The notes beneath the pieces were generated by a model. It did not search any database. It saw only the letters and a list, made by a program, of their open reading frames with translations, and had not been told where the DNA came from. The position numbers were made by a program, and so were the translations under genes. DNA of 64,000 bases. It comes from Sphingobacterium corticibacter. Its GTDB lineage: Bacteria; Bacteroidota; Bacteroidia; Sphingobacteriales; Sphingobacteriaceae. This document shows positions 1-64,000 of the stretch, piece after piece (the stretch's first letter is position 1; each line of letters begins with the position of its first letter). The stretch lies in the NCBI RefSeq assembly GCF_003076635.1, contig NZ_QDKG01000001.1, positions 1,116,001-1,180,000 on the forward strand, in the 5' to 3' direction.

Positions 1-2370
1 TTGCAATCTCTTAATGAGGAGTTGCATACGCTTAATGCGGAGCATCAGCAGAAGATCACCGAACTGATCGAGCTCAATGATGATCTGAACAATTATTTTA
101 AGAGTGTCGATATTGGCCAGATCTTTTTAGATAAAAATGGACATATCCGAAAGTTTAATCCGGCGGCTGTGGAGATGGTCAACCTCATAGAAGCAGACAT
201 TGGACGACCGATAAGCCATATTTCTAATAATATTAAGTATGGTCAATTCTTGCCAGATATTAATGATGCATTAGCGCATGGCAATTATGTGACGGAAAAA
301 GAGATCGAGTTAAGCAATAGTAGAATTTGTCTGATGCGGATCTTGCCGTACACCCGTGTAGATGGCAAGAAAGATGGAGTCGTTATCACATTTATAGATA
401 TCAGTGCGTTAAACGAACAAAATAATATTATCGCTGCCGTCTTTAGAGCTAGCCTAAGTGCTATTTTAATCTTTAAACCGATTAGATCTGGTAGTGAACA
501 AATCATTGACTTTGAATGCTTGGCAGCAAATAGTACTGCTATTACGATATCTAATCGGCAAGTAAATTCTTTGGCTGGTTTAAAATTGAAAAATCAACTA
601 TCGGATTTGACGGATTCTAATTTGATGGACAGATTCAAACGCATCTACAGCAGCAACGATCATCTAGAAACAGAAGTTCAACTTAGCAATCAAAACTGGT
701 ACATCGTAACAGCATCAAAGATGAGCGATATGCTCGCTGTAACTTATACCGATGTTACCGAACGTAAAAAGAACGAGCAAAGTTTGAGAAAAAACTTCAA
801 TGAATTGGTACAGACCCGTGAATCATTACGAGAGTTGAACAATCAATTGGAGAATCGAGTAAGAGAAAGAACATCGAGTCTTGCTGAGAGCGAAAATCGC
901 TTTAACCTTGTCTCCATGGCTACGAATGATACCATCTGGGATTGGGATTTGGTAAACAATGTAATTTGGCGCAATCAAAACTTCAATAAGATGTTCGGGT
1001 TCGATCGCAATGAACATACCGAAAGTACTAGCTTCTGGTACGAACAAATACATCCGGAAGATCGGAAGCGCGTACAAAAAAGCGTACACAGAGCTATCAA
1101 CGAACAAGAGGAAAACTGGTCTGCCGAATATCGATTTGCTAAGTCAGATGGCGTTTATGTAGAAGTATTGGATCGCGGAAGTATTCAATTAGATTCTAAT
1201 GGCGTGCCTTATCGCATGGTTGGCTCGGTAATCGATGTGACTCGCGTCAAAGAGGCAGAATCCGATAAGCAGGAATTGCAAGATTTTGTGTTGCGGCAGC
1301 AAAAAGAGTTTTATGAACTCTTCGCTCACGTACCGGCTTTGATCTCGATCCGCCGCGGCGATTCGTTAACGTATGAGTATACGAACACTGCTTTTGAAGA
1401 TTTTTATGCAGACTTGAATTTCCAAGGATTAGCAACCGCCGAGGCACACAAAGCGGGCGTGGATCAGAAATTGTATCAGGCAGACGGTAAAATATTACTT
1501 GAAGGGGTCTCCGTTTCTGGTAAAGCTTTTCCGATTACGAAATATGATCCAGAAGGTAATGAAGTAGGTGTAGCGTATTTAGATTATCTTTTCACGCCGG
1601 TTTTTAACGAAAAAGAAGAAGTAGACGGTGTCGCATTCTTTGGGTTTGAAGTATCCGAATTAGTGAAGGCACAGTTAGCCACCAAAGACTTGATGCGACG
1701 GAAAGACGAATTTATGAGTATTGCCAGCCATGAGTTGAAAACACCACTCACGAGTTTGAAAGGTATGTTGCAAATTGCCTCAAGATACATCACAATGGAC
1801 AGACCTAAATCGACTATCGAGGAGTTTGTAGGAAGAAGTTTGAAGCAAACAGATAAGCTAACCTTTCTGATTAATGATTTGCTCGATGTTACAAAAATCC
1901 ACGCCGGTAAGTTGCAATTGAATTACAGTGAATTTAATATTGCTGAATTGCTCGCTGATCTGGTCAGTGGATTGCAAGCAGAAGATCATTCGCTAAATAT
2001 TGATGTGCATTCTCCAGATAAGATTTTGGTAAAGGCCGATCAATATCGTATCGAACAGGTAATAAGTAATTTTCTTTCGAACGCTATCAAGTATTCCCCT
2101 GATTCCAAAGAACTGACGGTACACCTAGCCAATCAAAGTGAGCAAACAGTTTATGTTTCGGTAAAAGACAACGGAATTGGAATTCCGAAGGATAAGCAGA
2201 ACTATGTTTTTGATCGATTCTTTAGAGCAGAAGAGTCGAATAATTACTCAGGTTTAGGTCTTGGCTTATTCATCTGTAAAGATATTATCGAGCGTCATGG
2301 CGGTACGATAGGTTTACAAAGTGAAGAAGGGCAGGGCTCTACTTTCTGGTTTACAGTACCTGTTGCGTAA
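1..2370 (+). CDS. PAS-domain sensor histidine kinase, 3' part (probable CheB-CheR-PAS-kinase fusion)
   Basis: The frame is open from base 1, so the true start lies outside the window; the TTG at base 1 is not a convincing start. The first ~35 residues form a Leu/Glu/Asn-rich helix (SLNEELHTLN, LNDDLNNYF) followed by DIGQIFLDKNGHIRKFNPAA. That pattern is typical of the linker between CheR and PAS in CheB/CheR/PAS/kinase fusions. Further PAS-like domains lie at about residues 300-420 and 430-560. The HisKA H-box (SHELKTPLT) has its His at residue 577. The ATPase has an N-box (SNFLSNAIKYS), DNGIGIP and GLGLGLFI. It ends normally in a kinase with no receiver domain, so it should phosphorylate a separate regulator. 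The CheB/CheR part is inferred, not seen. Confidence 0.88.
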   Translation: MQSLNEELHTLNAEHQQKITELIELNDDLNNYFKSVDIGQIFLDKNGHIRKFNPAAVEMVNLIEADIGRPISHISNNIKYGQFLPDINDALAHGNYVTEKEIELSNSRICLMRILPYTRVDGKKDGVVITFIDISALNEQNNIIAAVFRASLSAILIFKPIRSGSEQIIDFECLAANSTAITISNRQVNSLAGLKLKNQLSDLTDSNLMDRFKRIYSSNDHLETEVQLSNQNWYIVTASKMSDMLAVTYTDVTERKKNEQSLRKNFNELVQTRESLRELNNQLENRVRERTSSLAESENRFNLVSMATNDTIWDWDLVNNVIWRNQNFNKMFGFDRNEHTESTSFWYEQIHPEDRKRVQKSVHRAINEQEENWSAEYRFAKSDGVYVEVLDRGSIQLDSNGVPYRMVGSVIDVTRVKEAESDKQELQDFVLRQQKEFYELFAHVPALISIRRGDSLTYEYTNTAFEDFYADLNFQGLATAEAHKAGVDQKLYQADGKILLEGVSVSGKAFPITKYDPEGNEVGVAYLDYLFTPVFNEKEEVDGVAFFGFEVSELVKAQLATKDLMRRKDEFMSIASHELKTPLTSLKGMLQIASRYITMDRPKSTIEEFVGRSLKQTDKLTFLINDLLDVTKIHAGKLQLNYSEFNIAELLADLVSGLQAEDHSLNIDVHSPDKILVKADQYRIEQVISNFLSNAIKYSPDSKELTVHLANQSEQTVYVSVKDNGIGIPKDKQNYVFDRFFRAEESNNYSGLGLGLFICKDIIERHGGTIGLQSEEGQGSTFWFTVPVA

Positions 2371-2387
2371 CTATTTATAATACATTT

Positions 2388-2424
2388 CCTTATCAGAGCC
2401 GCCTCCCAGGTGGCTCTGATAAGG
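2388..2424. terminator. Perfect 13-bp inverted repeat after the kinase gene
   Basis: CCTTATCAGAGCC at 2388-2400 is the exact reverse complement of 2412-2424, with an 11-base loop. It begins 18 bases after the kinase stop. No T-run follows on the + strand, so this is a strong hairpin but not a canonical intrinsic terminator. Confidence 0.65.
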
Positions 2425-2690
2425 AAAACTTCAGTTGAGCTGAGATCTCCCGATCCAATCTGATTAACAATTCATTAACAATCCATTGGGAATTCATTCA
2501 CAAGTTGGTCTTTCATTATCCTTTAAATTTACCCTTAACTAATACAGCATTATTATAACTATCAACCTAAACGAGTGAATTGCCTATGAATTGAATCTAC
2601 GCCAACTAAAACGTTTTAACTTTTTAATGGAATTGAATGCTTGTCTACCGACCAAGTATTTCCAACCAAATTAAACCAATCACATCAATA
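2425..2690 (+). promoter_or_regulatory. Intergenic leader upstream of the first SusC gene
   Basis: No gene is visible. A weak Bacteroidota-type promoter may be present: TTG at 2505-2507 and TAAATTTA at 2524-2531, one mismatch from TAnnTTTG, leaving a ~160-base leader before the preferred ATG at 2691. None of the paired CACCC/ATG(C/T)CCC sites of the downstream polysaccharide locus is seen here. Confidence 0.3.
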
Positions 2691-5600
2691 ATGAATAAAC
2701 TACACAATTTATTGCGTAGTCAGGGTCGAATGTACTCTAGGCTACTGGTTAGCGCGTTTCTGACGCTGCTCATGTTATTTACTACTGGTATACAAAACTT
2801 ATCTGCGCAGTCGCGTAATATAAGTGGTGTAGTTACTAGTGCTACCGATCAGTCTCCATTAACGGGAGTGACTGTTCGTGTAAAAGGAAGCAACACAGCT
2901 GCTGTAACGGATGACAATGGTAATTTTACCATTCAAGCCGCTACTAATGACGTATTGCAATTTAGCTATATTGCTTTCCAATCTCAGGAAGTAAGAATAG
3001 GAAGCTCTTCTCGTCTTCAAGTGGTATTGCGTACAGATAATCGCAGTATGGACGAAGTTGTGGTGGTAGGTTATGGTACAGCACGTAAGAGTGAAATTAC
3101 AGCTGCTTCAACTACGGTAAAGGCTGAAGATTTCCGTCAAAGTGCGGCACGCAACGCGATGGATTTATTACAAGGTAAAGTAGCTGGTTTGCAAATCACC
3201 CGTGGAGGATCAAATCCTAATACAGGTGTAAGTGTTCAAGTTCGTGGCGCCACTTCTATTTCAGGTACCAACTCGCCATTAATTATTATAGATGGTATCC
3301 CAGGTGGTAACCTTGACTTGTTACAACAAGAAGATATTGAATCTATGACCGTATTGAAAGACGGGTCGGCAGCCGCGATTTACGGTACGCAAGCCAACGG
3401 TGGTGTTATCTTGGTGACCACCAAAAAAGGTGTGCCAGGTAAAACTCGGTTTGACTACGCAACTTACGCTAGTAAGGATGTATTACAACGTCAGCCTGAC
3501 TTTATGAATGCAGAACAATATCGCCAGAAGATTGACGAAGGACTTATTCAGCCGTCACAAGACTTTGGTTCTAGTATTAATGCTGTTGATGAACTGACAA
3601 GAAAAAACAATTTTAGTCAGTATCATACTTTAGCTATCTCTGGAGGTGGCGAGAATAATAGTTTTCGCGCGAGCACCTATTTTAGAGATTTGCAAAGTAT
3701 TGCTAGAGAAAATGGACGTACAGAGTATGGTATTCGTGCCAATTTTAATGGTAAAGGCTTAGATAACAAATTGACAACACAGGTTGATTTCGTTACTAAC
3801 TTTAATAATGCTAATTTATTAGGCGGCGGCGGATGGGAGTGGGCTTATACCAGAAACCCTACATTGCCAATTCGTAATGAAGATGGTACTTGGTTTTACG
3901 ATCAAACGAGTACCAATGAGGTAGCTCGTTTGTCTGAAGAACATAGCAAACGCCAACAGCAGACAACTACTATTTCTGCTACAGTTGGATACGAAATTAT
4001 TAAAGACTTGAGATTTAATGTTTTTGGATCGGTACAACGTAACGGTTGGAATGATGGATACTATGCTACATTAGCTTCCGAGCCATCATTCAAGAATGAT
4101 AGAGGTTTGCTAGGTTATGGTTCCCAATCTTCTGAACTAAGATTTAACTATGCGGTAGAGCCGACAATCTCATTCAACAGAATAGTTAATGATGTTCACT
4201 CGATTAATGCTGTGGCAGGTTATAGTTACCGTTACGATGTAAATCAAGGATTTAATGCTAACAATAGAGGCTTCCAAAATGATATCTTTGAAGAGAATAA
4301 TCTAAATGCAGGTAATGCATTGACGCAAGGTTTCGCTGGATTAGGCAGTTTTAAAAATGATAACAAGATTATCGGTTTTTTAGGTCGCGTTATTTACTCA
4401 TTCGATGGCAAGTATAGCTTCCAAGGTACATATCGTCGTGATGGATCTTCTCGCTTTGGTGCCAATAACAAATGGGGTAACTTTGGAGCGTTAGGTGCAG
4501 CTTGGAATATTAGCCAAGAAGATTTTATGCAGAGTGTTGCGTGGGTGAATGATCTGAAACTTCGCGCCAGCTACGGTGTGACAGGTAATCAAGATATAGG
4601 TAACTACATGTCACTAGTTACACTGGGTACTGGTAATAATTATATGTATCCAGATAATGTTTGGCGTCAAACTTACGGACCAACTAGAAACCCTAATCCA
4701 AACTTACGGTGGGAAACGAAAACAGAATCCAACATCGGTGTTGACTTTTCATTCTTAGAAGGTCGTGTGGGGGGTGCTATTGATGTGTACCGTCGTGTTA
4801 CCAAAGATTTGTTGGGAAGCTACACGTCGCAACAGCCGTCGTTGATATTGGATAATATTTTTACCAATGTTGGTAGCATGGCCTCTAATGGTGTTGAACT
4901 TACGTTAAATCTTGTTCCTGTGCGTAATGAGAATGTTACTTGGTCAGTAGACATCATCGGTAGTACGAATAGAAATAAATTAACCTCATTCTCAAATGAT
5001 ACATATAAAGCAGATTCACGTACCTTCGGGAGCATCGGTGGTTTTGGGGCGTTAGGAGATGCCATTCGTACCTTTGAAGGGTCGAGCGTAGGTAATTTCT
5101 ACGGAAGACGTTTTGCTGGGTTCTCTGAGGATGGAGATTGGTTGTTTTTCAATAGAGCTGGAGAAGCTGTACCTAATGGACAAATAAATCCTAGTACTTC
5201 TGATTTTGCGAATACAGATTTGGCTATTATTGGGAATGGTGTTCCAAAATATCACTTCTCTTTCAATTCGGTAGTTAACTATCGTAACTTCGATTTCAGA
5301 GCCTTCTTCCGTGGTCGTTTTGATTACGATATCTTGAATACGATGCATCTAGCGTACGGTAATCGTGTAACATTGCCGAACAACGTATTGAACGATACTT
5401 TCGATAGACATGGCGAACTGTTGAAAGGCGGTTATGTTTATTCTGATTATTATTTAGAGAGCGGTTCTCACTTAAAATTAGATGAATTAACGTTGGGCTA
5501 TACTTTCAAGCTAAATACAGAGCGTATCCGCAATCTACGTGTTTATGCTACCGGAACCAATCTAGCGCTATTTACCAAATATTCGGGTAATGATCCTGAT

Positions 5601-5696
5601 TACGTGAACGATACTGGTTTAGCACCGGGTATTGACGGTAGAGGTCCTTTCCCGAACACGCGTTCATTCTTATTTGGTTTAAATATTGGATTTTAA
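2691..5696 (+). CDS. SusC/RagA-family TonB-linked outer-membrane transporter
   Basis: The product (1001 residues from ATG 2691) is the outer-membrane barrel of a SusCD importer. In order it shows a signal peptide ending near LSAQ, a carboxypeptidase-like regulatory domain (NISGVVTSATDQSPLTGVTV), the TonB-box-like DEVVVVGYGT, a plug with ALDLLQGKVAGL-type and GTQANGGVILVTTKKG motifs, and a C-terminal beta-barrel ending in aromatic FLFGLNIGF. An in-frame ATG at 2637 would add 18 residues before the signal peptide, so 2691 is preferred. It is followed after 28 bases by its SusD partner. No glycosidase, sulfatase or regulator is adjacent, so the substrate cannot be read from context. Confidence 0.93.
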   Translation: MNKLHNLLRSQGRMYSRLLVSAFLTLLMLFTTGIQNLSAQSRNISGVVTSATDQSPLTGVTVRVKGSNTAAVTDDNGNFTIQAATNDVLQFSYIAFQSQEVRIGSSSRLQVVLRTDNRSMDEVVVVGYGTARKSEITAASTTVKAEDFRQSAARNAMDLLQGKVAGLQITRGGSNPNTGVSVQVRGATSISGTNSPLIIIDGIPGGNLDLLQQEDIESMTVLKDGSAAAIYGTQANGGVILVTTKKGVPGKTRFDYATYASKDVLQRQPDFMNAEQYRQKIDEGLIQPSQDFGSSINAVDELTRKNNFSQYHTLAISGGGENNSFRASTYFRDLQSIARENGRTEYGIRANFNGKGLDNKLTTQVDFVTNFNNANLLGGGGWEWAYTRNPTLPIRNEDGTWFYDQTSTNEVARLSEEHSKRQQQTTTISATVGYEIIKDLRFNVFGSVQRNGWNDGYYATLASEPSFKNDRGLLGYGSQSSELRFNYAVEPTISFNRIVNDVHSINAVAGYSYRYDVNQGFNANNRGFQNDIFEENNLNAGNALTQGFAGLGSFKNDNKIIGFLGRVIYSFDGKYSFQGTYRRDGSSRFGANNKWGNFGALGAAWNISQEDFMQSVAWVNDLKLRASYGVTGNQDIGNYMSLVTLGTGNNYMYPDNVWRQTYGPTRNPNPNLRWETKTESNIGVDFSFLEGRVGGAIDVYRRVTKDLLGSYTSQQPSLILDNIFTNVGSMASNGVELTLNLVPVRNENVTWSVDIIGSTNRNKLTSFSNDTYKADSRTFGSIGGFGALGDAIRTFEGSSVGNFYGRRFAGFSEDGDWLFFNRAGEAVPNGQINPSTSDFANTDLAIIGNGVPKYHFSFNSVVNYRNFDFRAFFRGRFDYDILNTMHLAYGNRVTLPNNVLNDTFDRHGELLKGGYVYSDYYLESGSHLKLDELTLGYTFKLNTERIRNLRVYATGTNLALFTKYSGNDPDYVNDTGLAPGIDGRGPFPNTRSFLFGLNIGF

Positions 5697-5724
5697 GCAG
5701 TTAATGTTCTAACAACACATTATT

Positions 5725-7377
5725 ATGAAAAGAGAAATTAGAAAATGGGTATATGCAATGGGTATGGTCACCGCTTTATCTACAATGAGTGCATGTACAG
5801 ACTTAGAAGAAACGGTTTATGATCAATTGATAACCGATAATTATTACAATAACAAAATGGAGACGCTTTCAGCGGTGCTCCGTCCATATACACATGCGAA
5901 TGCTTGGGCTACACCCGGTCAGAATGGTTGGTGGCGCTTAAGTGAATATTCTGCCGATCAACTCGCTTGGCCACAAAAGGGTCGACACGGTTTGGACAAC
6001 GGAAACTGGATTCGATTGCATGGCCACTCTTGGACGCCAGATGAGGATACGGTTCGGGATGCATGGCGTTTGATGTTTTGGGGAATGGGCTTATGTACCG
6101 ATCCTATTGAGAACTTGGAGCGTCGTGAAGCCTCTGCTATGGGGATTACAGAAGAAGAAAAGGCTGCCTATATTGGAGAATTAAAATTGTTCCGTGCCTT
6201 CCATTACTTAAAAATTATGGATCTATGGGGGAATGTGCCTATCGTTACCCAAGTAGGTATTCCTATTAATCCGGCAACGGCTTCTCGTACGGAAGTGTTT
6301 AATTTTATTGAGAAAGAAATTCAAGAAAACATCAATAATGTTCCTGTACTTTCTACAGCCATGACTGGCCGTGTATCGCGTGCAGCTGGTTATGCGATGT
6401 TGGTAGAGTTGTACTTAAACGCAGAAGTGTGGACAGGTACTGCGCGCTGGGATGATTGTATTGCGGCAGCAAATCAATTGATTAATGGAGCCGGTGGTGG
6501 ACAAAATGGCCCTGCAACCCTTGACGTAAATATCACGGATGCTTTTAAACCGGAAAACCATCTATCTAAAGAAGTATTGATGTCGATTGCCTACGAATTC
6601 CAACGTTCGAATACACAACCACAATGGACCGGCGATTTCTTCTATTTTAATCAACGTGATATTACGGGCGGTGGACGTAACGGAAATAATGGTACGGTAG
6701 TTATTCCTGGTGTATACACTACTTTCAATGATGCCGATTTGCGCAAGAAAGAATGGTTGTTAATTGGTCCACAGATGAAGTTCTCTGACCCAACACAGCC
6801 AGTTTTGGGTGCATCTGATGAATATCAGGGTCGTCCTGTCGTATTTGTAGATAATATACGTCAGAATTTAGTGGCTATTGCTAATGGCACTGATCCTAAT
6901 TTACTGCCGTCTAATATGACAACAGGTGAAGGTACAAGCGGTGTCCGTTTTAATAAATACAAGCTGGGACACTTGGCGCATCCAAGTTATAATAGCACTG
7001 ATTGGAATGTTTATCGTTTGACTTGGGTGTATTTCGCAAAAGCAGAAGCCATTATGCGTAAAGCGGGCGGAACTGCTAATCAAGAGGCAGTAGATTTGAT
7101 CAATGCGTCTAAATCACGTGCTTTTGCTCAAGCAGATCAAGCAGCTAATCTATATACGCCTGCAACATTAACACTTACTGAGCTATTAGCAGAACGTGGT
7201 CGCGAATTTATTTTCGAAGGCTATCGCCGTCAAGATTTGATTCGTTTTGGCGTATTCCACACCAATACTTGGTGGGATCACCAACCGTCGGATGTAAACA
7301 AAACGTTGTTCCCAATTCCAAATAGACAACGTGTACTAAATCCAAACTTGGCGCAAAACCCAGGTTACCCTCAATAA
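5725..7377 (+). CDS. SusD/RagB-family nutrient-binding lipoprotein
   Basis: This 550-residue surface lipoprotein is the lid/binding subunit for the SusC protein just upstream. The N-terminus is a lipoprotein signal with lipobox STMSAC. The body has SusD features: TPR-like helices early on (GELKLFRAFHYLKIMDLWGNVPIV) and the C-terminal RagB/SusD signature LLAERGREFIFEGYRRQDLIRFG with the ending LFPIPNRQRVLNPNLAQNPGY (quoted here as family landmarks). It is co-transcribed with the SusC gene and closed by a strong terminator 27 bases after the stop. Ligand unknown. Confidence 0.93.
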   Translation: MKREIRKWVYAMGMVTALSTMSACTDLEETVYDQLITDNYYNNKMETLSAVLRPYTHANAWATPGQNGWWRLSEYSADQLAWPQKGRHGLDNGNWIRLHGHSWTPDEDTVRDAWRLMFWGMGLCTDPIENLERREASAMGITEEEKAAYIGELKLFRAFHYLKIMDLWGNVPIVTQVGIPINPATASRTEVFNFIEKEIQENINNVPVLSTAMTGRVSRAAGYAMLVELYLNAEVWTGTARWDDCIAAANQLINGAGGGQNGPATLDVNITDAFKPENHLSKEVLMSIAYEFQRSNTQPQWTGDFFYFNQRDITGGGRNGNNGTVVIPGVYTTFNDADLRKKEWLLIGPQMKFSDPTQPVLGASDEYQGRPVVFVDNIRQNLVAIANGTDPNLLPSNMTTGEGTSGVRFNKYKLGHLAHPSYNSTDWNVYRLTWVYFAKAEAIMRKAGGTANQEAVDLINASKSRAFAQADQAANLYTPATLTLTELLAERGREFIFEGYRRQDLIRFGVFHTNTWWDHQPSDVNKTLFPIPNRQRVLNPNLAQNPGYPQ

Positions 7378-7403
7378 TATTGTTTGTTCTTAAAATTGTG
7401 CTT

Positions 7404-7432
7404 AGGGCTTCCGATTTCGGAAGCCCTTTTTT
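7404..7432 (+). terminator. Rho-independent terminator of the first susCD operon
   Basis: AGGGCTTCCG (7404-7413) and CGGAAGCCCT (7418-7427) form a perfect 10-bp stem with a 4-base loop, followed by a run of six T. Confidence 0.93.
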
Positions 7433-7457
7433 GGCTTTAATTATATTGTTAAAATAA

Positions 7458-7488
7458 TTTAGACTTATTATAAATAAATATATATTTG
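7458..7488 (+). promoter_or_regulatory. Bacteroidota-type promoter of the siderophore receptor gene
   Basis: TATATTTG at 7481-7488 matches the TAnnTTTG -7 element, and TTTA at 7458-7461, 19 bases upstream, is a plausible -33 element. The ATG follows 18 bases after the -7 box, so the leader is very short. The surrounding sequence is extremely AT-rich; an iron operator might lie here but no clear Fur box is visible. Confidence 0.5.
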
Positions 7489-7505
7489 CAGACAAATTTT
7501 AGATC

Positions 7506-9731
7506 ATGAAGCATAGTCTACCATGCATCGCTTTCTTTTTAGCGATCCAATCACTTTCTGCGCAGCAACAGCAGCGAGATACGCAACGCACGCGCGATAC
7601 TTCCATTACGCGTAATGTGGAAGATGTAATTATAGACGGCTACGTAAAGAAGAATTCGCCTACGGTGAACCGGATGCCACTCAAGGCGATTGAGAATTCG
7701 CAAGTGTTTTCATCTATTGATCGGGTAGCATTAGAGAATCAGCAGATTACCACGGTGGATGATGGTTTTAGAAACGTAGTTGGTTTGCAAAAGATGTGGA
7801 ACGCCACCAACCGTGGAGGTGATGGTGGAGCCTATGTGAATCTAAGGGGTTTTGTAACTAACAATTCCTTGCGCGATGGCTATGTGGCGCCGGTTACTTC
7901 GATGATGGATGCGATAAACGTTGAAAAAATTGAAGTGTTAAAAGGCCCATCTGCGACCTTATTCGGTACAGGTCCTACTTCGTATGGAGGTGTGATCAAC
8001 CGGGTGACAAAAAAGCCTTATGAAGAATTTGGTGGCCAAGTCGCTATCTTCGGTGGTAGTTTTAATCATTACCGTGCACAAGCTGACATCAACACACCGC
8101 TGAACGAAAACAAATCCCTATTATTCCGTTTAAATACAGCGTATACGAATACTGGAACGTTTCAAATAAAGGATGCCCGAAATCAATTCTTTATCCTAGC
8201 GCCCAGTTTAACTTGGAGGGTCAATGATCGTTTGGATATTAATCTGGAATACGAGCATTTTGAGAATAGAGCGATAGGTGAGCAAAGTGTATTTTTCTCT
8301 TATTCCCCTTCACAATATGGCTATAGCGATATGCACGACCTCGTCAAAGATACGGGTATGCAATACCGTGAGTCCTACATTGGCAAAGGCTTATACAACC
8401 GCGGTCGTACAAGCAACCTATTTGCCACAGCACATTATCAAATTTCGGATCGCATCTTGTCTACCACGGCAGTAAATAAAGCGTACAACCGATCGGATGG
8501 TCGGAATCCTTTCTTTTATATTGGCCGGGAGAATCTTTGGGAAAATACAGGTGTATTAGGCATTCACCAAGCTGATCAATCTACCTCAAACAGTCATCAA
8601 GATATATTCCAAATACAACAAAACTTTAATTTTGAGGGGCAGATTGGTGAGATGCGTAATCGTCTGGTAGTAGGTGGTGATTATATGCGTACCAACAATC
8701 GCCAGTTCTTCTACTCGGCCACCATGCGATTTATGCCATTCACCGGTGGGGATTACGGAGCTTTCAATGCGGACTTTGTAGATGCTTACTATCAAAATCT
8801 GCGTGATCAGGGCACTTTTGATGCTTTTGCCTATCCAATGATTGATGATAAGGATACCTATAGTGTTTATGCATCTGACGTGCTAACACTAACACCGGGA
8901 TTAAATGTTATGGCGGCATTACGTTATGAGAGCAATGACTTCTTGGGTGGCAACTTATACAATGCCGTGGCCGAATCGTACAAGCAGTCGGGCTGGTCGC
9001 CAAAATTTGGTGCTGTATACGAGATTGTGAAAGATAAGTTTTCGGTCTTTGCGAATTACCAGAATAGCTTTACCTCTAATGGCTATTTTATTTCAGATGT
9101 TTCTGGAACGGTGTCATTGTCTAAACCTGAAACGGCCAACCAATGGGAGGGAGGTCTGAAAGCGGATTTGTTGAAAGGCAGAGTGAATGCTTCCTTAAGC
9201 TATTACGATATCACCGTGAGAAATAGTTTGCAGAACAATGGTCTTACGACTGGCGGAGGATTTCTAGTACAAGATCAATTGGGAGAGCGCACGAGTCGTG
9301 GTGTAGAATTAGAAGTCAATGCTTATTTAGTAAAAGGATTTACCGTTATTGGCGGTGTGAGCTACAATGATTCGAAAATCAGTGAAACCACGGACGCCAG
9401 TACATTAGGACGTCGTCCTACAACAGGAGGCGCACCTTGGCAGGCAAACTTCTATGCAAACTACAATTTCTTAGACGGTGCGCTCAAAGGACTGGCCTTT
9501 GGATTTGGAGGAAACCACGTTGGAGCAATACCCATATTTAATACGACTACAGCAGTATTTGAGTTACCAAAATACACTGTGTTGAATGCCAATGCGTATT
9601 ATGATTACAAGCAATTTCGGATTGGCGTAAGGATGGATAATCTAACCAATGAGCGGTACTGGATTGGGTACAGTACGGCCAATGCGCAGCCAACACGGAA
9701 TATCATTGGGAATTTGACGTATCGTTTTTAG
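7506..9731 (+). CDS. TonB-dependent siderophore receptor (FhuA/FecA type)
   Basis: A 741-residue outer-membrane receptor that would import ferric siderophores with energy from TonB. It has a signal peptide ending at LSAQ and then a plug domain (residues ~60-190) with VNLRGFVTNNSLRDG and IEVLKGPSATLFGTGPTSYG, the GPSA/LFG motif being characteristic of siderophore receptors. A 22-strand-type barrel follows and ends in aromatic GNLTYRF. It lacks the carboxypeptidase-like N-terminal domain of SusC. The next gene, 38 bases on, is a PepSY membrane protein of the kind often paired with iron uptake, which supports the assignment. The actual siderophore is unknown. Confidence 0.9.
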   Translation: MKHSLPCIAFFLAIQSLSAQQQQRDTQRTRDTSITRNVEDVIIDGYVKKNSPTVNRMPLKAIENSQVFSSIDRVALENQQITTVDDGFRNVVGLQKMWNATNRGGDGGAYVNLRGFVTNNSLRDGYVAPVTSMMDAINVEKIEVLKGPSATLFGTGPTSYGGVINRVTKKPYEEFGGQVAIFGGSFNHYRAQADINTPLNENKSLLFRLNTAYTNTGTFQIKDARNQFFILAPSLTWRVNDRLDINLEYEHFENRAIGEQSVFFSYSPSQYGYSDMHDLVKDTGMQYRESYIGKGLYNRGRTSNLFATAHYQISDRILSTTAVNKAYNRSDGRNPFFYIGRENLWENTGVLGIHQADQSTSNSHQDIFQIQQNFNFEGQIGEMRNRLVVGGDYMRTNNRQFFYSATMRFMPFTGGDYGAFNADFVDAYYQNLRDQGTFDAFAYPMIDDKDTYSVYASDVLTLTPGLNVMAALRYESNDFLGGNLYNAVAESYKQSGWSPKFGAVYEIVKDKFSVFANYQNSFTSNGYFISDVSGTVSLSKPETANQWEGGLKADLLKGRVNASLSYYDITVRNSLQNNGLTTGGGFLVQDQLGERTSRGVELEVNAYLVKGFTVIGGVSYNDSKISETTDASTLGRRPTTGGAPWQANFYANYNFLDGALKGLAFGFGGNHVGAIPIFNTTTAVFELPKYTVLNANAYYDYKQFRIGVRMDNLTNERYWIGYSTANAQPTRNIIGNLTYRF

Positions 9732-9769
9732 CGAGTCACTAGACAAATTATTAAGAGAGCAAGAGAGAA

Positions 9770-10963
9770 ATGTCATTAACAAAGAAGAAGAAAAAATCAT
9801 TTTTGAAGCATTGGTTTGGCAGACTTCACCTGTGGTTTGGCCTTGCCGTAGGTATACCAGTGGTCATCATTTCGATCACTGGTGCACTATATGTATTCAA
9901 AGATGAGTTCGAAAATTTTACGCGTCGGGATGTGATTTACCATCACGAACCAGATATTGCATCCAAGCAACTTATTCCCATTTCGGTATTAGCAGATCAG
10001 GTAGAGAAAGCTTGTCCAGAAGATTATCCGTTGCATTGGGTGAATGTACCCGTCGATCCGGCCATGTCTTACCAGTACTATTACTACGAGCGAAATCCTG
10101 ATGCATGGCATTACTTTGATGAGGTAGTTATTTACAAGCTCATTTATGTAAATCCTTATTCGGGCGAAGTCCTGCGTGTGTACGATGAGAAAATGGGTTT
10201 CTTCAATATCGTGAAGATGATCCATTTCAGCTTTCTTTTACAATCAGAATGGGGCAAGTATGTCGTGGGTATACCAGTGTGCTTATTTGTATTTATGCTG
10301 ATTTCTGGTATTGTATTGTGGTGGCCACGCAACAAAGCGGGTAGAAAACAACGTTTTCAATTTAATTGGAAAAAAACGACGAAGGCCAAGCGTAAGAATT
10401 ATGATCTACACAATATCCTTGGATTTTACGGATCTATATTCGCTCTAATATTTTCGATCACGGGTCTGTTTTACTGTTATTTTGTGATCCAAGCCTTTAT
10501 CTACGTTGTATTTTCTGGTGGCGAAACGGTATATCCAGATCATTCGCATATTACCACCACAGCACCGGAGTCGGTACGGACAGATTACACCTTAGATTCG
10601 ATTGCCAATCAGGTAAAGCGACTCTATCCAGAAAGCTATGGCTTTGCACTGGATTTAGGAGATGATCACCTTGATGATCACGTTCACCCGAACTTCGAAG
10701 TGTATGTAAAGCATCTTTCGTATTCGTATCATAAGATGAGTCAACTCATTTTTGACGAACATTCTGCTGAATTGTTGCACACACACGATTATAAAGACAA
10801 AAATTTTGGAGAAAAGATGGTGGGAGCGAACTACGATATCCATGTTGGTTCTATCTTCAACCTTCCTACTAAAATTATTGCCTTTTTGGTCAGTTTGATC
10901 TGTGCGTCGCTGCCCGTTACTGGATTTATGATCTGGTATAATCGAAAGAAGAAGCGTGTTTGA
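9770..10963 (+). CDS. PepSY-associated transmembrane protein (PiuB-like)
   Basis: A 397-residue inner-membrane protein of the PepSY_TM family. It starts with a basic stretch (LTKKKKKSFLKHWFGRLHLWFGL), and further hydrophobic segments occur near residues 155-185, 215-245 and 365-390. Between them lie PepSY-like periplasmic regions containing several His residues. Members are commonly encoded next to siderophore receptors and are thought to act in ferric-siderophore reduction or handling; the exact reaction is not shown by the sequence. It forms an operon with the receptor upstream and is closed by a terminator 4 bases after the stop. Confidence 0.85.
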   Translation: MSLTKKKKKSFLKHWFGRLHLWFGLAVGIPVVIISITGALYVFKDEFENFTRRDVIYHHEPDIASKQLIPISVLADQVEKACPEDYPLHWVNVPVDPAMSYQYYYYERNPDAWHYFDEVVIYKLIYVNPYSGEVLRVYDEKMGFFNIVKMIHFSFLLQSEWGKYVVGIPVCLFVFMLISGIVLWWPRNKAGRKQRFQFNWKKTTKAKRKNYDLHNILGFYGSIFALIFSITGLFYCYFVIQAFIYVVFSGGETVYPDHSHITTTAPESVRTDYTLDSIANQVKRLYPESYGFALDLGDDHLDDHVHPNFEVYVKHLSYSYHKMSQLIFDEHSAELLHTHDYKDKNFGEKMVGANYDIHVGSIFNLPTKIIAFLVSLICASLPVTGFMIWYNRKKKRV

Positions 10964-10967
10964 TTGT

Positions 10968-10996
10968 AAAAACGTCCCAAAAGGACGTTTTTTTTA
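10968..10996 (+). terminator. Rho-independent terminator after the PepSY gene
   Basis: AAAAACGTCC (10968-10977) pairs with GGACGTTTTT (10983-10992) around a 5-base loop, followed by more T. Confidence 0.9.
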
Positions 10997-11003
10997 TTTT
11001 TTG

Positions 11004-11011
11004 TATCTTTG
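11004..11011 (+). promoter_or_regulatory. -7 element of the proVWX promoter
   Basis: TATCTTTG is a perfect TAnnTTTG match just downstream of the preceding terminator. A start about 5-7 bases downstream would give a ~250-base leader before proV. A clear -33 TTTG is not seen in this T-rich stretch. Confidence 0.5.
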
Positions 11012-11267
11012 TAGCAATGAGGAAACACAAAATATACAATATCAACTATTGCTTATTTTATAAAATCAGAAAGACTTCGCGCAACAACTCTTTGAAGATC
11101 CCTCCGTGCGCGCGGTAATTGTGCTGTTACCTACTCTCTAGTTTTGTTCTATTCTCCAAGTTTGATCCTGTCTCAATGGGCTGATCAGACAGAGGTAACA
11201 CATGGAAACCATCGGTATCCATTCCATTCATAATAGTCCGAGCGGCTATTTTCACTATATACATATT
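11012..11267 (+). promoter_or_regulatory. Long structured 5' leader of the glycine-betaine transporter operon
   Basis: The leader can form a hairpin CTGTCT (11168-11173)/AGACAG (11187-11192). GTTACCT (11126-11132) pairs with AGGTAAC (11193-11199), directly abutting that hairpin on its 3' side. An alternative TGATC/GATCA pairing (11163-11167/11183-11187) would compete with the hairpin. A 33-codon open frame, ATG 11017 to TAA 11118, starts almost at the predicted transcript 5' end. The region could be a regulatory RNA or an upstream-ORF attenuator. I do not recognise it as a known riboswitch class, and no function is shown. Confidence 0.4.
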
Positions 11268-12512
11268 ATGAAAGAAGAAAGACCCGTAAAAATTAAGGTC
11301 GAAGATTTAGTATTGATTTTCGGAAAGCAGAAAGAAAGTGCGCTGAAGATGCTAAAAGAGGGCCATACCAAAAAGGAAATATTAGCAAAAACCCAGTGCA
11401 CGGTAGGTATCAACCGGGCAAATTTTGAAATATACGAAGGCGAGTTCTTCGTGATTATGGGATTGTCGGGTAGTGGTAAATCCACCTTGCTACGATGCCT
11501 TAATCGATTGATCGAGCCAACAGGCGGCAATATATATGTCAACGGAAATGACATTACCCGAAAAAATCATCAAGAACTGCTCGATGTACGTCGCACAGAG
11601 ATGAGCATGGTATTTCAAAAGTTTGGTTTACTGCCGCACCGTAGCGTATTGGACAACGTGGCATTCGGCTTAGAAATCAGAGGTGAAGAGCTGGAAGCAA
11701 GAACCAAGAAAGCACAACAAGCGATCGATACGGTTGGATTGCAAGGTTTCGAACAGCAATCGCCATCACAACTATCGGGCGGTATGCAACAGCGTGTGGG
11801 CTTGGCACGCGCGCTTACTAATGATCCTGAAGTATTGCTGATGGATGAAGCGTTCTCGGCGTTAGATCCATTAATCAAAACAGAAATGCAAGATGAATTA
11901 ATCAGCTTGCAAAATAAGCTGCGGAAGACTGTAATATTCGTAACCCACGATCTTGATGAAGCCATAAAGTTAGGCGATCGGATCGTGATTATGAAAGATG
12001 GTATCATCGAACAGATTGGCACCGCCGAAGAGATCTTGACCAATCCAGCTACGCCATATGTAGAAGCTTTCGTGGAAAAGGTAGATCGCAAAACCATCAT
12101 TACGGCAGGTTCTTTAATGCATCAAAAGCCGACCACCGTACGCTTCGGAAAAGACGGTCCAGAGGGAACCTTACGCAAAATGCGTACAACTGGATTAGAT
12201 GTGTTGCCTGTGGTGGATGATAATCAAACTTTCTTGGGTTTTGTATGGGTTAATGATGCGGTATTATGTGCCAAACGAAAAGATCCAACGGTGGAAAGCA
12301 TTTTGAAAAAAGAGGTGCCTACCGTGACCACGGAAGTAACTGTCGAAGAAATGTTGCCCTTGATTACGGCTACGCGATCACCCATCGCCGTTACGGATAA
12401 AGACACCGGCGTTTTGCTGGGTATTGTATCCCAAAACTCCGTCGTGATTGAAGCCACGCGCTTCAACGAGCAAGAGATAACTGAATTGAAAGAGAACGCC
12501 AACCACAACTAA
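11268..12512 (+). CDS. proV: Glycine betaine/proline ABC transporter, ATP-binding protein with CBS domains
   Basis: A 414-residue ATPase energising osmoprotectant import. The Walker A motif GLSGSGKST is at residues 65-73, the Q-loop is VFQKFGLLPH, the signature is LSGGMQQRVG and Walker B is LLMDEAFSALD. A C-terminal tandem CBS region (about residues 285-405) is typical of ProV/OpuAA proteins, where CBS domains sense ionic strength. The helical N-terminus (FGKQKESALKMLKEG) also matches this family. ATG 11268 is preferred because it aligns with the family N-terminus; the in-frame ATG at 11202 would add 22 unrelated residues. The permease gene follows after 3 bases. Confidence 0.93.
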   Translation: MKEERPVKIKVEDLVLIFGKQKESALKMLKEGHTKKEILAKTQCTVGINRANFEIYEGEFFVIMGLSGSGKSTLLRCLNRLIEPTGGNIYVNGNDITRKNHQELLDVRRTEMSMVFQKFGLLPHRSVLDNVAFGLEIRGEELEARTKKAQQAIDTVGLQGFEQQSPSQLSGGMQQRVGLARALTNDPEVLLMDEAFSALDPLIKTEMQDELISLQNKLRKTVIFVTHDLDEAIKLGDRIVIMKDGIIEQIGTAEEILTNPATPYVEAFVEKVDRKTIITAGSLMHQKPTTVRFGKDGPEGTLRKMRTTGLDVLPVVDDNQTFLGFVWVNDAVLCAKRKDPTVESILKKEVPTVTTEVTVEEMLPLITATRSPIAVTDKDTGVLLGIVSQNSVVIEATRFNEQEITELKENANHN

Positions 12513-12515
12513 AAC

Positions 12516-13349
12516 ATGGAAAAAACAATAGATATAGGACAATACATCGCCATCGCGGTCAAATGGTTGATGGCCAACTTGCGACCATTATTTGATTTTA
12601 TAAAAACCTCGGGCAACGCCGGGATCGAAAGCATTGAATGGGTACTAGTGAGCGTACCATTTTTCATCACGATTGCTTTATTTACGTTTGCTGCATGGCG
12701 TTATGCTAGCCGCGGTGTGGCTGCATTTACATTGGCTGGCTTAGCGCTAATCTATCTCATGGGATTTTGGGAAGAGACGATGCAGACGCTGGCGCTGATC
12801 ATTTCATCCACCATTATCGCCTTGATCATCGCCATTCCATTGGGTATTTGGTCGGCTAAGAATATGACCGCACACCGCGTTATTCGACCATTGCTCGATT
12901 TGATGCAAACTATGCCTGCCTTTGTGTACCTAATTCCGGCCGTACTGTTTTTCAGTATTGGAAAACTTCCGGGCGCATTTGCCACCATTATATTTGCGAT
13001 GCCACCTGCGGTGCGATTGACCGCTTTGGGCATTCAGCAAGTTCCGGGCGATGTGTTGGAAGCAGCACGCTCACTAGGTGCTACACAAAAGCAAATTTTG
13101 TTCAAAGTCGAATTGCCTTTGGCCTTGAAAACGATATTAACGGGTGTGAATCAAACGATTCTATTGTCGCTTTCTATGGTCGTGATTGCTGGTATGATTG
13201 CCGCAGGTGGGTTAGGAGAGAAGGTATTAGAAGGTATCAATAACCTCGATATTGGTTTGGGTTTTGAAAGTGGTCTATCCGTGGTTATTCTGGCCATCGT
13301 GCTGGATCGTATCACGCAAGGTTTTGGCAATAAAATTAGTGTAAAATGA
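12516..13349 (+). CDS. proW: Glycine betaine/proline ABC transporter permease
   Basis: This 277-residue inner-membrane permease forms the channel for the ProV ATPase. Several transmembrane helices span roughly residues 45-265. The coupling-loop region, DVLEAARSLGATQKQILFKVELPLA, is the classic EAA motif contacting the ATPase (about residues 180-205). The start lies 3 bases after the proV stop, and the stop overlaps the next gene by 4 bases (ATGA), so translational coupling is likely. The N-terminus is short compared with E. coli ProW and similar to OpuAB-type permeases. Confidence 0.93.
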   Translation: MEKTIDIGQYIAIAVKWLMANLRPLFDFIKTSGNAGIESIEWVLVSVPFFITIALFTFAAWRYASRGVAAFTLAGLALIYLMGFWEETMQTLALIISSTIIALIIAIPLGIWSAKNMTAHRVIRPLLDLMQTMPAFVYLIPAVLFFSIGKLPGAFATIIFAMPPAVRLTALGIQQVPGDVLEAARSLGATQKQILFKVELPLALKTILTGVNQTILLSLSMVVIAGMIAAGGLGEKVLEGINNLDIGLGFESGLSVVILAIVLDRITQGFGNKISVK

Positions 13350-14197
13350 GACGTATAATATATAGTGTTGGATTTTCTGTGGTCCTCTTCCTCGTATTTG
13401 GGAGTTGTGGCGGTAGAATTGGCAAACGCATCAGTATGGGCATGGTAGAAGGTTGGGCAGAAGGAAACGCCATGACGCTGGTTACCAAAGAATATCTTTC
13501 GCAGAAAGGTTATCTAGTCGTGACGCACAAAGCAGCGCCGAACCTACTGCTGGCTTCGATGGATAACGGCGATACCGATGTGTTTATGAATGTGTGGTTG
13601 CCCACCACGCATGGCGACAAAGTCGCCCCTTTTGATCATATCAAAAGTGCCGGAATCAACTACGAAGGTGCTCGCTTAGGTTTGGTCGTGCCAAAATATG
13701 TAGATATCAATTCCATTGAAGAGCTAAACGCCAATAAAGATAAGTTTGACGGACGCATTGTTGGTATCGAACGCGGTTCTGGTATGGCTACCTATACGGA
13801 TAGCGTGCTGTTGGCGTACCATTTAGATTATCGGCAATTGAACTCCTCGATGATTGCGATGGCTTCCGAATTGCAGAAAGCGATCGATGAGCAGCGCTGG
13901 ATCGTGGTGACGGCTTGGCAACCGCATTGGCTTTTTGGCCGCTACGATGTGAAGTTTTTGGAAGATCCGAAGAAGATCTATGGTGATACCGAACATATCG
14001 AAACATTCGTACGCGACGATTTTGAAGCGGATTATCCAGAAGTGTACCGCTATTTTCAACATGCCTTCTTTGAGGGTGACGTGCTTTCCGAATTGTTGAC
14101 GCGGATGGAAGCCAGTAAGAATGAAAAGGAAACTGCCCGAGAATGGGTTGAGGAGAATAAAGCGCTACTCGACGCTTGGTGGGGTAGCACCACATAA
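13346..14197 (+). CDS. proX: Glycine betaine-binding lipoprotein of the ABC transporter
   Basis: A 283-residue OpuAC-type substrate-binding protein. The N-terminal lipoprotein signal has a lipobox VFGSC, which anchors it in an envelope membrane. Conserved features include VEGWAEGNAMT near the start, DVFMNVWLPTTH and IVVTAWQPHWLF. The aromatic Trp residues in these stretches are the kind that form the quaternary-amine cage in betaine-binding proteins. It overlaps the permease gene by 4 bases and ends the operon; a bidirectional-looking terminator separates it from the convergent proA. Betaine rather than choline or proline specificity is inferred from the family. Confidence 0.88.
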   Translation: MRRIIYSVGFSVVLFLVFGSCGGRIGKRISMGMVEGWAEGNAMTLVTKEYLSQKGYLVVTHKAAPNLLLASMDNGDTDVFMNVWLPTTHGDKVAPFDHIKSAGINYEGARLGLVVPKYVDINSIEELNANKDKFDGRIVGIERGSGMATYTDSVLLAYHLDYRQLNSSMIAMASELQKAIDEQRWIVVTAWQPHWLFGRYDVKFLEDPKKIYGDTEHIETFVRDDFEADYPEVYRYFQHAFFEGDVLSELLTRMEASKNEKETAREWVEENKALLDAWWGSTT

Positions 14198-14201
14198 ACT
14201 G

Positions 14202-14229
14202 AAAAAGGCATCCAATTGGATGCCTTTTT
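14202..14229. terminator. Bidirectional terminator between proX and proA
   Basis: AAAAAGGCATCC (14202-14213) and GGATGCCTTTTT (14218-14229) form a perfect 12-bp stem with loop AATT. It has T-runs on both strands and sits between two convergent operons. Confidence 0.93.
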
Positions 14230-14261
14230 CGTTTAGGATATTTTTTGCCTAAACAAAATTG

Positions 14262-15458
14262 CTATTCGCGAATCTGTCCTTCGCCAAATACATAGTATTT
14301 GTTCGTGACCAATTGCTCTAAACCAAGCGGTCCGCGATGATGTAGTTTGTCGGTGCTAATGGCCAGTTCAGCACCTACGCCCATTTGTCCACCATCCGTA
14401 AAGCGCGTCGACGCATTGTGATATACCGCGGCACAATCTACTTGTTCCATAAAAGCTTGCGCTTTCTCGGTGTCTTTGGTGAAGATAATGGCCGAATGGC
14501 CACCGCTACAATCGTTGATTTTTTCAACAGCGGCAGGTAATTCGTTCGCTACGCCAATGGCAATCTTCTTCGCCAGAAACTCTTCATGCCATGCTTCCTC
14601 GGAAAGTGGCTGAGCAGAGGCAAAGTATCCACGAAGCGACTCGTCCGCTAAGATCTCCACAGATTCCTGGCCGAAATGCTTGCCCAATTCGCGAACGCGT
14701 TCCTCAAAATTCGGCAAAGCCGGATTAATCAAAATTTTATCCAAGGCATTGCAGGCACTGATTTTATCGATTTTAGAATGCACTGCTACTTTGAGTGCCA
14801 TTTCCCAATCGGCATCCTCAGCAATGTAAGCGAAGTTATTGCCGCGGCCACTGATCAATACGGCGCAACGCGCATGCTCTTTCACAAAGGCTATTAAGCG
14901 CTCGCCACCACGTGGTACAATAAGGTCTAAGCGCTGCGGTGGATTGCGCAAGAATTCTTGCGTATCTTCTCGGTTCAGCGTCAAAAGCTGAATCCAATCC
15001 GCCGGAAGATCATGCTCGGCTAATGCTTTGTGCCAGCAATCTACCAACGCTTGATTGGTATGAATAGCTTCCTTACCACCTTTTAACAGGATGCGATTAT
15101 TAGCTTTGAAAGCCAATACAGCTGCTTCTATCGTCACATCTGGCCGCGATTCATAGATAATCATGATAGTACCGAAGGGCGCCGTCTGATTGACGATATG
15201 CAAGCCGTTTTCTAAAGTAAGATCAGAAATGGTTTTGCCGACCGGATCTTCCTGTCCGGCTACCGCGCGTACCGCGCGAATCATTTCGTCGATTTTCTTA
15301 TCATTGACTAAAAGTCGGTCATAAAGTGCCTGATCCTTGCCTTCGAAATTGGCAATATCTTCCGCGTTAGCGGCCAAAATTTCGGTGCGACTATGGTCTA
15401 ATATGTTGATCATTGACGTCAACACCTGATTTTTAATGTCTGTATGTAAACGTTTCAT
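14262..15458 (-). CDS. proA: Gamma-glutamyl phosphate reductase (glutamate-5-semialdehyde dehydrogenase)
   Basis: This 398-residue cytoplasmic enzyme reduces gamma-glutamyl phosphate with NADPH to glutamate semialdehyde, step two of proline synthesis. Family landmarks are GTIMIIYESRPDVTIEAA, LKGGKEAIHTN, VPRGGERLI and the catalytic Cys stretch KISACNALDKILI. The C-terminal FTDGGQMGVGAELAIST and HHRGPLGLEQL are typical of ProA. It is last in the proC-proB-proA operon, 41 bases after proB, and ends at a terminator shared with the betaine transporter operon. Confidence 0.96.
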   Translation of the reverse strand: MKRLHTDIKNQVLTSMINILDHSRTEILAANAEDIANFEGKDQALYDRLLVNDKKIDEMIRAVRAVAGQEDPVGKTISDLTLENGLHIVNQTAPFGTIMIIYESRPDVTIEAAVLAFKANNRILLKGGKEAIHTNQALVDCWHKALAEHDLPADWIQLLTLNREDTQEFLRNPPQRLDLIVPRGGERLIAFVKEHARCAVLISGRGNNFAYIAEDADWEMALKVAVHSKIDKISACNALDKILINPALPNFEERVRELGKHFGQESVEILADESLRGYFASAQPLSEEAWHEEFLAKKIAIGVANELPAAVEKINDCSGGHSAIIFTKDTEKAQAFMEQVDCAAVYHNASTRFTDGGQMGVGAELAISTDKLHHRGPLGLEQLVTNKYYVFGEGQIRE

Positions 15459-15499
15459 GTTATTTCTCTCTTTTTAATGTAATGAATTGGTATGGTGGA

Positions 15500-16300
15500 C
15501 TAAATGGTAAATTTTGTACCTACGTCCACACCATTCACGATATCTAGCACGACATTAGGTCTCTTACCATTTGCAATATAGGTGGTAATGCCCAGATTTG
15601 CGGTTTTTTTGGCAATATTTAGTTTGGATTTCATACCACCGCGGCCTTGCGCTTCGCCTTTGGTGCTTTCTTGCACAAATTGCTCCACCGGTTCGTCAGC
15701 ACTAATGTGACTGAGTAATTCACTTTCCGGATCTTCAGGATGTCCGCTGAAGAAACCATCGGCGTCGGTCAGTAGGATCAACATATCTGCTTTAATTAAT
15801 TCTGCCACCAAGCTTGCCAACTCATCGTTGTCGGTAAATGTAGACATCGAAAGTGAAACAGCATCATCTTCATTGGCAATCGGTACGACGCCTTCTTGAA
15901 GTAAGCCCTCATAACAGTTGATCATGTTTTCGCGGTGTGGCCCAGCGTCAAAATCTCTTTTGGTGGCCAATACTTGCGCACAGCGGATGCCGTACGAGCG
16001 AAACAAGGTGTAATAATGCCGCATCATACGCGGCTGACCTATGGCGGAGAATACTTGACGGCGAATGATCTTATCATCTGTTTTTAATTGATGACGCATC
16101 ACTTCTTTTCCCGCAATGACAGAACCAGAAGACACCAAAACCGTCATGATGTCTTGCTCATGCAGGTGAGCGATTTGGTCTACTAATTTTTGAAGCACCT
16201 TTTCTACGATGCGATTGTCTTTATTGGTAATAACGTGAGTCCCCACTTTGATGACTACACGTTTTATGGGTTTAGATTCTTTCTCTGTTGTATTATGCAT
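15500..16300 (-). CDS. proB: Glutamate 5-kinase lacking a PUA domain
   Basis: A 266-residue amino-acid kinase that phosphorylates glutamate, the first and usually feedback-inhibited step of proline synthesis. Visible features are RVVIKVGTHVI at the N-terminus (the kinase P-loop-like region), LVSSGSVIAGKE, and LLTDADGFFSGHPE with GRGGMKSKLNIAKK near the C-terminus. It is about 100 residues shorter than E. coli ProB because the C-terminal PUA domain is absent, as in many shorter homologues. ATG 16300 overlaps the proC stop by 8 bases; a longer start at 16318 is possible but less natural. Confidence 0.93.
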   Translation of the reverse strand: MHNTTEKESKPIKRVVIKVGTHVITNKDNRIVEKVLQKLVDQIAHLHEQDIMTVLVSSGSVIAGKEVMRHQLKTDDKIIRRQVFSAIGQPRMMRHYYTLFRSYGIRCAQVLATKRDFDAGPHRENMINCYEGLLQEGVVPIANEDDAVSLSMSTFTDNDELASLVAELIKADMLILLTDADGFFSGHPEDPESELLSHISADEPVEQFVQESTKGEAQGRGGMKSKLNIAKKTANLGITTYIANGKRPNVVLDIVNGVDVGTKFTI

Positions 16301-17108
16301 GATTAAATTCTTTTCCAAGTTCTACCGCTCTGTTAAATGCAGCGTAAGCGGCTTCTTTAATTTGTTCTTTTACGTTATTGTCTTCCATGGAGTCCAAGGC
16401 GGCTTGCGTAGTACCACCTTTGGAGGCTACTTTGGCCATCCAAGCATTGGGATCCAAGTCAGACGAGCCGAACAGTTCTACGGCGCCAGCAAAGGTCTGA
16501 TAGACCAAGGTGCGCGCCTCTCTTCCTGAGAATCCCATTTGCTGTGCTGCCTCCATCATGGATTGCATAAAGTAAAAGATATAAGCTGGACCACTCCCCG
16601 AAATTCCGGTGGAAGCATCGATGTCATTTTCGGTATCTAAATAGATGGAACGACCAGTTGTGTCCAACAATTGCTTAATGGTGGAGCGCTCTAGTCTGGA
16701 AACTTCTTTGGATGCGGTGAAGGAAGTCATCCCTAATCCGACCTGCGCCGGTAGATTCGGCATTGCTCGAATTACCTTCGTCATGCCAAGCCCTTCCTGA
16801 ATGACCTTGATGGTAACGCCGGCCATTATAGAAACGAATACTTGTTCTTCGTTGACGTAAGGGCGCATTTGCTCCATTAAGCCCTGTGCATGATTAGGTT
16901 TTACCGCGATAAAGATCACATCGGCCGCAGGCAAGCAGGCGCTCAATTCCGTATAGCCATCCAACAAGGGGTTGGCGGATAGTTCTGCAACACGCTCTTC
17001 TGATTTGTCCAAAATCATTAAATCGTTCGCTTTTAAAATAGTTGATTTTGCCATGGCTTCCGCGTACGTGAAGCCCATATTCCCCCCTCCAATTACGAGT
17101 ACCTTCAT
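16293..17108 (-). CDS. proC: Pyrroline-5-carboxylate reductase
   Basis: This 271-residue enzyme makes proline from pyrroline-5-carboxylate using NAD(P)H, the last step of the pathway. The N-terminal Rossmann motif is VLVIGGGNMG (residues 3-12). Also visible are IRAMPNLPAQVGLGMT and the C-terminal signature GSGPAYIFYFMQSM with VASKGGTTQAALDSM. It is first in the proC-proB-proA operon, and its stop overlaps the proB start, which suggests coupling. Gathering all three proline genes next to a betaine importer fits a role in osmotic adaptation. Confidence 0.96.
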   Translation of the reverse strand: MKVLVIGGGNMGFTYAEAMAKSTILKANDLMILDKSEERVAELSANPLLDGYTELSACLPAADVIFIAVKPNHAQGLMEQMRPYVNEEQVFVSIMAGVTIKVIQEGLGMTKVIRAMPNLPAQVGLGMTSFTASKEVSRLERSTIKQLLDTTGRSIYLDTENDIDASTGISGSGPAYIFYFMQSMMEAAQQMGFSGREARTLVYQTFAGAVELFGSSDLDPNAWMAKVASKGGTTQAALDSMEDNNVKEQIKEAAYAAFNRAVELGKEFNHA

Positions 17109-17607
17109 AGATATGTAATATTGATTTTTAAAGTTTTGTAGAAATGAAGACTTTCTTCATTTTTTTATCTAAAATGGAGCAATATTCGTGCAAAATGGTC
17201 GAAAAATGCTCAATTTTATGATATTTCAAACATGTTTACGATTTGAAAAAAATGTATTTGACACTAATTTGTAGCCTATCTCTCTGCAATGGGACAATAT
17301 GCCGTCTGACTGCAAATGTGTCATAACTACACATTAATAATTTATGAATCCCGCTTTTACCCTGACAAATGAGCGTTTTTATATATTTTTCATGATTTAT
17401 CATCGAATTTTAGGCCACACTACATTTTTTGAGGGCCTTTGCTGACAGCAATAACTCCAGTCTGTAGATGCTCTGTAGTCATTATTTTTTTTAGCGTATG
17501 CACTTTGTATACTCCTGAAAATTTAAACTGACGTATATACATTGCAAATTTGTATTACAGGACTGCAAGAGAGTTTTTAACTGTGAAGTTTAACTAAGAT
17601 AATTGCT
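17109..17607. other. 499-base AT-rich intergenic region
   Basis: No protein or RNA gene is recognised. The region must hold the leftward proC promoter and a rightward promoter for the small zinc-ribbon gene, but I see no perfect TAnnTTTG on either strand. A 13-base palindrome TTGCTGACAGCAA is at 17439-17451 and a weak AGGCC/GGCCT stem surrounds 17412-17438. Confidence 0.4.
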
Positions 17608-17946
17608 ATGATCATTTTTGGGACGAGATCTAAATTAATTGCATCTGATGTGACAGACACAATCTGCCATCATTGCCAAAGTAGAGACACGGCATGGTTA
17701 TATCTGTATAGACATTATTTTCACATCTTTTGGATACCAGCTTTTCCATTATGGAAGTCTGCCTTCTCCGAGTGCACGCATTGTAAAATGGCTAGGCGAG
17801 TAAAAGAATTTGACGATGAACTGCTAAGAGCCTATAAGCAGATCAAGGAAACTGCTAAGACTCCTTGGTGGATGTATTTTTGGCTATTGTTAGTGGTGGT
17901 GCTCATCTTATCGGTTGCTGCTATTGGGATCATCAAAGGGAGCTGA
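17608..17946 (+). CDS. Zinc-ribbon domain membrane protein
   Basis: A 112-residue protein of unknown function. Two CxxC pairs, CHHC near residue 20 and CTHC near residue 57, make a zinc ribbon. A Lys/Glu-rich linker follows, then one C-terminal transmembrane helix (WWMYFWLLLVVVLILSVAAI) with a tiny basic tail. This resembles the zinc-ribbon (zinc_ribbon_15-like) membrane proteins common in bacteria. It sits alone between the proline operon and the frameshifted secreted-protein gene. Function cannot be read from context. Confidence 0.65.
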   Translation: MIIFGTRSKLIASDVTDTICHHCQSRDTAWLYLYRHYFHIFWIPAFPLWKSAFSECTHCKMARRVKEFDDELLRAYKQIKETAKTPWWMYFWLLLVVVLILSVAAIGIIKGS

Positions 17947-18053
17947 TGTTTTATTACACTATACATGTTCATTAATAAAAGTTGAAATCTACAAAGTATA
18001 TGATGAATCAAATAAGTATTTCCCTCAAAGAACATATCAGTTCAATTAGACCA

Positions 18054-19366
18054 ATGACGAAATTAATCGTGGCTACGGCTATTATTTTTCAGTTGATAGG
18101 GCTTTCACCTGTACATGCTCAATATCAGGTGGATTCCGTGGTTCATATCTTGGGAGATAGAGTTATTAAGACTTCGCAGCAGGTTGATCATTTATCCAAC
18201 ACATTACTGAGAACGTATATGTCGACCGATCAAAAAGAGAACGTAAAGCTCGAAGGTCTGAAAGATTTTAGCAAATTTGACTCGGAAGATAAGCTGATTT
18301 TCCGCAGCACTTCTCAATGGAACGCAGTAATCGAGGATTGGGAGGAAGCCGAAAAAACGGAGATAAAGTTTGATGAAAATGCACGTGCTATCATATTCCG
18401 AACATCGAGACGCGATGATAGGGGAGGTTGGGAGCAGGCGTCATTAGATAGTGTCATCTATTACAAAGATTCTATCGAGACCTTCTCCTTTGAAGAATCT
18501 GAACTGGCTACGAAGAATGTATCCTATCTGGATGCGCAAGAAAATGATTATTTAACCATTAACTTTCAGTGGAATAAGCAGAATAAAAAATGGAACTCTT
18601 GGGCTAAGACTGACTTTGTACATCGGGAAAATGGTGCTATCGAAGAATCAAGTACCTACCTCTGGCAAGCGGGCGGTGGATACCGAGTGAGAAAACTACG
18701 TATATATTTACCGACGGTACGGAAAGATCAACTGGCAGTATTATCTACAGCGGTAATGAACAGGGATGGCAACCCGAATTAAAAATTGCTAGAGACTATT
18801 TTGAGGATCAGCTAACGGAAACTGATACAACCTGTCACTGGTTGGCCGAAGAAAATCGCTGGAATCCCGAAGTGGTTGTACGTGTTAGCAGCTATCTGAA
18901 AGAACGTGGTGAGCAATCGCAGCAAGAGCTTACATACAAAATTGATAGGGAAAACAAGACACAGGAATTATTGTTCGAAGCTCAAAGTACCTATAACGAC
19001 CAAGATCAGCTTATCTTTAACCAGGGAATAACTTATGAGGATGGCGCTCCCATCAGTGGTGATCAACAGATGTATCTTTTCGATGAGCACGGTAACATTG
19101 CGAAGTACGCGGTTCTGGAACTAGATTCGAATGCTTTTGAATGGATCACAATTATGGAAACCGATTTTACGTATCGTCAGGATATGTTGTCGTCTATCAA
19201 TGGGCAAAAAACGATAAAAGGCATTCATAACCTAGATACTCATCCTCTTAGCGACCGTAATAAAAATCAAATATCGGAGGTCAAAGAATATCTTTTTGAA
19301 AACGGTCATAAAAAATTGCGTGAACACGTATTATACTATTACTCGCTAATAGATCAATCTTTGTAA
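18054..19366 (+). pseudogene. Secreted beta-rich protein gene interrupted by a -1 frameshift
   Basis: The 5' frame, with a signal peptide ending at PVHAQ from ATG 18054, runs to a stop at 18782. The coding pattern, however, continues in another frame from about 18695 to 19366. Reading YRVRK and then switching to TTYIFTDGTERSTG at the four A residues 18692-18695 gives one uninterrupted ~437-residue product; one extra A would restore the frame. The protein is rich in Asp, Glu, Trp and aromatic residues with repeated short stretches (WNAVIEDWEE, WNKQNKKWNSW, FEWITIMETDF), suggesting a repeated beta-strand domain. Family not recognised. It may be a real mutation, a sequencing error in a homopolymer or, less likely, programmed slippage. 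Confidence 0.75.
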
Positions 19367-19483
19367 ACGAAATATTTAAAGAAGTGGGCGTGGATTATTT
19401 CCATATACTTGGTTCGACCTTATTACTACTTGCCAATATTTTATTATCTATTTTCAATACTATGTGCTGTTGATAAGAAAAAT

Positions 19484-19509
19484 GAGTATACGTCGATTGA
19501 CGTATACTC
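19484..19509. terminator. Perfect 11-bp hairpin between convergent genes
   Basis: GAGTATACGTC (19484-19494) pairs exactly with 19499-19509 around a 4-base loop, between the frameshifted gene and the convergent DUF4397 gene. Its T-tracts are weak, so termination is likely but not certain. Confidence 0.7.
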
Positions 19510-19533
19510 AAATAACTAAATTATTGGGCACTT

Positions 19534-20265
19534 TTAGTGTAGAAATATCATAACCCTTAATGCTTTTGGTCTGTCTGCAATATTGGGACTTTCGCTATTA
19601 AACGCAGCATCGCCTACTAGCATAACCGAATAGTGTCTTCCGGCCGAAAAATTGTAGGCAGAGAGGGTCGCTAATGTATTTCCTTGTAAGTCTCTTACTG
19701 CAATATCTGAAGCTCCGGCTGCTCTGTTACTCAAAATAAATCGCTCAATTTCACCTGCATTAGCCTGTACTTCTGGCGCTCGGTTACTCAAACTTTCTAC
19801 CTTTTCGTTACCAATAAATAAGTCTACAGCTTGAACACCCTCCGCGAGGTTAAGAAAGCGTATTCTAGGATTGGTAGAAGGATTTTGTAGTGCGGTATCA
19901 TTTAAGAGAATAAATTTTCCAGGTATTGTGTTTCCATAAACGATTCCTGTATAAAATCGTTCTAATTCCAAGCGTAGAGCAGCTCTGTCTACTATAACTT
20001 GGTTAGTCGTTTGATTAAGAAATGTGAAAGTTTGTCCTGAAACAGTTGGAAATTCAAAAAAGCCGCGTGCCTCACCATATGGAATGGCTATTCCTGCGAG
20101 ATCATTTAATCTAACTTGGGTTGATGTTATTGGTGAGTATGCATTAAATATGGCTACTCGTGCCATCGGAGGAATTTGGGGTGGATCATTGTCCGAACAA
20201 CTAGCAAATACTACCACACTCAGGGCTAGTAAAATGCATGTCTTAAGATTTTGTAATAGTTTCAT
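19534..20265 (-). CDS. DUF4397-type lipoprotein
   Basis: A 243-residue lipoprotein with signal peptide and lipobox VVFASC from ATG 20265; an upstream in-frame extension to 20352 would precede the signal and is disfavoured. The mature part begins with a short Pro-rich spacer, followed by ARVAIFNAYSPITSTQV, RIRFLNLAEGVQAVDLFIG and an Ig-like beta pattern. These are hallmarks of DUF4397 cell-envelope proteins, whose function is unknown. It is a clear paralogue of the next gene (20541-21269), sharing AYSPITSTQV, IPYGEA/IPYGQA, RIRFLNLAEGV and the C-terminal KALRV/KALKV. It lies in the same orientation but has its own transcription unit. Confidence 0.8.
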   Translation of the reverse strand: MKLLQNLKTCILLALSVVVFASCSDNDPPQIPPMARVAIFNAYSPITSTQVRLNDLAGIAIPYGEARGFFEFPTVSGQTFTFLNQTTNQVIVDRAALRLELERFYTGIVYGNTIPGKFILLNDTALQNPSTNPRIRFLNLAEGVQAVDLFIGNEKVESLSNRAPEVQANAGEIERFILSNRAAGASDIAVRDLQGNTLATLSAYNFSAGRHYSVMLVGDAAFNSESPNIADRPKALRVMIFLH

Positions 20266-20482
20266 TTGGATTGTAACGTTAGTGTTATTCCAAATAACGA
20301 ATAAATATTTCTTATTGCTACAAAAATTATAAATTTTGTTAACTGAAATCAAGTAACTTTTTTTTTCGTTAAGTTAGGTCATCCTGATGAAGTCGTGTAA
20401 GCATTCGCGATCTTTAATAGGTAGTATGAAGATGCAGCATAATAAAATATGTAGTCGGAGTGCGATCTACAAAATCTATAAG

Positions 20483-20512
20483 AAAAGCCCTTATCGTTAG
20501 ATAAAGGCTTTT
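20483..20512 (-). terminator. Terminator of the second DUF4397 gene
   Basis: AAAAGCCCTTATC (20483-20495) and GATAAAGGCTTTT (20500-20512) form a 13-bp stem with one mismatch. On the minus strand it is followed by TTTTCTTATAG, as expected of an intrinsic terminator for the gene ending at 20541. Confidence 0.8.
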
Positions 20513-20540
20513 AAATCGTATTAAATAGGTTGGATACTAT

Positions 20541-21269
20541 TTATATTTTAAGGACACTGACTTTAAGCGCTTTTGCTTTTGCATCGTCCGTGGTGCCAGT
20601 AGATGCTTTATCACCTTGCAAGATGATAGAGTAAAAGCTCCTAGCAGCGAAATTGTAAGCTTTTAATTCAAATAATACATTGCCATCAAGATCTTTAACT
20701 ATGATGTCTTGTGGGCCCGAAGCTTTAGGACTGATGATGAATTTTTGACTGTTGGTCGCATTAGCTTGTGTTTCCTGAACTCGGTTACTCAAAACATCAA
20801 TTTTGTCTGTTCCTAAAAACACGTCAACAGCACCAACTCCTTCAGCAAGGTTCAAAAACCGTATGCGAGAGTTCTCGCTGGTGCTTTCGATTATATTGTC
20901 TTCAAATAAAACAAATTTTGCAGGAATGTCTTTACCAAAAATAAAGCCAGTGTATACGCTATCTACTTTTGGATTAAGAGCCGCTTTGTCTACCAAAATT
21001 TGATTAGTAGCTTTATTGACGGCTGTTAGTGTTAAATTGTTTAAGGTAGTAAAGGCTACGTGCCCCAACGCTTGTCCGTATGGAATCTCTAAGCCACGGC
21101 TATCGCTAAAGTTAACTTGAGTTGATGTAATCGGTGAGTACGCGTTAAATACGGCAATAAACGCGGCTGGTTGCGGTGGTGCTTGTTCTTCATTCTTCAT
21201 ACAACTGCCAAACAACACAACGCTTAATGCTACCGCACAAGCATTCCTTAAATTCACTAATTTTTTCAT
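20541..21269 (-). CDS. DUF4397-type lipoprotein (paralogue)
   Basis: A 242-residue lipoprotein with signal peptide and lipobox LFGSC, then a short Pro-rich tether (APPQPAAF) and the same beta-rich domain as the gene at 19534-20265. Shared landmarks are AVFNAYSPITSTQV, SRIRFLNLAEGVGAVDVFLG and LKAYNFAARSFYSIILQGD. The pair looks like a tandem duplication followed by divergence. A strong terminator separates the two, so they need not be co-expressed. It probably sits on the outer membrane; no catalytic motif is seen. Confidence 0.8.
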   Translation of the reverse strand: MKKLVNLRNACAVALSVVLFGSCMKNEEQAPPQPAAFIAVFNAYSPITSTQVNFSDSRGLEIPYGQALGHVAFTTLNNLTLTAVNKATNQILVDKAALNPKVDSVYTGFIFGKDIPAKFVLFEDNIIESTSENSRIRFLNLAEGVGAVDVFLGTDKIDVLSNRVQETQANATNSQKFIISPKASGPQDIIVKDLDGNVLFELKAYNFAARSFYSIILQGDKASTGTTDDAKAKALKVSVLKI

Positions 21270-21389
21270 GTAGATTTTACGTTAGTCTTCTTTATTATAC
21301 TAATTGTTTTTCAATATCCATTATACGATGCAGTATACAGCTTCGCTACAGATGCTACTCTTTTTTTTATAAAATGGGCTAAAACTACG

Positions 21390-21416
21390 AAGAGGTCGCC
21401 GTAACGGCAACCTCTT
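21390..21416 (-). terminator. Terminator of the grpE-dnaJ operon
   Basis: AAGAGGT (21390-21396) pairs with ACCTCTT (21410-21416), and GCCG pairs with CGGC inside it, separated by one mismatch. The minus-strand exit reads GTAGTTTTAG. Confidence 0.75.
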
Positions 21417-21450
21417 TGTATTGTAAATCATATATTTTGGACGAATCGTA

Positions 21451-22614
21451 TTATTCAAAATACTCTTTGATGCGCTCAAAGAATGATTTTTCATTTTTGC
21501 CTGGCTGTGGTTTGAAGTTAGAAGATTCCTTCAGTTTTTCTAACACATCTCGCTCTTCTTTGGAAACTGCTTTTGGCGTCCATACATTGACGTACACCAA
21601 TTGATCACCTTTATGATAAGAGTTTACCTCAGGAAGACCTTTGCCTTTTAGGCGTAAGATTTTTCCACCTTGCGTACCCGGTTCTATTTTAATTTTTGCT
21701 TTACCGTCAATCGTTGGGATTTCCACGCTGGTTCCTAAAGCTGCATCCGCAAAATTGATGTACAAATCATAAATCACGTTGATGCCATCGCGTTTCAAGG
21801 ATTCATGTGGAATCTCCTCAACCAAGATGATCAGATCTCCAGGAATACCACCGCGCGGTGCCGCATTACCTTTGCCACTCATAGACAATTGCATGCCTTC
21901 GCTTACACCTGCCGGAATGTTAATCGTAATGTTTTCATCACTACGTGTTAATCCTTCGCCTTTACAGGTAGTACATTTGGCAGTGATTTCAATGCCTTCA
22001 CCATTACAGGTAGGACAGGTACTGGTCGTTTGCATCTGGCCAAGAATCGTGTTGGTTACGCGTCTTACCGAGCCAGAGCCATTACATGTTCTACAGGTAT
22101 GGTAGGAGCTTTTATCTTTTGCACCAGTACCATCACAAGTTTGACAAGCAACTTGCTTGTTGACTTTTATTTTCTTCTCTACACCTAAAGCTACTTCCTC
22201 TAGGGTGAGTTTTATTTTTACGCGTAAATTGGAACCGCGTTGCACACGACGACCACCGCCGCGAGAACCGCCGCCGCCGAAAAATCCTTCAAAAGGATTG
22301 CCGCCACCGCCGCCACCGAAGATATCGCCAAACTGGCTGAAAATATCATCCATGTTCATGCCGCCACCGCCGCCGTATCCGCCAGCCGCGCTGTTGCCTG
22401 CATGACCAAACTGGTCATAGCGTCTGCGTTTTTCTGGGTTGCTAAGCACTTCATAAGCTTCCGCAGCTTCTTTAAATTGCTCTTCGGCTTGCGGATCATC
22501 CGGGTTTTTGTCCGGGTGATATTTAATCGCTAATTTCCGATAAGCGGATTTTATCTCTGCGGCCTCTGCACCTTTAGAAACACCTAATACGTCGTAGTAA
22601 TCTCTTTTTGACAT
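21451..22614 (-). CDS. dnaJ: Chaperone protein DnaJ
   Basis: This 387-residue type I Hsp40 stimulates the DnaK ATPase and delivers clients. The J-domain is at residues 1-70 with HPD at 33-35, followed by a Gly/Phe-rich segment (~75-120) dominated by Gly. A cysteine-rich zinc domain carries four CxxCxGxG repeats: [24 protein letters not shown] and CTTCKGEG. The C-terminal substrate-binding domains follow. It is co-transcribed 12 bases behind grpE; dnaK is not in the window. The Gly-rich segment creates long proline-rich shadow frames on the other strand, which are not genes. Confidence 0.97.
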
Positions 22615-22626
22615 CTTTATCCTTTT

Positions 22627-23175
22627 CTATTGACCAATCACCACTTTGGCAAATCGGATTACTTTATCATTCAACAAATAACCTTTCTCTACCACGTCGA
22701 TCACTTTATTTTTCATATCGTCGGTGGGAGCAGGGATCGCCGTAATAGCTTCTTGGAATTCAGAATCAAATGCTTGACCAACCACGTCCATTTCTTTCAG
22801 ACCTTGCTGTTCCATCAGTTTTCTGAATTTGGTATTCACCAATTCTACGCCTTGTTTTACGGTTTCTACATCTTGCGCAGCCGCCATCGAAATAAGGGCA
22901 CGATCCATATCATCCAAAACGGGCAACAGCTTGCCAATAACTTCTTTTCCAGCTGATTGAATGATCTCTATTTTCTCGCGAGAAGTTCTTTTTTTATAAT
23001 TTTCAAACTCTGCTAGTAAACGCGCATATTTATCTTGCGCTTCCTCTAATTTAGATGCAATATCCGACTCTTCAACGATTTCTACCGTTTCCTGCTCCTT
23101 ATTTTCCTCGTTGGTTTCAAGGTTATCTTGCTCCAAACTCTCTTCTTCTTGATTATGTTCGTGTTCGTTTACCAT
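22627..23175 (-). CDS. grpE: Nucleotide exchange factor GrpE
   Basis: This 182-residue co-chaperone releases ADP from DnaK. It has a highly acidic Glu-rich N-terminus (residues 1-45), a long coiled coil (KLEEAQDKYARLLAEFENYKKRT) and a C-terminal beta domain with GVELVNTKFRKLMEQQGLKEM, FDSEFQEAI and VVEKGYLLNDKVIRFAKVVIG. It is the first gene of the grpE-dnaJ heat-shock operon. The 147-base region upstream carries palindromes and a -24/-12-like sequence described separately. Confidence 0.96.
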   Translation of the reverse strand: MVNEHEHNQEEESLEQDNLETNEENKEQETVEIVEESDIASKLEEAQDKYARLLAEFENYKKRTSREKIEIIQSAGKEVIGKLLPVLDDMDRALISMAAAQDVETVKQGVELVNTKFRKLMEQQGLKEMDVVGQAFDSEFQEAITAIPAPTDDMKNKVIDVVEKGYLLNDKVIRFAKVVIGQ

Positions 23176-23216
23176 GTTGCTATACTATAAAACAATCCCT
23201 TGTTGTCCACAGGGAT

Positions 23217-23318
23217 GTTCAATTTTTTTGCCAATACGCGATTCGCCGACAGGCTGTCAGTTTTCCGCGAGGTGGACTTACAATTTGTCTGATTTGTGTA
23301 ATTGTGTCAGTTACTGAC
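23217..23318 (-). promoter_or_regulatory. Candidate grpE promoter: -24/-12-like element plus TGTCAG palindromes
   Basis: On the minus strand, TTGGCA and TTGAAC (23217-23234) are spaced like a sigma-54 -24/-12 element, although the -12 GC is GA here. Upstream are two palindromes: GACAG-G-CTGTC at 23248-23258 and GTCAGT-T-ACTGAC at 23306-23318. The outer one ends 5 bases from the ftsE stop and could also help terminate that transcript. No TAnnTTTG box is obvious. Confidence 0.35.
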
Positions 23319-23322
23319 GGGC

Positions 23323-24003
23323 TTAAATAGTGACATTGTCGTGCAGTGCACCATCAGCCGTACGCAAGATACGCGCTGGCATATTACGAATGATTTGATA
23401 ATCATGCGTAGCCATCAATACCGCCGTTCCTGATGCTGCAATGTCGCGCAATAAGAGGATGATCTCTTCTGACGTGGCAGGATCCAAGTTACCTGTTGGC
23501 TCATCGGCCAAGATGATTTCTGGATCATTGAGCAATGCTCGAGCGATTACCACGCGCTGTTGTTCACCACCAGATAATTCGTGTGGCATCTTTTTCAACT
23601 TGGAGCGCAAGCCTACTTTTTCTAATACATCCACCATCTTGTTTTCGATCAATCCACGATCTTTCCAACCTGTTGCTTTGAGCGCAAATTCTAGGTTTTT
23701 TTCGACCGTACGATCATTTAGCAAATGGAAATCCTGAAATACAATTCCCAATTTACGACGTAGGTAAGGTACTTCGTTGTCGTGCAGCTTTTTCAAGTCG
23801 AAACCAGCAATCATTCCTTCACCTGTAGCGATATATAGATCACCATAGATAATTTTCAAAAGACTACTCTTCCCAGATCCCGATTGTCCGATCAGATAGA
23901 TAAATTCACCCGACTGAATGCTAAGGTTGACATTAGCCAATACAAGGTGTTTCTGCTGATATATATCAATGTTTTTAAGTCTGATAACGGAATGTTCTGC
24001 CAT
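23323..24003 (-). CDS. ftsE: Cell-division ABC ATPase FtsE
   Basis: A 226-residue ATPase of the FtsE/LolD group. Walker A GQSGSGKSS is at 39-47, the Q-loop is VFQDFHLL, the signature LSGGEQQ is at 143-149 and Walker B LADEPTGNLDP carries the catalytic Glu at ~167. Features such as IYGDLYIATGEGMIAG and FHLLNDRTVEKN fit FtsE, which works with FtsX to drive peptidoglycan hydrolases at division. ftsX is not adjacent, which is common in this phylum. It lies 6 bases downstream of a small conserved-type gene, so the two are co-transcribed. Confidence 0.85.
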   Translation of the reverse strand: MAEHSVIRLKNIDIYQQKHLVLANVNLSIQSGEFIYLIGQSGSGKSSLLKIIYGDLYIATGEGMIAGFDLKKLHDNEVPYLRRKLGIVFQDFHLLNDRTVEKNLEFALKATGWKDRGLIENKMVDVLEKVGLRSKLKKMPHELSGGEQQRVVIARALLNDPEIILADEPTGNLDPATSEEIILLLRDIAASGTAVLMATHDYQIIRNMPARILRTADGALHDNVTI

Positions 24004-24009
24004 AAAAAT

Positions 24010-24213
24010 TTATAATTCAAGTTTGACGATCTGACCGAAAGGAATTTCTTGAGCGATCTGCATAATGTAATCCAATTTGTCTCCTAAACCTATTTTGTCT
24101 AACGACTTATCAGGCCGATCTACTCGAAAGTAGGCCAATAGGGTAAAGGCTTCATCACGTAACTGTACGTAATCTGGAATTTTTGCGACACCTTTTACTT
24201 TTATTAAATACAT
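24010..24213 (-). CDS. Small protein encoded upstream of ftsE
   Basis: A 67-residue protein, MYLIKVKGVAKIPDYVQLRD at the N-terminus, with no signal peptide, membrane helix or Cys cluster. It looks like a small cytosolic alpha/beta protein; I recall similar short proteins beside ftsE in related genomes but cannot assign a function. ATG 24213 is preferred over a TTG at 24231 because it lies at a natural distance (~25 bases) from a tandem TACATTTG promoter. It ends 6 bases before ftsE, implying an operon. Confidence 0.7.
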   Translation of the reverse strand: MYLIKVKGVAKIPDYVQLRDEAFTLLAYFRVDRPDKSLDKIGLGDKLDYIMQIAQEIPFGQIVKLEL

Positions 24214-24242
24214 CTCAACGGTCAAAAGCAAACTTTAGTTGC

Positions 24243-24270
24243 CAAATGTAAAGTTCAATTATCAAATGTA
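24243..24270 (-). promoter_or_regulatory. Two tandem TACATTTG -7 elements
   Basis: On the minus strand, TACATTTG occurs at 24250-24243 and again at 24270-24263, exactly 20 bases apart, each a perfect TAnnTTTG. They lie inside a longer direct repeat (CAAATGTA, A or T, AGTT on the + strand). They would drive the small gene and ftsE. Confidence 0.5.
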
Positions 24271-24345
24271 TAGTTTTTTCATGATAAGCGCCCGAATTGC
24301 TTGGAAAATTAACAATTCTTTAGATCGAGAGCCGCTAATCAATAC

Positions 24346-25359
24346 CTATCTATGTTGTTCTAGGAATGCTAAAATATCTACGCCATCGGCATAATCATCC
24401 AACGCCGGACATTGGCTCTCGCCAAATGAAAATACCGGTACATTGGACGTGATCTGTGCGTTGGTGACCACGCATTGGATTTGATCTTGTGCCGCATCCA
24501 GATCATTGGCCACATTGGCCAATGCAGCATAACGCTCAAAATGCACGACGGCGAGGGGTGATGCCCAGCTTTTGTCTTCTTTAAGCAATAGAAAACCATT
24601 GTCGAAATGTACATCGCCATTGATCAAAAAGATAGACTTATTATAATCGTAGTTATTGCCGTACTTGTGATGTTGGCTCACCGAATGGAAATCGGCAATA
24701 CCTTCGTAAAGTTGCGCGATATCATAATGTTCTGGGATGTAGATCTTGGATACCGAACGACAGCCCAGGCCAAAATAATCAAAGATGTCGTGACCTAATC
24801 GCGCTATTTGCTCGGGCGTTTCGCTGCCATCTAGAATGGCAACAGAGTTTCTATTTTTGCGGATGATGTGTGGCTTTTGGCCAAAATAGTATTCAAAATA
24901 GCGAGCAGAATTGTTGCTACCGGTCGCGATGATAAGGTCATGTGCTCCTAAACGCTCAACGATTTCGATTTTATCCGCAAATTGCGGTTCGATTTCCACG
25001 AGCTTTTGCAAAATCCAAGTCGTCAGACCAGCATCATCCGATGAAGGCTTGATCTGCACATGGAAACCACTAATCAGTACGCTTAAAATATCATGAAAGC
25101 CTACCAACGGTATATTGCCTGCTAAAACCAAGGCAACCGTTTTCTCCGAAGGTTGGTCGGGGAGTGTTGCTACCCAATGTGTTAGTTTTTCTTGAGTAAG
25201 ATTTTCCGCAATAGCTGTTAGTTGTCTATGTACATTGTTAGCCGTGTACCAAGGGTTCTTTATTTCCACACGAGCTAAGAATTCGTGTAGACTTTCGTGC
25301 TCAGCACGTAGGTAATTGCCCAGTTGTACAAATGCGTTTATTCGTTGATTCTTTGTCAA
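24346..25359 (-). CDS. Acyl-CoA reductase (LuxC-related)
   Basis: A 337-residue protein of the aldehyde-dehydrogenase-like acyl-CoA reductase family. Visible landmarks are VALVLAGNIPLVGFHDIL, IKPSSDDAGLTTWIL, IATGSNNSARYFEYYFG and FDYFGLGCRSVSKIYIPE, the last containing a likely catalytic Cys. It would reduce acyl thioesters to aldehydes with NAD(P)H, but the physiological substrate is unknown. The frame has no ATG near its 5' end: an in-frame stop lies seven codons upstream, so TTG 25359 is the best start. It is divergent from a ferredoxin gene, an arrangement I recall from other Bacteroidota. Confidence 0.82.
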   Translation of the reverse strand: MTKNQRINAFVQLGNYLRAEHESLHEFLARVEIKNPWYTANNVHRQLTAIAENLTQEKLTHWVATLPDQPSEKTVALVLAGNIPLVGFHDILSVLISGFHVQIKPSSDDAGLTTWILQKLVEIEPQFADKIEIVERLGAHDLIIATGSNNSARYFEYYFGQKPHIIRKNRNSVAILDGSETPEQIARLGHDIFDYFGLGCRSVSKIYIPEHYDIAQLYEGIADFHSVSQHHKYGNNYDYNKSIFLINGDVHFDNGFLLLKEDKSWASPLAVVHFERYAALANVANDLDAAQDQIQCVVTNAQITSNVPVFSFGESQCPALDDYADGVDILAFLEQHR

Positions 25360-25409
25360 AATGCTATTTTCTTTAAATTATTTAGAACAAATCTCACCAA
25401 ATTTTGCTC

Positions 25410-25417
25410 TATCTTTG
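25410..25417 (+). promoter_or_regulatory. -7 element of the ferredoxin promoter
   Basis: TATCTTTG is a perfect TAnnTTTG match in the divergent region, giving a leader of about 110 bases before ATG 25532. A convincing -33 element is not visible. Confidence 0.45.
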
Positions 25418-25531
25418 CGAGTAATTGCAATCCTATCTAATAATAATCTATGTAATTTATAGATATTAATTAAGGGATTGTTTAACTTTGAAGTGCAAAA
25501 CTAGTTTAAAAATATTATTGAGAGGATATAA

Positions 25532-25882
25532 ATGGCAATTAAAATAACAGACGAATGTATCAATTGTGGAGCGTGTGAGCCAGAATGCCCTAACAATGCC
25601 ATCTATGATGCCGGCGTAACATGGAAATTCTCGGAGGGTACAGCTCTAGAAGGTGTGATTGATTTTGGTGACGGCGTAACATTGGATGCAAACGAATCGC
25701 AGGATGCTGTTTCGGACGAGGTATATTATATCGTATCGGATAAATGTACAGAGTGCGTTGGATTTCATGACGAGCCACAATGTGCTGCCGTATGTCCGGT
25801 AGATTGTTGTGTGGAAGACGAGGATATTGTTGAATCTGAAGAAGAACTATTAGCTAAGAAAGCTTGGCTACATGCCGAATAA
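25532..25882 (+). CDS. 4Fe-4S dicluster ferredoxin
   Basis: A 116-residue ferredoxin carrying electrons through two 4Fe-4S clusters. The first motif is CINCGACEPECP (Cys 9, 12, 15, 19). The second is CTECVGFHDEPQCAAVCPVDCC, with the 8-residue insertion typical of the YfhL/FdxA-like 2[4Fe-4S] group. A long acidic linker separates the motifs and the C-terminus is acidic (EDEDIVESEEELL). It has its own promoter and a strong terminator, so it is a single-gene unit. Confidence 0.93.
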   Translation: MAIKITDECINCGACEPECPNNAIYDAGVTWKFSEGTALEGVIDFGDGVTLDANESQDAVSDEVYYIVSDKCTECVGFHDEPQCAAVCPVDCCVEDEDIVESEEELLAKKAWLHAE

Positions 25883-25920
25883 TTTGTATTTCTTGTAACA
25901 ATATTAAGTTTAATATAAAG

Positions 25921-25952
25921 AAAAGTGATAGGTTTGCCCTATCACTTTTTTT
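25921..25952 (+). terminator. Terminator of the ferredoxin gene
   Basis: AAAAGTGATAGG (25921-25932) pairs with CCTATCACTTTT (25938-25949), followed by more T. Confidence 0.93.
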
Positions 25953-26004
25953 GTTTGCTAATTTTCGATATCTTCATCCACATTATGACCTTTAAATCTA
26001 ATAT

Positions 26005-27501
26005 ATGAACATTTACGAAGGTATTTCGATCGGCCTATACATGGTCTTGATGATCTTGATCGGGCTGTATTCGTACCGTAAATCTACGGCAAATACCGAA
26101 GAGTTTTTGTTGGGCGGGCGCAGTCTGGGCGCAGCAGTGACGGCATTATCTGCTGGTGCGTCGGATATGAGCGGCTGGCTGTTGATGGGCTTGCCCGGAG
26201 CAATGTATTTGTCAGGCTTGTCGGCTTCGTGGATTGCTATTGGATTGACCTTTGGTGCATTCATGAATTATATTCTAGTAGCACCGCGCTTGCGTGCCTA
26301 TACCGAAGTAGCTAACAATGCCATTACCTTACCGGTCTATTTTGAAAATCGCTTCCGCGACAAATCTCAATTATTAAAAATTGCAGCCAGCGTGCTCATC
26401 TTAATATTTTTTACTTTGTATACTTCCGCCGGAATGGTATCTGGCGGGCGCTTGTTTGAGTCCGCATTTAATATGGATTATACGACAGGTTTGATGGTTA
26501 CTAGCGCCGTGGTAGTTGCCTATACTTTCTTAGGTGGTTTTTTGGCCGTTAGTTTGACGGATTTTGTGCAAGGTGCTATTATGGTGTTGGCATTGGTTAT
26601 TCTGCCTATTGTAATGATCATGGAACTGGGTGGGCTAGGAGAGACGTTCTCCATCATTAGGCAGAAGAATCCTGACTATCTGGATCTTTTTAAAGGGACG
26701 ACTACGGTAGGCATCGTTTCGTTGTTGGCTTGGGGTTTTGGTTATTTTGGCCAACCGCATATTTTGGTTCGCTTTATGGCGATCGATAAGGTGAGCCAGC
26801 TAAAGAAAGCACGTAATATTGGTATTAGCTGGATGATCTTTACCGTTGGCGGCGCCATGTTGGTCGGTTTGTTCGGGATTGCCTACTTGAACAAGAATGA
26901 TGTGGCCATGATGTCGCAGTTTGATGCATCGAAGGAGATGGCGGAGACAATTTTTATTTATTTATCGCGTATTCTGTTTCACCCGCTCATTGGCGGTTTC
27001 TTGTTGTCAGCCATTTTAGCGGCGGTGATGAGCACTATTTCTTCGCAACTGCTCGTGACGGCCAGTTCGATGACGGAGGACATCTATAAGGCATTGCTCC
27101 ATAAGCAAGCTTCGGCATCGCGTATGCTGATCGTTAGTCGCATGTCGGTGCTGTTGGTGGCGCTTATTGCAATTTTACTTTCCCTAAATCCACAAGATAG
27201 TATCTTGAACCTAGTGGGCAATGCTTGGGCAGGTTTTGGAGCGGCATTTGGTCCGGTTGTCTTATTATCGTTGTTATGGCGTAAATCTACTCGATGGGGA
27301 GCGCTGAGTGGGATGCTAACAGGTGGAATCGTGGTGTTGTTGTGGGTTTATGTGCCGCACGATTATAAGGAATTGTATGAGATCATTCCGGGCTTTTTTG
27401 CTGGTCTGTTGGTCAATGTGCTGGTATCATTGGCTACCTACAAATCTGATGATGGCATTACAGAAGAGTTTGATAAGATGGAGCGTATGCTACAGGAATA
27501 A
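26005..27501 (+). CDS. putP: Sodium/proline symporter
   Basis: A 498-residue member of the solute:sodium symporter family with about 13 transmembrane helices. Landmarks are EEFLLGGRSLGAAVTALSAGASDMSGWLL (helices 1-2, PutP-like GASDMSGWL), GYFGQPHILVRFMA and STISSQLLVTASSMTEDIY. These closely follow PutP, so proline is the likely substrate, imported for catabolism or osmoprotection. It is a single-gene unit ending at a bidirectional terminator shared with rpsU. Its role fits the proline and betaine genes 10 kb upstream, though it is not in an operon with them. Confidence 0.92.
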   Translation: MNIYEGISIGLYMVLMILIGLYSYRKSTANTEEFLLGGRSLGAAVTALSAGASDMSGWLLMGLPGAMYLSGLSASWIAIGLTFGAFMNYILVAPRLRAYTEVANNAITLPVYFENRFRDKSQLLKIAASVLILIFFTLYTSAGMVSGGRLFESAFNMDYTTGLMVTSAVVVAYTFLGGFLAVSLTDFVQGAIMVLALVILPIVMIMELGGLGETFSIIRQKNPDYLDLFKGTTTVGIVSLLAWGFGYFGQPHILVRFMAIDKVSQLKKARNIGISWMIFTVGGAMLVGLFGIAYLNKNDVAMMSQFDASKEMAETIFIYLSRILFHPLIGGFLLSAILAAVMSTISSQLLVTASSMTEDIYKALLHKQASASRMLIVSRMSVLLVALIAILLSLNPQDSILNLVGNAWAGFGAAFGPVVLLSLLWRKSTRWGALSGMLTGGIVVLLWVYVPHDYKELYEIIPGFFAGLLVNVLVSLATYKSDDGITEEFDKMERMLQE

Positions 27502-27515
27502 CAAATTAGGCTATA

Positions 27516-27553
27516 AATAATAAAAGCGACCCCAAAAGGTCGCTTTTATTATT
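27516..27553. terminator. Bidirectional 16-bp terminator between putP and rpsU
   Basis: The arms 27516-27531 and 27538-27553 are perfect reverse complements (core AAAAGCGACC/GGTCGCTTTT) with a 6-base loop and A/T flanks on both sides, serving two convergent genes. Confidence 0.93.
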
Positions 27554-27569
27554 TATTTGGTAAGGATAC

Positions 27570-27761
27570 TTACGCGTTGTCTAACTGTAAGGATTCTTTA
27601 TAGATCGCTTTCTTCACTTGGGTACGACGAGTAATAGATTTTTTCTCGTAAGCCTGACGTGAACGTAACTCTCTCAAAACGCCTGTTTTCTCGAATTTCT
27701 TCTTGAAACGTTTCAATGCTCTATCTAACGATTCTCCTTCTTTTACATTTACAATAATCAT
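27570..27761 (-). CDS. rpsU: 30S ribosomal protein bS21
   Basis: A 63-residue basic ribosomal protein with the family sequence VKEGESLDRALKRFKKKFEK and RSRQAYEKKS. It sits on the 30S platform near the 3' end of 16S rRNA. The gene has an unusually strong Shine-Dalgarno sequence, annotated separately. In Bacteroidota bS21 helps to sequester the anti-Shine-Dalgarno, so this sequence may let bS21 control its own translation. It is a single-gene unit with its own promoter. Confidence 0.97.
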   Translation of the reverse strand: MIIVNVKEGESLDRALKRFKKKFEKTGVLRELRSRQAYEKKSITRRTQVKKAIYKESLQLDNA

Positions 27762-27773
27762 AGCTTTTTATAT

Positions 27774-27782
27774 ACCTCCTTT
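27774..27782 (-). promoter_or_regulatory. Strong Shine-Dalgarno sequence of rpsU
   Basis: On the minus strand AAAGGAGGT occurs 12 bases before ATG 27761, a near-full anti-Shine-Dalgarno match. Most genes in this window lack such a sequence. This agrees with the published model of bS21 autoregulation in Bacteroidota. Confidence 0.85.
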
Positions 27783-27803
27783 CGTCGTGGAATTCTTGGT
27801 GTG

Positions 27804-27833
27804 CAAAGGTAATTTAATTCGGGGATATATAAA
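27804..27833 (-). promoter_or_regulatory. rpsU promoter
   Basis: On the minus strand TACCTTTG (27811-27804) is a perfect -7 element, and TTTA (27833-27830) lies 18 bases upstream as a plausible -33. The predicted leader is about 35 bases and includes the Shine-Dalgarno. Confidence 0.6.
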
Positions 27834-27863
27834 AGCTTTATTCTTAAAATAAATAGTCAAGGC

Positions 27864-28493
27864 CTACAGCTGCCAGTCAGCCACGATTTTTTCTAATGGC
27901 TCTTCAGCACTGCATAGTGCCGTATGTATGCCAAGTGATTTGGCGGTAGCCAAATGTTGCGGACTGTCGTCGATAAATAATGTCTCTTCTGGCTTGATCT
28001 GAGCGTCATTCAACACGAAATCAAAGATCTCACGATCTGGTTTTCGCATACCCATCTCATGCGAATAGTATGTTTTCTCGAAGAATACTGCATTGCTTTC
28101 TACGCCATACACATCTTGTATGTGCTGCATGCAGTAGGCGTAATGGATCTCATTGTTGTTGCTGAGTAAGAATAGTCGATATTTGCTTTTCAGTGCCTCG
28201 AGTACTTCGTGCTTGCCGGCGGCAACGCCGATCAATAAAGCATTCCAAGCTTGATCAATATTGGTATCCGATAGGTGCGGCGCATTGGCCAATGTCCTAA
28301 TACCTTCCCGAAATTGTGCAGGACTAATCAGTCCTTTGTCAAACTGATCAAAAATTTCATTTTGCTGCTTATGTCCAAATACTTCTTCAACATTTTGTAC
28401 ACCTAATTGGCTAAAAGCTTGTTGCGCCAAGAGAAAGTCGATCGAGAAGATCACGTTGCCGTAATCGAGTATGATATTTTTGATATTTTGCAT
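27864..28493 (-). CDS. HAD-family phosphatase (YihX-like)
   Basis: A 209-residue cytosolic HAD hydrolase. Motif I is ILDYGNVIF: the nucleophile Asp is present, but the usual second Asp two positions on (DxD) is Asn here, as in YihX-like enzymes that read DxGN. The cap region is helical. Motif II is LFLLSNNNEIH, Lys/motif III is RKPDREIFDFVL, and motif IV is TLFIDDSPQHLATAKSLG. The likely substrates are small phosphates such as sugar phosphates, but they cannot be specified. ATG 28493 is chosen because it directly precedes the motif I strand; an upstream extension to 28541 is not supported. Confidence 0.88.
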   Translation of the reverse strand: MQNIKNIILDYGNVIFSIDFLLAQQAFSQLGVQNVEEVFGHKQQNEIFDQFDKGLISPAQFREGIRTLANAPHLSDTNIDQAWNALLIGVAAGKHEVLEALKSKYRLFLLSNNNEIHYAYCMQHIQDVYGVESNAVFFEKTYYSHEMGMRKPDREIFDFVLNDAQIKPEETLFIDDSPQHLATAKSLGIHTALCSAEEPLEKIVADWQL

Positions 28494-28581
28494 GCGAAGA
28501 TTTTGATTTGTCGCTACAAATATCGATAATTGCATCGTCAAAACAGCTATTAACGCATCGTTTCTGGCAGCAAAATTAACC

Positions 28582-28655
28582 GCGCCTATAGCTCAGTCGG
28601 TTAGAGTAGAAGACTCATAATCTTTTGGTCCCTGGTTCGAGCCCAGGTGGGCGCA
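28582..28655 (+). tRNA. tRNA-Met (anticodon CAT)
   Basis: A complete cloverleaf: acceptor GCGCCTA/TGGGCGC (one G-U), D-arm GCTC/GAGT, anticodon stem GAAGA/TCTTT with loop CTCATAA (CAT at 28616-28618), and T-arm CCTGG-TTCGAGC-CCAGG. The discriminator is A and no CCA is encoded. CAT could also be a lysidine-modified Ile tRNA; elongator Met is favoured by the overall sequence. Confidence 0.93.
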
Positions 28656-28660
28656 CTGAG

Positions 28661-28700
28661 AAACCCTGTAAGTATAAAACTTGCAGGGTTTTGTTTTTTT
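28661..28700 (+). terminator. Terminator of the tRNA-Met gene
   Basis: AAACCCTGTAAG (28661-28672) pairs with CTTGCAGGGTTT (28680-28691; one T-G pair), followed by TTGTTTTTTT. Confidence 0.9.
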
Positions 28701-28808
28701 GGTAGGCTGATTGAGGGGCAGGATTGTAACAATAATGGAGAGGATTTAAGGTTCCACTTTTCGAATGAAAGCTTTTAATCCGCATGAAAAACAAAAGTTC
28801 CTGTTATT

Positions 28809-29357
28809 TTAATAACTAACTATTTTTCTTTTATTCCAACAACATCTTTTATACTTCAAGCCACTTTTACAAGGACATAGGTCGTTTCTAGAAGGAGATA
28901 ACTTGTTATTCATAGTTATAATATGTCCTGATTTATTTTTAAAGAAATCATTGCAGGTCAGTTCTAATTCACCATCATATTCCCATTTATCATCATGATA
29001 TATCAAAAAGTCTATCGAATTCGGACTATCAACAAATGTTCCAAGACCTAACCACGTATTACATTTTAATTGATATTTCTTTAGCGTCGAATATATAGAC
29101 ACTTTATCATTAATTTCCTCTAGATCACGTTCCTTAAAAACTTGATAGCTAATGCCAAATTCTGGAGCAGTCGAAGTTGCAATTGACTTGTCTGATTTAT
29201 CCTTGTATGCGTTTTGTTTAGTTCGGATTATACTTTTAGTAATTTTTTCACGAGCGTCACCGGACCAGTCTAGTAAATTAAAAATGACATCAACGGCTTT
29301 TGGATATTTACTGTCTTTTATTATGTTGGAAAATTTGTCGAAAACAGCATCATAATC
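28809..29357 (-). pseudogene. Remnant of a SEC-C metal-binding domain protein
   Basis: The visible C-terminal part has a SEC-C zinc motif: DLCPCKSGLKYKRCC (CxC...CC). The frame remains open and protein-like upstream to 29357 (FNLLDWSGDAREKITKSI, APEFGISYQVFKERDLE) but has no ATG start. It meets an in-frame TAG at 29358-29360. Protein-like sequence seems to continue briefly beyond it (AKPDWSDIAN) before another stop. The intact gene probably lost its 5' part and gained a nonsense codon. A shorter 97-residue protein from GTG 29102 is possible. It lies just after a tRNA, a common site for gene gain and decay. Confidence 0.6.
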
Positions 29358-29450
29358 CTAATTAGCAATATCGCTCCAATCGGGTTTGGCCTTTTTTAGG
29401 GTTTAAACTTTTTGTACAACACAATCAATTTTGGTATATTTCTAGTCTAA

Positions 29451-30152
29451 ATGAAGGATCACGAAGTCGAATTTCCCGCTCTAAAATCTGTTCCGGATAA
29501 ACTGATGACCGTTGTCCTGTATGGTTTTTTCTTTGTTTTGATGGCTTTGGTGTCGATTTGTATTCTTGCTATTCCACTCGCTTTTCAACTTGAGCATGGA
29601 GGCACACCGGGCTGGAAAAGTATTATTTTTGCTGTTCTTTATTATGCACTCATCTTATGGATTTTGTGGTGGATTTTTGGTCGGTATATAAAAACAAGAA
29701 GAAAGAGGCTCAAGGAAATCGTAGTGGATCGTGAGGGGGTACATTATTTCAGTATTGATGGAACGAAAAATTCTATTTTATATGCCGAACTGGAGAAATC
29801 GAACAAAATATACGAGAAAGATATTGATTGGAAACCCAGAATTAGGACAGCTGTGGGATATTTGTATGGGCATAAAAGCGGTAGCCATTTAAAGATTAGC
29901 TTCGATAGCAATCATTTTGGCGCTACACATCTTATAAAAAATAAAAACATATTGATCGGTCATTTTCTAAAGGGCGTGAAGCAATTCGATTCCGGCTTCA
30001 CTATTTCCGATAGTGTTTTTAGTGAATTTCATATTGACAAGGATACGTTTCTATACGACAGACAAGAACATTTGAAGTTTGCGATTATTTGCATCGTTGT
30101 CTTGGTTTTAATCGCACTAGCAATTTGTTATCTTACCCGAATAACCGAATGA
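29451..30152 (+). CDS. Membrane protein of unknown function
   Basis: A 233-residue protein not recognised as a known family. Two transmembrane helices lie near residues 19-47 and 56-82. A basic stretch (KTRRKRLKE) follows, then a ~110-residue soluble domain of beta-strand character, and a final helix near 206-228 with a short tail. The topology would place the soluble domain in the cytoplasm. The start is the first ATG, about 16 bases after a TATATTTC that could be a degenerate -7 box. The next gene starts about 105 bases on. No functional context. Confidence 0.6.
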   Translation: MKDHEVEFPALKSVPDKLMTVVLYGFFFVLMALVSICILAIPLAFQLEHGGTPGWKSIIFAVLYYALILWILWWIFGRYIKTRRKRLKEIVVDREGVHYFSIDGTKNSILYAELEKSNKIYEKDIDWKPRIRTAVGYLYGHKSGSHLKISFDSNHFGATHLIKNKNILIGHFLKGVKQFDSGFTISDSVFSEFHIDKDTFLYDRQEHLKFAIICIVVLVLIALAICYLTRITE

Positions 30153-30257
30153 TATTCTTGATCAATATAATAAGAAATTATCTCGCTACTTTTACCGAAC
30201 TGGAAAGAGAACGTAGCCCAAAGCTTTATGATGAAAAAAATTCGTAGTTGATAACAG

Positions 30258-30794
30258 ATGAAAGTTTTTAAGAATGTAACTTGCCCCTTGTATCTTATTT
30301 TTTTTACACTACTATCGATGAGTAATTTAAAAGCCCAAACCTTGCGCTTAGAACCGTTTTTACCTAAAGAATATCAGTATATTATCACCGTCGAACCTGA
30401 ACAGGAAGGAATGTTTGCTACAAACTACGACGCCGTCCATCCAGACACGCAAGTCGCTTCATTTGAGATTATAGTCAATCAAATGCCCAAAAGTATGGTA
30501 ACTATTGAGGGGATGTCAGATGGAATAGAACGAAACGCTAAAGACTATGGTTCGGCTATGCAATTAACCTTACTCCAAGAAGAGGCTAAGGACAATGTCA
30601 TCCGTCGACTTTATCAAATAAAGAACGAACTATCAACAGTTCTAATGCTGATGTATCAATCGGGAGAAAATTTAACGGTTGTAGAGGTGGAGTTTCACCC
30701 CGCTGATTTTAAGGTGGTTCCGCTAGAAAGATGGCAAAATATCTTTTGGCAAATACACCAACAAAATGAGCAATCAAAACACAAAACGGAATAG
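30258..30794 (+). CDS. Secreted protein of unknown function
   Basis: A 178-residue exported protein. The signal peptide ends at NLKAQ. The mature part alternates short beta strands and a helix, with no Cys pair, metal motif or known repeat. It might be a soluble periplasmic or surface protein. It is on the same strand as the unknown membrane protein upstream and the MscS channel downstream, but gaps of about 105-110 bases make an operon uncertain. Confidence 0.55.
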   Translation: MKVFKNVTCPLYLIFFTLLSMSNLKAQTLRLEPFLPKEYQYIITVEPEQEGMFATNYDAVHPDTQVASFEIIVNQMPKSMVTIEGMSDGIERNAKDYGSAMQLTLLQEEAKDNVIRRLYQIKNELSTVLMLMYQSGENLTVVEVEFHPADFKVVPLERWQNIFWQIHQQNEQSKHKTE

Positions 30795-30902
30795 TTTACG
30801 AGCTCACGCTGATTATGGTAAATCAACCTGCATCAGGTCAATCTCTTTTCAAAACACGAAAACATCTTCGGAATAAAATGTAAATCATTAAAATTATAAA
30901 AA

Positions 30903-31748
30903 ATGAATAATCTAAATGTCCCAAGTTTAGAACATTATTGGAATCAGTTTGTAGCAGCCTTCGTAACTTGGGCACCAAAAGCACTAACTGCGTTTGTATC
31001 TGCTGTAATTATTTATCTCGTCGGTACTTGGCTGATCCGAGTAGCAAAACGTCTACTAGACAAAGCCTTTGCAAAAAGGGAAATGGAGCCCTCCCTTCAC
31101 CGTTTTTTAATAAATTTGGTAGGCTGGGCACTCAATATTCTCCTATTTATCGTAGTCGTCACGCAGCTTGGTGTACAGACGTCTGCATTTGTAGCGATGA
31201 TTGGAGCTGCTGGTCTTGCCATTGGTCTTGCACTTCAAGGATCGCTGGCAAACTTTGCTGGGGGGATACTGATTCTCTTACTGCGACCATTTAAGGTAGG
31301 AGATTATATCTCCGCTTCATCTGGAATATCTGGTACTGTACGGGAGATTGATATATTCAACACGCGTTTGACAACACCACAAAATCAGCTTGTAGTAGTT
31401 CCAAATGGTCAACTCTCAAATTCCAGTATCACAAATTATACTCAAATGGGAACGCGACGAACCTGGTTTGATATAGGCGTGTCATATAGTGCAGACTTAA
31501 AGCAAGCGAAAAATATCTTATATGAAGTTATTGGCGAGAACGAACATGCTTTTATAGAGCCCGCCCCTCAGGTTATTGTCACTGAATTGGGGGATAACGC
31601 CATTATCCTATCTGTACGGGTTACTACATCCAACGATAAGTTTTGGGATATGCAAGAGCAATTGATTATAGAATGTAAATTGGCACTCGAGAAGAATGGG
31701 ATCGAAATACCCTTCCCGCAAACAGATATACATATAAAACGAACATAA
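30903..31748 (+). CDS. Small-conductance mechanosensitive channel MscS
   Basis: A 281-residue channel that opens under membrane tension and releases solutes on osmotic downshock. Three N-terminal helices end in the pore helix with AFVAMIGAAGLAIGLALQGSLANFAGG, the Gly/Ala-rich TM3 of MscS. FKVGDYI, TRLTTPQNQLVVVPNGQLSNSSITNYT and the C-terminal beta/alpha domain with FPQTDIHIK follow. The length is close to E. coli MscS (286). It complements the betaine and proline uptake genes elsewhere in the window, though not in one operon. Confidence 0.92.
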   Translation: MNNLNVPSLEHYWNQFVAAFVTWAPKALTAFVSAVIIYLVGTWLIRVAKRLLDKAFAKREMEPSLHRFLINLVGWALNILLFIVVVTQLGVQTSAFVAMIGAAGLAIGLALQGSLANFAGGILILLLRPFKVGDYISASSGISGTVREIDIFNTRLTTPQNQLVVVPNGQLSNSSITNYTQMGTRRTWFDIGVSYSADLKQAKNILYEVIGENEHAFIEPAPQVIVTELGDNAIILSVRVTTSNDKFWDMQEQLIIECKLALEKNGIEIPFPQTDIHIKRT

Positions 31749-31835
31749 TACTCTGCCAACAATATATATGATTATAGGTGTCGTATTAAATATGGCACCC
31801 TGAGCCATACACAAATTTACTGCGAAAGCTACAGC

Positions 31836-32579
31836 TCACCCCACTTGATCCGGCACATCCACTTTGATAATCGTGAGCGCATTACGTTTGCCGTCTTGTA
31901 GGGGAGTATAGTCTTTATTGATCTGTTTATACGCGGATATATCTACTAGGAAGTAGATCACATCTGGCGATGATGGCGGTAGTTGCAAGTGTAGTTCAGC
32001 ACCTTCATAGATGCCTACTAGCGTGATAAAGTCTGTTTCTGTACTGATGGCGCTAGGCCAGCGTTCCTCCGTGATCGGAAGCGGAGCGGCTGCAAAAGAG
32101 AAACTGATGTAGGTAGCCACTTTCGGAAGATAACTGGCATTCTGCGGATTGAAAGCAGGAATCAGCAATTTGGCCAGTCCTGAATCCCGATCATATTGAA
32201 TATCCAATTTTTCCGTGAAGATGAGTGAGAGACTACTATTTTTATTGAACTCAAAACCCCGCAGCATCGCGGCGTTTTCAGGTAGCAGCATTCGCGCTCC
32301 GCGCGTATTTACACGGTCATTTTTCTGGATGTGATGGAGTAGGGATACCAGCCTATTCTTCATCGTGGAGTCCGCTATTCCCCGAAACACGTGTCTAAGC
32401 TGCATGCGGATTTGCTTACCCTTTCTCGACGCTCGGCCAAATTCATATCCATTCTCGCGGGTACGTACGAATCTGGTATCCTTCAGCACGCGCTCGCCGT
32501 CGACACCGCTTTTTGCACGTATTTTAAAACTTCCTGTACGTTGGTTAACCGTGATAACATGGCCAACCAATCCGAGCAT
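31836..32579 (-). CDS. Protein of unknown function
   Basis: A 247-residue protein from ATG 32579 (a TTG at 32585 is possible). I do not recognise the family. The N-terminal ~70 residues are Arg/Lys-rich (FKIRAKSGVDGERVLKDTRF, RASRKGKQIRMQLRH) and look nucleic-acid or surface interacting. The C-terminal part is hydrophobic beta-type without a signal peptide or transmembrane helix. It is convergent with mscS and divergent from the TPR gene. Coding bias resembles its neighbours. Confidence 0.55.
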   Translation of the reverse strand: MLGLVGHVITVNQRTGSFKIRAKSGVDGERVLKDTRFVRTRENGYEFGRASRKGKQIRMQLRHVFRGIADSTMKNRLVSLLHHIQKNDRVNTRGARMLLPENAAMLRGFEFNKNSSLSLIFTEKLDIQYDRDSGLAKLLIPAFNPQNASYLPKVATYISFSFAAAPLPITEERWPSAISTETDFITLVGIYEGAELHLQLPPSSPDVIYFLVDISAYKQINKDYTPLQDGKRNALTIIKVDVPDQVG

Positions 32580-32767
32580 TCTCAAAATTGAAATAAAATC
32601 TTCTCTGCAAAAGATTGCAAAAACTATATTGAATTGTTAATCTCAAATCTCCTAATTTCGCAATGAATTTTACAGTTTTAGGCGTCACACACAACGACGG
32701 TATAAATTTTGTAACTAGTATTTATATATCGGAATACTGTTTAATAAAATCTCAGTAATAGACTAAA

Positions 32768-35296
32768 ATGACAATGCCACAGATGATTGATCACAATCGC
32801 TTAAAAAATATATTGACCGGAGTTTTTTCATTCGTAGTAATCGCCGCGTACGCGCAAGAAGGAGGGAAGAAACAAGAAGAGAATCAGCCGACCGAAAGGA
32901 AAGAGGCGGCCACATCTATGATGGATTCGATCACGGTAGTGCGTGATTATCGCCCGATGTTGGCAGATGCGGTGAAGATACGCCGCAGTCCGGATATGAA
33001 TATCGACCGAAAAGCGCTGGAGAATGAAATGCGCCGAACTGCCGCAGCTATTTATTTCCAGAAAAACAGGTATAGAGAAGCTTATCATATGCCGCTGCCG
33101 CAAAGGTATCCCAATGCTTTGCAGAGCAATATAGACAATAACCGGATTGGTATTTTGGCCTATCGCGCCGGCGAGTTCGAACGGTCCAGATCTATCTTGG
33201 AGCAGGTAAAACCGTTAGATGCCTTTTACCAAAGCTCACTCATCGCTTTGGGGCATATCGATGTGCAAACAGGCAACAAGAGCCGTGCACGCGATGCTTT
33301 TTACAAGGCTTCGCGATTAAAATATGATGAAGAGCTACGAGCAGATGCCTTATTCAATTATGGTAAAGTATTGACCGAGCTGGACTCGGTGCAAAATGCG
33401 ATACAGCCGCTCAATGAATTCATTGCATTAAAATACGCGGACTATAAGAATGATACAGAAAAAGCAGAGACCACAGAAATGCGGTTGGCCGATGTGTTAT
33501 CTGGCACCACCAATTTTCAGGCAGCGGTATATCTTTTAGAATCTTTTCAAGATCGAGACCGTCAAGCGGATCGCGTGTATCAGAAGATCACCTATTTCCG
33601 TGGATTGGAATTCTATAACGAGCGCGCATTCGAAAATAGTATATCCATGTTTATGCGATCGGAAAAGTTTGCTTTTGATGAAGAAATGGCCGCACTAGCG
33701 ACCTATTGGAAAGCAGAAGCGATGTACGAAGTGCGCAAATACGCAGAGGCGGTAGACAATTTCTCTCAATTCCTAAGGTTGCCTGCTGCGCGACAAACCA
33801 CCGTATATAATTACGCCAATTATGCGTTGGCCTACGCCGCATTCCGAATCAACAGATACAGTATGGCAGCAGAGTATTTTGAGCGTTTCTTAGCCTCTGG
33901 CGAAGGCGCTTCAGACAAAAACATACAGTACGATGTATTGGCCCGTCTGGGCGATGCGTACCTGTCGATGCGCAACTATGGTCGAGCCAAAGATTACTAC
34001 AATCAGCTCATCAAGGAAAAAGCGCCTAATCAGGATTATGCCTTATTCCAACAAGGTATAATACAAGGTTTGCAGGGAGACAAGGAAGCTAAATTAAAAA
34101 CACTGCGTTCGGTGGTAGAAAGATTTCCAAATTCTAATTACGCAGATGACGTGGCTTTTGAGATCCCGTATATGTATTTCACTTCCGGAGATTACGATGC
34201 GGCTATTGATGGTTTGCAACGCATGATCAAAAAATATCCGCGAAGCAGTTATGTCCCTCGTGCGCTGATGACGATTGGATTAGTTCAATACAATAAGAAT
34301 GACACCGAAGCAGCTCTGGCCACCTTCGAAAAAGTAGTCAAGGAATATTCTACTACAGGAGAGGCAGCGCAAGCACTACATTCTATCGAGAATATTTATC
34401 TGGATCAAGGCGATGCTACGAGTTATATTCGCTATGCGACAGGTACAAACGTGACCGATCTTAGTCCGTCGGAGTTAGATAACCTCGCTTTTCAAGCGGG
34501 TAATACCTTGTTTTCTAGAGGACAATATGCTGCGGCTGTGGAGGCCATCAATGCTTATTTTGATAAATTTCCGAAACCTCGGCAAGAGAAACATGCTCGT
34601 TATATTCGCGGTGTGAGTTTGTACCATACAGGAAAACCTACGGAAGCATTACACGACTTGAACATGATCCTAAATACTTGGACAAGTCCGTACACCAAGA
34701 ATACGTTGGTAACTGTAGCAGCATTATATCTCAACTTGAAGCAGTATAATGAAGCCATCGTACATCTCAAAAAACTGGAGCTAAACCCAGATTATAAAGA
34801 TAAATACGGTTATGCAGTAACCAATTTGATGATGTGTTATTTCGAGATCGGTGATTTTGAGCAGATGGAGAAGTATGCTAAGTTGGTCCGAAACTATAGT
34901 CAGGCAACCGACGCGGAATTGGCGATGGTACACCTATATACCGCTAAGGCAAAACAAAAAAATGGTGATAAGCAAACGGCGTTGAAAGAACTCAACTTAG
35001 CGGCATCGAAGAGTCAATCAGCAGCCAGCGCGGAGGCAAGATATCTGGTAGGACTAAAGCAATACGAAGATAAGGAGTATGACAAAGCGCTTAAATCGGC
35101 TTTTGATGTGATTGAGAATATGGATGAACAGGAATACTGGGTGGCCAAGAGTTTCATTCTACTGGCAGACACCTATGCACGCAAAGGCAATACGCTTCAA
35201 GCAAGAAGTACATTAGAAAGTATCATTCAGAATTATACTGAGGAGGACGATATTGTGCCCGCAGCGAAAGAGCGTTTACAGAAATTGAAAAAGTAA
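32768..35296 (+). CDS. Large exported tetratricopeptide-repeat protein
   Basis: An 842-residue secreted TPR protein. A signal peptide ends at AYAQ (~residue 29). The spacer is charged, then the bulk is made of TPR units, for example KYPRSSYVPRALMTIGLVQYN, YDVLARLGDAYLSMRNYGRAKDYYNQLI and AEARYLVGLKQYEDKEYDKAL. Such solenoids hold outer-membrane or envelope complexes together and resemble the YbgF/BamD-like repeats (ERFPNSNYADDVAF), but the partner is unknown. It is a single gene that ends 107 bases before the GH84 gene start, with no obvious terminator. Confidence 0.82.
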   Translation: MTMPQMIDHNRLKNILTGVFSFVVIAAYAQEGGKKQEENQPTERKEAATSMMDSITVVRDYRPMLADAVKIRRSPDMNIDRKALENEMRRTAAAIYFQKNRYREAYHMPLPQRYPNALQSNIDNNRIGILAYRAGEFERSRSILEQVKPLDAFYQSSLIALGHIDVQTGNKSRARDAFYKASRLKYDEELRADALFNYGKVLTELDSVQNAIQPLNEFIALKYADYKNDTEKAETTEMRLADVLSGTTNFQAAVYLLESFQDRDRQADRVYQKITYFRGLEFYNERAFENSISMFMRSEKFAFDEEMAALATYWKAEAMYEVRKYAEAVDNFSQFLRLPAARQTTVYNYANYALAYAAFRINRYSMAAEYFERFLASGEGASDKNIQYDVLARLGDAYLSMRNYGRAKDYYNQLIKEKAPNQDYALFQQGIIQGLQGDKEAKLKTLRSVVERFPNSNYADDVAFEIPYMYFTSGDYDAAIDGLQRMIKKYPRSSYVPRALMTIGLVQYNKNDTEAALATFEKVVKEYSTTGEAAQALHSIENIYLDQGDATSYIRYATGTNVTDLSPSELDNLAFQAGNTLFSRGQYAAAVEAINAYFDKFPKPRQEKHARYIRGVSLYHTGKPTEALHDLNMILNTWTSPYTKNTLVTVAALYLNLKQYNEAIVHLKKLELNPDYKDKYGYAVTNLMMCYFEIGDFEQMEKYAKLVRNYSQATDAELAMVHLYTAKAKQKNGDKQTALKELNLAASKSQSAASAEARYLVGLKQYEDKEYDKALKSAFDVIENMDEQEYWVAKSFILLADTYARKGNTLQARSTLESIIQNYTEEDDIVPAAKERLQKLKK

Positions 35297-35403
35297 AAGG
35301 GATACTATTGATTTGACTTTTTTATGCAATAATAATAGCAGACACATAATCTATATCTGGTAATTTACCGTAAAAACCGTGATATTTATTAGATTTGGCT
35401 ATT

Positions 35404-37380
35404 ATGAATAAAAACCTCAAAAGGCTACTTTTGGCTGCCGTTACGATACCCTTTTTGGGTGCGAGTACGACGTTTGCCCAATCATCTAAAGCACAACACT
35501 TAACAGACAATTCGACTTCGCAAAAGGTATCTACCATGCCAGCGATTTTTCCTGCACCTGTATCCATGGAACTTGGAAAAGGGAATATTCTTTTAGGGAA
35601 ATCGGTCGTGTTGGTCTCTTCATCTACCGTCGATGCTGGAACGAGCGCCTTAGTCGCTCAGATTCTAAAAGGTGCAGGTGTACAATCTGTAAAAACAGCA
35701 AAGAAACTTCCTAAAAAACTAGATGCTACGTATATCGTATTGGGTACTCAGCAGGATTCTCAGGTGCTTGATGCATTAAAACAAATTACTTCAACTACTG
35801 ACACCGCCGCCAGTGGATACACATTGGCAAGTAAGCAAATGGATACCGGAGCGCTTATTACCTTGTTGGGTAAAGATGTGAATGGACTGTACTATGCGGC
35901 ACAAACATTTCGACAATTAGCGCAACGGGGTTCTATTCCAGCGTTAGTGATCAACGACCATCCAGCATTGCCCATCCGAGGTACAATTGAAGGATTCTAT
36001 GGCAAACCATGGTCTATGGAGGAGCGAGAAAAGCACATTAACTTTTTAGCGACAGTAAAAGCAAATACATTTATCTACAGCCCAAAAGACGATCCATACG
36101 CACGTGATCGCTGGCGCGAGCCATACCCTGCGGCAACATTAAAAGAGCTTGAGAAACTTGCGGCAATATCTAAAAATAATCATATCAATTTTGTTTACGC
36201 TATTTCTCCCGGGCCGACGGTTTGTTTTTCTGATCCAAACGATCTACAAGCATTGTTAAACAAATTTGAAGTTCTCCGCGGTTTGGGCATTCACAGTTTC
36301 TATGTCGCACTAGATGACATCGAATATAAGGAGTGGAATTGCGAATTGGATTCGATTACTTTCGGACCTTCGGGCGCAGAGGCTGCTGCGCGTGCGCAGG
36401 CACATTTGCTGAACGCCGTGCAGGCTGATATCAAAAAGGTAGATCCAACGGCGCCACCTTTAATTATGGTGCCAACAGAATACTACGATGCCAAAGAAAC
36501 GCCTTACAAAGAGGCGCTACGTAAACATCTAGACTCCACCATTGTGGTGCAGTGGACAGGAACAGATGTGGTACCGCCATCTATCTCCATTTCGGATGCG
36601 CGTAATGCAACGAAAGCATTTGGCCGAAAGACATTTTTGTGGGATAACTACCCTGTAAACGATTACGGCGAATCGGCAGGAAGATTATTGCTAGCGCCTT
36701 ACCTACAGCGTGAAGCGGGATTGTCGCAAGAGCTAACAGGAATTGTATCCAATCCGATGAATCAAGAAGTAGCGAGCCGCGTGGCTGTTACGGGGGTTGT
36801 AGCCTTTGCTTGGAATGATAAAGATTACGACGCTGATCGGACGTGGAAGTTTGCCGCACGTGAGCTAGCAGGTTGGAATTCGGAAGTGAGCGAAGCATTG
36901 CTGACCTTCTTTGATACACAGCGCCTTGCGCCAACTTTTGGTACGCATCCTTGGCAGCCACAGGCGCCTTACCTCAAGTCTATTCTTGATAAGGTAGTAG
37001 ATCGTATAGCAAATGGTGATGCGCAAAGTCGGCAACAAGTGATCACGCAGCTGGCAAAGCACGCGGCCTATTTCACTCAAGTACCAGAAATCATTCGCAG
37101 CGGGAGCGTAGATCAAGGTTTTATTACCGAAGCGCAGCCGTGGCTAGACGCAATGGTTTTATGGGGTAAAGCACTTTCATCTACTGCTGCCGGATTAGCT
37201 GCAGCCAACCAAGCTGATTCATCTGCAAATGGTCATTTTGATCAAGCTAAAAAATATGCTGCCGAAGCGGAGGCTATTCAATCCACACCTGGAGCCACTC
37301 GTGTGGAAGGACCTGTGAAGGTTGCTGATGGCGTGTTAGATCATTTTATCACGAAAGCACCTAGCTTAATCGGATTTTAA
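35404..37380 (+). CDS. GH84 beta-N-acetylglucosaminidase (O-GlcNAcase-like)
   Basis: A 658-residue secreted hexosaminidase. The signal peptide ends at TTFAQ. A GH20b-like N-terminal alpha/beta domain follows (to ~residue 190), then the GH84 TIM barrel starting at RGTIEGFYGKPWS. The catalytic Asp pair in VALDDIE is D304/D305, used for substrate-assisted catalysis. C-terminal helical domains follow. Bacteroidota homologues remove terminal beta-GlcNAc from host or dietary glycans. ATG 35404 is chosen; a TTG at 35395 would add three residues. It is a single gene closed by a perfect 14-bp hairpin. Confidence 0.93.
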   Translation: MNKNLKRLLLAAVTIPFLGASTTFAQSSKAQHLTDNSTSQKVSTMPAIFPAPVSMELGKGNILLGKSVVLVSSSTVDAGTSALVAQILKGAGVQSVKTAKKLPKKLDATYIVLGTQQDSQVLDALKQITSTTDTAASGYTLASKQMDTGALITLLGKDVNGLYYAAQTFRQLAQRGSIPALVINDHPALPIRGTIEGFYGKPWSMEEREKHINFLATVKANTFIYSPKDDPYARDRWREPYPAATLKELEKLAAISKNNHINFVYAISPGPTVCFSDPNDLQALLNKFEVLRGLGIHSFYVALDDIEYKEWNCELDSITFGPSGAEAAARAQAHLLNAVQADIKKVDPTAPPLIMVPTEYYDAKETPYKEALRKHLDSTIVVQWTGTDVVPPSISISDARNATKAFGRKTFLWDNYPVNDYGESAGRLLLAPYLQREAGLSQELTGIVSNPMNQEVASRVAVTGVVAFAWNDKDYDADRTWKFAARELAGWNSEVSEALLTFFDTQRLAPTFGTHPWQPQAPYLKSILDKVVDRIANGDAQSRQQVITQLAKHAAYFTQVPEIIRSGSVDQGFITEAQPWLDAMVLWGKALSSTAAGLAAANQADSSANGHFDQAKKYAAEAEAIQSTPGATRVEGPVKVADGVLDHFITKAPSLIGF

Positions 37381-37386
37381 CGGAAT

Positions 37387-37426
37387 ATGCCCTTACTTTC
37401 GCAAAGTGAAAGTAAGGGCATGTTTT
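37387..37426. terminator. Perfect 14-bp hairpin after the GH84 gene
   Basis: The arms 37387-37400 and 37408-37421 are exact reverse complements around a 7-base loop, followed by GTTTT. It lies between the convergent GH84 and MATE genes. Confidence 0.88.
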
Positions 37427-37502
37427 AATAGTAGGGCTTTTTGTAATGTGTATGGCCAAGGAATACGATGTTCCGATATATACTAACCCCTAGTAATGCT
37501 TC

Positions 37503-38870
37503 CTATGCACTATTTCCGATTGCATTTTCTCCTGCCGACCTCAGCTTTTTAGAAACTCGAGCTACAGCTAAGAGTATAATCCCAAAGATGATCCAGTCAA
37601 TCACGGCACTCGCTACGTAAATACTATCTACTCCAAAATATTTAGGGACGATTAGCATAACCGGGATATAAAACACAACTTGTCGTAAAATACTAATAAC
37701 AGAAGCTGGTTTGGCATTTTCGATCGCTGGAAACCAGACAATGGCCATAAATACGAAAGGTAAAGCTAATAGTACACTCATGAAAATGCGAAAGTCTGTT
37801 AGTTGCGCAATGGAAAAAGACATATGAGGAATCATGATCGATAGCATTCCAGTAGGATACACCATCACAAAAAGCCAAAATGGAAGTAGGATGAGCAAAC
37901 CAGTAAACGAGAATAATTTGTATGATCGAATGCACCGCTCGTACTGTTTTGCGCCATAATTCATGCCAGATACGGGCTGTAGCGCGCGCATGAGTCCCCA
38001 GAGAGGTGTATTCAGTAAGATATAGAATCTATTTACTGCCGTGAAAAAAGTAATGTCCGCCGCATTACCATATTTTGCTAGTGAGTTGAACACTACAATG
38101 TTTTGAATAACAATCATGATCATCATTACAAAACCTGGTGTCCCCAGTGTGAGTGTTTCTTTGATGATAGCCATATCAGCTTTTACAGACCAAAATTTTG
38201 TTTTAAAAGACGCTTTTCCACCGCCATAATACCAAACACCAAGAAGGGAATAGATAATCATGGAAACATTAGTAGCCCATGCTGCTCCCGCTACGCCCCA
38301 TCCAAAGGTTTGAATAAAAATTGGCTTGAGAATCACGTCTACCAATAAGCCTACGGCGATCATCCATGCTGCGGTTTTCATGCGACCCTCAGCGCGTACG
38401 ATCATATTTAGGGCGAGACCGTGTATCCAAAAGAAGCTTCCCAAAATTGTAGCTCTGAAATATTCTACGCCAAGGGTTTGGATCTCGCCGCGTCCGCCCA
38501 TCATGTGGAGCAGATCTTCCGCAAATAAATAACACGGCAAGGTTATCAACGCAGAACACACAATCGTTAGAAAATTCGCAGTGCCCAGTGCCGTTTGCAA
38601 CTTATCCCTTTGATCGGCACCAATCCATATACTGATAGCCGATCCCAAACCTGTTCCGATTAGCGAACCAAATCCTTGCGCAAACTGAGCTAAAGGATAT
38701 GCAACGCCCACAGCCGCTAGCGCTGTGCTACTGATGAGGTGGCCTACGAATATACCATCTAGGAAATTATTCATTCCATATAATACCATGGCTACGACGG
38801 CGGGCCAGGCCATTTGCCACATCACCTTTGGCAGTTTGCCTTCCAGTATGAGCTTTTTTTGTTTGTCCAT
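37503..38870 (-). CDS. MATE-family efflux transporter
   Basis: A 455-residue inner-membrane exporter with 12 predicted transmembrane helices in two bundles. The N-terminal LPKVMWQMAWPAVVAMVLYGMNNFLDGIFVG and the Gly/Ala-rich GFGSLIGTGLGSAISI are typical of MATE proteins (NorM/DinF-type), which export cationic drugs or metabolites using Na+ or H+. It lies 54 bases downstream of the siderophore-interacting reductase gene in the same direction, so an operon is possible. Export of a siderophore would then be one hypothesis, with no direct evidence. Confidence 0.88.
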   Translation of the reverse strand: MDKQKKLILEGKLPKVMWQMAWPAVVAMVLYGMNNFLDGIFVGHLISSTALAAVGVAYPLAQFAQGFGSLIGTGLGSAISIWIGADQRDKLQTALGTANFLTIVCSALITLPCYLFAEDLLHMMGGRGEIQTLGVEYFRATILGSFFWIHGLALNMIVRAEGRMKTAAWMIAVGLLVDVILKPIFIQTFGWGVAGAAWATNVSMIIYSLLGVWYYGGGKASFKTKFWSVKADMAIIKETLTLGTPGFVMMIMIVIQNIVVFNSLAKYGNAADITFFTAVNRFYILLNTPLWGLMRALQPVSGMNYGAKQYERCIRSYKLFSFTGLLILLPFWLFVMVYPTGMLSIMIPHMSFSIAQLTDFRIFMSVLLALPFVFMAIVWFPAIENAKPASVISILRQVVFYIPVMLIVPKYFGVDSIYVASAVIDWIIFGIILLAVARVSKKLRSAGENAIGNSA

Positions 38871-38924
38871 TATGTTTGTTTTACTAGCTATTTAAATGTG
38901 ATTTCAGATATCGCTGATTGATTG

Positions 38925-39770
38925 TTAGTTTTCATCACTCTCTTCGTGTCTGGTCGTGGTCGATTTATCTTCCGACTGCCCCGATTTCCAGTATGAGTAA
39001 GCATATAACTCTTCTTTTTTCCAGCCCTTTTCTTTTCGTAGGTAATGGCGTATTTCCTTCACTGTAGTAAACTCTGCCGCTACGTAAGCCGAACGCGACC
39101 CATCGGGTAGGATTTGTTTTTTCAACGTTTCTGCCAGATCGCTCTGCTGTTGTGGGTGTTCATTGTGCAACCAAATAAATTCAATGTCGGCATTCGTGTG
39201 TAAGTATTGTTCGTCTTCTTTGCTATATACTTCGATGATGCAGATCCCTTTTGCTGTCGCAGGCAGATCTTCCAATATGGTTGATAGTACGGGAATTGCA
39301 GTAGCATCTCCAACCAGTACGTATTGCTCGGCTTTTATGTACAAATCCGTTTTGCCGGCTCGCATCAATAGGCCGATGATATCATCTTCCTTAGCATTTA
39401 TCGCCCATTTGGAAGCAGGCCCTTCATCACCGTGTGCTACAAAATCAATCCAGATTTCATTGTTTTCAAGATCGATTCCTCGATGAGTGTACGTGCGCAC
39501 AGCGGGGCGTATGTCGTCGGGAAGGGGTAGCCATTTTCTGTTTTCGTAGTCGAATTCAGGAAAATGAACTTTTGTTGCGCCTGCTGGTGGAATCATTATT
39601 TTATTGTTGACACCAACGGTCGCACTGTTTATTCTAAAAATATCGTCGCTAGTGAAGAATATGCGAATATAGTGCGGCGTGATGTACCGCTTGCGGACTA
39701 CTTTTACTTCGGTTTGTATAAATTGAAATTCCGTTTTCTCTGTTGTTTTTGTTGTGCTGCCGTGTCTCAT
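38925..39770 (-). CDS. Siderophore-interacting protein (NAD(P)H-dependent ferric reductase)
   Basis: A 281-residue cytosolic FAD enzyme of the SIP/ViuB family. The N-terminal FAD-binding beta-barrel includes HYIRIFF and RPAVRTYTHRGID, where RTYT is the flavin motif. The C-terminal NAD(P)H domain has VLVGDATAIPVLSTILEDLP and ends with YAYSYWKSG. It reduces Fe(III)-siderophores to release iron. ATG 39770 fits the family N-terminus; in-frame starts at 39809 or 39890 are possible. It is divergent from an AraC regulator that may sense siderophore or iron status, an arrangement typical of PchR-type control. Confidence 0.9.
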   Translation of the reverse strand: MRHGSTTKTTEKTEFQFIQTEVKVVRKRYITPHYIRIFFTSDDIFRINSATVGVNNKIMIPPAGATKVHFPEFDYENRKWLPLPDDIRPAVRTYTHRGIDLENNEIWIDFVAHGDEGPASKWAINAKEDDIIGLLMRAGKTDLYIKAEQYVLVGDATAIPVLSTILEDLPATAKGICIIEVYSKEDEQYLHTNADIEFIWLHNEHPQQQSDLAETLKKQILPDGSRSAYVAAEFTTVKEIRHYLRKEKGWKKEELYAYSYWKSGQSEDKSTTTRHEESDEN

Positions 39771-39877
39771 ATGTATATATTCTAAAGTCTTGCCATCGCA
39801 GTGAAACATGATAAAGTCAGTTTTATCTTGGCTCACCTTATTAAAGTTTATTATTAAGAATGGTTCTAAATAATTTG

Positions 39878-39885
39878 TAGCTTTG
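39878..39885 (+). promoter_or_regulatory. -7 element of the AraC-family regulator promoter
   Basis: TAGCTTTG matches TAnnTTTG perfectly in the SIP-AraC divergent region, ~85 bases before ATG 39971. A -33 element is not convincing. Confidence 0.4.
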
Positions 39886-39970
39886 TGCAAATTTAAAGAG
39901 TTAATAGAACGTGAAGGTGCGTTTAACGGATTAATATATCCGCAAAACGGATAAAGTAAAATTGTTATCG

Positions 39971-40960
39971 ATGAATTTGAGATTATATGATGATCAGCGT
40001 AAAATGTTGATTTATGAAATAGAGCATCCCGAAGCTTATTTTATGGATGGCGCCATCAAAGAGAGTTCGGTCGATATGGCGGATCAAATCGGGGGCGGCA
40101 GTTTTCATGAAGTGCTATTTGATGGTGTGCATATTGCGTATGGCAGTGCGCGGCTATTGCAATCATTACGATTCGGGTTTGAGAGTGATTATGAAACAGT
40201 CGAGATGCATTTTGCTTTAAAAGGAAAGAATACCTCCTTTTCCGACGCTTTTGACCAAAAAATACGGTTTGAGCCACATACCCATAATATCATTTATGCG
40301 AATGGTATGAACGGCGAGATGGAGTGGGAGAATAATGAACTACAGATTTTTGAAATTAACCTAGCACCATCATTTTTTAAAAGATTTTTGGTTGATGAGC
40401 ATCTGGCATTTTCCAACTTTCGGGATGCTATAGAAGGAGGGAGATCAGCTTTGCTTTATCAGCAACATCGACCGATGAATCGGGAGATGTACGACATTAT
40501 TGAACAGATTATGGGTTGCCAAAGATCGGGTGTTTTTAAACGTATGTTTTTGGAAGCGAAGGTTATTGAGCTATTATTGCTCCAATTAGAACAGTTTTCC
40601 GACGATCGATTTGCCAGGTTGAGCCTCAAAAAAAACGATATCGAAAAGATATATGCGGTGCGGGAGTTCATCGTACAGAATTTGGATTCAAACTGTTCTT
40701 TGATAGATCTGGCTCATCAAGCGGGTACGAATGACTTTGTCTTGAAAAAAGGATTTAAAGAATTATTTGGCACCACCGTATTTGGCTTTTGGAATGATAA
40801 AAAGATGGAGCAAGCAAAAAAACTACTCACCGAACAAGACTTCAATGTCGGTGAGGTATCTACTATTATTGGCTATAAAAACCAGCGTCATTTTTCAACG
40901 GCCTTCAAAAAGAAATTTGGAGTATTGCCCAATGAGATGAAGAAAACGTATTATAGTTAG
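39971..40960 (+). CDS. AraC-family transcriptional regulator (PchR-like)
   Basis: A 329-residue regulator. The N-terminal ~210 residues are a sensor domain (VEMHFALKGKNTSF, THNIIYANGMNG) resembling PchR/siderophore-responsive AraC proteins. The C-terminal HTH pair is CSLIDLAHQAGTNDFVLKKGFKELFG and FNVGEVSTIIGYKNQRHFSTAFKKKFGVLPNE. The start is ATG 39971; a TTG at 39962 gives three extra residues. It likely activates the divergent siderophore-interacting reductase, and perhaps distant uptake genes, in response to a siderophore; the ligand is inferred from neighbours only. Confidence 0.88.
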   Translation: MNLRLYDDQRKMLIYEIEHPEAYFMDGAIKESSVDMADQIGGGSFHEVLFDGVHIAYGSARLLQSLRFGFESDYETVEMHFALKGKNTSFSDAFDQKIRFEPHTHNIIYANGMNGEMEWENNELQIFEINLAPSFFKRFLVDEHLAFSNFRDAIEGGRSALLYQQHRPMNREMYDIIEQIMGCQRSGVFKRMFLEAKVIELLLLQLEQFSDDRFARLSLKKNDIEKIYAVREFIVQNLDSNCSLIDLAHQAGTNDFVLKKGFKELFGTTVFGFWNDKKMEQAKKLLTEQDFNVGEVSTIIGYKNQRHFSTAFKKKFGVLPNEMKKTYYS

Positions 40961-41000
40961 CTGGTCACCTCCTGTATTATAGGCCAAAAAATTCCTTGCA

Positions 41001-42329
41001 TTACTTCTTACCAACTGTATTCTTAAAGATCTGACCATCTTTCATAATCAGTAGGAAGTTCTTTTCTGGATTAGCGAGCAAAGACAGATCTTTCAGCGGA
41101 TTGCCGTTTACTAGTAGCAGATCGGCCAAAGCCTGTTCTTCTATCACGCCCAACTTGCCTGGATACGGACTACGTAAGCCAGATAATTGCAATAGCTCCG
41201 CATTATCCTGTGTGATCATTTTTAAGATTTCTGCGTTGGTAAACCACTTTTGTAAGCGTAAGATATAGCTGTTTTGATCGTCATTCAATTCTGGTTCGAA
41301 TAGGAAATCTGTTCCCCATGCCAACTTCACACCTAGCTTTTTGGCCAAGGGCCATACTTTTTCCTGTCCTTCCAATACCGGTTTGCGTTTTGCTTTGCGC
41401 TGGGCATCCATATTATCGTTGTTGTCCATGAGGTTTTGTAGGCTAAGCCAGATGCCTTTATCTGCTAATAATTGCAAAGTTTCTTCGTCGAGCATTTGCC
41501 CATGTTCTATCGATTTGACACCAGCTTCCACTGCGCGTTGTACTGCTCTTGGCGTGTAAGCATGCACCATTACATACGTTCCCCAATCTTCGGCAGCCTC
41601 TATAGCAGCTTTCATCTCATCAAAGGTATATTGCGTGACATCAATGGGATCATACGCCGAAGAAGTGCCACCGCCCGCCATCAACTTGATCTGGCTAGCG
41701 CCAAAGCGTAAGTTTTCGCGTACTGCGGTTAATACTTCAGGTCGACCATCTGCAATAAATGTCGCTCCATAACGCTCTGCTCGTGACACCACGCCAAAGA
41801 ATTTGCGTGAACGCTCGTCCGGAGTTCTAAAATCACCATGGCCAGCCGTTTGGCTGATTGTTGCGCCAGAAGGCCACACGCGCGGACCAACCAATTGGCC
41901 TTTATCAATTGCCGCCTTCAGCGGAAAAATAGGACCGCCGGCATCACGGACACTGGTAAAACCGCGCAACAACATGTCACCCGCTGATTTCCCCACCCGT
42001 TGAACCAAAAATTCCTCCGACATGTCGCTGGTGACCATTTGTGGCAGCGTTAATGCGCCAAATACCAAGTGTACATGCACATCAATCAGCCCCGGCATTA
42101 AGGTTTTCCCTTTGCCATCGATCTTGACCACATCCTGATCTTGAATAGCTATGGGAGAGGAGCTGATCTTCTCTATGGTACTGCCCGAGATCAACACATG
42201 CATGGGAGCTGTAAAGTCTGCTGCTTGATGATCAAGTAAGCGGACATTCTGTAATAGCACCTGTTTGGTTTGTGCTGTAGCTGCATATAGATTGGCCAAA
42301 AGTAATGCCGACGCAATAAGATATTTCAT
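41001..42329 (-). CDS. Exported metal-dependent amidohydrolase
   Basis: A 442-residue secreted protein of the imidazolonepropionase/Xaa-Pro-dipeptidase-like amidohydrolase group. The signal peptide ends at ATAQ. The metal-binding HVHLVFG strand 1 motif follows GLID. Further motifs are the lysine strand QIKLMAGGG, His-containing MVHAYTPRA, SIEHGQMLD and the C-terminal Asp in LAWGTDFLF. These support a binuclear metal hydrolase acting in the periplasm, probably on a small amide or dipeptide. ATG 42329 is chosen; TTG 42335 would add two residues. It is a single gene with unknown substrate. Confidence 0.85.
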   Translation of the reverse strand: MKYLIASALLLANLYAATAQTKQVLLQNVRLLDHQAADFTAPMHVLISGSTIEKISSSPIAIQDQDVVKIDGKGKTLMPGLIDVHVHLVFGALTLPQMVTSDMSEEFLVQRVGKSAGDMLLRGFTSVRDAGGPIFPLKAAIDKGQLVGPRVWPSGATISQTAGHGDFRTPDERSRKFFGVVSRAERYGATFIADGRPEVLTAVRENLRFGASQIKLMAGGGTSSAYDPIDVTQYTFDEMKAAIEAAEDWGTYVMVHAYTPRAVQRAVEAGVKSIEHGQMLDEETLQLLADKGIWLSLQNLMDNNDNMDAQRKAKRKPVLEGQEKVWPLAKKLGVKLAWGTDFLFEPELNDDQNSYILRLQKWFTNAEILKMITQDNAELLQLSGLRSPYPGKLGVIEEQALADLLLVNGNPLKDLSLLANPEKNFLLIMKDGQIFKNTVGKK

Positions 42330-42588
42330 AAACAAGGGGTTAATCCTAAAAATACAAGAAACGCTAACAAAAGCTTCCGTTAATTTTCTTTAGGTACCAA
42401 GATATGTCTTTTTGTGTTAAAGTTTGTTATATATATGGATTCTTGTTTATACAAATTGTCAATTTTCATATATTCGTCAATATTAATATGCAATTTTTCA
42501 ATGAAGGATGTTTGTCATTTGTTAAAGTCGAATATTGGAATAAAGCCTCTCAAAATCATTCTACTGCCTTATAAAACTTAAAAAGAGT

Positions 42589-43773
42589 ATGCTACGAGAC
42601 ATTAAAAAACACCTGTCTTTTGTCTTATTTTTCACCGTGATGTCTCAGTTACTTTACGGTCAAGATACTGTTTCAGTGAAAATAAAGTTGGTTAATGTAG
42701 ATAGAGATAAATTAATGATCCATTATAATGATGGCATAATGCTGGATTTTATTGAAGATCAAGCTATAGATTCCATTATCACTTTGACTAAGCCGAACAA
42801 TACCATATTCCCAAGGCTAGATATTGGCTACGCGGGAACGGAGTTCTATGTTAAATACTCTGTTAATAATGCTATATCAAGCTTAACCATATATGGTAAT
42901 GATAGCGAATCTACTATTCGTATTGGCGATATCTTCAATCTTACCTCGCTCTTAGATACGGCTTCCAATGAAATATATCGGAATCTACAAAACGGACAAA
43001 TGGCGGAATCTAAACTTTTAGGTGAGCTTTATCCTAAATATAATAACGGAGGAAGAGATAACGATTCTATAAAAAATGAGTTCTCTCATATAGTAAAGCA
43101 GATGAATCGCAAATCTATCGATTTCCTACGCCCTTATTCGCATAATTTTTTTTCATTCTTTTATTTTTCGGATCAGATCATGGGATTGTCAGATCTGATA
43201 GAAGTTGATGCACAGTATTACGGCGAGCTTCTTACATATTTCGAATCGACTTTTCCAAACGAATTTAAAGAAACACTTGAAGGGCAGAAGATAGCAACGA
43301 TATTAGGGCAGAAAGCTTCAGGTTATAAGCTAGGGGAAAATCAGTTTTTTCCAGATCTTGATATAAAAGATATTCATGGAAATGCCATTCCTCTTAATGA
43401 TTTTAATGAAGATTTTCTTTTGATTGATTTTTGGGCCAGCTGGTGTGGGCCATGTTTACGACAACTGCCACAGGTTAAAGTACTACGGGGTGAGTTTTCT
43501 GAAGATCACTTAAAAATCTTGAGTATTTCGATCGATAGAGATTCATTGGCATTTACAAATGCGCGATTAAAGCATGATATGAATTGGGCGCATGTCTTAG
43601 ATAAAGGTGATATGTTTGGTTCTAGATTAGGTGTTGGAAGTATTCCAACCGTTGTAATTTTGGATCGCAATCGTCAAATCGTATACTATCATAATGGCGG
43701 TATGCTTGATTTAGATAGAATACGCACCATTCTTCGTGCTAAAGATGTAGCATTTAATGCACAAGTAGAATGA
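42589..43773 (+). CDS. TlpA-like thioredoxin-family protein
   Basis: A 394-residue exported protein. A signal peptide ends around LYGQD. The N-terminal ~240 residues contain a DUF4369-like or similar domain with many beta strands and a helical segment. The C-terminal ~140 residues are a thioredoxin fold with the active site WASWCGPCLRQ (CxxC) and GSIPTVVILDR (cis-Pro), as in TlpA/ResA. It is probably a periplasmic or outer-membrane-associated thiol reductase or a redox-linked binding protein. It is convergent with the HTCS gene (27 bases between ends); the shared end shows no clear hairpin. Confidence 0.8.
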   Translation: MLRDIKKHLSFVLFFTVMSQLLYGQDTVSVKIKLVNVDRDKLMIHYNDGIMLDFIEDQAIDSIITLTKPNNTIFPRLDIGYAGTEFYVKYSVNNAISSLTIYGNDSESTIRIGDIFNLTSLLDTASNEIYRNLQNGQMAESKLLGELYPKYNNGGRDNDSIKNEFSHIVKQMNRKSIDFLRPYSHNFFSFFYFSDQIMGLSDLIEVDAQYYGELLTYFESTFPNEFKETLEGQKIATILGQKASGYKLGENQFFPDLDIKDIHGNAIPLNDFNEDFLLIDFWASWCGPCLRQLPQVKVLRGEFSEDHLKILSISIDRDSLAFTNARLKHDMNWAHVLDKGDMFGSRLGVGSIPTVVILDRNRQIVYYHNGGMLDLDRIRTILRAKDVAFNAQVE

Positions 43774-43800
43774 CCTAAAACTTTTCGAATATTGTTATAC

Positions 43801-46800
43801 TTAAATTGTAACCCGATGATTTTTTCGCAACGCGTCGTATTTCTTTTTAAACTCCGATGGTTTCATGCCAAAAACTTTGGAGAACTGCGTACGGAAATAT
43901 TTAATGTCATTAAATCCTGCAGCAAAGGCTGCTTCACTCACGTTAGAATCGGTCTCAATCAGGATTTGAGCTACTTTCCGAAGTCGCACAAATCGGATAA
44001 ACTCATTAGCAGATTTACCAGAAATAGCCTTAATCCGCTTGTAGAAATTGGAATGGCTCATGCCGAGTTGCTCGGCTAGTTCTTTCACATTAAAAGATTC
44101 TTGATCTAAATTTTCCTCCACAATAGCGATTGATTTCTCCAAGAAGAGTCGGTGTTCTTTCGAGATTTTATGATTGTTTGGCTGCAACGTGATCTCCTCA
44201 TAGAAATGGCGTTGCATATGGCTGCGGCTCTGAATCAGGTTGTTCACACGCGCGATCAACAATTCACGGTCAAACGGTTTGGTTACGTAATCGTCTGCTT
44301 TACCTTCCAATCCTTTGAGCTTGATATCTTGTGAGTTACTCGCAGTAAGCAAGATGATCGGTATATGACTTAATGTAGGGATACTTTTGATATGCTGACA
44401 GAGGTCAATGCCTGATAAACCGCCCATTACTACATCGCTGATGATGATATCTGGAGGTGTTTGCTCAATCAACAGGATACCTGCCTCTGCACAATCTGCT
44501 TCCTGAATTTCAAATTCATTTTGAAAGATTTTACGCAAGTACTTTCTGATTTCAGCATTATCATCGACCACTACCATGGTCTTCTTGTCACTCACCAAGT
44601 TGTGGTAATCTGTAGTTTCGTCTACTATCTCAATAGTATTATCTGTCTCATTTACAATATTTTCCTGTATGCGAGGAGCCTCTATAGCGTGCGGCGATGA
44701 TGCAATAAATTCGTCTATACTCGCGCTGTGCTCTACCACATCTTCGAAGATGGTGAATTCGGAAAGATGTGCTTTCCCATTTTGCAATACAATCTCAAAC
44801 TGGGTGCCGGCAGGAGGATTCGGTTGATGGGTAATGCGACCTTTATGTGCTGAAATGAAGCTTTTGACCAAGTATAAACCTATTCCGAAGCCGCCTTTGT
44901 TATTACTATTGCCAATGTAATCTCGTTCAAATACATTGAACACCTGATCTTTGTTTTGTGCTGCGATACCACAACCTGTATCGATCACCTGAATGGCGAA
45001 ATCGTCCATGCGCCATTGCAAGGCTACGCGAATGCTACCGCCATTAGGCGTGTACTTAAAGGCATTACTAATCAGGTTGAATAGGCAAATTTCTATTTTT
45101 TCCCGATCTACCAACAAGGAATGTTGTTCAATATTACTCTCAAAAACGTAATGAATGTGTTGTAAAATTGCTTGCTGCTGAAAGCAGGTAAATACTTCAC
45201 GCGTCAAACCCACAATATCTGCTTGCACCAAGCGTAGTTGATCCATTCCGCTCTCTGTCTTGCGAAACAACAACAACTTATCCACCAAGTTCAGCAAGCG
45301 TTTGGAATTACGGTATACCTGGTGTATGTCTTCTCGATCGATTTGCTGCGCTGGCTCCGTGCTCATTTCTTTGAGTGGATTCACGATCAACGTCAGTGGA
45401 TTTCTAAATTCATGCGCTATGTGCGTGAAAAATGCAATCTGCTTGTCATGCAACTCTTTCTTTTTCTCGGCATTTACTTTCGCAAGATCGACTTCATATT
45501 TTAATCGTGTTTGTTTGCGATCGTATCTCAGATACGTGAAAATGGCCGACCAGAACAAGGCTAAGTAAGCGATATAAGCCCAGTCGCTGCGCCACCATGG
45601 CGGTAGTATTTCAATGTCTAACGTTTTCTCCACGCCAGACCACACACCATCAGCATTGGTCGATTTGATTCGTAGCGTGTATTTACCTTCCTTTAGATTG
45701 GTGTAATTAGCCGTTTTTACATTATCAACATAGTTCCAATCTTTATCCCAACCTTCTAGAAAGTAAGCATACTCCACCTTAGTCGGGAAGGAGTACTCTA
45801 ATGATGAAAAGTGTACGTTGAGCACGGCATCATCAAAAGGTATGGTGAGCTTATCGATATGATTGGTCGAACTGTAAACTCGATCGCCCGTGAAAAGATT
45901 GGTAGGTTTGTTGTTAACGCTCAATGCCGTGAGCACCATTTTCGAATCGCGTTGAAGGGATTTCAGTTGGCCCGGTTGAAATAGATTGAATCCATGAATC
46001 CCACCAAACGCCAAACTTCCATCTTTCAATTTGATGGCCGCATTGTAATTGAATTGGTTGCTCTGCAAACCATCTGAATCGTAATAATTTTTGAATGTTT
46101 GGATGCTCGGATCAAAATTAGACAGTCCGTTGTAGGTAGATAGCCAAAGTGTGCCGGCATCATCAGGCAAAATATTTAAGATGGTATTGCTAGGAAGGCC
46201 ATCTTTTTCAGAGTATCGCTTTACTTTACTGGTTGATTTTTCGTAACGAAGTAAACCTCCGCCTTCTGTAGCGAGCCATATGTAGCCATCCTGGTTCGTG
46301 TAAATATCGCGCACTGGAAAATCGGTGTTGATGATTTTTTGTTCGCCAGTTTGGAAGTTGCGCATCGTCAAGGTCGACCAGCTACCAAACCACATGAGGT
46401 CTGCAGATTCTTCATATATACTGAGTACGTCAATGATATCTTTTGATTTTTCTTCGAATTGATCCGTATTCCGGTTATAGCAGAATATTCCACCACCGTG
46501 TAATGCACTTGCCCAAATCCGTTTTTTACTATCTTCAAATAATTTCCATGTGGCCGAAAACAAGCGGTTGTTTTCATTGGAAACGCAAGCATATTGCTTG
46601 AACACGCCAGTCTTTGGATCTAATCTATTAATTCCGCCACCATACGTAGAAGCCCATACAAAGCCCTTTTCATCGTGCAAGATACTCGTCACGAAATTAT
46701 TATTGAGTTGTCCAGAACTACCCTTATCATCTGCAGCATAATGCGTGAAAGATTGCTGCTTATGATTCCATAGCATCATGCCGGCACCATCTGTTCCGAT

Positions 46801-47928
46801 CCACAGGTCGTTATTATTTCCGTTCGCAAAAGAGAGGATAAAATTCTTCGGATTTTGTCGGTCAATAGCAGATCCAGGTTGTATCACGTGGAATCGAGAC
46901 AATCTATTGTCCACCACATGTACACCACTTCGCAATGTTCCTATCCAGTTTCGCTGCATATGATCCACGTACATGCTGTACACCGTCATACGCTTCATCC
47001 AGCTGGTACTTGCTTGATACTGTTCAAATCGGTTCGTCCTTTTGTCGAACTCAACAATTCCCTTGCCTTCAGAGCCTATGTATACTTTTTCGTATTTAGC
47101 ATAGAGCGTGGTAATTTCGAATGGGGCCAGTTTAGCATCTATCGGATACGTGCTGTATGATTTTTTATGCAAGTCGAATTCATACAATACCTGCTTATTG
47201 TCATTAGATGCGACCCAGATAGATTGTCCGTTTTCATCGACTCGTATAGCGACACTATTTTTGGTGCGATCATCGATTACCTCCAAGGCATTACTTTGAG
47301 GATCAAGCCGGCAGAGTCCATGGTTGTGAATAAAAACCCATATCTCATTTTTATTGGTGGTCACCACACCTTGTGCATTATAATCAAAGATTTTTGTCCC
47401 ATCGTACCGCTGCAAAGGAATGCGAGAGGCAAGTGGATGTTCGGTATCCGTATTCACGTACAACAAACCATAGAGAGTCGTGGCGGCGTACAGTCCCCGT
47501 GATGTATTGTATGCTAACTGATTGACACTGGCTGATATGGGGTTTTGATCCTGTCGGAATGGAAGATAATCTTTCCAACGTACGCGTTGAAAATGAGTAT
47601 AATCTGCGTCTAACTTGGCGAATCCCGATTTACTCGCTACCCAAATCCGGCCTTTATCATCTTGAGAAATATCGGTTATTCTATTATCGGGCAGTGAAAG
47701 ACCATCTTCAGGTTGATTTTTAAACACCATGAATTGATAGCCGTCAAAGCGATTTAGGCCATCGAAAGTACCAAACCACATAAAACCATCCTGATCTTCG
47801 AATATGGAGGTGACATTATTGTTGGATAATCCTTGTTCAATACCTACGTAGCGAATCCGTGGATTGTTTTCAGATTTTGCAGGCAATATAGCTGTCGCAA
47901 ATAATAATAGGATTATCAACGTTTTCAT
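43801..47928 (-). CDS. Hybrid two-component system (HTCS) regulator
   Basis: A 1375-residue membrane-spanning regulator. The signal peptide is followed by ~14 propeller blades (two-component propeller; DNNVTSIFEDQDG, WIGTDGAGMM, ILHDEKGFVW) that bind an oligosaccharide in the periplasm. Next come a Y_Y_Y domain near 715-780, one transmembrane helix (~795), a HisKA domain with the phosphoaccepting His (AHEFRNPLT) at residue 839, an ATPase (DTGCGIA, FGIGLYLVKS), a receiver with phospho-Asp at about 1165 (IIISDVVMGG) and a C-terminal AraC HTH pair. It is divergent from the GH16-GH43 gene and is the probable activator of this locus. Confidence 0.96.
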   Translation of the reverse strand: MKTLIILLLFATAILPAKSENNPRIRYVGIEQGLSNNNVTSIFEDQDGFMWFGTFDGLNRFDGYQFMVFKNQPEDGLSLPDNRITDISQDDKGRIWVASKSGFAKLDADYTHFQRVRWKDYLPFRQDQNPISASVNQLAYNTSRGLYAATTLYGLLYVNTDTEHPLASRIPLQRYDGTKIFDYNAQGVVTTNKNEIWVFIHNHGLCRLDPQSNALEVIDDRTKNSVAIRVDENGQSIWVASNDNKQVLYEFDLHKKSYSTYPIDAKLAPFEITTLYAKYEKVYIGSEGKGIVEFDKRTNRFEQYQASTSWMKRMTVYSMYVDHMQRNWIGTLRSGVHVVDNRLSRFHVIQPGSAIDRQNPKNFILSFANGNNNDLWIGTDGAGMMLWNHKQQSFTHYAADDKGSSGQLNNNFVTSILHDEKGFVWASTYGGGINRLDPKTGVFKQYACVSNENNRLFSATWKLFEDSKKRIWASALHGGGIFCYNRNTDQFEEKSKDIIDVLSIYEESADLMWFGSWSTLTMRNFQTGEQKIINTDFPVRDIYTNQDGYIWLATEGGGLLRYEKSTSKVKRYSEKDGLPSNTILNILPDDAGTLWLSTYNGLSNFDPSIQTFKNYYDSDGLQSNQFNYNAAIKLKDGSLAFGGIHGFNLFQPGQLKSLQRDSKMVLTALSVNNKPTNLFTGDRVYSSTNHIDKLTIPFDDAVLNVHFSSLEYSFPTKVEYAYFLEGWDKDWNYVDNVKTANYTNLKEGKYTLRIKSTNADGVWSGVEKTLDIEILPPWWRSDWAYIAYLALFWSAIFTYLRYDRKQTRLKYEVDLAKVNAEKKKELHDKQIAFFTHIAHEFRNPLTLIVNPLKEMSTEPAQQIDREDIHQVYRNSKRLLNLVDKLLLFRKTESGMDQLRLVQADIVGLTREVFTCFQQQAILQHIHYVFESNIEQHSLLVDREKIEICLFNLISNAFKYTPNGGSIRVALQWRMDDFAIQVIDTGCGIAAQNKDQVFNVFERDYIGNSNNKGGFGIGLYLVKSFISAHKGRITHQPNPPAGTQFEIVLQNGKAHLSEFTIFEDVVEHSASIDEFIASSPHAIEAPRIQENIVNETDNTIEIVDETTDYHNLVSDKKTMVVVDDNAEIRKYLRKIFQNEFEIQEADCAEAGILLIEQTPPDIIISDVVMGGLSGIDLCQHIKSIPTLSHIPIILLTASNSQDIKLKGLEGKADDYVTKPFDRELLIARVNNLIQSRSHMQRHFYEEITLQPNNHKISKEHRLFLEKSIAIVEENLDQESFNVKELAEQLGMSHSNFYKRIKAISGKSANEFIRFVRLRKVAQILIETDSNVSEAAFAAGFNDIKYFRTQFSKVFGMKPSEFKKKYDALRKNHRVTI

Positions 47929-47946
47929 TAGGTGGCTAGTCTTTCA

Positions 47947-47974
47947 GGCAAGTAGTTACACAATGCTACTTGCC
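47947..47974 (-). promoter_or_regulatory. Hairpin in the HTCS 5' leader
   Basis: GGCAAGTAG (47947-47955) is the exact reverse complement of 47966-47974 with a 10-base loop, ending 18 bases before the ATG at 47928. In the mRNA it could affect ribosome access or stability. Confidence 0.5.
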
Positions 47975-48004
47975 AATAAATATAAATTTAATAAAGGCTT
48001 AAAG

Positions 48005-48012
48005 CAAATTTA
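48005..48012 (-). promoter_or_regulatory. -7 element of the HTCS promoter
   Basis: On the minus strand TAAATTTG matches TAnnTTTG, giving a ~70-base leader that contains the 47947-47974 hairpin. No good -33 is seen. Confidence 0.4.
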
Positions 48013-48045
48013 ACGTAAATAAAAGCGATGTGTTCATTGTTACAA

Positions 48046-48059
48046 TCACAAATTTGTGA
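48046..48059. promoter_or_regulatory. 14-base palindrome in the HTCS/GH16 divergent region
   Basis: TCACAAATTTGTGA is a perfect palindrome lying upstream of both divergent promoters, a position where a dimeric regulator could act on both. Confidence 0.35.
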
Positions 48060-48085
48060 CGATCAAAAGGCCATTATTCGCATTA

Positions 48086-48143
48086 TACACCCTTGTTTTG
48101 GTGAATATGCCCCTCTCTTCCAATTTAGGAGCGCATACATTTG
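48086..48143 (+). promoter_or_regulatory. Candidate HTCS operator A and promoter of the GH16-GH43 gene
   Basis: Half-sites TACACCC (48086-48092) and ATGCCCC (48107-48113) are followed by the -7 element TACATTTG at 48136-48143, 29 bases from the second half-site. The same layout recurs upstream of the SusC and GH2 genes. The second half-site is placed where a -33-contacting activator would bind. Confidence 0.5.
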
Positions 48144-48170
48144 CTACATACTAACCATCATATAATATCT

Positions 48171-50063
48171 ATGAAAAGAAGCTCCATATTAGCTTGCTTT
48201 ATTTTTCAATGTATGTCCATCTGTTATGCTCAAGATCAAAACTACCAGTTAGTGTGGTCTGATGAATTTGAAAAGACAGGTGCCGTCGATGTACAGCATT
48301 GGAATTTCGAAAAAGGTTTTCAACGTAATCATGAAGATCAATGGTATCAAGAAGAAAATGCGACTATTAAAAACGGTGTATTGGTGATCGAAGCCAGAAA
48401 AGAAACCAAGGCTAACCCAACTTATGAAGTTGGAAGTGATCATTGGGCAAAATCTCGCAAAAATGTCGAGTACACCTCATCCTCCATAAATACCTCCGGC
48501 AAGCAATCATGGAAATACGGGCGATTTGAAATGCGAGCCAAAATTCCTGTTGGGCAGGGCATCTGGCCGGCATTTTGGACTTTAGGAGTCGATCGAGAAT
48601 GGCCTTCCAATGGCGAGATCGATATCATGGAATATTACCAAGGCAACTTATTAGCAAACATCGCCGTCGGCACGAATCGCCGTTGGCAAGCAGAATGGCA
48701 TAATGGTAAAAAAGCCGTTGCCGAATTAGGCGGAGCCAAATGGGCACAGGAATTTCATGTGTGGCGGATGGATTGGGATGAAGAAGAGATCGCTTTGTAC
48801 GTAGATGATATGCTGTTGAACAAGGTGCCGCAAAGCAAGTTGGCCAACAAAGATGGTTCTGGTTTTTATCCTTTCAAACAACCGCATTATATGCTGTTGA
48901 ATCTCGCTTTAGGTGGTGATAATGGTGGTGAAATTGACGAATCGCTCTTGCCTGCACGATATGAAATTGATTATGTGCGTGTGTATCAGAAGCCTAGTCA
49001 GCGGCCTAAGCAAGTCGATACGCGCACGGCATTTCAACCAGGCGAATTGTGGTTAGACCAGAATGGCGAGCATATCAATGCACATGGTGGTGGCGTGTTG
49101 TATCATAATGGTACGTACTATTGGTACGGCGAAAAGCGCGGTGGCAAAGAATCTCAAGGCGTTACCGTGTACTCGTCGAAAGATTTATATAGCTGGAAAG
49201 CAGAAGGTTTGGCTCTCAAGACATCAACGGATACTAGCAGTCCGATCACGCAAGGCAGTATCATTGAGCGACCAAAAGTGATCTATAATGAAAAGACGAA
49301 AAAGTTCGTCATGTACTTTCACTTAGAACTCAAAGGCAGAGGATATGAGGCTGCTTACGTCGGTTTAGCGACCAGCGATCATGCTGTTGGGCCTTTTACG
49401 TTCCATAAAGCAGGGCGTGTGAATCCAAAAAAATGGCCGCTGAATATGACCAAATCGCAGCGTCAATCTACAGTTTCTGAGAAAGATCATGCAGAATGGT
49501 GGACACCAAGCTGGATGGAAGCGATCAAAGACGGCCTTTTTGTACGCCGGGATTTCGAGGGCGGACAAATGGCTCGGGATATGACTTTATTTGTAGATGA
49601 TGATCAGACCGCCTATCATGTGTATTCTGCTGAAGATAATCTCACTATTCACATTGCCGAATTGACCAAAGATTATCTGGGTTATACAGGCAAATATGTA
49701 CGCGTAGAACCCGGTGGTCACAATGAAGCTCCTGCTTTATTGAAAAAGGATGGAAAGTACTACATGGTCACTTCTGGTTGTACAGGCTGGGCGCCTAATG
49801 CTGCTCGATTGTTAACGGCCGACAAGATGCTAGGCGAGTGGTCACGACACGACAATCCAGCCGTGGGATCTGGTGCAGATCGCACTTTCGAATCCCAAAG
49901 TACACACATCCTTCCAGTGCATGGCAAAAAGGATACATTCATCTTTATGGCCGACCGATGGAACCCTAAAAACCTGAAAGATAGCCGATATATTTGGTTG
50001 CCTATCGAATTTAGTAATGATGGATTACTGTTCTTCCAATGGCAGGATAGTTGGAAATACTAA
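48171..50063 (+). CDS. GH16-GH43 fusion glycoside hydrolase
   Basis: A 630-residue secreted enzyme from ATG 48171 (the TTG at 48141 is not a good start). The signal peptide ends at CYAQ. The first half (~residues 25-285) is GH16 with catalytic ExDxxE at E149, D151, E154 (NGEIDIMEY). The second half (~290-625) resembles GH43 galactan 1,3-beta-galactosidase-like modules, beginning GELWLDQNGEHINAHGGG and YWYGEKRGG. An endo- and an exo-acting galactanase in one polypeptide would be coherent, but neither specificity is proven. No linker or binding module is clear between them. It is the first gene divergent from the HTCS. Confidence 0.85.
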   Translation: MKRSSILACFIFQCMSICYAQDQNYQLVWSDEFEKTGAVDVQHWNFEKGFQRNHEDQWYQEENATIKNGVLVIEARKETKANPTYEVGSDHWAKSRKNVEYTSSSINTSGKQSWKYGRFEMRAKIPVGQGIWPAFWTLGVDREWPSNGEIDIMEYYQGNLLANIAVGTNRRWQAEWHNGKKAVAELGGAKWAQEFHVWRMDWDEEEIALYVDDMLLNKVPQSKLANKDGSGFYPFKQPHYMLLNLALGGDNGGEIDESLLPARYEIDYVRVYQKPSQRPKQVDTRTAFQPGELWLDQNGEHINAHGGGVLYHNGTYYWYGEKRGGKESQGVTVYSSKDLYSWKAEGLALKTSTDTSSPITQGSIIERPKVIYNEKTKKFVMYFHLELKGRGYEAAYVGLATSDHAVGPFTFHKAGRVNPKKWPLNMTKSQRQSTVSEKDHAEWWTPSWMEAIKDGLFVRRDFEGGQMARDMTLFVDDDQTAYHVYSAEDNLTIHIAELTKDYLGYTGKYVRVEPGGHNEAPALLKKDGKYYMVTSGCTGWAPNAARLLTADKMLGEWSRHDNPAVGSGADRTFESQSTHILPVHGKKDTFIFMADRWNPKNLKDSRYIWLPIEFSNDGLLFFQWQDSWKY

Positions 50064-50124
50064 GCAAGTAGACATTTACGTAAAAAGGCGTTCTATTTCG
50101 TTTAAAAACAAATTTAAAACGAAT

Positions 50125-50183
50125 TCACCCCTTGTCAAAGATGAAAATGCCCACGTTGTGGGCATTTTTTTTTAAGAAATTTG
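50125..50183 (+). promoter_or_regulatory. Candidate HTCS operator C and promoter of the second susCD pair
   Basis: Half-sites TCACCCC (50125-50131) and ATGCCC (50147-50152) are followed by GAAATTTG (50176-50183), one mismatch from TAnnTTTG and again 29 bases from the second half-site. The second half-site overlaps the left arm of the terminator at 50144-50168, so it may be coincidental. Confidence 0.35.
50144..50172 (+). terminator. Terminator of the GH16-GH43 gene
   Basis: AAAATGCCCAC (50144-50154) and GTGGGCATTTT (50158-50168) form an 11-bp stem with a 3-base loop and a T-run of nine. Confidence 0.92.
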
Positions 50184-50295
50184 TCCCTTAACTAATCGAT
50201 CCAAGCCAGTGCACACGACAGTGTGGACCATAATGAACCTAACAACATCGGCTACCAATCGATAAGAGAAATATAAATCTTAATTACCAAAAAGA

Positions 50296-53200
50296 ATGAG
50301 AAAAAATCGTTACCTCATTAAGAGCGTCGCTTTGATGTTTTTAATGATCGCAGTGGCACTCCACTCCGCTTACGCCCAAAGTCGGCAAGTAAGAGGAAAG
50401 GTCACCGCTGAAGGACAACCGCTTGCAGGTGTTTCTGTGCAAGTGCAAGGTACGCAGCAGGGGACTGCTACCAATGAACAAGGAGAATTTAGCATCGCGG
50501 TAAAACCGACGGACGCTTTGATCATTACCGCGATGGGATACCAGCGCCAAACGATCAATCTAGCCGACCAAAATGCCAGTGCCAATGGAGAATACACACT
50601 CAATGTAGAGATGTTGACTTCCGGAGGCGATGCGCTAGAAGAAGTGGTGGTAGTAGGTTTCGGAACGCAAAAGAAAACCAACTTAACGGGTTCCGTAGCT
50701 ATTGTTGATTCTAAGCAATTAGAGAATAGACCAGTTCAAAATGCCGTACAAGCATTGCAAGGTTTAGCGCCAGGACTCAATATATCTCAAAACAGTGGTT
50801 CTATGGAAGCTGGTGCTTCGATCAACGTACGTGGATTGGGTACTATCGGTAGTTCATCTTCGTCGCCATTAGTATTGATCGATGGTTCAGAGGGATCACT
50901 TACGGCTTTGAATCCGCAAGATATCGAGAGTATTTCGGTACTGAAAGATGCAGGTGCATCTTCTATCTATGGATCGAGAGCGGCGTTTGGGGTAATTTTG
51001 GTAACGACCAAATCGGGAAAAGCCGGTAAAACAGTTGTTAATTACAATAATAACTTCCGTACCAACAGGCCAACTACCATGCCTTCTATGATGGATTCGT
51101 ATACGTTTGCACAATACTTCAACCGTGCGGCGGTTAACGGAAATAGCGGATTGGTTTTTAGTGAAGCGCACTTACAACGTATTTTAGATTATCAAAACGG
51201 AACAATTACAGGTTCTACGATTGTAGATCCCAATAATTCAAATCGCTGGGGTGAGGGCTACGCCTATGGTAATGATAATGTAGATTGGTTTGATGTGATG
51301 TACAAAGATCGTGCATTCGCGCAGGAACACAACCTAAGCTTGAATGGCGGCTCGGAAAAAACAACCTTCTACCTTTCTGGTAACGCGATGAAACAAGGTG
51401 GTATGATGGCTTTCAATACTGATCACTACGATCGCTACGCGGTATCTGCCAAGATCAACTCCCAAGTTTCTGACTATTTCACGGTAGGATACAATGCGCG
51501 TTTGGTGCGTGAAGACTATCAGCGTCCAGCTAATCTTACGAATGCATTTTACGACGATTTGGGTCGTCAAGGTTGGCCAACTTTGCCACTATATGATCCA
51601 AACGGAAACCTTTACAGTTCACCTTCTCCCGCTTTGGGCATGCGTGATGGTGGTCATGATAAATCGACTAAAGATTTCATCTTTCAACAGTTGCAATTGA
51701 CCTTGGAGCCTATTGCAGGATGGAAAACAGTAGGACAGATCAATTATCGCACATCTACGGAATTCAGACACTGGAACTCCCAGCAATTGTATAACTACGA
51801 TGTCAATAATGAGCCTTATTTGTACAAGCAATCGTCTAACGTATATGAATACGGATGGAAAGAAAACTACTATAATGCCAATGCCTATTCAGAATACGAC
51901 AAATATCTCGGGAATCACCATATCAAAGGGATGGTTGGTTTTCAGGCAGAGTGGACTGGTAATCGTAGTTTAGGTGCACAACGAAATGGTATCATCGTGC
52001 CAAACCAGCCGGTGTTGAATTTGACAACAGGTACAGATCCTAATGGAGAATTGATCGTGCCAGTTGTTTCTGGAGCCTACCAAAACTGGGCTACAGCAGG
52101 TTTCTTCGGTCGTTTGAATTACGATTATCAAGAAAAGTATCTTTTTGAAGGTAACTTACGCTATGATGCTTCTTCTCGTTTCCGTCAAGGAACACGTTGG
52201 GGTTGGTTCCCGTCAGTATCTGCCGGATGGAATATTTCCAAAGAATCTTTCTTCGAGAACTGGACATCTACGGTGAATATGTTGAAATTCCGTGCTTCTT
52301 ACGGAGAGCTGGGTAACCAAAGTACGAATGACTGGTATCCTACTTACGTGGTAATGCCGATTGGCGTGACCAATGGCGGCTGGTTGCTAAATGGCACCGC
52401 ACCGAATACAGCGAGCGCACCAGGATTAGTAAGTTCATTCCTCACTTGGGAATCGATCAATACAGCCAATATCGGGGTTGACTTTGCCTTATTGAGCAAC
52501 CGCTTGAACGGATCATTCGAGGTGTTTTCACGTAAAACATTGAATATGGTGGCTGATGCACCTACGCTTCCTGCGACATTGGGAACTGGCGTACCGCAAA
52601 GCAACAATACCGATTTGAAAACGACTGGTTTCGAGGCGACTATTGGGTATAATGACCGTACGGTTGGTGGCTTTGGCTATGGCGCGAAATTCTTACTTTC
52701 CGATTATCAAACTACCGTAACTCGTTTCAATAATGAGGCTGGACAATTAGATCGTTACCGTCCGGGGCAAAAATTGGGTGAAATCTGGGGTTACGAAACT
52801 ATTGGCATTGCCAAAACACAAGAGGAGATGGATGCGCACTTGGCAACCTTGCCAAATGGTGGACAGAGCCGCTTAGGTCAGCAATGGGGTGCTGGAGACA
52901 TCATGTACAAAGATTTGAATGGCGATGGCGTGATTGACTGGGGTGATGACACCGAAGGCAATCCTGGTGATAAGCGAGTGATTGGTAACAATACACCACG
53001 TTACAGCTTTGGTTTGAACCTGAATGCAGATTACAAAAACTTTGATTTAAGCTTGTTCTTCCAAGGTGTTGGGAAAAGAGACATTTGGCAAGGAGGTTAT
53101 TACTTCTGGGGAGCCGTATCTAATCAATGGTGGTCTACAGGATTGACCGCACACGAAGATTACTTTAGACCAGAAGGCGATCCACTAGGATCTAATCTAG

Positions 53201-53499
53201 ATGCTTACTATGCAAGACCAGCATTTAATACGAGTAGAAATCAGCAAGTTCAAACCCGTTATTTACAGGATGCCTCATACATCCGTTTAAAAAATATCAT
53301 GTTGGGCTATACGCTACCAGCTGGTACTTTAGACCGTTTGGGTATTGCTAAGATGCGTGTGTATATATCAGGTGAAAATGTATGGACTTCTTCAAAAGTC
53401 TCATCCGTATTCGACCCAGAAACGATCGATGGAGGTTCAAACGGAACAGTGTATCCATTGAACAAAGTATGGTCAGCTGGTCTTAGTCTTACGTTTTAA
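50296..53499 (+). CDS. SusC/RagA-family transporter of the polysaccharide locus
   Basis: A 1067-residue TonB-dependent outer-membrane transporter. The signal peptide ends at AYAQ, then come a carboxypeptidase-like regulatory domain (QVRGKVTAEGQPLAGVSVQ), the TonB-box-like EEVVVVGFGTQ, a plug (VLKDAGASSIYGSRAAFGVILVTTKSGKAG) and a barrel with WGWFPSVSAGWNIS and GDIMYKDLNGDGVID. It ends in aromatic AGLSLTF. It pairs with the SusD gene 8 bases downstream, and the pair would import arabinose/galactose-rich oligosaccharides released outside the cell, judging from the neighbouring enzymes. Confidence 0.94.
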   Translation: MRKNRYLIKSVALMFLMIAVALHSAYAQSRQVRGKVTAEGQPLAGVSVQVQGTQQGTATNEQGEFSIAVKPTDALIITAMGYQRQTINLADQNASANGEYTLNVEMLTSGGDALEEVVVVGFGTQKKTNLTGSVAIVDSKQLENRPVQNAVQALQGLAPGLNISQNSGSMEAGASINVRGLGTIGSSSSSPLVLIDGSEGSLTALNPQDIESISVLKDAGASSIYGSRAAFGVILVTTKSGKAGKTVVNYNNNFRTNRPTTMPSMMDSYTFAQYFNRAAVNGNSGLVFSEAHLQRILDYQNGTITGSTIVDPNNSNRWGEGYAYGNDNVDWFDVMYKDRAFAQEHNLSLNGGSEKTTFYLSGNAMKQGGMMAFNTDHYDRYAVSAKINSQVSDYFTVGYNARLVREDYQRPANLTNAFYDDLGRQGWPTLPLYDPNGNLYSSPSPALGMRDGGHDKSTKDFIFQQLQLTLEPIAGWKTVGQINYRTSTEFRHWNSQQLYNYDVNNEPYLYKQSSNVYEYGWKENYYNANAYSEYDKYLGNHHIKGMVGFQAEWTGNRSLGAQRNGIIVPNQPVLNLTTGTDPNGELIVPVVSGAYQNWATAGFFGRLNYDYQEKYLFEGNLRYDASSRFRQGTRWGWFPSVSAGWNISKESFFENWTSTVNMLKFRASYGELGNQSTNDWYPTYVVMPIGVTNGGWLLNGTAPNTASAPGLVSSFLTWESINTANIGVDFALLSNRLNGSFEVFSRKTLNMVADAPTLPATLGTGVPQSNNTDLKTTGFEATIGYNDRTVGGFGYGAKFLLSDYQTTVTRFNNEAGQLDRYRPGQKLGEIWGYETIGIAKTQEEMDAHLATLPNGGQSRLGQQWGAGDIMYKDLNGDGVIDWGDDTEGNPGDKRVIGNNTPRYSFGLNLNADYKNFDLSLFFQGVGKRDIWQGGYYFWGAVSNQWWSTGLTAHEDYFRPEGDPLGSNLDAYYARPAFNTSRNQQVQTRYLQDASYIRLKNIMLGYTLPAGTLDRLGIAKMRVYISGENVWTSSKVSSVFDPETIDGGSNGTVYPLNKVWSAGLSLTF

Positions 53500-53507
53500 T
53501 TAGGAAA

Positions 53508-55508
53508 ATGATGAAATTAAATAGTCAATTTTTTACAAAATATATGCTCCTTATCGGAGCGGTTGCGGGCCTGAGTTCCTGTGAGAAGTTCTTAGATATC
53601 GAACCACCATCTCAGATCATTCCAGAGAACTATTTGGAAGAGGAAAGTCAATTGGCGGCTTACACGATTGCGCGTTATACCGAATTGCTGCCATCACATG
53701 GCAACTGGTCGTACGGTACATTCGGTAACGATGGTGGTACGGATAATATGGTGACGCCTTCGGTGAACAATCGTTATGTTCCTGGTCAACAGCGTGTTGC
53801 TGCTAATGGCGGTGAATGGAGCTTCACGTCCATATTTCAAGCGAACTATTACTTGAATACGGTTGTGCCTAAGTGGAAAGCGGGAACTATTTTTGGTTCG
53901 TCCGAAAATGTAGCTCACTACGTAGGTGAAGGTTATTTCTTGCGTGCGATGGCGTACTTTCAGAAATTGCAAACATTAGGCGATTTCCCGATTATGAAAA
54001 CAACCATGAATGATAGCGATCCAGCTCTTTTGATCGAGGCGAGTCGCCGTTCTCCACGCAATGAGGTAGCACGTTTTATCTTGTCAGATCTGGATTCTGC
54101 GATTATGTTGCTTAAAGTGCAAGCACCAGGTGGTCGTAAACAACGTATTGCTAAGCATGCTGCATTGTTGCTTAAATCTAGAGTTGCTTTATACGAAGGT
54201 ACTTGGTTGAAATATTTTAAAGGTACGGCGTATGTGCCGAATGGTCCAGAATGGCCAGGAGCGACTAAGGAATTCACCAGCAATTATCAATATTCTTCTG
54301 GTGGTATTGATCAGGAAATCGACTTTTTCTTGACCGAAGCCATGTCTAGCGCTCAAGTTGTAGCAGACGAAGTCGCTTTAGTAGAAAACACGGGTATTAT
54401 TGAATCTCCAGCAAATGAGAACCCTTACTTCAACATGTTCTCTGCGGTGAATATGTCGACTTATAGCGAGGTCTTGCTTTGGAGAGAATACAGCCAAAGT
54501 GTAGTAACACACAATGTACCGGTTAATTCACAAACGGGTAACTATGCGGTAGGTACGACTCGCAGTTTGGTAGAAAGTTACTTGATGGCTAATGGTTTGC
54601 CAATCTATGCGACAGGTAGCGGATATCAAGGTGATGATTATCTAGCCAATGTGCGTGCTAATCGCGACGGACGCTTGAATTTATTTTTGAAAGAGCCTGC
54701 TCAACGGAATATCCTTGTCAATAGAGGTGCTGGTAACGCGGAGGTAGCGGTAGAACCAACTCCTCAGATTCTGGCTACGAACTGGGAACAGAAATATACC
54801 ACGGGATATGCTTTGCGTAAAGGCCTTTCTTATGATGGTTTGCAAATGAATAATGGACAAGGATTTACGGGTAGTATTACCTTCCGTGCTTCAGAAGCTT
54901 ATTTGAACTATATCGAAGCTTGTTATGAGAAAAATGGAAGCATCGATGGCAAAGCTCAAGGTTATTGGAGAGCATTGCGTACACGTGCTAAGGTAGATCC
55001 TGATTATAGCAAAACGATTGCTGCGACCGAAATGAGCAAAGAAACCCTAGATTGGGGCGCATATTCTGCTGGTAATCTGATTAGCCCGACTTTGTATAAT
55101 ATCCGTCGTGAGCGTCGTAGCGAGTTGATCGCTGAGGGCTTGCGTTGGATGGATTTGAAACGCTGGCGTGCTATGGATCAAATGGCGCAGACGCCATACC
55201 ATTTCGAAGGTTTCAAATTATGGGGACCAATGAAAGACTGGTATCAAGCAAGCGCTTTGGTGTTTGGTGCATCCAATAGCAATGCGATCGTATCTGATCC
55301 AGCGCGTAGTGCCTACTTGCGTCCGTTAGAGATACAAGGAAGTTCATTAGGATACAACGGCGCTCGTTTTACGATGGCACATTACCTAGAACCTATTGCT
55401 GCTTTGCACTTTATCCTTACCTCGCCAGATAATTCAGCAGCAACTTCTGTTATTTATCAAAATCCAGGATGGACTACCGCTGGTGGTTCCGCTCCAAACG
55501 GATTTTAA
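53508..55508 (+). CDS. SusD/RagB-family lipoprotein of the polysaccharide locus
   Basis: A 666-residue surface lipoprotein, longer than the first SusD in the window. The signal and lipobox (GLSSC) are followed by SusD features: EGYFLRAMAYFQKLQTLGDFPIM, TPR-like helices and the C-terminal LYNIRRERRSELIAEGLRWMDLKRW. It is the glycan-binding lid of the SusC gene 8 bases upstream and closes that transcription unit at a terminator. ATG 53508 or the next codon, 53511, may be the start. Confidence 0.93.
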   Translation: MMKLNSQFFTKYMLLIGAVAGLSSCEKFLDIEPPSQIIPENYLEEESQLAAYTIARYTELLPSHGNWSYGTFGNDGGTDNMVTPSVNNRYVPGQQRVAANGGEWSFTSIFQANYYLNTVVPKWKAGTIFGSSENVAHYVGEGYFLRAMAYFQKLQTLGDFPIMKTTMNDSDPALLIEASRRSPRNEVARFILSDLDSAIMLLKVQAPGGRKQRIAKHAALLLKSRVALYEGTWLKYFKGTAYVPNGPEWPGATKEFTSNYQYSSGGIDQEIDFFLTEAMSSAQVVADEVALVENTGIIESPANENPYFNMFSAVNMSTYSEVLLWREYSQSVVTHNVPVNSQTGNYAVGTTRSLVESYLMANGLPIYATGSGYQGDDYLANVRANRDGRLNLFLKEPAQRNILVNRGAGNAEVAVEPTPQILATNWEQKYTTGYALRKGLSYDGLQMNNGQGFTGSITFRASEAYLNYIEACYEKNGSIDGKAQGYWRALRTRAKVDPDYSKTIAATEMSKETLDWGAYSAGNLISPTLYNIRRERRSELIAEGLRWMDLKRWRAMDQMAQTPYHFEGFKLWGPMKDWYQASALVFGASNSNAIVSDPARSAYLRPLEIQGSSLGYNGARFTMAHYLEPIAALHFILTSPDNSAATSVIYQNPGWTTAGGSAPNGF

Positions 55509-55533
55509 AAGATCGTTTTTATAGTTGTTTATT

Positions 55534-55570
55534 AGCCGTAGATCATAGCAATATGGTCTGCGGTTTTTTT
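55534..55570 (+). terminator. Terminator of the second susCD pair
   Basis: The arms 55536-55544 and 55555-55563 (CCGTAGATC/GGTCTGCGG) pair with two G-U pairs, followed by seven T. It separates the susCD unit from the GH2 operon. Confidence 0.8.
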
Positions 55571-55669
55571 GTGTTTTGCTATGTCATTCTTACGAACAAA
55601 TCCAAAATGTTGGTCGTGTCATACATTCGTTACCTGATCAGACGCAGTCATTCCGTTTCGGTCAATATG

Positions 55670-55726
55670 CACCCTGTTTTGGGCAAAAATGTCCCCCTCG
55701 GTAGCATCCTTTTGCCATTATCTTAG
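55670..55726 (+). promoter_or_regulatory. Candidate HTCS operator B and promoter of the GH2-GH51-GH127-GH43 operon
   Basis: Half-sites CACCC (55670-55674) and ATGTCCC (55689-55695) are followed by TATCTTAG at 55719-55726, one mismatch from TAnnTTTG and 30 bases from the second half-site. Operator A aligns with it over 32 bases at 22 positions without gaps. Confidence 0.5.
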
Positions 55727-55745
55727 TGCTATTAACACATACTAG

Positions 55746-58985
<3,240 letters not shown>

Positions 58986-58992
58986 CCTTATT

Positions 58993-61005
58993 ATGGCATT
59001 TACCGGAAAACATATTTTCTCTCGAAAAAATCTATTAAAAATAGCGTTGCTAGCAGCAGCATTGCAGGTGCAATCCACTGATTTGTTGGCACAGGATCAA
59101 AAGACCTTTACGGTGGATATGAATAAGCCGAAAGGCGAGATTAATCCCAACATGTGGGGCATCTTCTTCGAAGATATCAACATGGGAGCAGATGGCGGAA
59201 TCTACGCTGAGCTCATCAAAAACCGTTCTTTTGAATTTTTTAGACCCATGATGGGATGGGAAAAGCTGGGTAAAAATACCGAAGCGAGCATGACTATCTT
59301 AAATCGGCAGGAAGAAGAGCATCAAGCCAATCCACGCTATCTGCGCGTAGATACGCGGAAAGCAGATACCACACTTGGACTAAAAAATGAAGGTTTCCGT
59401 GGTATGGGCATCAAAGAAGGTTTGGCCTATGATTTTTCGGTATTGTACCGTCAAGCCAATGCTGGTATTCGCGTCAAGCTAGAGTTATTAGATTCTACGG
59501 GGCAGGTAATTGCGGAAACTGCATTTCAGCCAACCGCAGATGTGCAAAACTGGCAAAGCGCCGAAGCGCGTTTGGTCGCTACTAAGACAGATCCTAAAGG
59601 CTCATTCCGTATGTGGTTTGAAGGCAAAGGCGTGATCGATTTAGATATGATCTCCCTATTCCCAGAAGATACGTGGAAAGGACGTAAAAAAGGTTTACGC
59701 GCTGATATGGTGCAAGCCTTGGCAGATCTGAAGCCGGGATTTATTCGTTTTCCGGGAGGCTGTATTGTCGAAGGATTTGATCTTTCGCAACGTTTCCAAT
59801 GGAAGAAAACGGTAGGAGCGATTGAAGATCGTCAGTTGATCATCAACCGTTGGAACACCGAATTTGCGCATCGTTTAACACCGGATTATTTCCAAACATT
59901 TGGTTTAGGATTTTACGAGTACTTCTTGATGGCCGAAGATATCGGTGCCGAGCCACTTCCTATCCTAAACTGTGGTATGGCTTGTCAATTCAATACAGGC
60001 GAATTAGTGCCATTGGATGAGTTGGATCCGTATATTCAAGATGCCATCGATTTGATCGAATTTGCCAACGGTTCGGTGAACACCACTTGGGGTAAAGTAC
60101 GCGCAGATATGGGGCATCCAGAACCATTCAACCTCAAATTGTTGGGCGTAGGAAATGAAAACTGGGGTCCTCAATATGTAGAGCGTCTAGCCGTATTTCA
60201 AAAAATACTAAAAGAGAAACATCCAGAAGTAGAGATCATCGCGAGTGCAGGGCCATATTCTAGCGGCGAGTACTTTGAGTACTTGGATAAAGAACTCCGT
60301 ACGATGAATGTAGATATCATCGATGAGCATTTCTACCAAGAACCGAAATGGTTCTTGAATAATGCGAAACGCTACGATAACTACGATCGCCAAGGGCCAA
60401 AAATCTTTGCTGGTGAATACGCAGCACATAGTCGCGCGGCAACGCATGCGGAGCAACGTAATAATTGGGAAGCCGCTTTGTCTGAAGCCGCATTTCTAAC
60501 CGGATTGGAGCGTAATGCAGATGTGGTACAACTGGCTTCTTATGCGCCATTATTTGCGCATGCGGAAGGCTGGCAGTGGAATCCAAACTTGATTTGGGTG
60601 GACAATATGAAAGTATATCCTACGCCAAGTTATTACGTGCAAAAAGCCTATTCAAACAACACAGGTACACATATTTTATCGTTGCTTGATCAAGGAGCTG
60701 CCGTTGCTGGACAAGATAGCGTCTATGCCTCTGCCGTGTTAGATGAAGAACATCGTAACATTACCTTGAAGCTGGTGAACGTAAGCGGACAGGCGAAACA
60801 AATCGCACTTAATCTGAATGGTTCACAAAAGCTAGCTAAAAGCGCACAAGTAGAATTTATCACGGCCAACGATCTAGGTGCATTCAACGCCGTTGGTAAA
60901 GAGCTACGCGTCGTTCCGCAGCAAACCACTCTGCCAGTGAATAAGAAAAAGCTGGATTTGCCGATGCAGCCACACGCCTTTTATACCATTAAGATCACCT
61001 ATTAG
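58993..61005 (+). CDS. GH51 alpha-L-arabinofuranosidase
   Basis: A 670-residue secreted enzyme releasing alpha-L-arabinofuranose side chains. A signal peptide ends near LLAQ. An N-terminal beta domain (residues ~35-220) is followed by the GH51 barrel. The acid/base Glu in GVGNENWGPQ is at residue 389 and the nucleophile in IFAGEYAAHS at 475. A C-terminal beta-sandwich follows. It is second in the GH2 operon, with 7 bases from GH2 and 20 to GH127. Its arabinofuranosidase role fits removal of side chains from arabinogalactan, arabinan or arabinoxylan; the beta-galactosidase and galactanase-like partners favour arabinogalactan. Confidence 0.94.
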   Translation: MAFTGKHIFSRKNLLKIALLAAALQVQSTDLLAQDQKTFTVDMNKPKGEINPNMWGIFFEDINMGADGGIYAELIKNRSFEFFRPMMGWEKLGKNTEASMTILNRQEEEHQANPRYLRVDTRKADTTLGLKNEGFRGMGIKEGLAYDFSVLYRQANAGIRVKLELLDSTGQVIAETAFQPTADVQNWQSAEARLVATKTDPKGSFRMWFEGKGVIDLDMISLFPEDTWKGRKKGLRADMVQALADLKPGFIRFPGGCIVEGFDLSQRFQWKKTVGAIEDRQLIINRWNTEFAHRLTPDYFQTFGLGFYEYFLMAEDIGAEPLPILNCGMACQFNTGELVPLDELDPYIQDAIDLIEFANGSVNTTWGKVRADMGHPEPFNLKLLGVGNENWGPQYVERLAVFQKILKEKHPEVEIIASAGPYSSGEYFEYLDKELRTMNVDIIDEHFYQEPKWFLNNAKRYDNYDRQGPKIFAGEYAAHSRAATHAEQRNNWEAALSEAAFLTGLERNADVVQLASYAPLFAHAEGWQWNPNLIWVDNMKVYPTPSYYVQKAYSNNTGTHILSLLDQGAAVAGQDSVYASAVLDEEHRNITLKLVNVSGQAKQIALNLNGSQKLAKSAQVEFITANDLGAFNAVGKELRVVPQQTTLPVNKKKLDLPMQPHAFYTIKITY

Positions 61006-61025
61006 GTCTTAGTAATCGACGAGCT

Positions 61026-63419
61026 ATGTTTAGAAAACGGAATGTGTTTTGGATGCTTGCTTTTGCTGCTTTAGCGGTTGTACCCGCTAAAGCACAAGAT
61101 GGAGCGATAAAATTGCTCCCCATCAAGCAGGTGCGGTTATTGGAAAGTCCATTTTTAAAAGCGCAATCACTGAACCGTGATTACTTGCTGGCTTTGGATG
61201 CCGATCGCTTGCTCGCGCCCTTTCTTCGCGAAGCAGGTTTGCCCGAAAAAGCATCCAGTTATACCAATTGGGAAAATTCTGGCCTAGATGGCCACACGGC
61301 TGGTCATTATCTATCTGGTTTGTCCCTATTATACGCCTCGACGGGCGACAAAGCCATACAGGCCAAACTGGAATATGTACTTTCAGAATTGCAACGCTGT
61401 CAAGATGCACTTGGCACCGGATACATTGGTGGCGTACCGGGCAGCACAGCGCTATGGCAAGAGATTAGCCAAGGCGATATTCGTGCGGGTAATTTTGATT
61501 TGAACGGCAAATGGGTGCCTTTGTATAACATCCACAAAACATTTGCTGGTCTGCGCGATGCGTATCAGGTAGCTGGTTATTCAGTAGCTAAAGATATGTT
61601 GGTCAAGATGACTGACTGGGCAGTGAACGTGACGGATGGACTGAGCGATGCGCAAATGCAAGATATGCTGCGTAGTGAGCATGGCGGACTCAATGAAGTA
61701 TTTGCCGATGTCGCTTTTTGGAGCAAAAATCCAGCTCATGCCCGGTTAGCAAAGCGCTTTACACAAGATTCTTTTCTAAACCCTTTGTTAAGTAGACAAG
61801 ATCTCTTGACAGGGATGCATGCCAATACACAAATTCCTAAAGTAATCGGCATCGAACGCATTGCCGAGTTAGAAAACCAAGATGCTTGGCACGATGGCGC
61901 GCAATTCTTTTGGGAAACCGTGGTGCACAATCGTAGCGTAGCGATTGGCGGGAATAGCACGTATGAGCATTTCCATCCTTCGGATGATTTTTCGAGCATG
62001 GTGACCAGTGTCGAAGGACCAGAAACCTGCAATACCTATAATATGCTCAAGCTGAGTGCACAATTGTTTCAGCGCACGGGCGATGTGCGCTACGTCGATT
62101 ATTACGAGCGCGCTTTGTACAATCATATTTTGTCTTCACAACATCCGGAGCATGGCGGATTGGTCTATTTCACGCCGATGCGACCAGCACATTATCGTGT
62201 GTATTCGCAGCCGCAAACGAGCTTTTGGTGCTGCGTGGGTTCTGGATTAGAAAGCCATTCGAAATACGGCGAGTTCATCTACGCGGAGCAAGATCAAGCG
62301 CTATGGGTCAATCTATTTATTCCGTCGGTGCTGACTTGGGAAAAGATGGGCGTGCGCTTGGTGCAACAACATCAATTTCCGAGTACCGATACGATCAATT
62401 TTAAAATACACGCTGATAAAGCGAAAAAGTTTACCCTACATCTACGAAAGCCAAATTGGACAAAAGGGGAGCAGGTCTCCCTTTTTGTCAATGGCAAAAA
62501 GCATCAGATTCAGGAACGCAACAAAGGTTATCTCACCGTAGAACGCAAATGGAAAGAGGGCGATGAGATAAAATTAGTATTGCCGATGCGCGTAGAGCTG
62601 GAAACATTTCCGGACAACTCGCCTTATCTGGCTTTTAACTACGGCCCAGTAGTGCTGGCTGGCACGAGCGCTTCGCAAGATGACATCGTCGGATTGCTAG
62701 CGGATGATAGCCGCGGAGGTCATATTGCCAAAGGCAAACAGGTTTCTGCGACTGATATCCCGTTATTAGTCGGCGATAAAAATGACTTAGTGCAATCGGT
62801 CGATTTGATTTCGGCAAAAGACCTTCGCTTTGCACTACATGTGCAGAATGCAAAAGGGGAGTCGCAGACACAAGAACTAAAACCCTTTGCGCAAATTCAC
62901 GATGCGCGCTATCAGATTTACTGGCCTTACGCCGAATCCCAGAACGAGGCAAAGAGTTACTTTGATCGCGTTAGCAACGCTTATCTGGAACGATTAGAAA
63001 AGCTCACGATCGATCAGGTGCGCGTGGGACAACAACAGCCTGAATCTGATCACGGCATACAATCTTCACAATCCACTACAGGGGCGCAGAATGGCACGCA
63101 GTGGCGTGAAGCCACTGGTTGGTTTAGCTATCAACTCCGTCAATCATCCGGCGAAGCCAAATTCTTATACGTTCAGTATTTTGCCGAAGGCGAATATGAT
63201 TACAACATTTCTATCAATGAAGTGCAGATCGCGAAATTAACTGCCGATCAGAATGCTTCGGGCTTGCAGCAACAAACCATTGCCTTGCCAAAAGAGATAC
63301 AAGCCAATGCAGATCTACTTATTCGTATAGAAGCTAATTCGGGCAACAAAACAGCAAAAATAACCAACATAAAACTACTCCGGAACAATCTATCTGATAC
63401 GCCGGTCACAAATTTTTAA
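61026..63419 (+). CDS. GH127 beta-L-arabinofuranosidase
   Basis: A 797-residue secreted enzyme (formerly DUF1680). The zinc/catalytic set of the family is visible: E333 and C335 in GPETCNTYN, and C402/C403 in WCCVGSGLE, matching the Glu-Cys-Cys-Cys site of Bifidobacterium HypBA1, whose Cys acts as nucleophile. An (alpha/alpha)6 barrel and C-terminal beta domains follow. A further C-terminal ~140-residue region after ~660 (FSYQLRQSSGEAKFLYVQYF) looks like a carbohydrate-binding-type beta-sandwich. The signal peptide ends at AKAQ. It is part of the GH2 operon and would remove beta-linked L-arabinofuranose. Confidence 0.9.
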   Translation: MFRKRNVFWMLAFAALAVVPAKAQDGAIKLLPIKQVRLLESPFLKAQSLNRDYLLALDADRLLAPFLREAGLPEKASSYTNWENSGLDGHTAGHYLSGLSLLYASTGDKAIQAKLEYVLSELQRCQDALGTGYIGGVPGSTALWQEISQGDIRAGNFDLNGKWVPLYNIHKTFAGLRDAYQVAGYSVAKDMLVKMTDWAVNVTDGLSDAQMQDMLRSEHGGLNEVFADVAFWSKNPAHARLAKRFTQDSFLNPLLSRQDLLTGMHANTQIPKVIGIERIAELENQDAWHDGAQFFWETVVHNRSVAIGGNSTYEHFHPSDDFSSMVTSVEGPETCNTYNMLKLSAQLFQRTGDVRYVDYYERALYNHILSSQHPEHGGLVYFTPMRPAHYRVYSQPQTSFWCCVGSGLESHSKYGEFIYAEQDQALWVNLFIPSVLTWEKMGVRLVQQHQFPSTDTINFKIHADKAKKFTLHLRKPNWTKGEQVSLFVNGKKHQIQERNKGYLTVERKWKEGDEIKLVLPMRVELETFPDNSPYLAFNYGPVVLAGTSASQDDIVGLLADDSRGGHIAKGKQVSATDIPLLVGDKNDLVQSVDLISAKDLRFALHVQNAKGESQTQELKPFAQIHDARYQIYWPYAESQNEAKSYFDRVSNAYLERLEKLTIDQVRVGQQQPESDHGIQSSQSTTGAQNGTQWREATGWFSYQLRQSSGEAKFLYVQYFAEGEYDYNISINEVQIAKLTADQNASGLQQQTIALPKEIQANADLLIRIEANSGNKTAKITNIKLLRNNLSDTPVTNF

Positions 63420-64000
63420 TGATGAATAACAAAAGAAATTACTACAAAAACATTCGAAATAAAGCATTCGTTACGGCGGTCTGTTTGCTAGGTGCGTTTT
63501 CAATGGCATCTGCACAAGACGTAAGTCAGAAGGTCGTCAATCGATTTGTGGCAACAAGTAATCCCATTATCAAAGATAAATACACGGCAGATCCAGCGGC
63601 GCTGGTGAAAGGCGATACGCTGTGGTTGTATGCTGGTCAAGATTTGGCTGGCGGACAAACCAAGTATATAATGAAAAATTGGTTGGTGTATTCTACGACA
63701 GATATGAAAAACTGGACGGAATATGAAGTGCCATTGAAAATTACCGATTTCGCTTGGGCAAAAAGTGGAGATGCCTTTGCTGGCCATGTCACCGAGCGCG
63801 ATGGTAAATATTATTGGTACATCAGTAGCAATTGGTCGGGCATTGGTGTGGCGGTATCCGATTCGCCGACAGGTCCTTTCAAAGATGCTTTGGGAAAACC
63901 TTTGTTGACGAACGACGATTGTTTTGCATCAAGCCATGCTTGGGCTTGTATTGATCCTGCGGTGCATATTGATGATGACGGACAAGCTTGGATATTTTGG
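63419..64000 (+). CDS. GH43-family glycoside hydrolase, 5' part cut by the window end
   Basis: The frame is open to the last base (194 codons). ATG 63419 overlaps the GH127 stop by one base (TAATG); the next codon is also ATG. The signal peptide ends at ASAQ. The catalytic base motif TADPAALV and the family stretches LWLYAGQD, WLVYSTTDMKNW, HVTERDGKYYWYIS and WACIDPAVHIDDDGQAWIFW identify a five-bladed GH43 propeller. The likely activity is alpha-L-arabinofuranosidase or endo-arabinanase or xylosidase; the truncated sequence cannot decide. It is the fourth gene of the GH2 operon. Confidence 0.85.
   Translation, partial: MMNNKRNYYKNIRNKAFVTAVCLLGAFSMASAQDVSQKVVNRFVATSNPIIKDKYTADPAALVKGDTLWLYAGQDLAGGQTKYIMKNWLVYSTTDMKNWTEYEVPLKITDFAWAKSGDAFAGHVTERDGKYYWYISSNWSGIGVAVSDSPTGPFKDALGKPLLTNDDCFASSHAWACIDPAVHIDDDGQAWIFW

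Follow-up and report, generated by a model that had tools for sequence, protein, structure and literature searches.

Each of the three transcription units of a polysaccharide locus in Sphingobacterium corticibacter is preceded by a pair of directly repeated half-sites, here termed A, B and C, which we regard with good confidence as predicted operators of the adjacent hybrid two-component system (HTCS), through which it would activate all three units. This reading builds on the sites themselves, on how they are conserved, spaced and placed, and on the association found between them and a certain range of HTCS DNA-binding domains (DBDs). The features, all located in the 64,000-nucleotide stretch analyzed (the window), are the following.

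43801-47928, minus strand: HTCS, the proposed reader of the operators (Pfam domains over cut-off; syntenic orthologs)
48084-48113, plus strand: predicted operator A, GH16-GH43 promoter, half-sites TATACACCC (48084-48092) and GAATATGCCCC (48103-48113)
48136-48143, plus strand: -7 element of the operator A promoter, TACATTTG (TAnnTTTG in 4/4 orthologs)
48171-50063, plus strand: GH16-GH43 gene (Pfam hits; likely start ATG 48171)
50122-50152, plus strand: predicted operator B, SusC promoter, half-sites AATTCACCCC (50122-50131) and GAAAATGCCC (50143-50152)
50143-50173, plus strand: GH16-GH43 terminator hairpin, 12 pairs followed by a T run (fold -16.1 kcal/mol, z -4.99)
50176-50183, plus strand: -7-like element of the SusC promoter, GAAATTTG (spacing as in the other sites)
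50296-53499, plus strand: SusC-like TonB-dependent receptor (ORF and Pfam)
53508-55508, plus strand: SusD-like lipoprotein (ORF and Pfam)
55664-55697, plus strand: predicted operator C, GH2-GH51-GH127, half-sites AATATGCACCC (55664-55674) and AAAAATGTCCCCC (55685-55697)
55719-55726, plus strand: -7-like element of the operator C promoter, TATCTTAG (TAnCTTAG in 4/4 orthologs)
55776-63419, plus strand: GH2 (55776-58985), GH51 (58993-61005) and GH127 (61026-63419), presumably one operon (ORFs and Pfam)

The HTCS unites in a single chain a Reg_prop propeller sensor, Y_Y_Y, HisKA, HATPase_c, a receiver and an AraC-type HTH_18 domain, all above the Pfam cut-offs, as is characteristic of this class of regulators. 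It also carries the SHIP part of the S/CHIP-DK inhibitory motif described in the available text of PMC11253607. Among nine matches to the HTCS in the genome at E≤1e-20, the only full-length one is the window HTCS itself. The enzyme families point to an arabinogalactan-like substrate.

A first-pass annotation of this DNA had proposed paired half-sites upstream of all three units, with CCC cores about 20-22 bp apart and a -7-like element starting 29-30 bases after the ATG of the second half-site. Letters and coordinates of the pairs were verified in the sequence; the cores lie 20 (A), 21-22 (B) and 21 bp (C) apart, and the distance from ATG to the -7-like element is 29 (A), 29 (B) and 30 (C) bases. 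An ungapped match at about 22 of 32 positions, as also claimed, applies to the GH16 and GH2 sites (best 23/32) but not to the GH16 and SusC sites (18/32). Throughout the 29 sites that were collected, the half-sites read roughly AAWTTnCCCC in the same orientation, forming a direct repeat, and the 38-bp site can be aligned without gaps in 29/29. A -7-like octamer stands at offset 53-55 in all 29, with octamer patterns picked after the sequences were seen.

The Bacteroidota -7 consensus is given as TAnnTTTG in the available text of PMC7366714. This sigma-ABfr element is complete at A and deviates by a single base at B (GAAATTTG) and by a single base at C (TATCTTAG). By eye, the -33 TTTG of sigma-ABfr promoters is missing at A, B and C and half-site 2 occupies its place, which is what an activator-dependent promoter would be expected to show. 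The -7 element begins 21-23 bases after the end of the downstream half-site, which stands at the expected -33 position, so that a bound HTCS could contact RNA polymerase. The TTG start listed for GH16-GH43 (48141) falls within the -7 element TACATTTG. In three further genomes of Sphingobacterium that had no part in model building (L094, L101, L107), a mirrored copy of the downstream half-site directly precedes the -7 element of the GH16-like promoter.

All three sites are kept in 4/4 syntenic loci, i.e., the window and the matching seven-gene loci of three further Sphingobacterium genomes, whose HTCS orthologs are 93, 83 and 81% identical to the window HTCS. Operator A is identical in the four species at 25/31 columns versus 78/155 upstream of it, and operator C at 26/31 versus 81/157. 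Since 113/144 columns downstream of B are identical in the four species, the conservation of B is inseparable from that of the terminator and the leader. Neither A, B nor C is the most conserved 29-31-base window of its own region (ranks 18/213, 16/205 and 6/238). A lower-scoring match within the HTCS gene of the four close species was ascribed to coding conservation.

Allowing at most one mismatch, the pattern CACCCNNGTN9AATGNCCC has three matches in the 3.9-Mb genome, two of which are sites A and C; the third (L003) was discarded, being internal to an ORF. A position weight matrix (PWM) was built solely from 11 first-gene sites of more distant HTCS loci. Its best position in each upstream region is exactly A, B and C (per-region p: GH16 0.0017, SusC 0.0076, GH2 0.0054), with ranks of 1 (A), 5 (B) and 3 (C) among 127,926 window positions; for A and C this recovery is in part circular, because a PWM from A and C served to select the distant sites, while B had no part in that choice and its recovery is not circular. 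The SusC site, called the weakest by the first-pass annotation, is thus included in the recovery. A stricter profile model without the window sites found C in the window at only E 0.19 and did not find B. The first-pass annotation held that its operator would be refuted by absence of the motif from orthologous promoters or by an equal frequency in unrelated intergenic DNA. The motif does occur in the syntenic loci and beside the HTCS in 11/15 more distant loci, and it is not a general promoter element: the genome holds 37 SusD genes, and an all-site model, with A, B and C among its training sites, exceeds 15.1 bits only at these three among the 150 of 1814 candidates scored.

Across 93 genomes of the genus, the all-site model gave 49 hits at E≤0.01, of which 28 are training sites, in a search whose stricter filters lose weak matches. 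Eleven of the 21 non-training hits sit 0.3-10.4 kb from an HTCS ortholog, although they are not independent, six lying at the same 5.2 kb; the context was inspected for 6/11, all intergenic. Of the ten HTCS-remote hits, seven are inside ORFs and were taken as chance, and three are intergenic, among them G008, which precedes a GH16-like gene, and G020, with a -7-like element although its own HTCS is 28 kb away. No hit was obtained in 6/18 non-training genomes with an HTCS ortholog, and 8/61 non-training genomes without one gave a hit.

Outside the close relatives, 8/11 distant first-gene sites precede a SusC-like gene, and their octamer, the element corresponding to GAAATTTG, opens with GA in 8/11. 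A further 45 loci were taken from 58 named ones, omitting seven from Sphingobacterium and six remote or partial ones (L168-L171, L174, L175); here, 27/31 hits of the R2 model (E≤3) are no more than 800 bp away from the HTCS gene. In a model-free test, with a half-site pattern picked after sites had been seen, pairs at 19-23 bp occur beside 33/45 related HTCS genes, 44 of which lie outside Sphingobacterium, versus 2.6 expected from shuffles; p-values are nominal, because the 16 loci from Flavobacterium, like those of other close relatives, are not independent. Counted by group, pairs are present in 8/14. The Niabella loci L165 and L173 were misses in this test, yet have R2 matches beside the HTCS. 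L130 and L141 were counted as misses; R2 does match within these two loci, but at distances of 2.4 and 9 kb. The pair listed for L129 looks like chance. The spacing spectrum of HTCS-adjacent promoters peaks at 19-23 bp. Pairs of this half-site pattern at 20-22 bp occur in 47/76 HTCS-adjacent promoter segments versus 20/310 others (33/61 versus 10/265 with training loci removed); the comparison set also contains other promoters from these loci, and some of those have real sites.

Presence of the site follows the DBD of the linked HTCS. In a table of 43 rows, from which the two Niabella loci are absent for want of a usable reading frame, a site was found in 34/38 loci with a DBD identity of at least 0.41 and in 0/5 with 0.33 or less. 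Loci with an SHS helix have it in 29/32 cases and those with other helices in 5/11. Divergent HTCS paralogs have a pair beside them in 3/17 cases, and the R2 model gave two hits among these 17 loci, one beside the L192 HTCS and one inside the L195 HTCS gene. The exceptions to the rule are L039, L130, L132, L141 and L164 without a site and L192 with one: L192 has a DBD identity of 33% and a good site adjoining the HTCS (18.0 bits), whereas the L039 HTCS (DBD identity 66%, helix SHSYVY) has no accepted site in a genome without a hit, its best match of score 10.6 not being accepted. No site was accepted at L049-L051 either. Because sites accompany non-SHS helices in 5/11 loci and the divergent paralog L192 has one as well, the helix is not an exclusive key. 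As site presence tracks DBD similarity, the HTCS DBD is the likely reader, in line with the proposal of the first-pass annotation that the HTCS AraC domain is the natural one.

In the mechanism that we propose, the sensor would detect a periplasmic oligosaccharide, upon which the HTCS would phosphorylate its own receiver domain and thereby presumably free the AraC-type domains. These would sit as a dimer on the two direct half-sites, with CCC cores 20-22 bp or two helical turns apart, and the bound HTCS would jointly activate the GH16-GH43, SusC-SusD and GH2-GH51-GH127 units. Physical binding, its dependence on phosphorylation and activation rather than repression are what we infer here.

Chance likeness of C-rich words in AT-rich intergenic DNA could be suspected given that single half-sites are short and common. 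The three genome-wide pattern matches, two being A and C, the ranks from the PWM of other loci, the period enrichment over shuffles and the sites in orthologous promoters, which by themselves disfavor it, leave this a negligible probability. The fixed distance to the -7-like element, just where a -33 element would be, would also suit an extended core-promoter signature of a housekeeping or alternative sigma factor. We consider this highly improbable, given that a genome with 37 SusD genes exceeds the score threshold solely at the three sites on which the model was trained, among the candidates scored, and that presence of the motif tracks HTCS genes and their DBDs across genera. Direct repeats over two helical turns are moreover typical of AraC-type dimers, which also counts against such a signature. 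That another AraC-type regulator reads the sites, either a stand-alone receiver-AraC protein or the AraC gene at 39962-40960, appears very unlikely. One receiver-AraC paralog is 48% identical to the HTCS C-terminus, and the SusC gene of its locus is preceded by a similar site, the top genome hit of the model without window sites, a finding that also supports the operator reading; a second one (L067) is 35% identical. However, the site accompanies the linked HTCS across orthologous loci, the site belonging to the 48% paralog reads differently (TTACACCATC...AATTCCACCCC), and no hit was found in the 3 kb around the L067 paralog. Cross-binding between the HTCS and the receiver-AraC paralogs is possible.

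Site B requires separate consideration. The overlap of the SusC site with a terminator arm noted in the first-pass annotation was borne out by folding: half-site 2 of B lies within the 5' arm of the GH16-GH43 terminator hairpin. This arm is identical in four species, and the 3' arm has one change in one species. A consensus terminator scan did not call the hairpin, perhaps because the stem absorbs the T run, and Rfam gave no match in 47900-50320. B might simply be the GH16-GH43 terminator resembling a half-site, with A and C as operators and SusC controlled elsewhere. The strength of the hairpin around half-site 2, the failure of the profile model without window sites to find B and the conservation of the entire leader would all agree with this. 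Nevertheless, we judge it rather unlikely, since the hairpin does not include the upstream half-site AATTCACCCC, which is kept in 4/4 loci (AATTTACCCC in one), the PWM of distant sites, mostly located before SusC-like genes, picks exactly B, and the -7-like element of B stands at the spacing common to the other sites. If B is an operator, the same 10 bp would be an HTCS half-site as DNA and the terminator 5' arm as RNA, and that a bound HTCS switches between both is conceivable, if unlikely. HTCS on B could then block or stop upstream transcription, or be displaced by it; transporter expression would in this case be coupled to polymerase passage from the hydrolase gene.

The first-pass annotation had regarded the operator as undescribed for this locus. 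None was found in the literature searched, but the kind of operator was published in 2013: in the available text of Ravcheev et al. (PMC3878776), direct-repeat operators with a mean distance of 21 bp were predicted for 16 Bacteroides HTCSs, similar motifs accompanied similar DNA-binding domains, and a dimer on one helix face was proposed. Shared with these Bacteroides thetaiotaomicron operators are two direct conserved sites with a non-conserved spacer before HTCS-linked operons; features of the type used there, i.e., direct half-sites, about 21 bp, orthologous conservation and co-variation of motif and DBD, are all found here. In contrast to that text, our sites concern other genera and another HTCS, the half-site was traced across members of three orders, and a terminator takes in part of one operator; the literature search returned no description of this three-order spread or of the SusC operator-terminator overlap. 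According to the available text of PMC11253607, the HTCS-promoter pairs BT4124/bt4114 and BT4663/bt4662 were tested by EMSA; common to both studies is an HTCS AraC-type DBD with a susCD promoter, bound in vitro there and predicted here. ChIP-seq of the HTCSs BT0366 and BT1754 (PMC3404733) showed that an HTCS binds DNA at the locus under its own control; the regulator is a different one, and the word "motif" is absent from the main text as available. Hence, the operator kind is not unprecedented. Judged from sequence, A, B and C are most likely operators of an HTCS outside Bacteroides.

These sites provide base-resolved candidate operators for such an HTCS, a proposed regulon of three operons in a genome where just one full-length HTCS match was obtained, and, across three orders, a link between one HTCS DBD range and the half-site AAWTTnCCCC. 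If this link is true, the polysaccharide regulons of many Bacteroidota would become readable from sequence, and glycan-responsive promoters could be designed.

The window belongs to a Sphingobacterium genome of 3.9 Mb. The three CACCC...ATGYCCC pairs (two half-sites in the same orientation) and their -7-like elements were found where the first-pass annotation had placed them. Its ungapped match of about 22 of 32 positions held for the GH16 site against the GH2 site (23/32) but not for the GH16 site against the SusC site (18/32). The enzyme set (GH16, GH43, GH2, GH51 and GH127) suggests an arabinogalactan-like substrate.

Predicted operators and associated loci

43801-47928, minus strand: hybrid two-component system (HTCS) gene, divergent, placed before GH16-GH43, SusC-SusD and GH2-GH51-GH127
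48084-48113: predicted operator A, GH16-GH43
50122-50152: predicted operator B, SusC
55664-55697: predicted operator C, GH2 operon
L077 6850-15677 (own genome, from C1:1306849): second small locus (SusC, SusD, DUF3823, GH97), with a similar paired site before SusC

The seven-gene locus is complete in three other genomes, with HTCS identities of 93, 83 and 81%. In the four-way alignment, identical columns amounted to 25/31 at A (78/155 upstream of it), 25/29 at B (26/60) and 26/31 at C (81/157), with higher-scoring windows in each region (A ranked 18 of 213, B 16 of 205 and C 6 of 238). Across the four species the -7 element reads TAnnTTTG at A (4/4), GARATTTG at B and TAnCTTAG at C. Downstream of B, conservation continues through the terminator, -7 element and leader (113/144 columns identical), and conservation alone therefore cannot single out operator B.

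For more distant loci, a PWM built from eight A and C sites was run over HTCS-linked 20-kb stretches. Of 15 loci (HTCS identity 41-50%), 11 had intergenic sites before the first gene running divergently from the HTCS, and six had them before GH16-GH43; no site was accepted for L039 or L049-L051 in these stretches. The first gene was SusC-like at 8 of the 11 sites, weakly GH16-like at two and without an assignment at one; the six further sites had GH16-GH43 downstream in every case. The motif, whose absence from orthologous promoters would have counted against the first-pass annotation, is present both in the four-species locus and beside 11 of the 15 more distant HTCSs. One script alignment of 29 sites was gapless throughout. 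The consensus is a direct repeat with AAWTTnCCCC-like half-sites, drawn from an alignment in which some rows are off by one base. The -7-like octamer began at offset 53-55 in 29/29 sites, with patterns picked post hoc from sequences already seen. When the PWM was built solely on the 11 distant first-gene sites, its top positions upstream of GH16, SusC and GH2 were A, B and C, ranking 1, 5 and 3 of 127,926 (1, 8 and 2 with the six GH16 sites added). Since A and C had served to find the distant sites, their recovery involves some circularity; that of B does not. R1, a profile model built with the window's sites left out, placed A second in the genome (E 0.025) and C at E 0.19 in the window; B was not found by R1.

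The all-site model R2, trained on A, B and C among others, scored them in their own genome at 31.8, 22.5 and 27.0 bits, respectively. The next match reached 15.1 bits, although the genome holds 37 SusD genes; the motif does not behave as a general promoter element. Over 93 genus genomes, R2 gave 49 matches at E<=0.01: every one of the 28 training sites from the genus, plus 21 more. Eleven of these 21 lay 0.3-10.4 kb from an HTCS ortholog, and seven of the remaining 10 fell within ORFs. Among non-training genomes, matches occurred in 12/18 with an HTCS ortholog (E<=1e-200) versus 8/61 without (nominal Fisher p 2e-5).

The cross-genus set comprised 45 HTCS loci, 44 of them outside the genus, from genera including Parapedobacter (Sphingobacteriales), Chitinophaga (Chitinophagales), Flavobacterium (Flavobacteriales), Niabella, Flavisolibacter and Niastella. 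Here, 27/31 R2 matches (E<=3) were no more than 800 bp away from the HTCS gene. A model-free spectrum of WWW-N(1-2)-CCC pairs peaked at a spacing of 19-23 bp. Pairs at 20-22 bp were found in 47/76 HTCS-adjacent promoter segments versus 20/310 others (33/61 versus 10/265 without training loci), and pairs at 19-23 bp in 33/45 loci versus 2.6 expected from dinucleotide shuffles, or in 8/14 when counted by group, species in one genus not being independent. Apparently three rather than two tandem half-sites, about 21 bp apart, were seen in Parapedobacter and Chitinophaga loci (L121, about 14090-14146; L125 and L147, about 14040-14100).

Correlational evidence points to the HTCS DNA-binding domain as the predicted reader of the sites. 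With 43 of 45 loci usable, and a site defined as a pair or R2 match beside the HTCS, sites were present in 34/38 loci with domain identity >=0.41 and in 0/5 with <=0.33. A first recognition helix of SHS type (MSHSNLYK-like) was accompanied by a site in 29/32 loci; other helices also have sites (5/11), so SHS is a correlate and not a key. Among 17 divergent HTCS paralogs from other Sphingobacterium genomes (domain identity 26-43%), three had a pair, two of these in near-identical loci, and R2 gave one good site beside the HTCS of L192 and one within the HTCS gene of L195. The L192 site (1204-1239, minus strand; 18.0 bits) lies between HTCS and divergent gene despite 33% domain identity. The top R1 match in the own genome lies upstream of SusC in the second locus, which encodes a stand-alone receiver-AraC protein sharing 48% identity with the C-terminus of the HTCS. 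This protein has no fused sensor and its receiver falls below the Pfam cut-off, for which reason it may be an HTCS remnant. The clearest exception is L039 (66% domain identity, helix SHSYVY), where no accepted operator lies nearby; this locus lends itself to testing the link between domain and motif.

A and C are very probably operators. B is probably one as well, at slightly lower confidence. Its downstream half-site is part of a terminator hairpin of 12 pairs (fold -16.1 kcal/mol, z -4.99), where it falls in the 5' arm; this arm is identical in four species, and the 3' arm carries one change in one species. The upstream half-site of B is not part of the hairpin and matches the pattern of distant first-gene sites. 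In GH16-like promoters of L101, L107 and L094 (around position 1501), the downstream half-site, ATATCCCC(C)T, recurs in mirrored form as AGGGG(G)ATAT immediately ahead of the -7 element; the resulting inverted repeat is terminator-like and recalls B. Across four species the SusC 5' leader (50190-50296) shows strong conservation, and its fold is better than those of shuffled sequences (-18.5 kcal/mol, z -3.2); in L035 the arm letters of the inner hairpin are altered on both sides. The leader gave no Rfam match and may act as a leader RNA element or as the target of a DonS-like antisense RNA.

The operator kind is already known, since the predicted operators of 16 B. thetaiotaomicron HTCSs are described as direct repeats averaging 21 bp, with motif similarity generally tracking DNA-binding domains (PMC3878776). 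The likeness to A-C concerns repeat layout and spacing. Titles and abstract openings in open-licence PMC literature yielded nothing on this locus, on its half-site or on an HTCS operator shared across orders.

Between the end of half-site 2 and the -7 element lie 21-23 bases, which puts the half-site at the position of the -33 box. Class II AraC-type activators are likewise sited at this box. In Bacteroides HTCSs, phosphorylation is described as lifting an inhibition of DNA binding (PMC11253607), and the window HTCS has the SHIP residues. Given these three points, the best reading of the sequence is a co-ordinated switch, in which the HTCS, activated by glycan, would turn on the three transcription units together.
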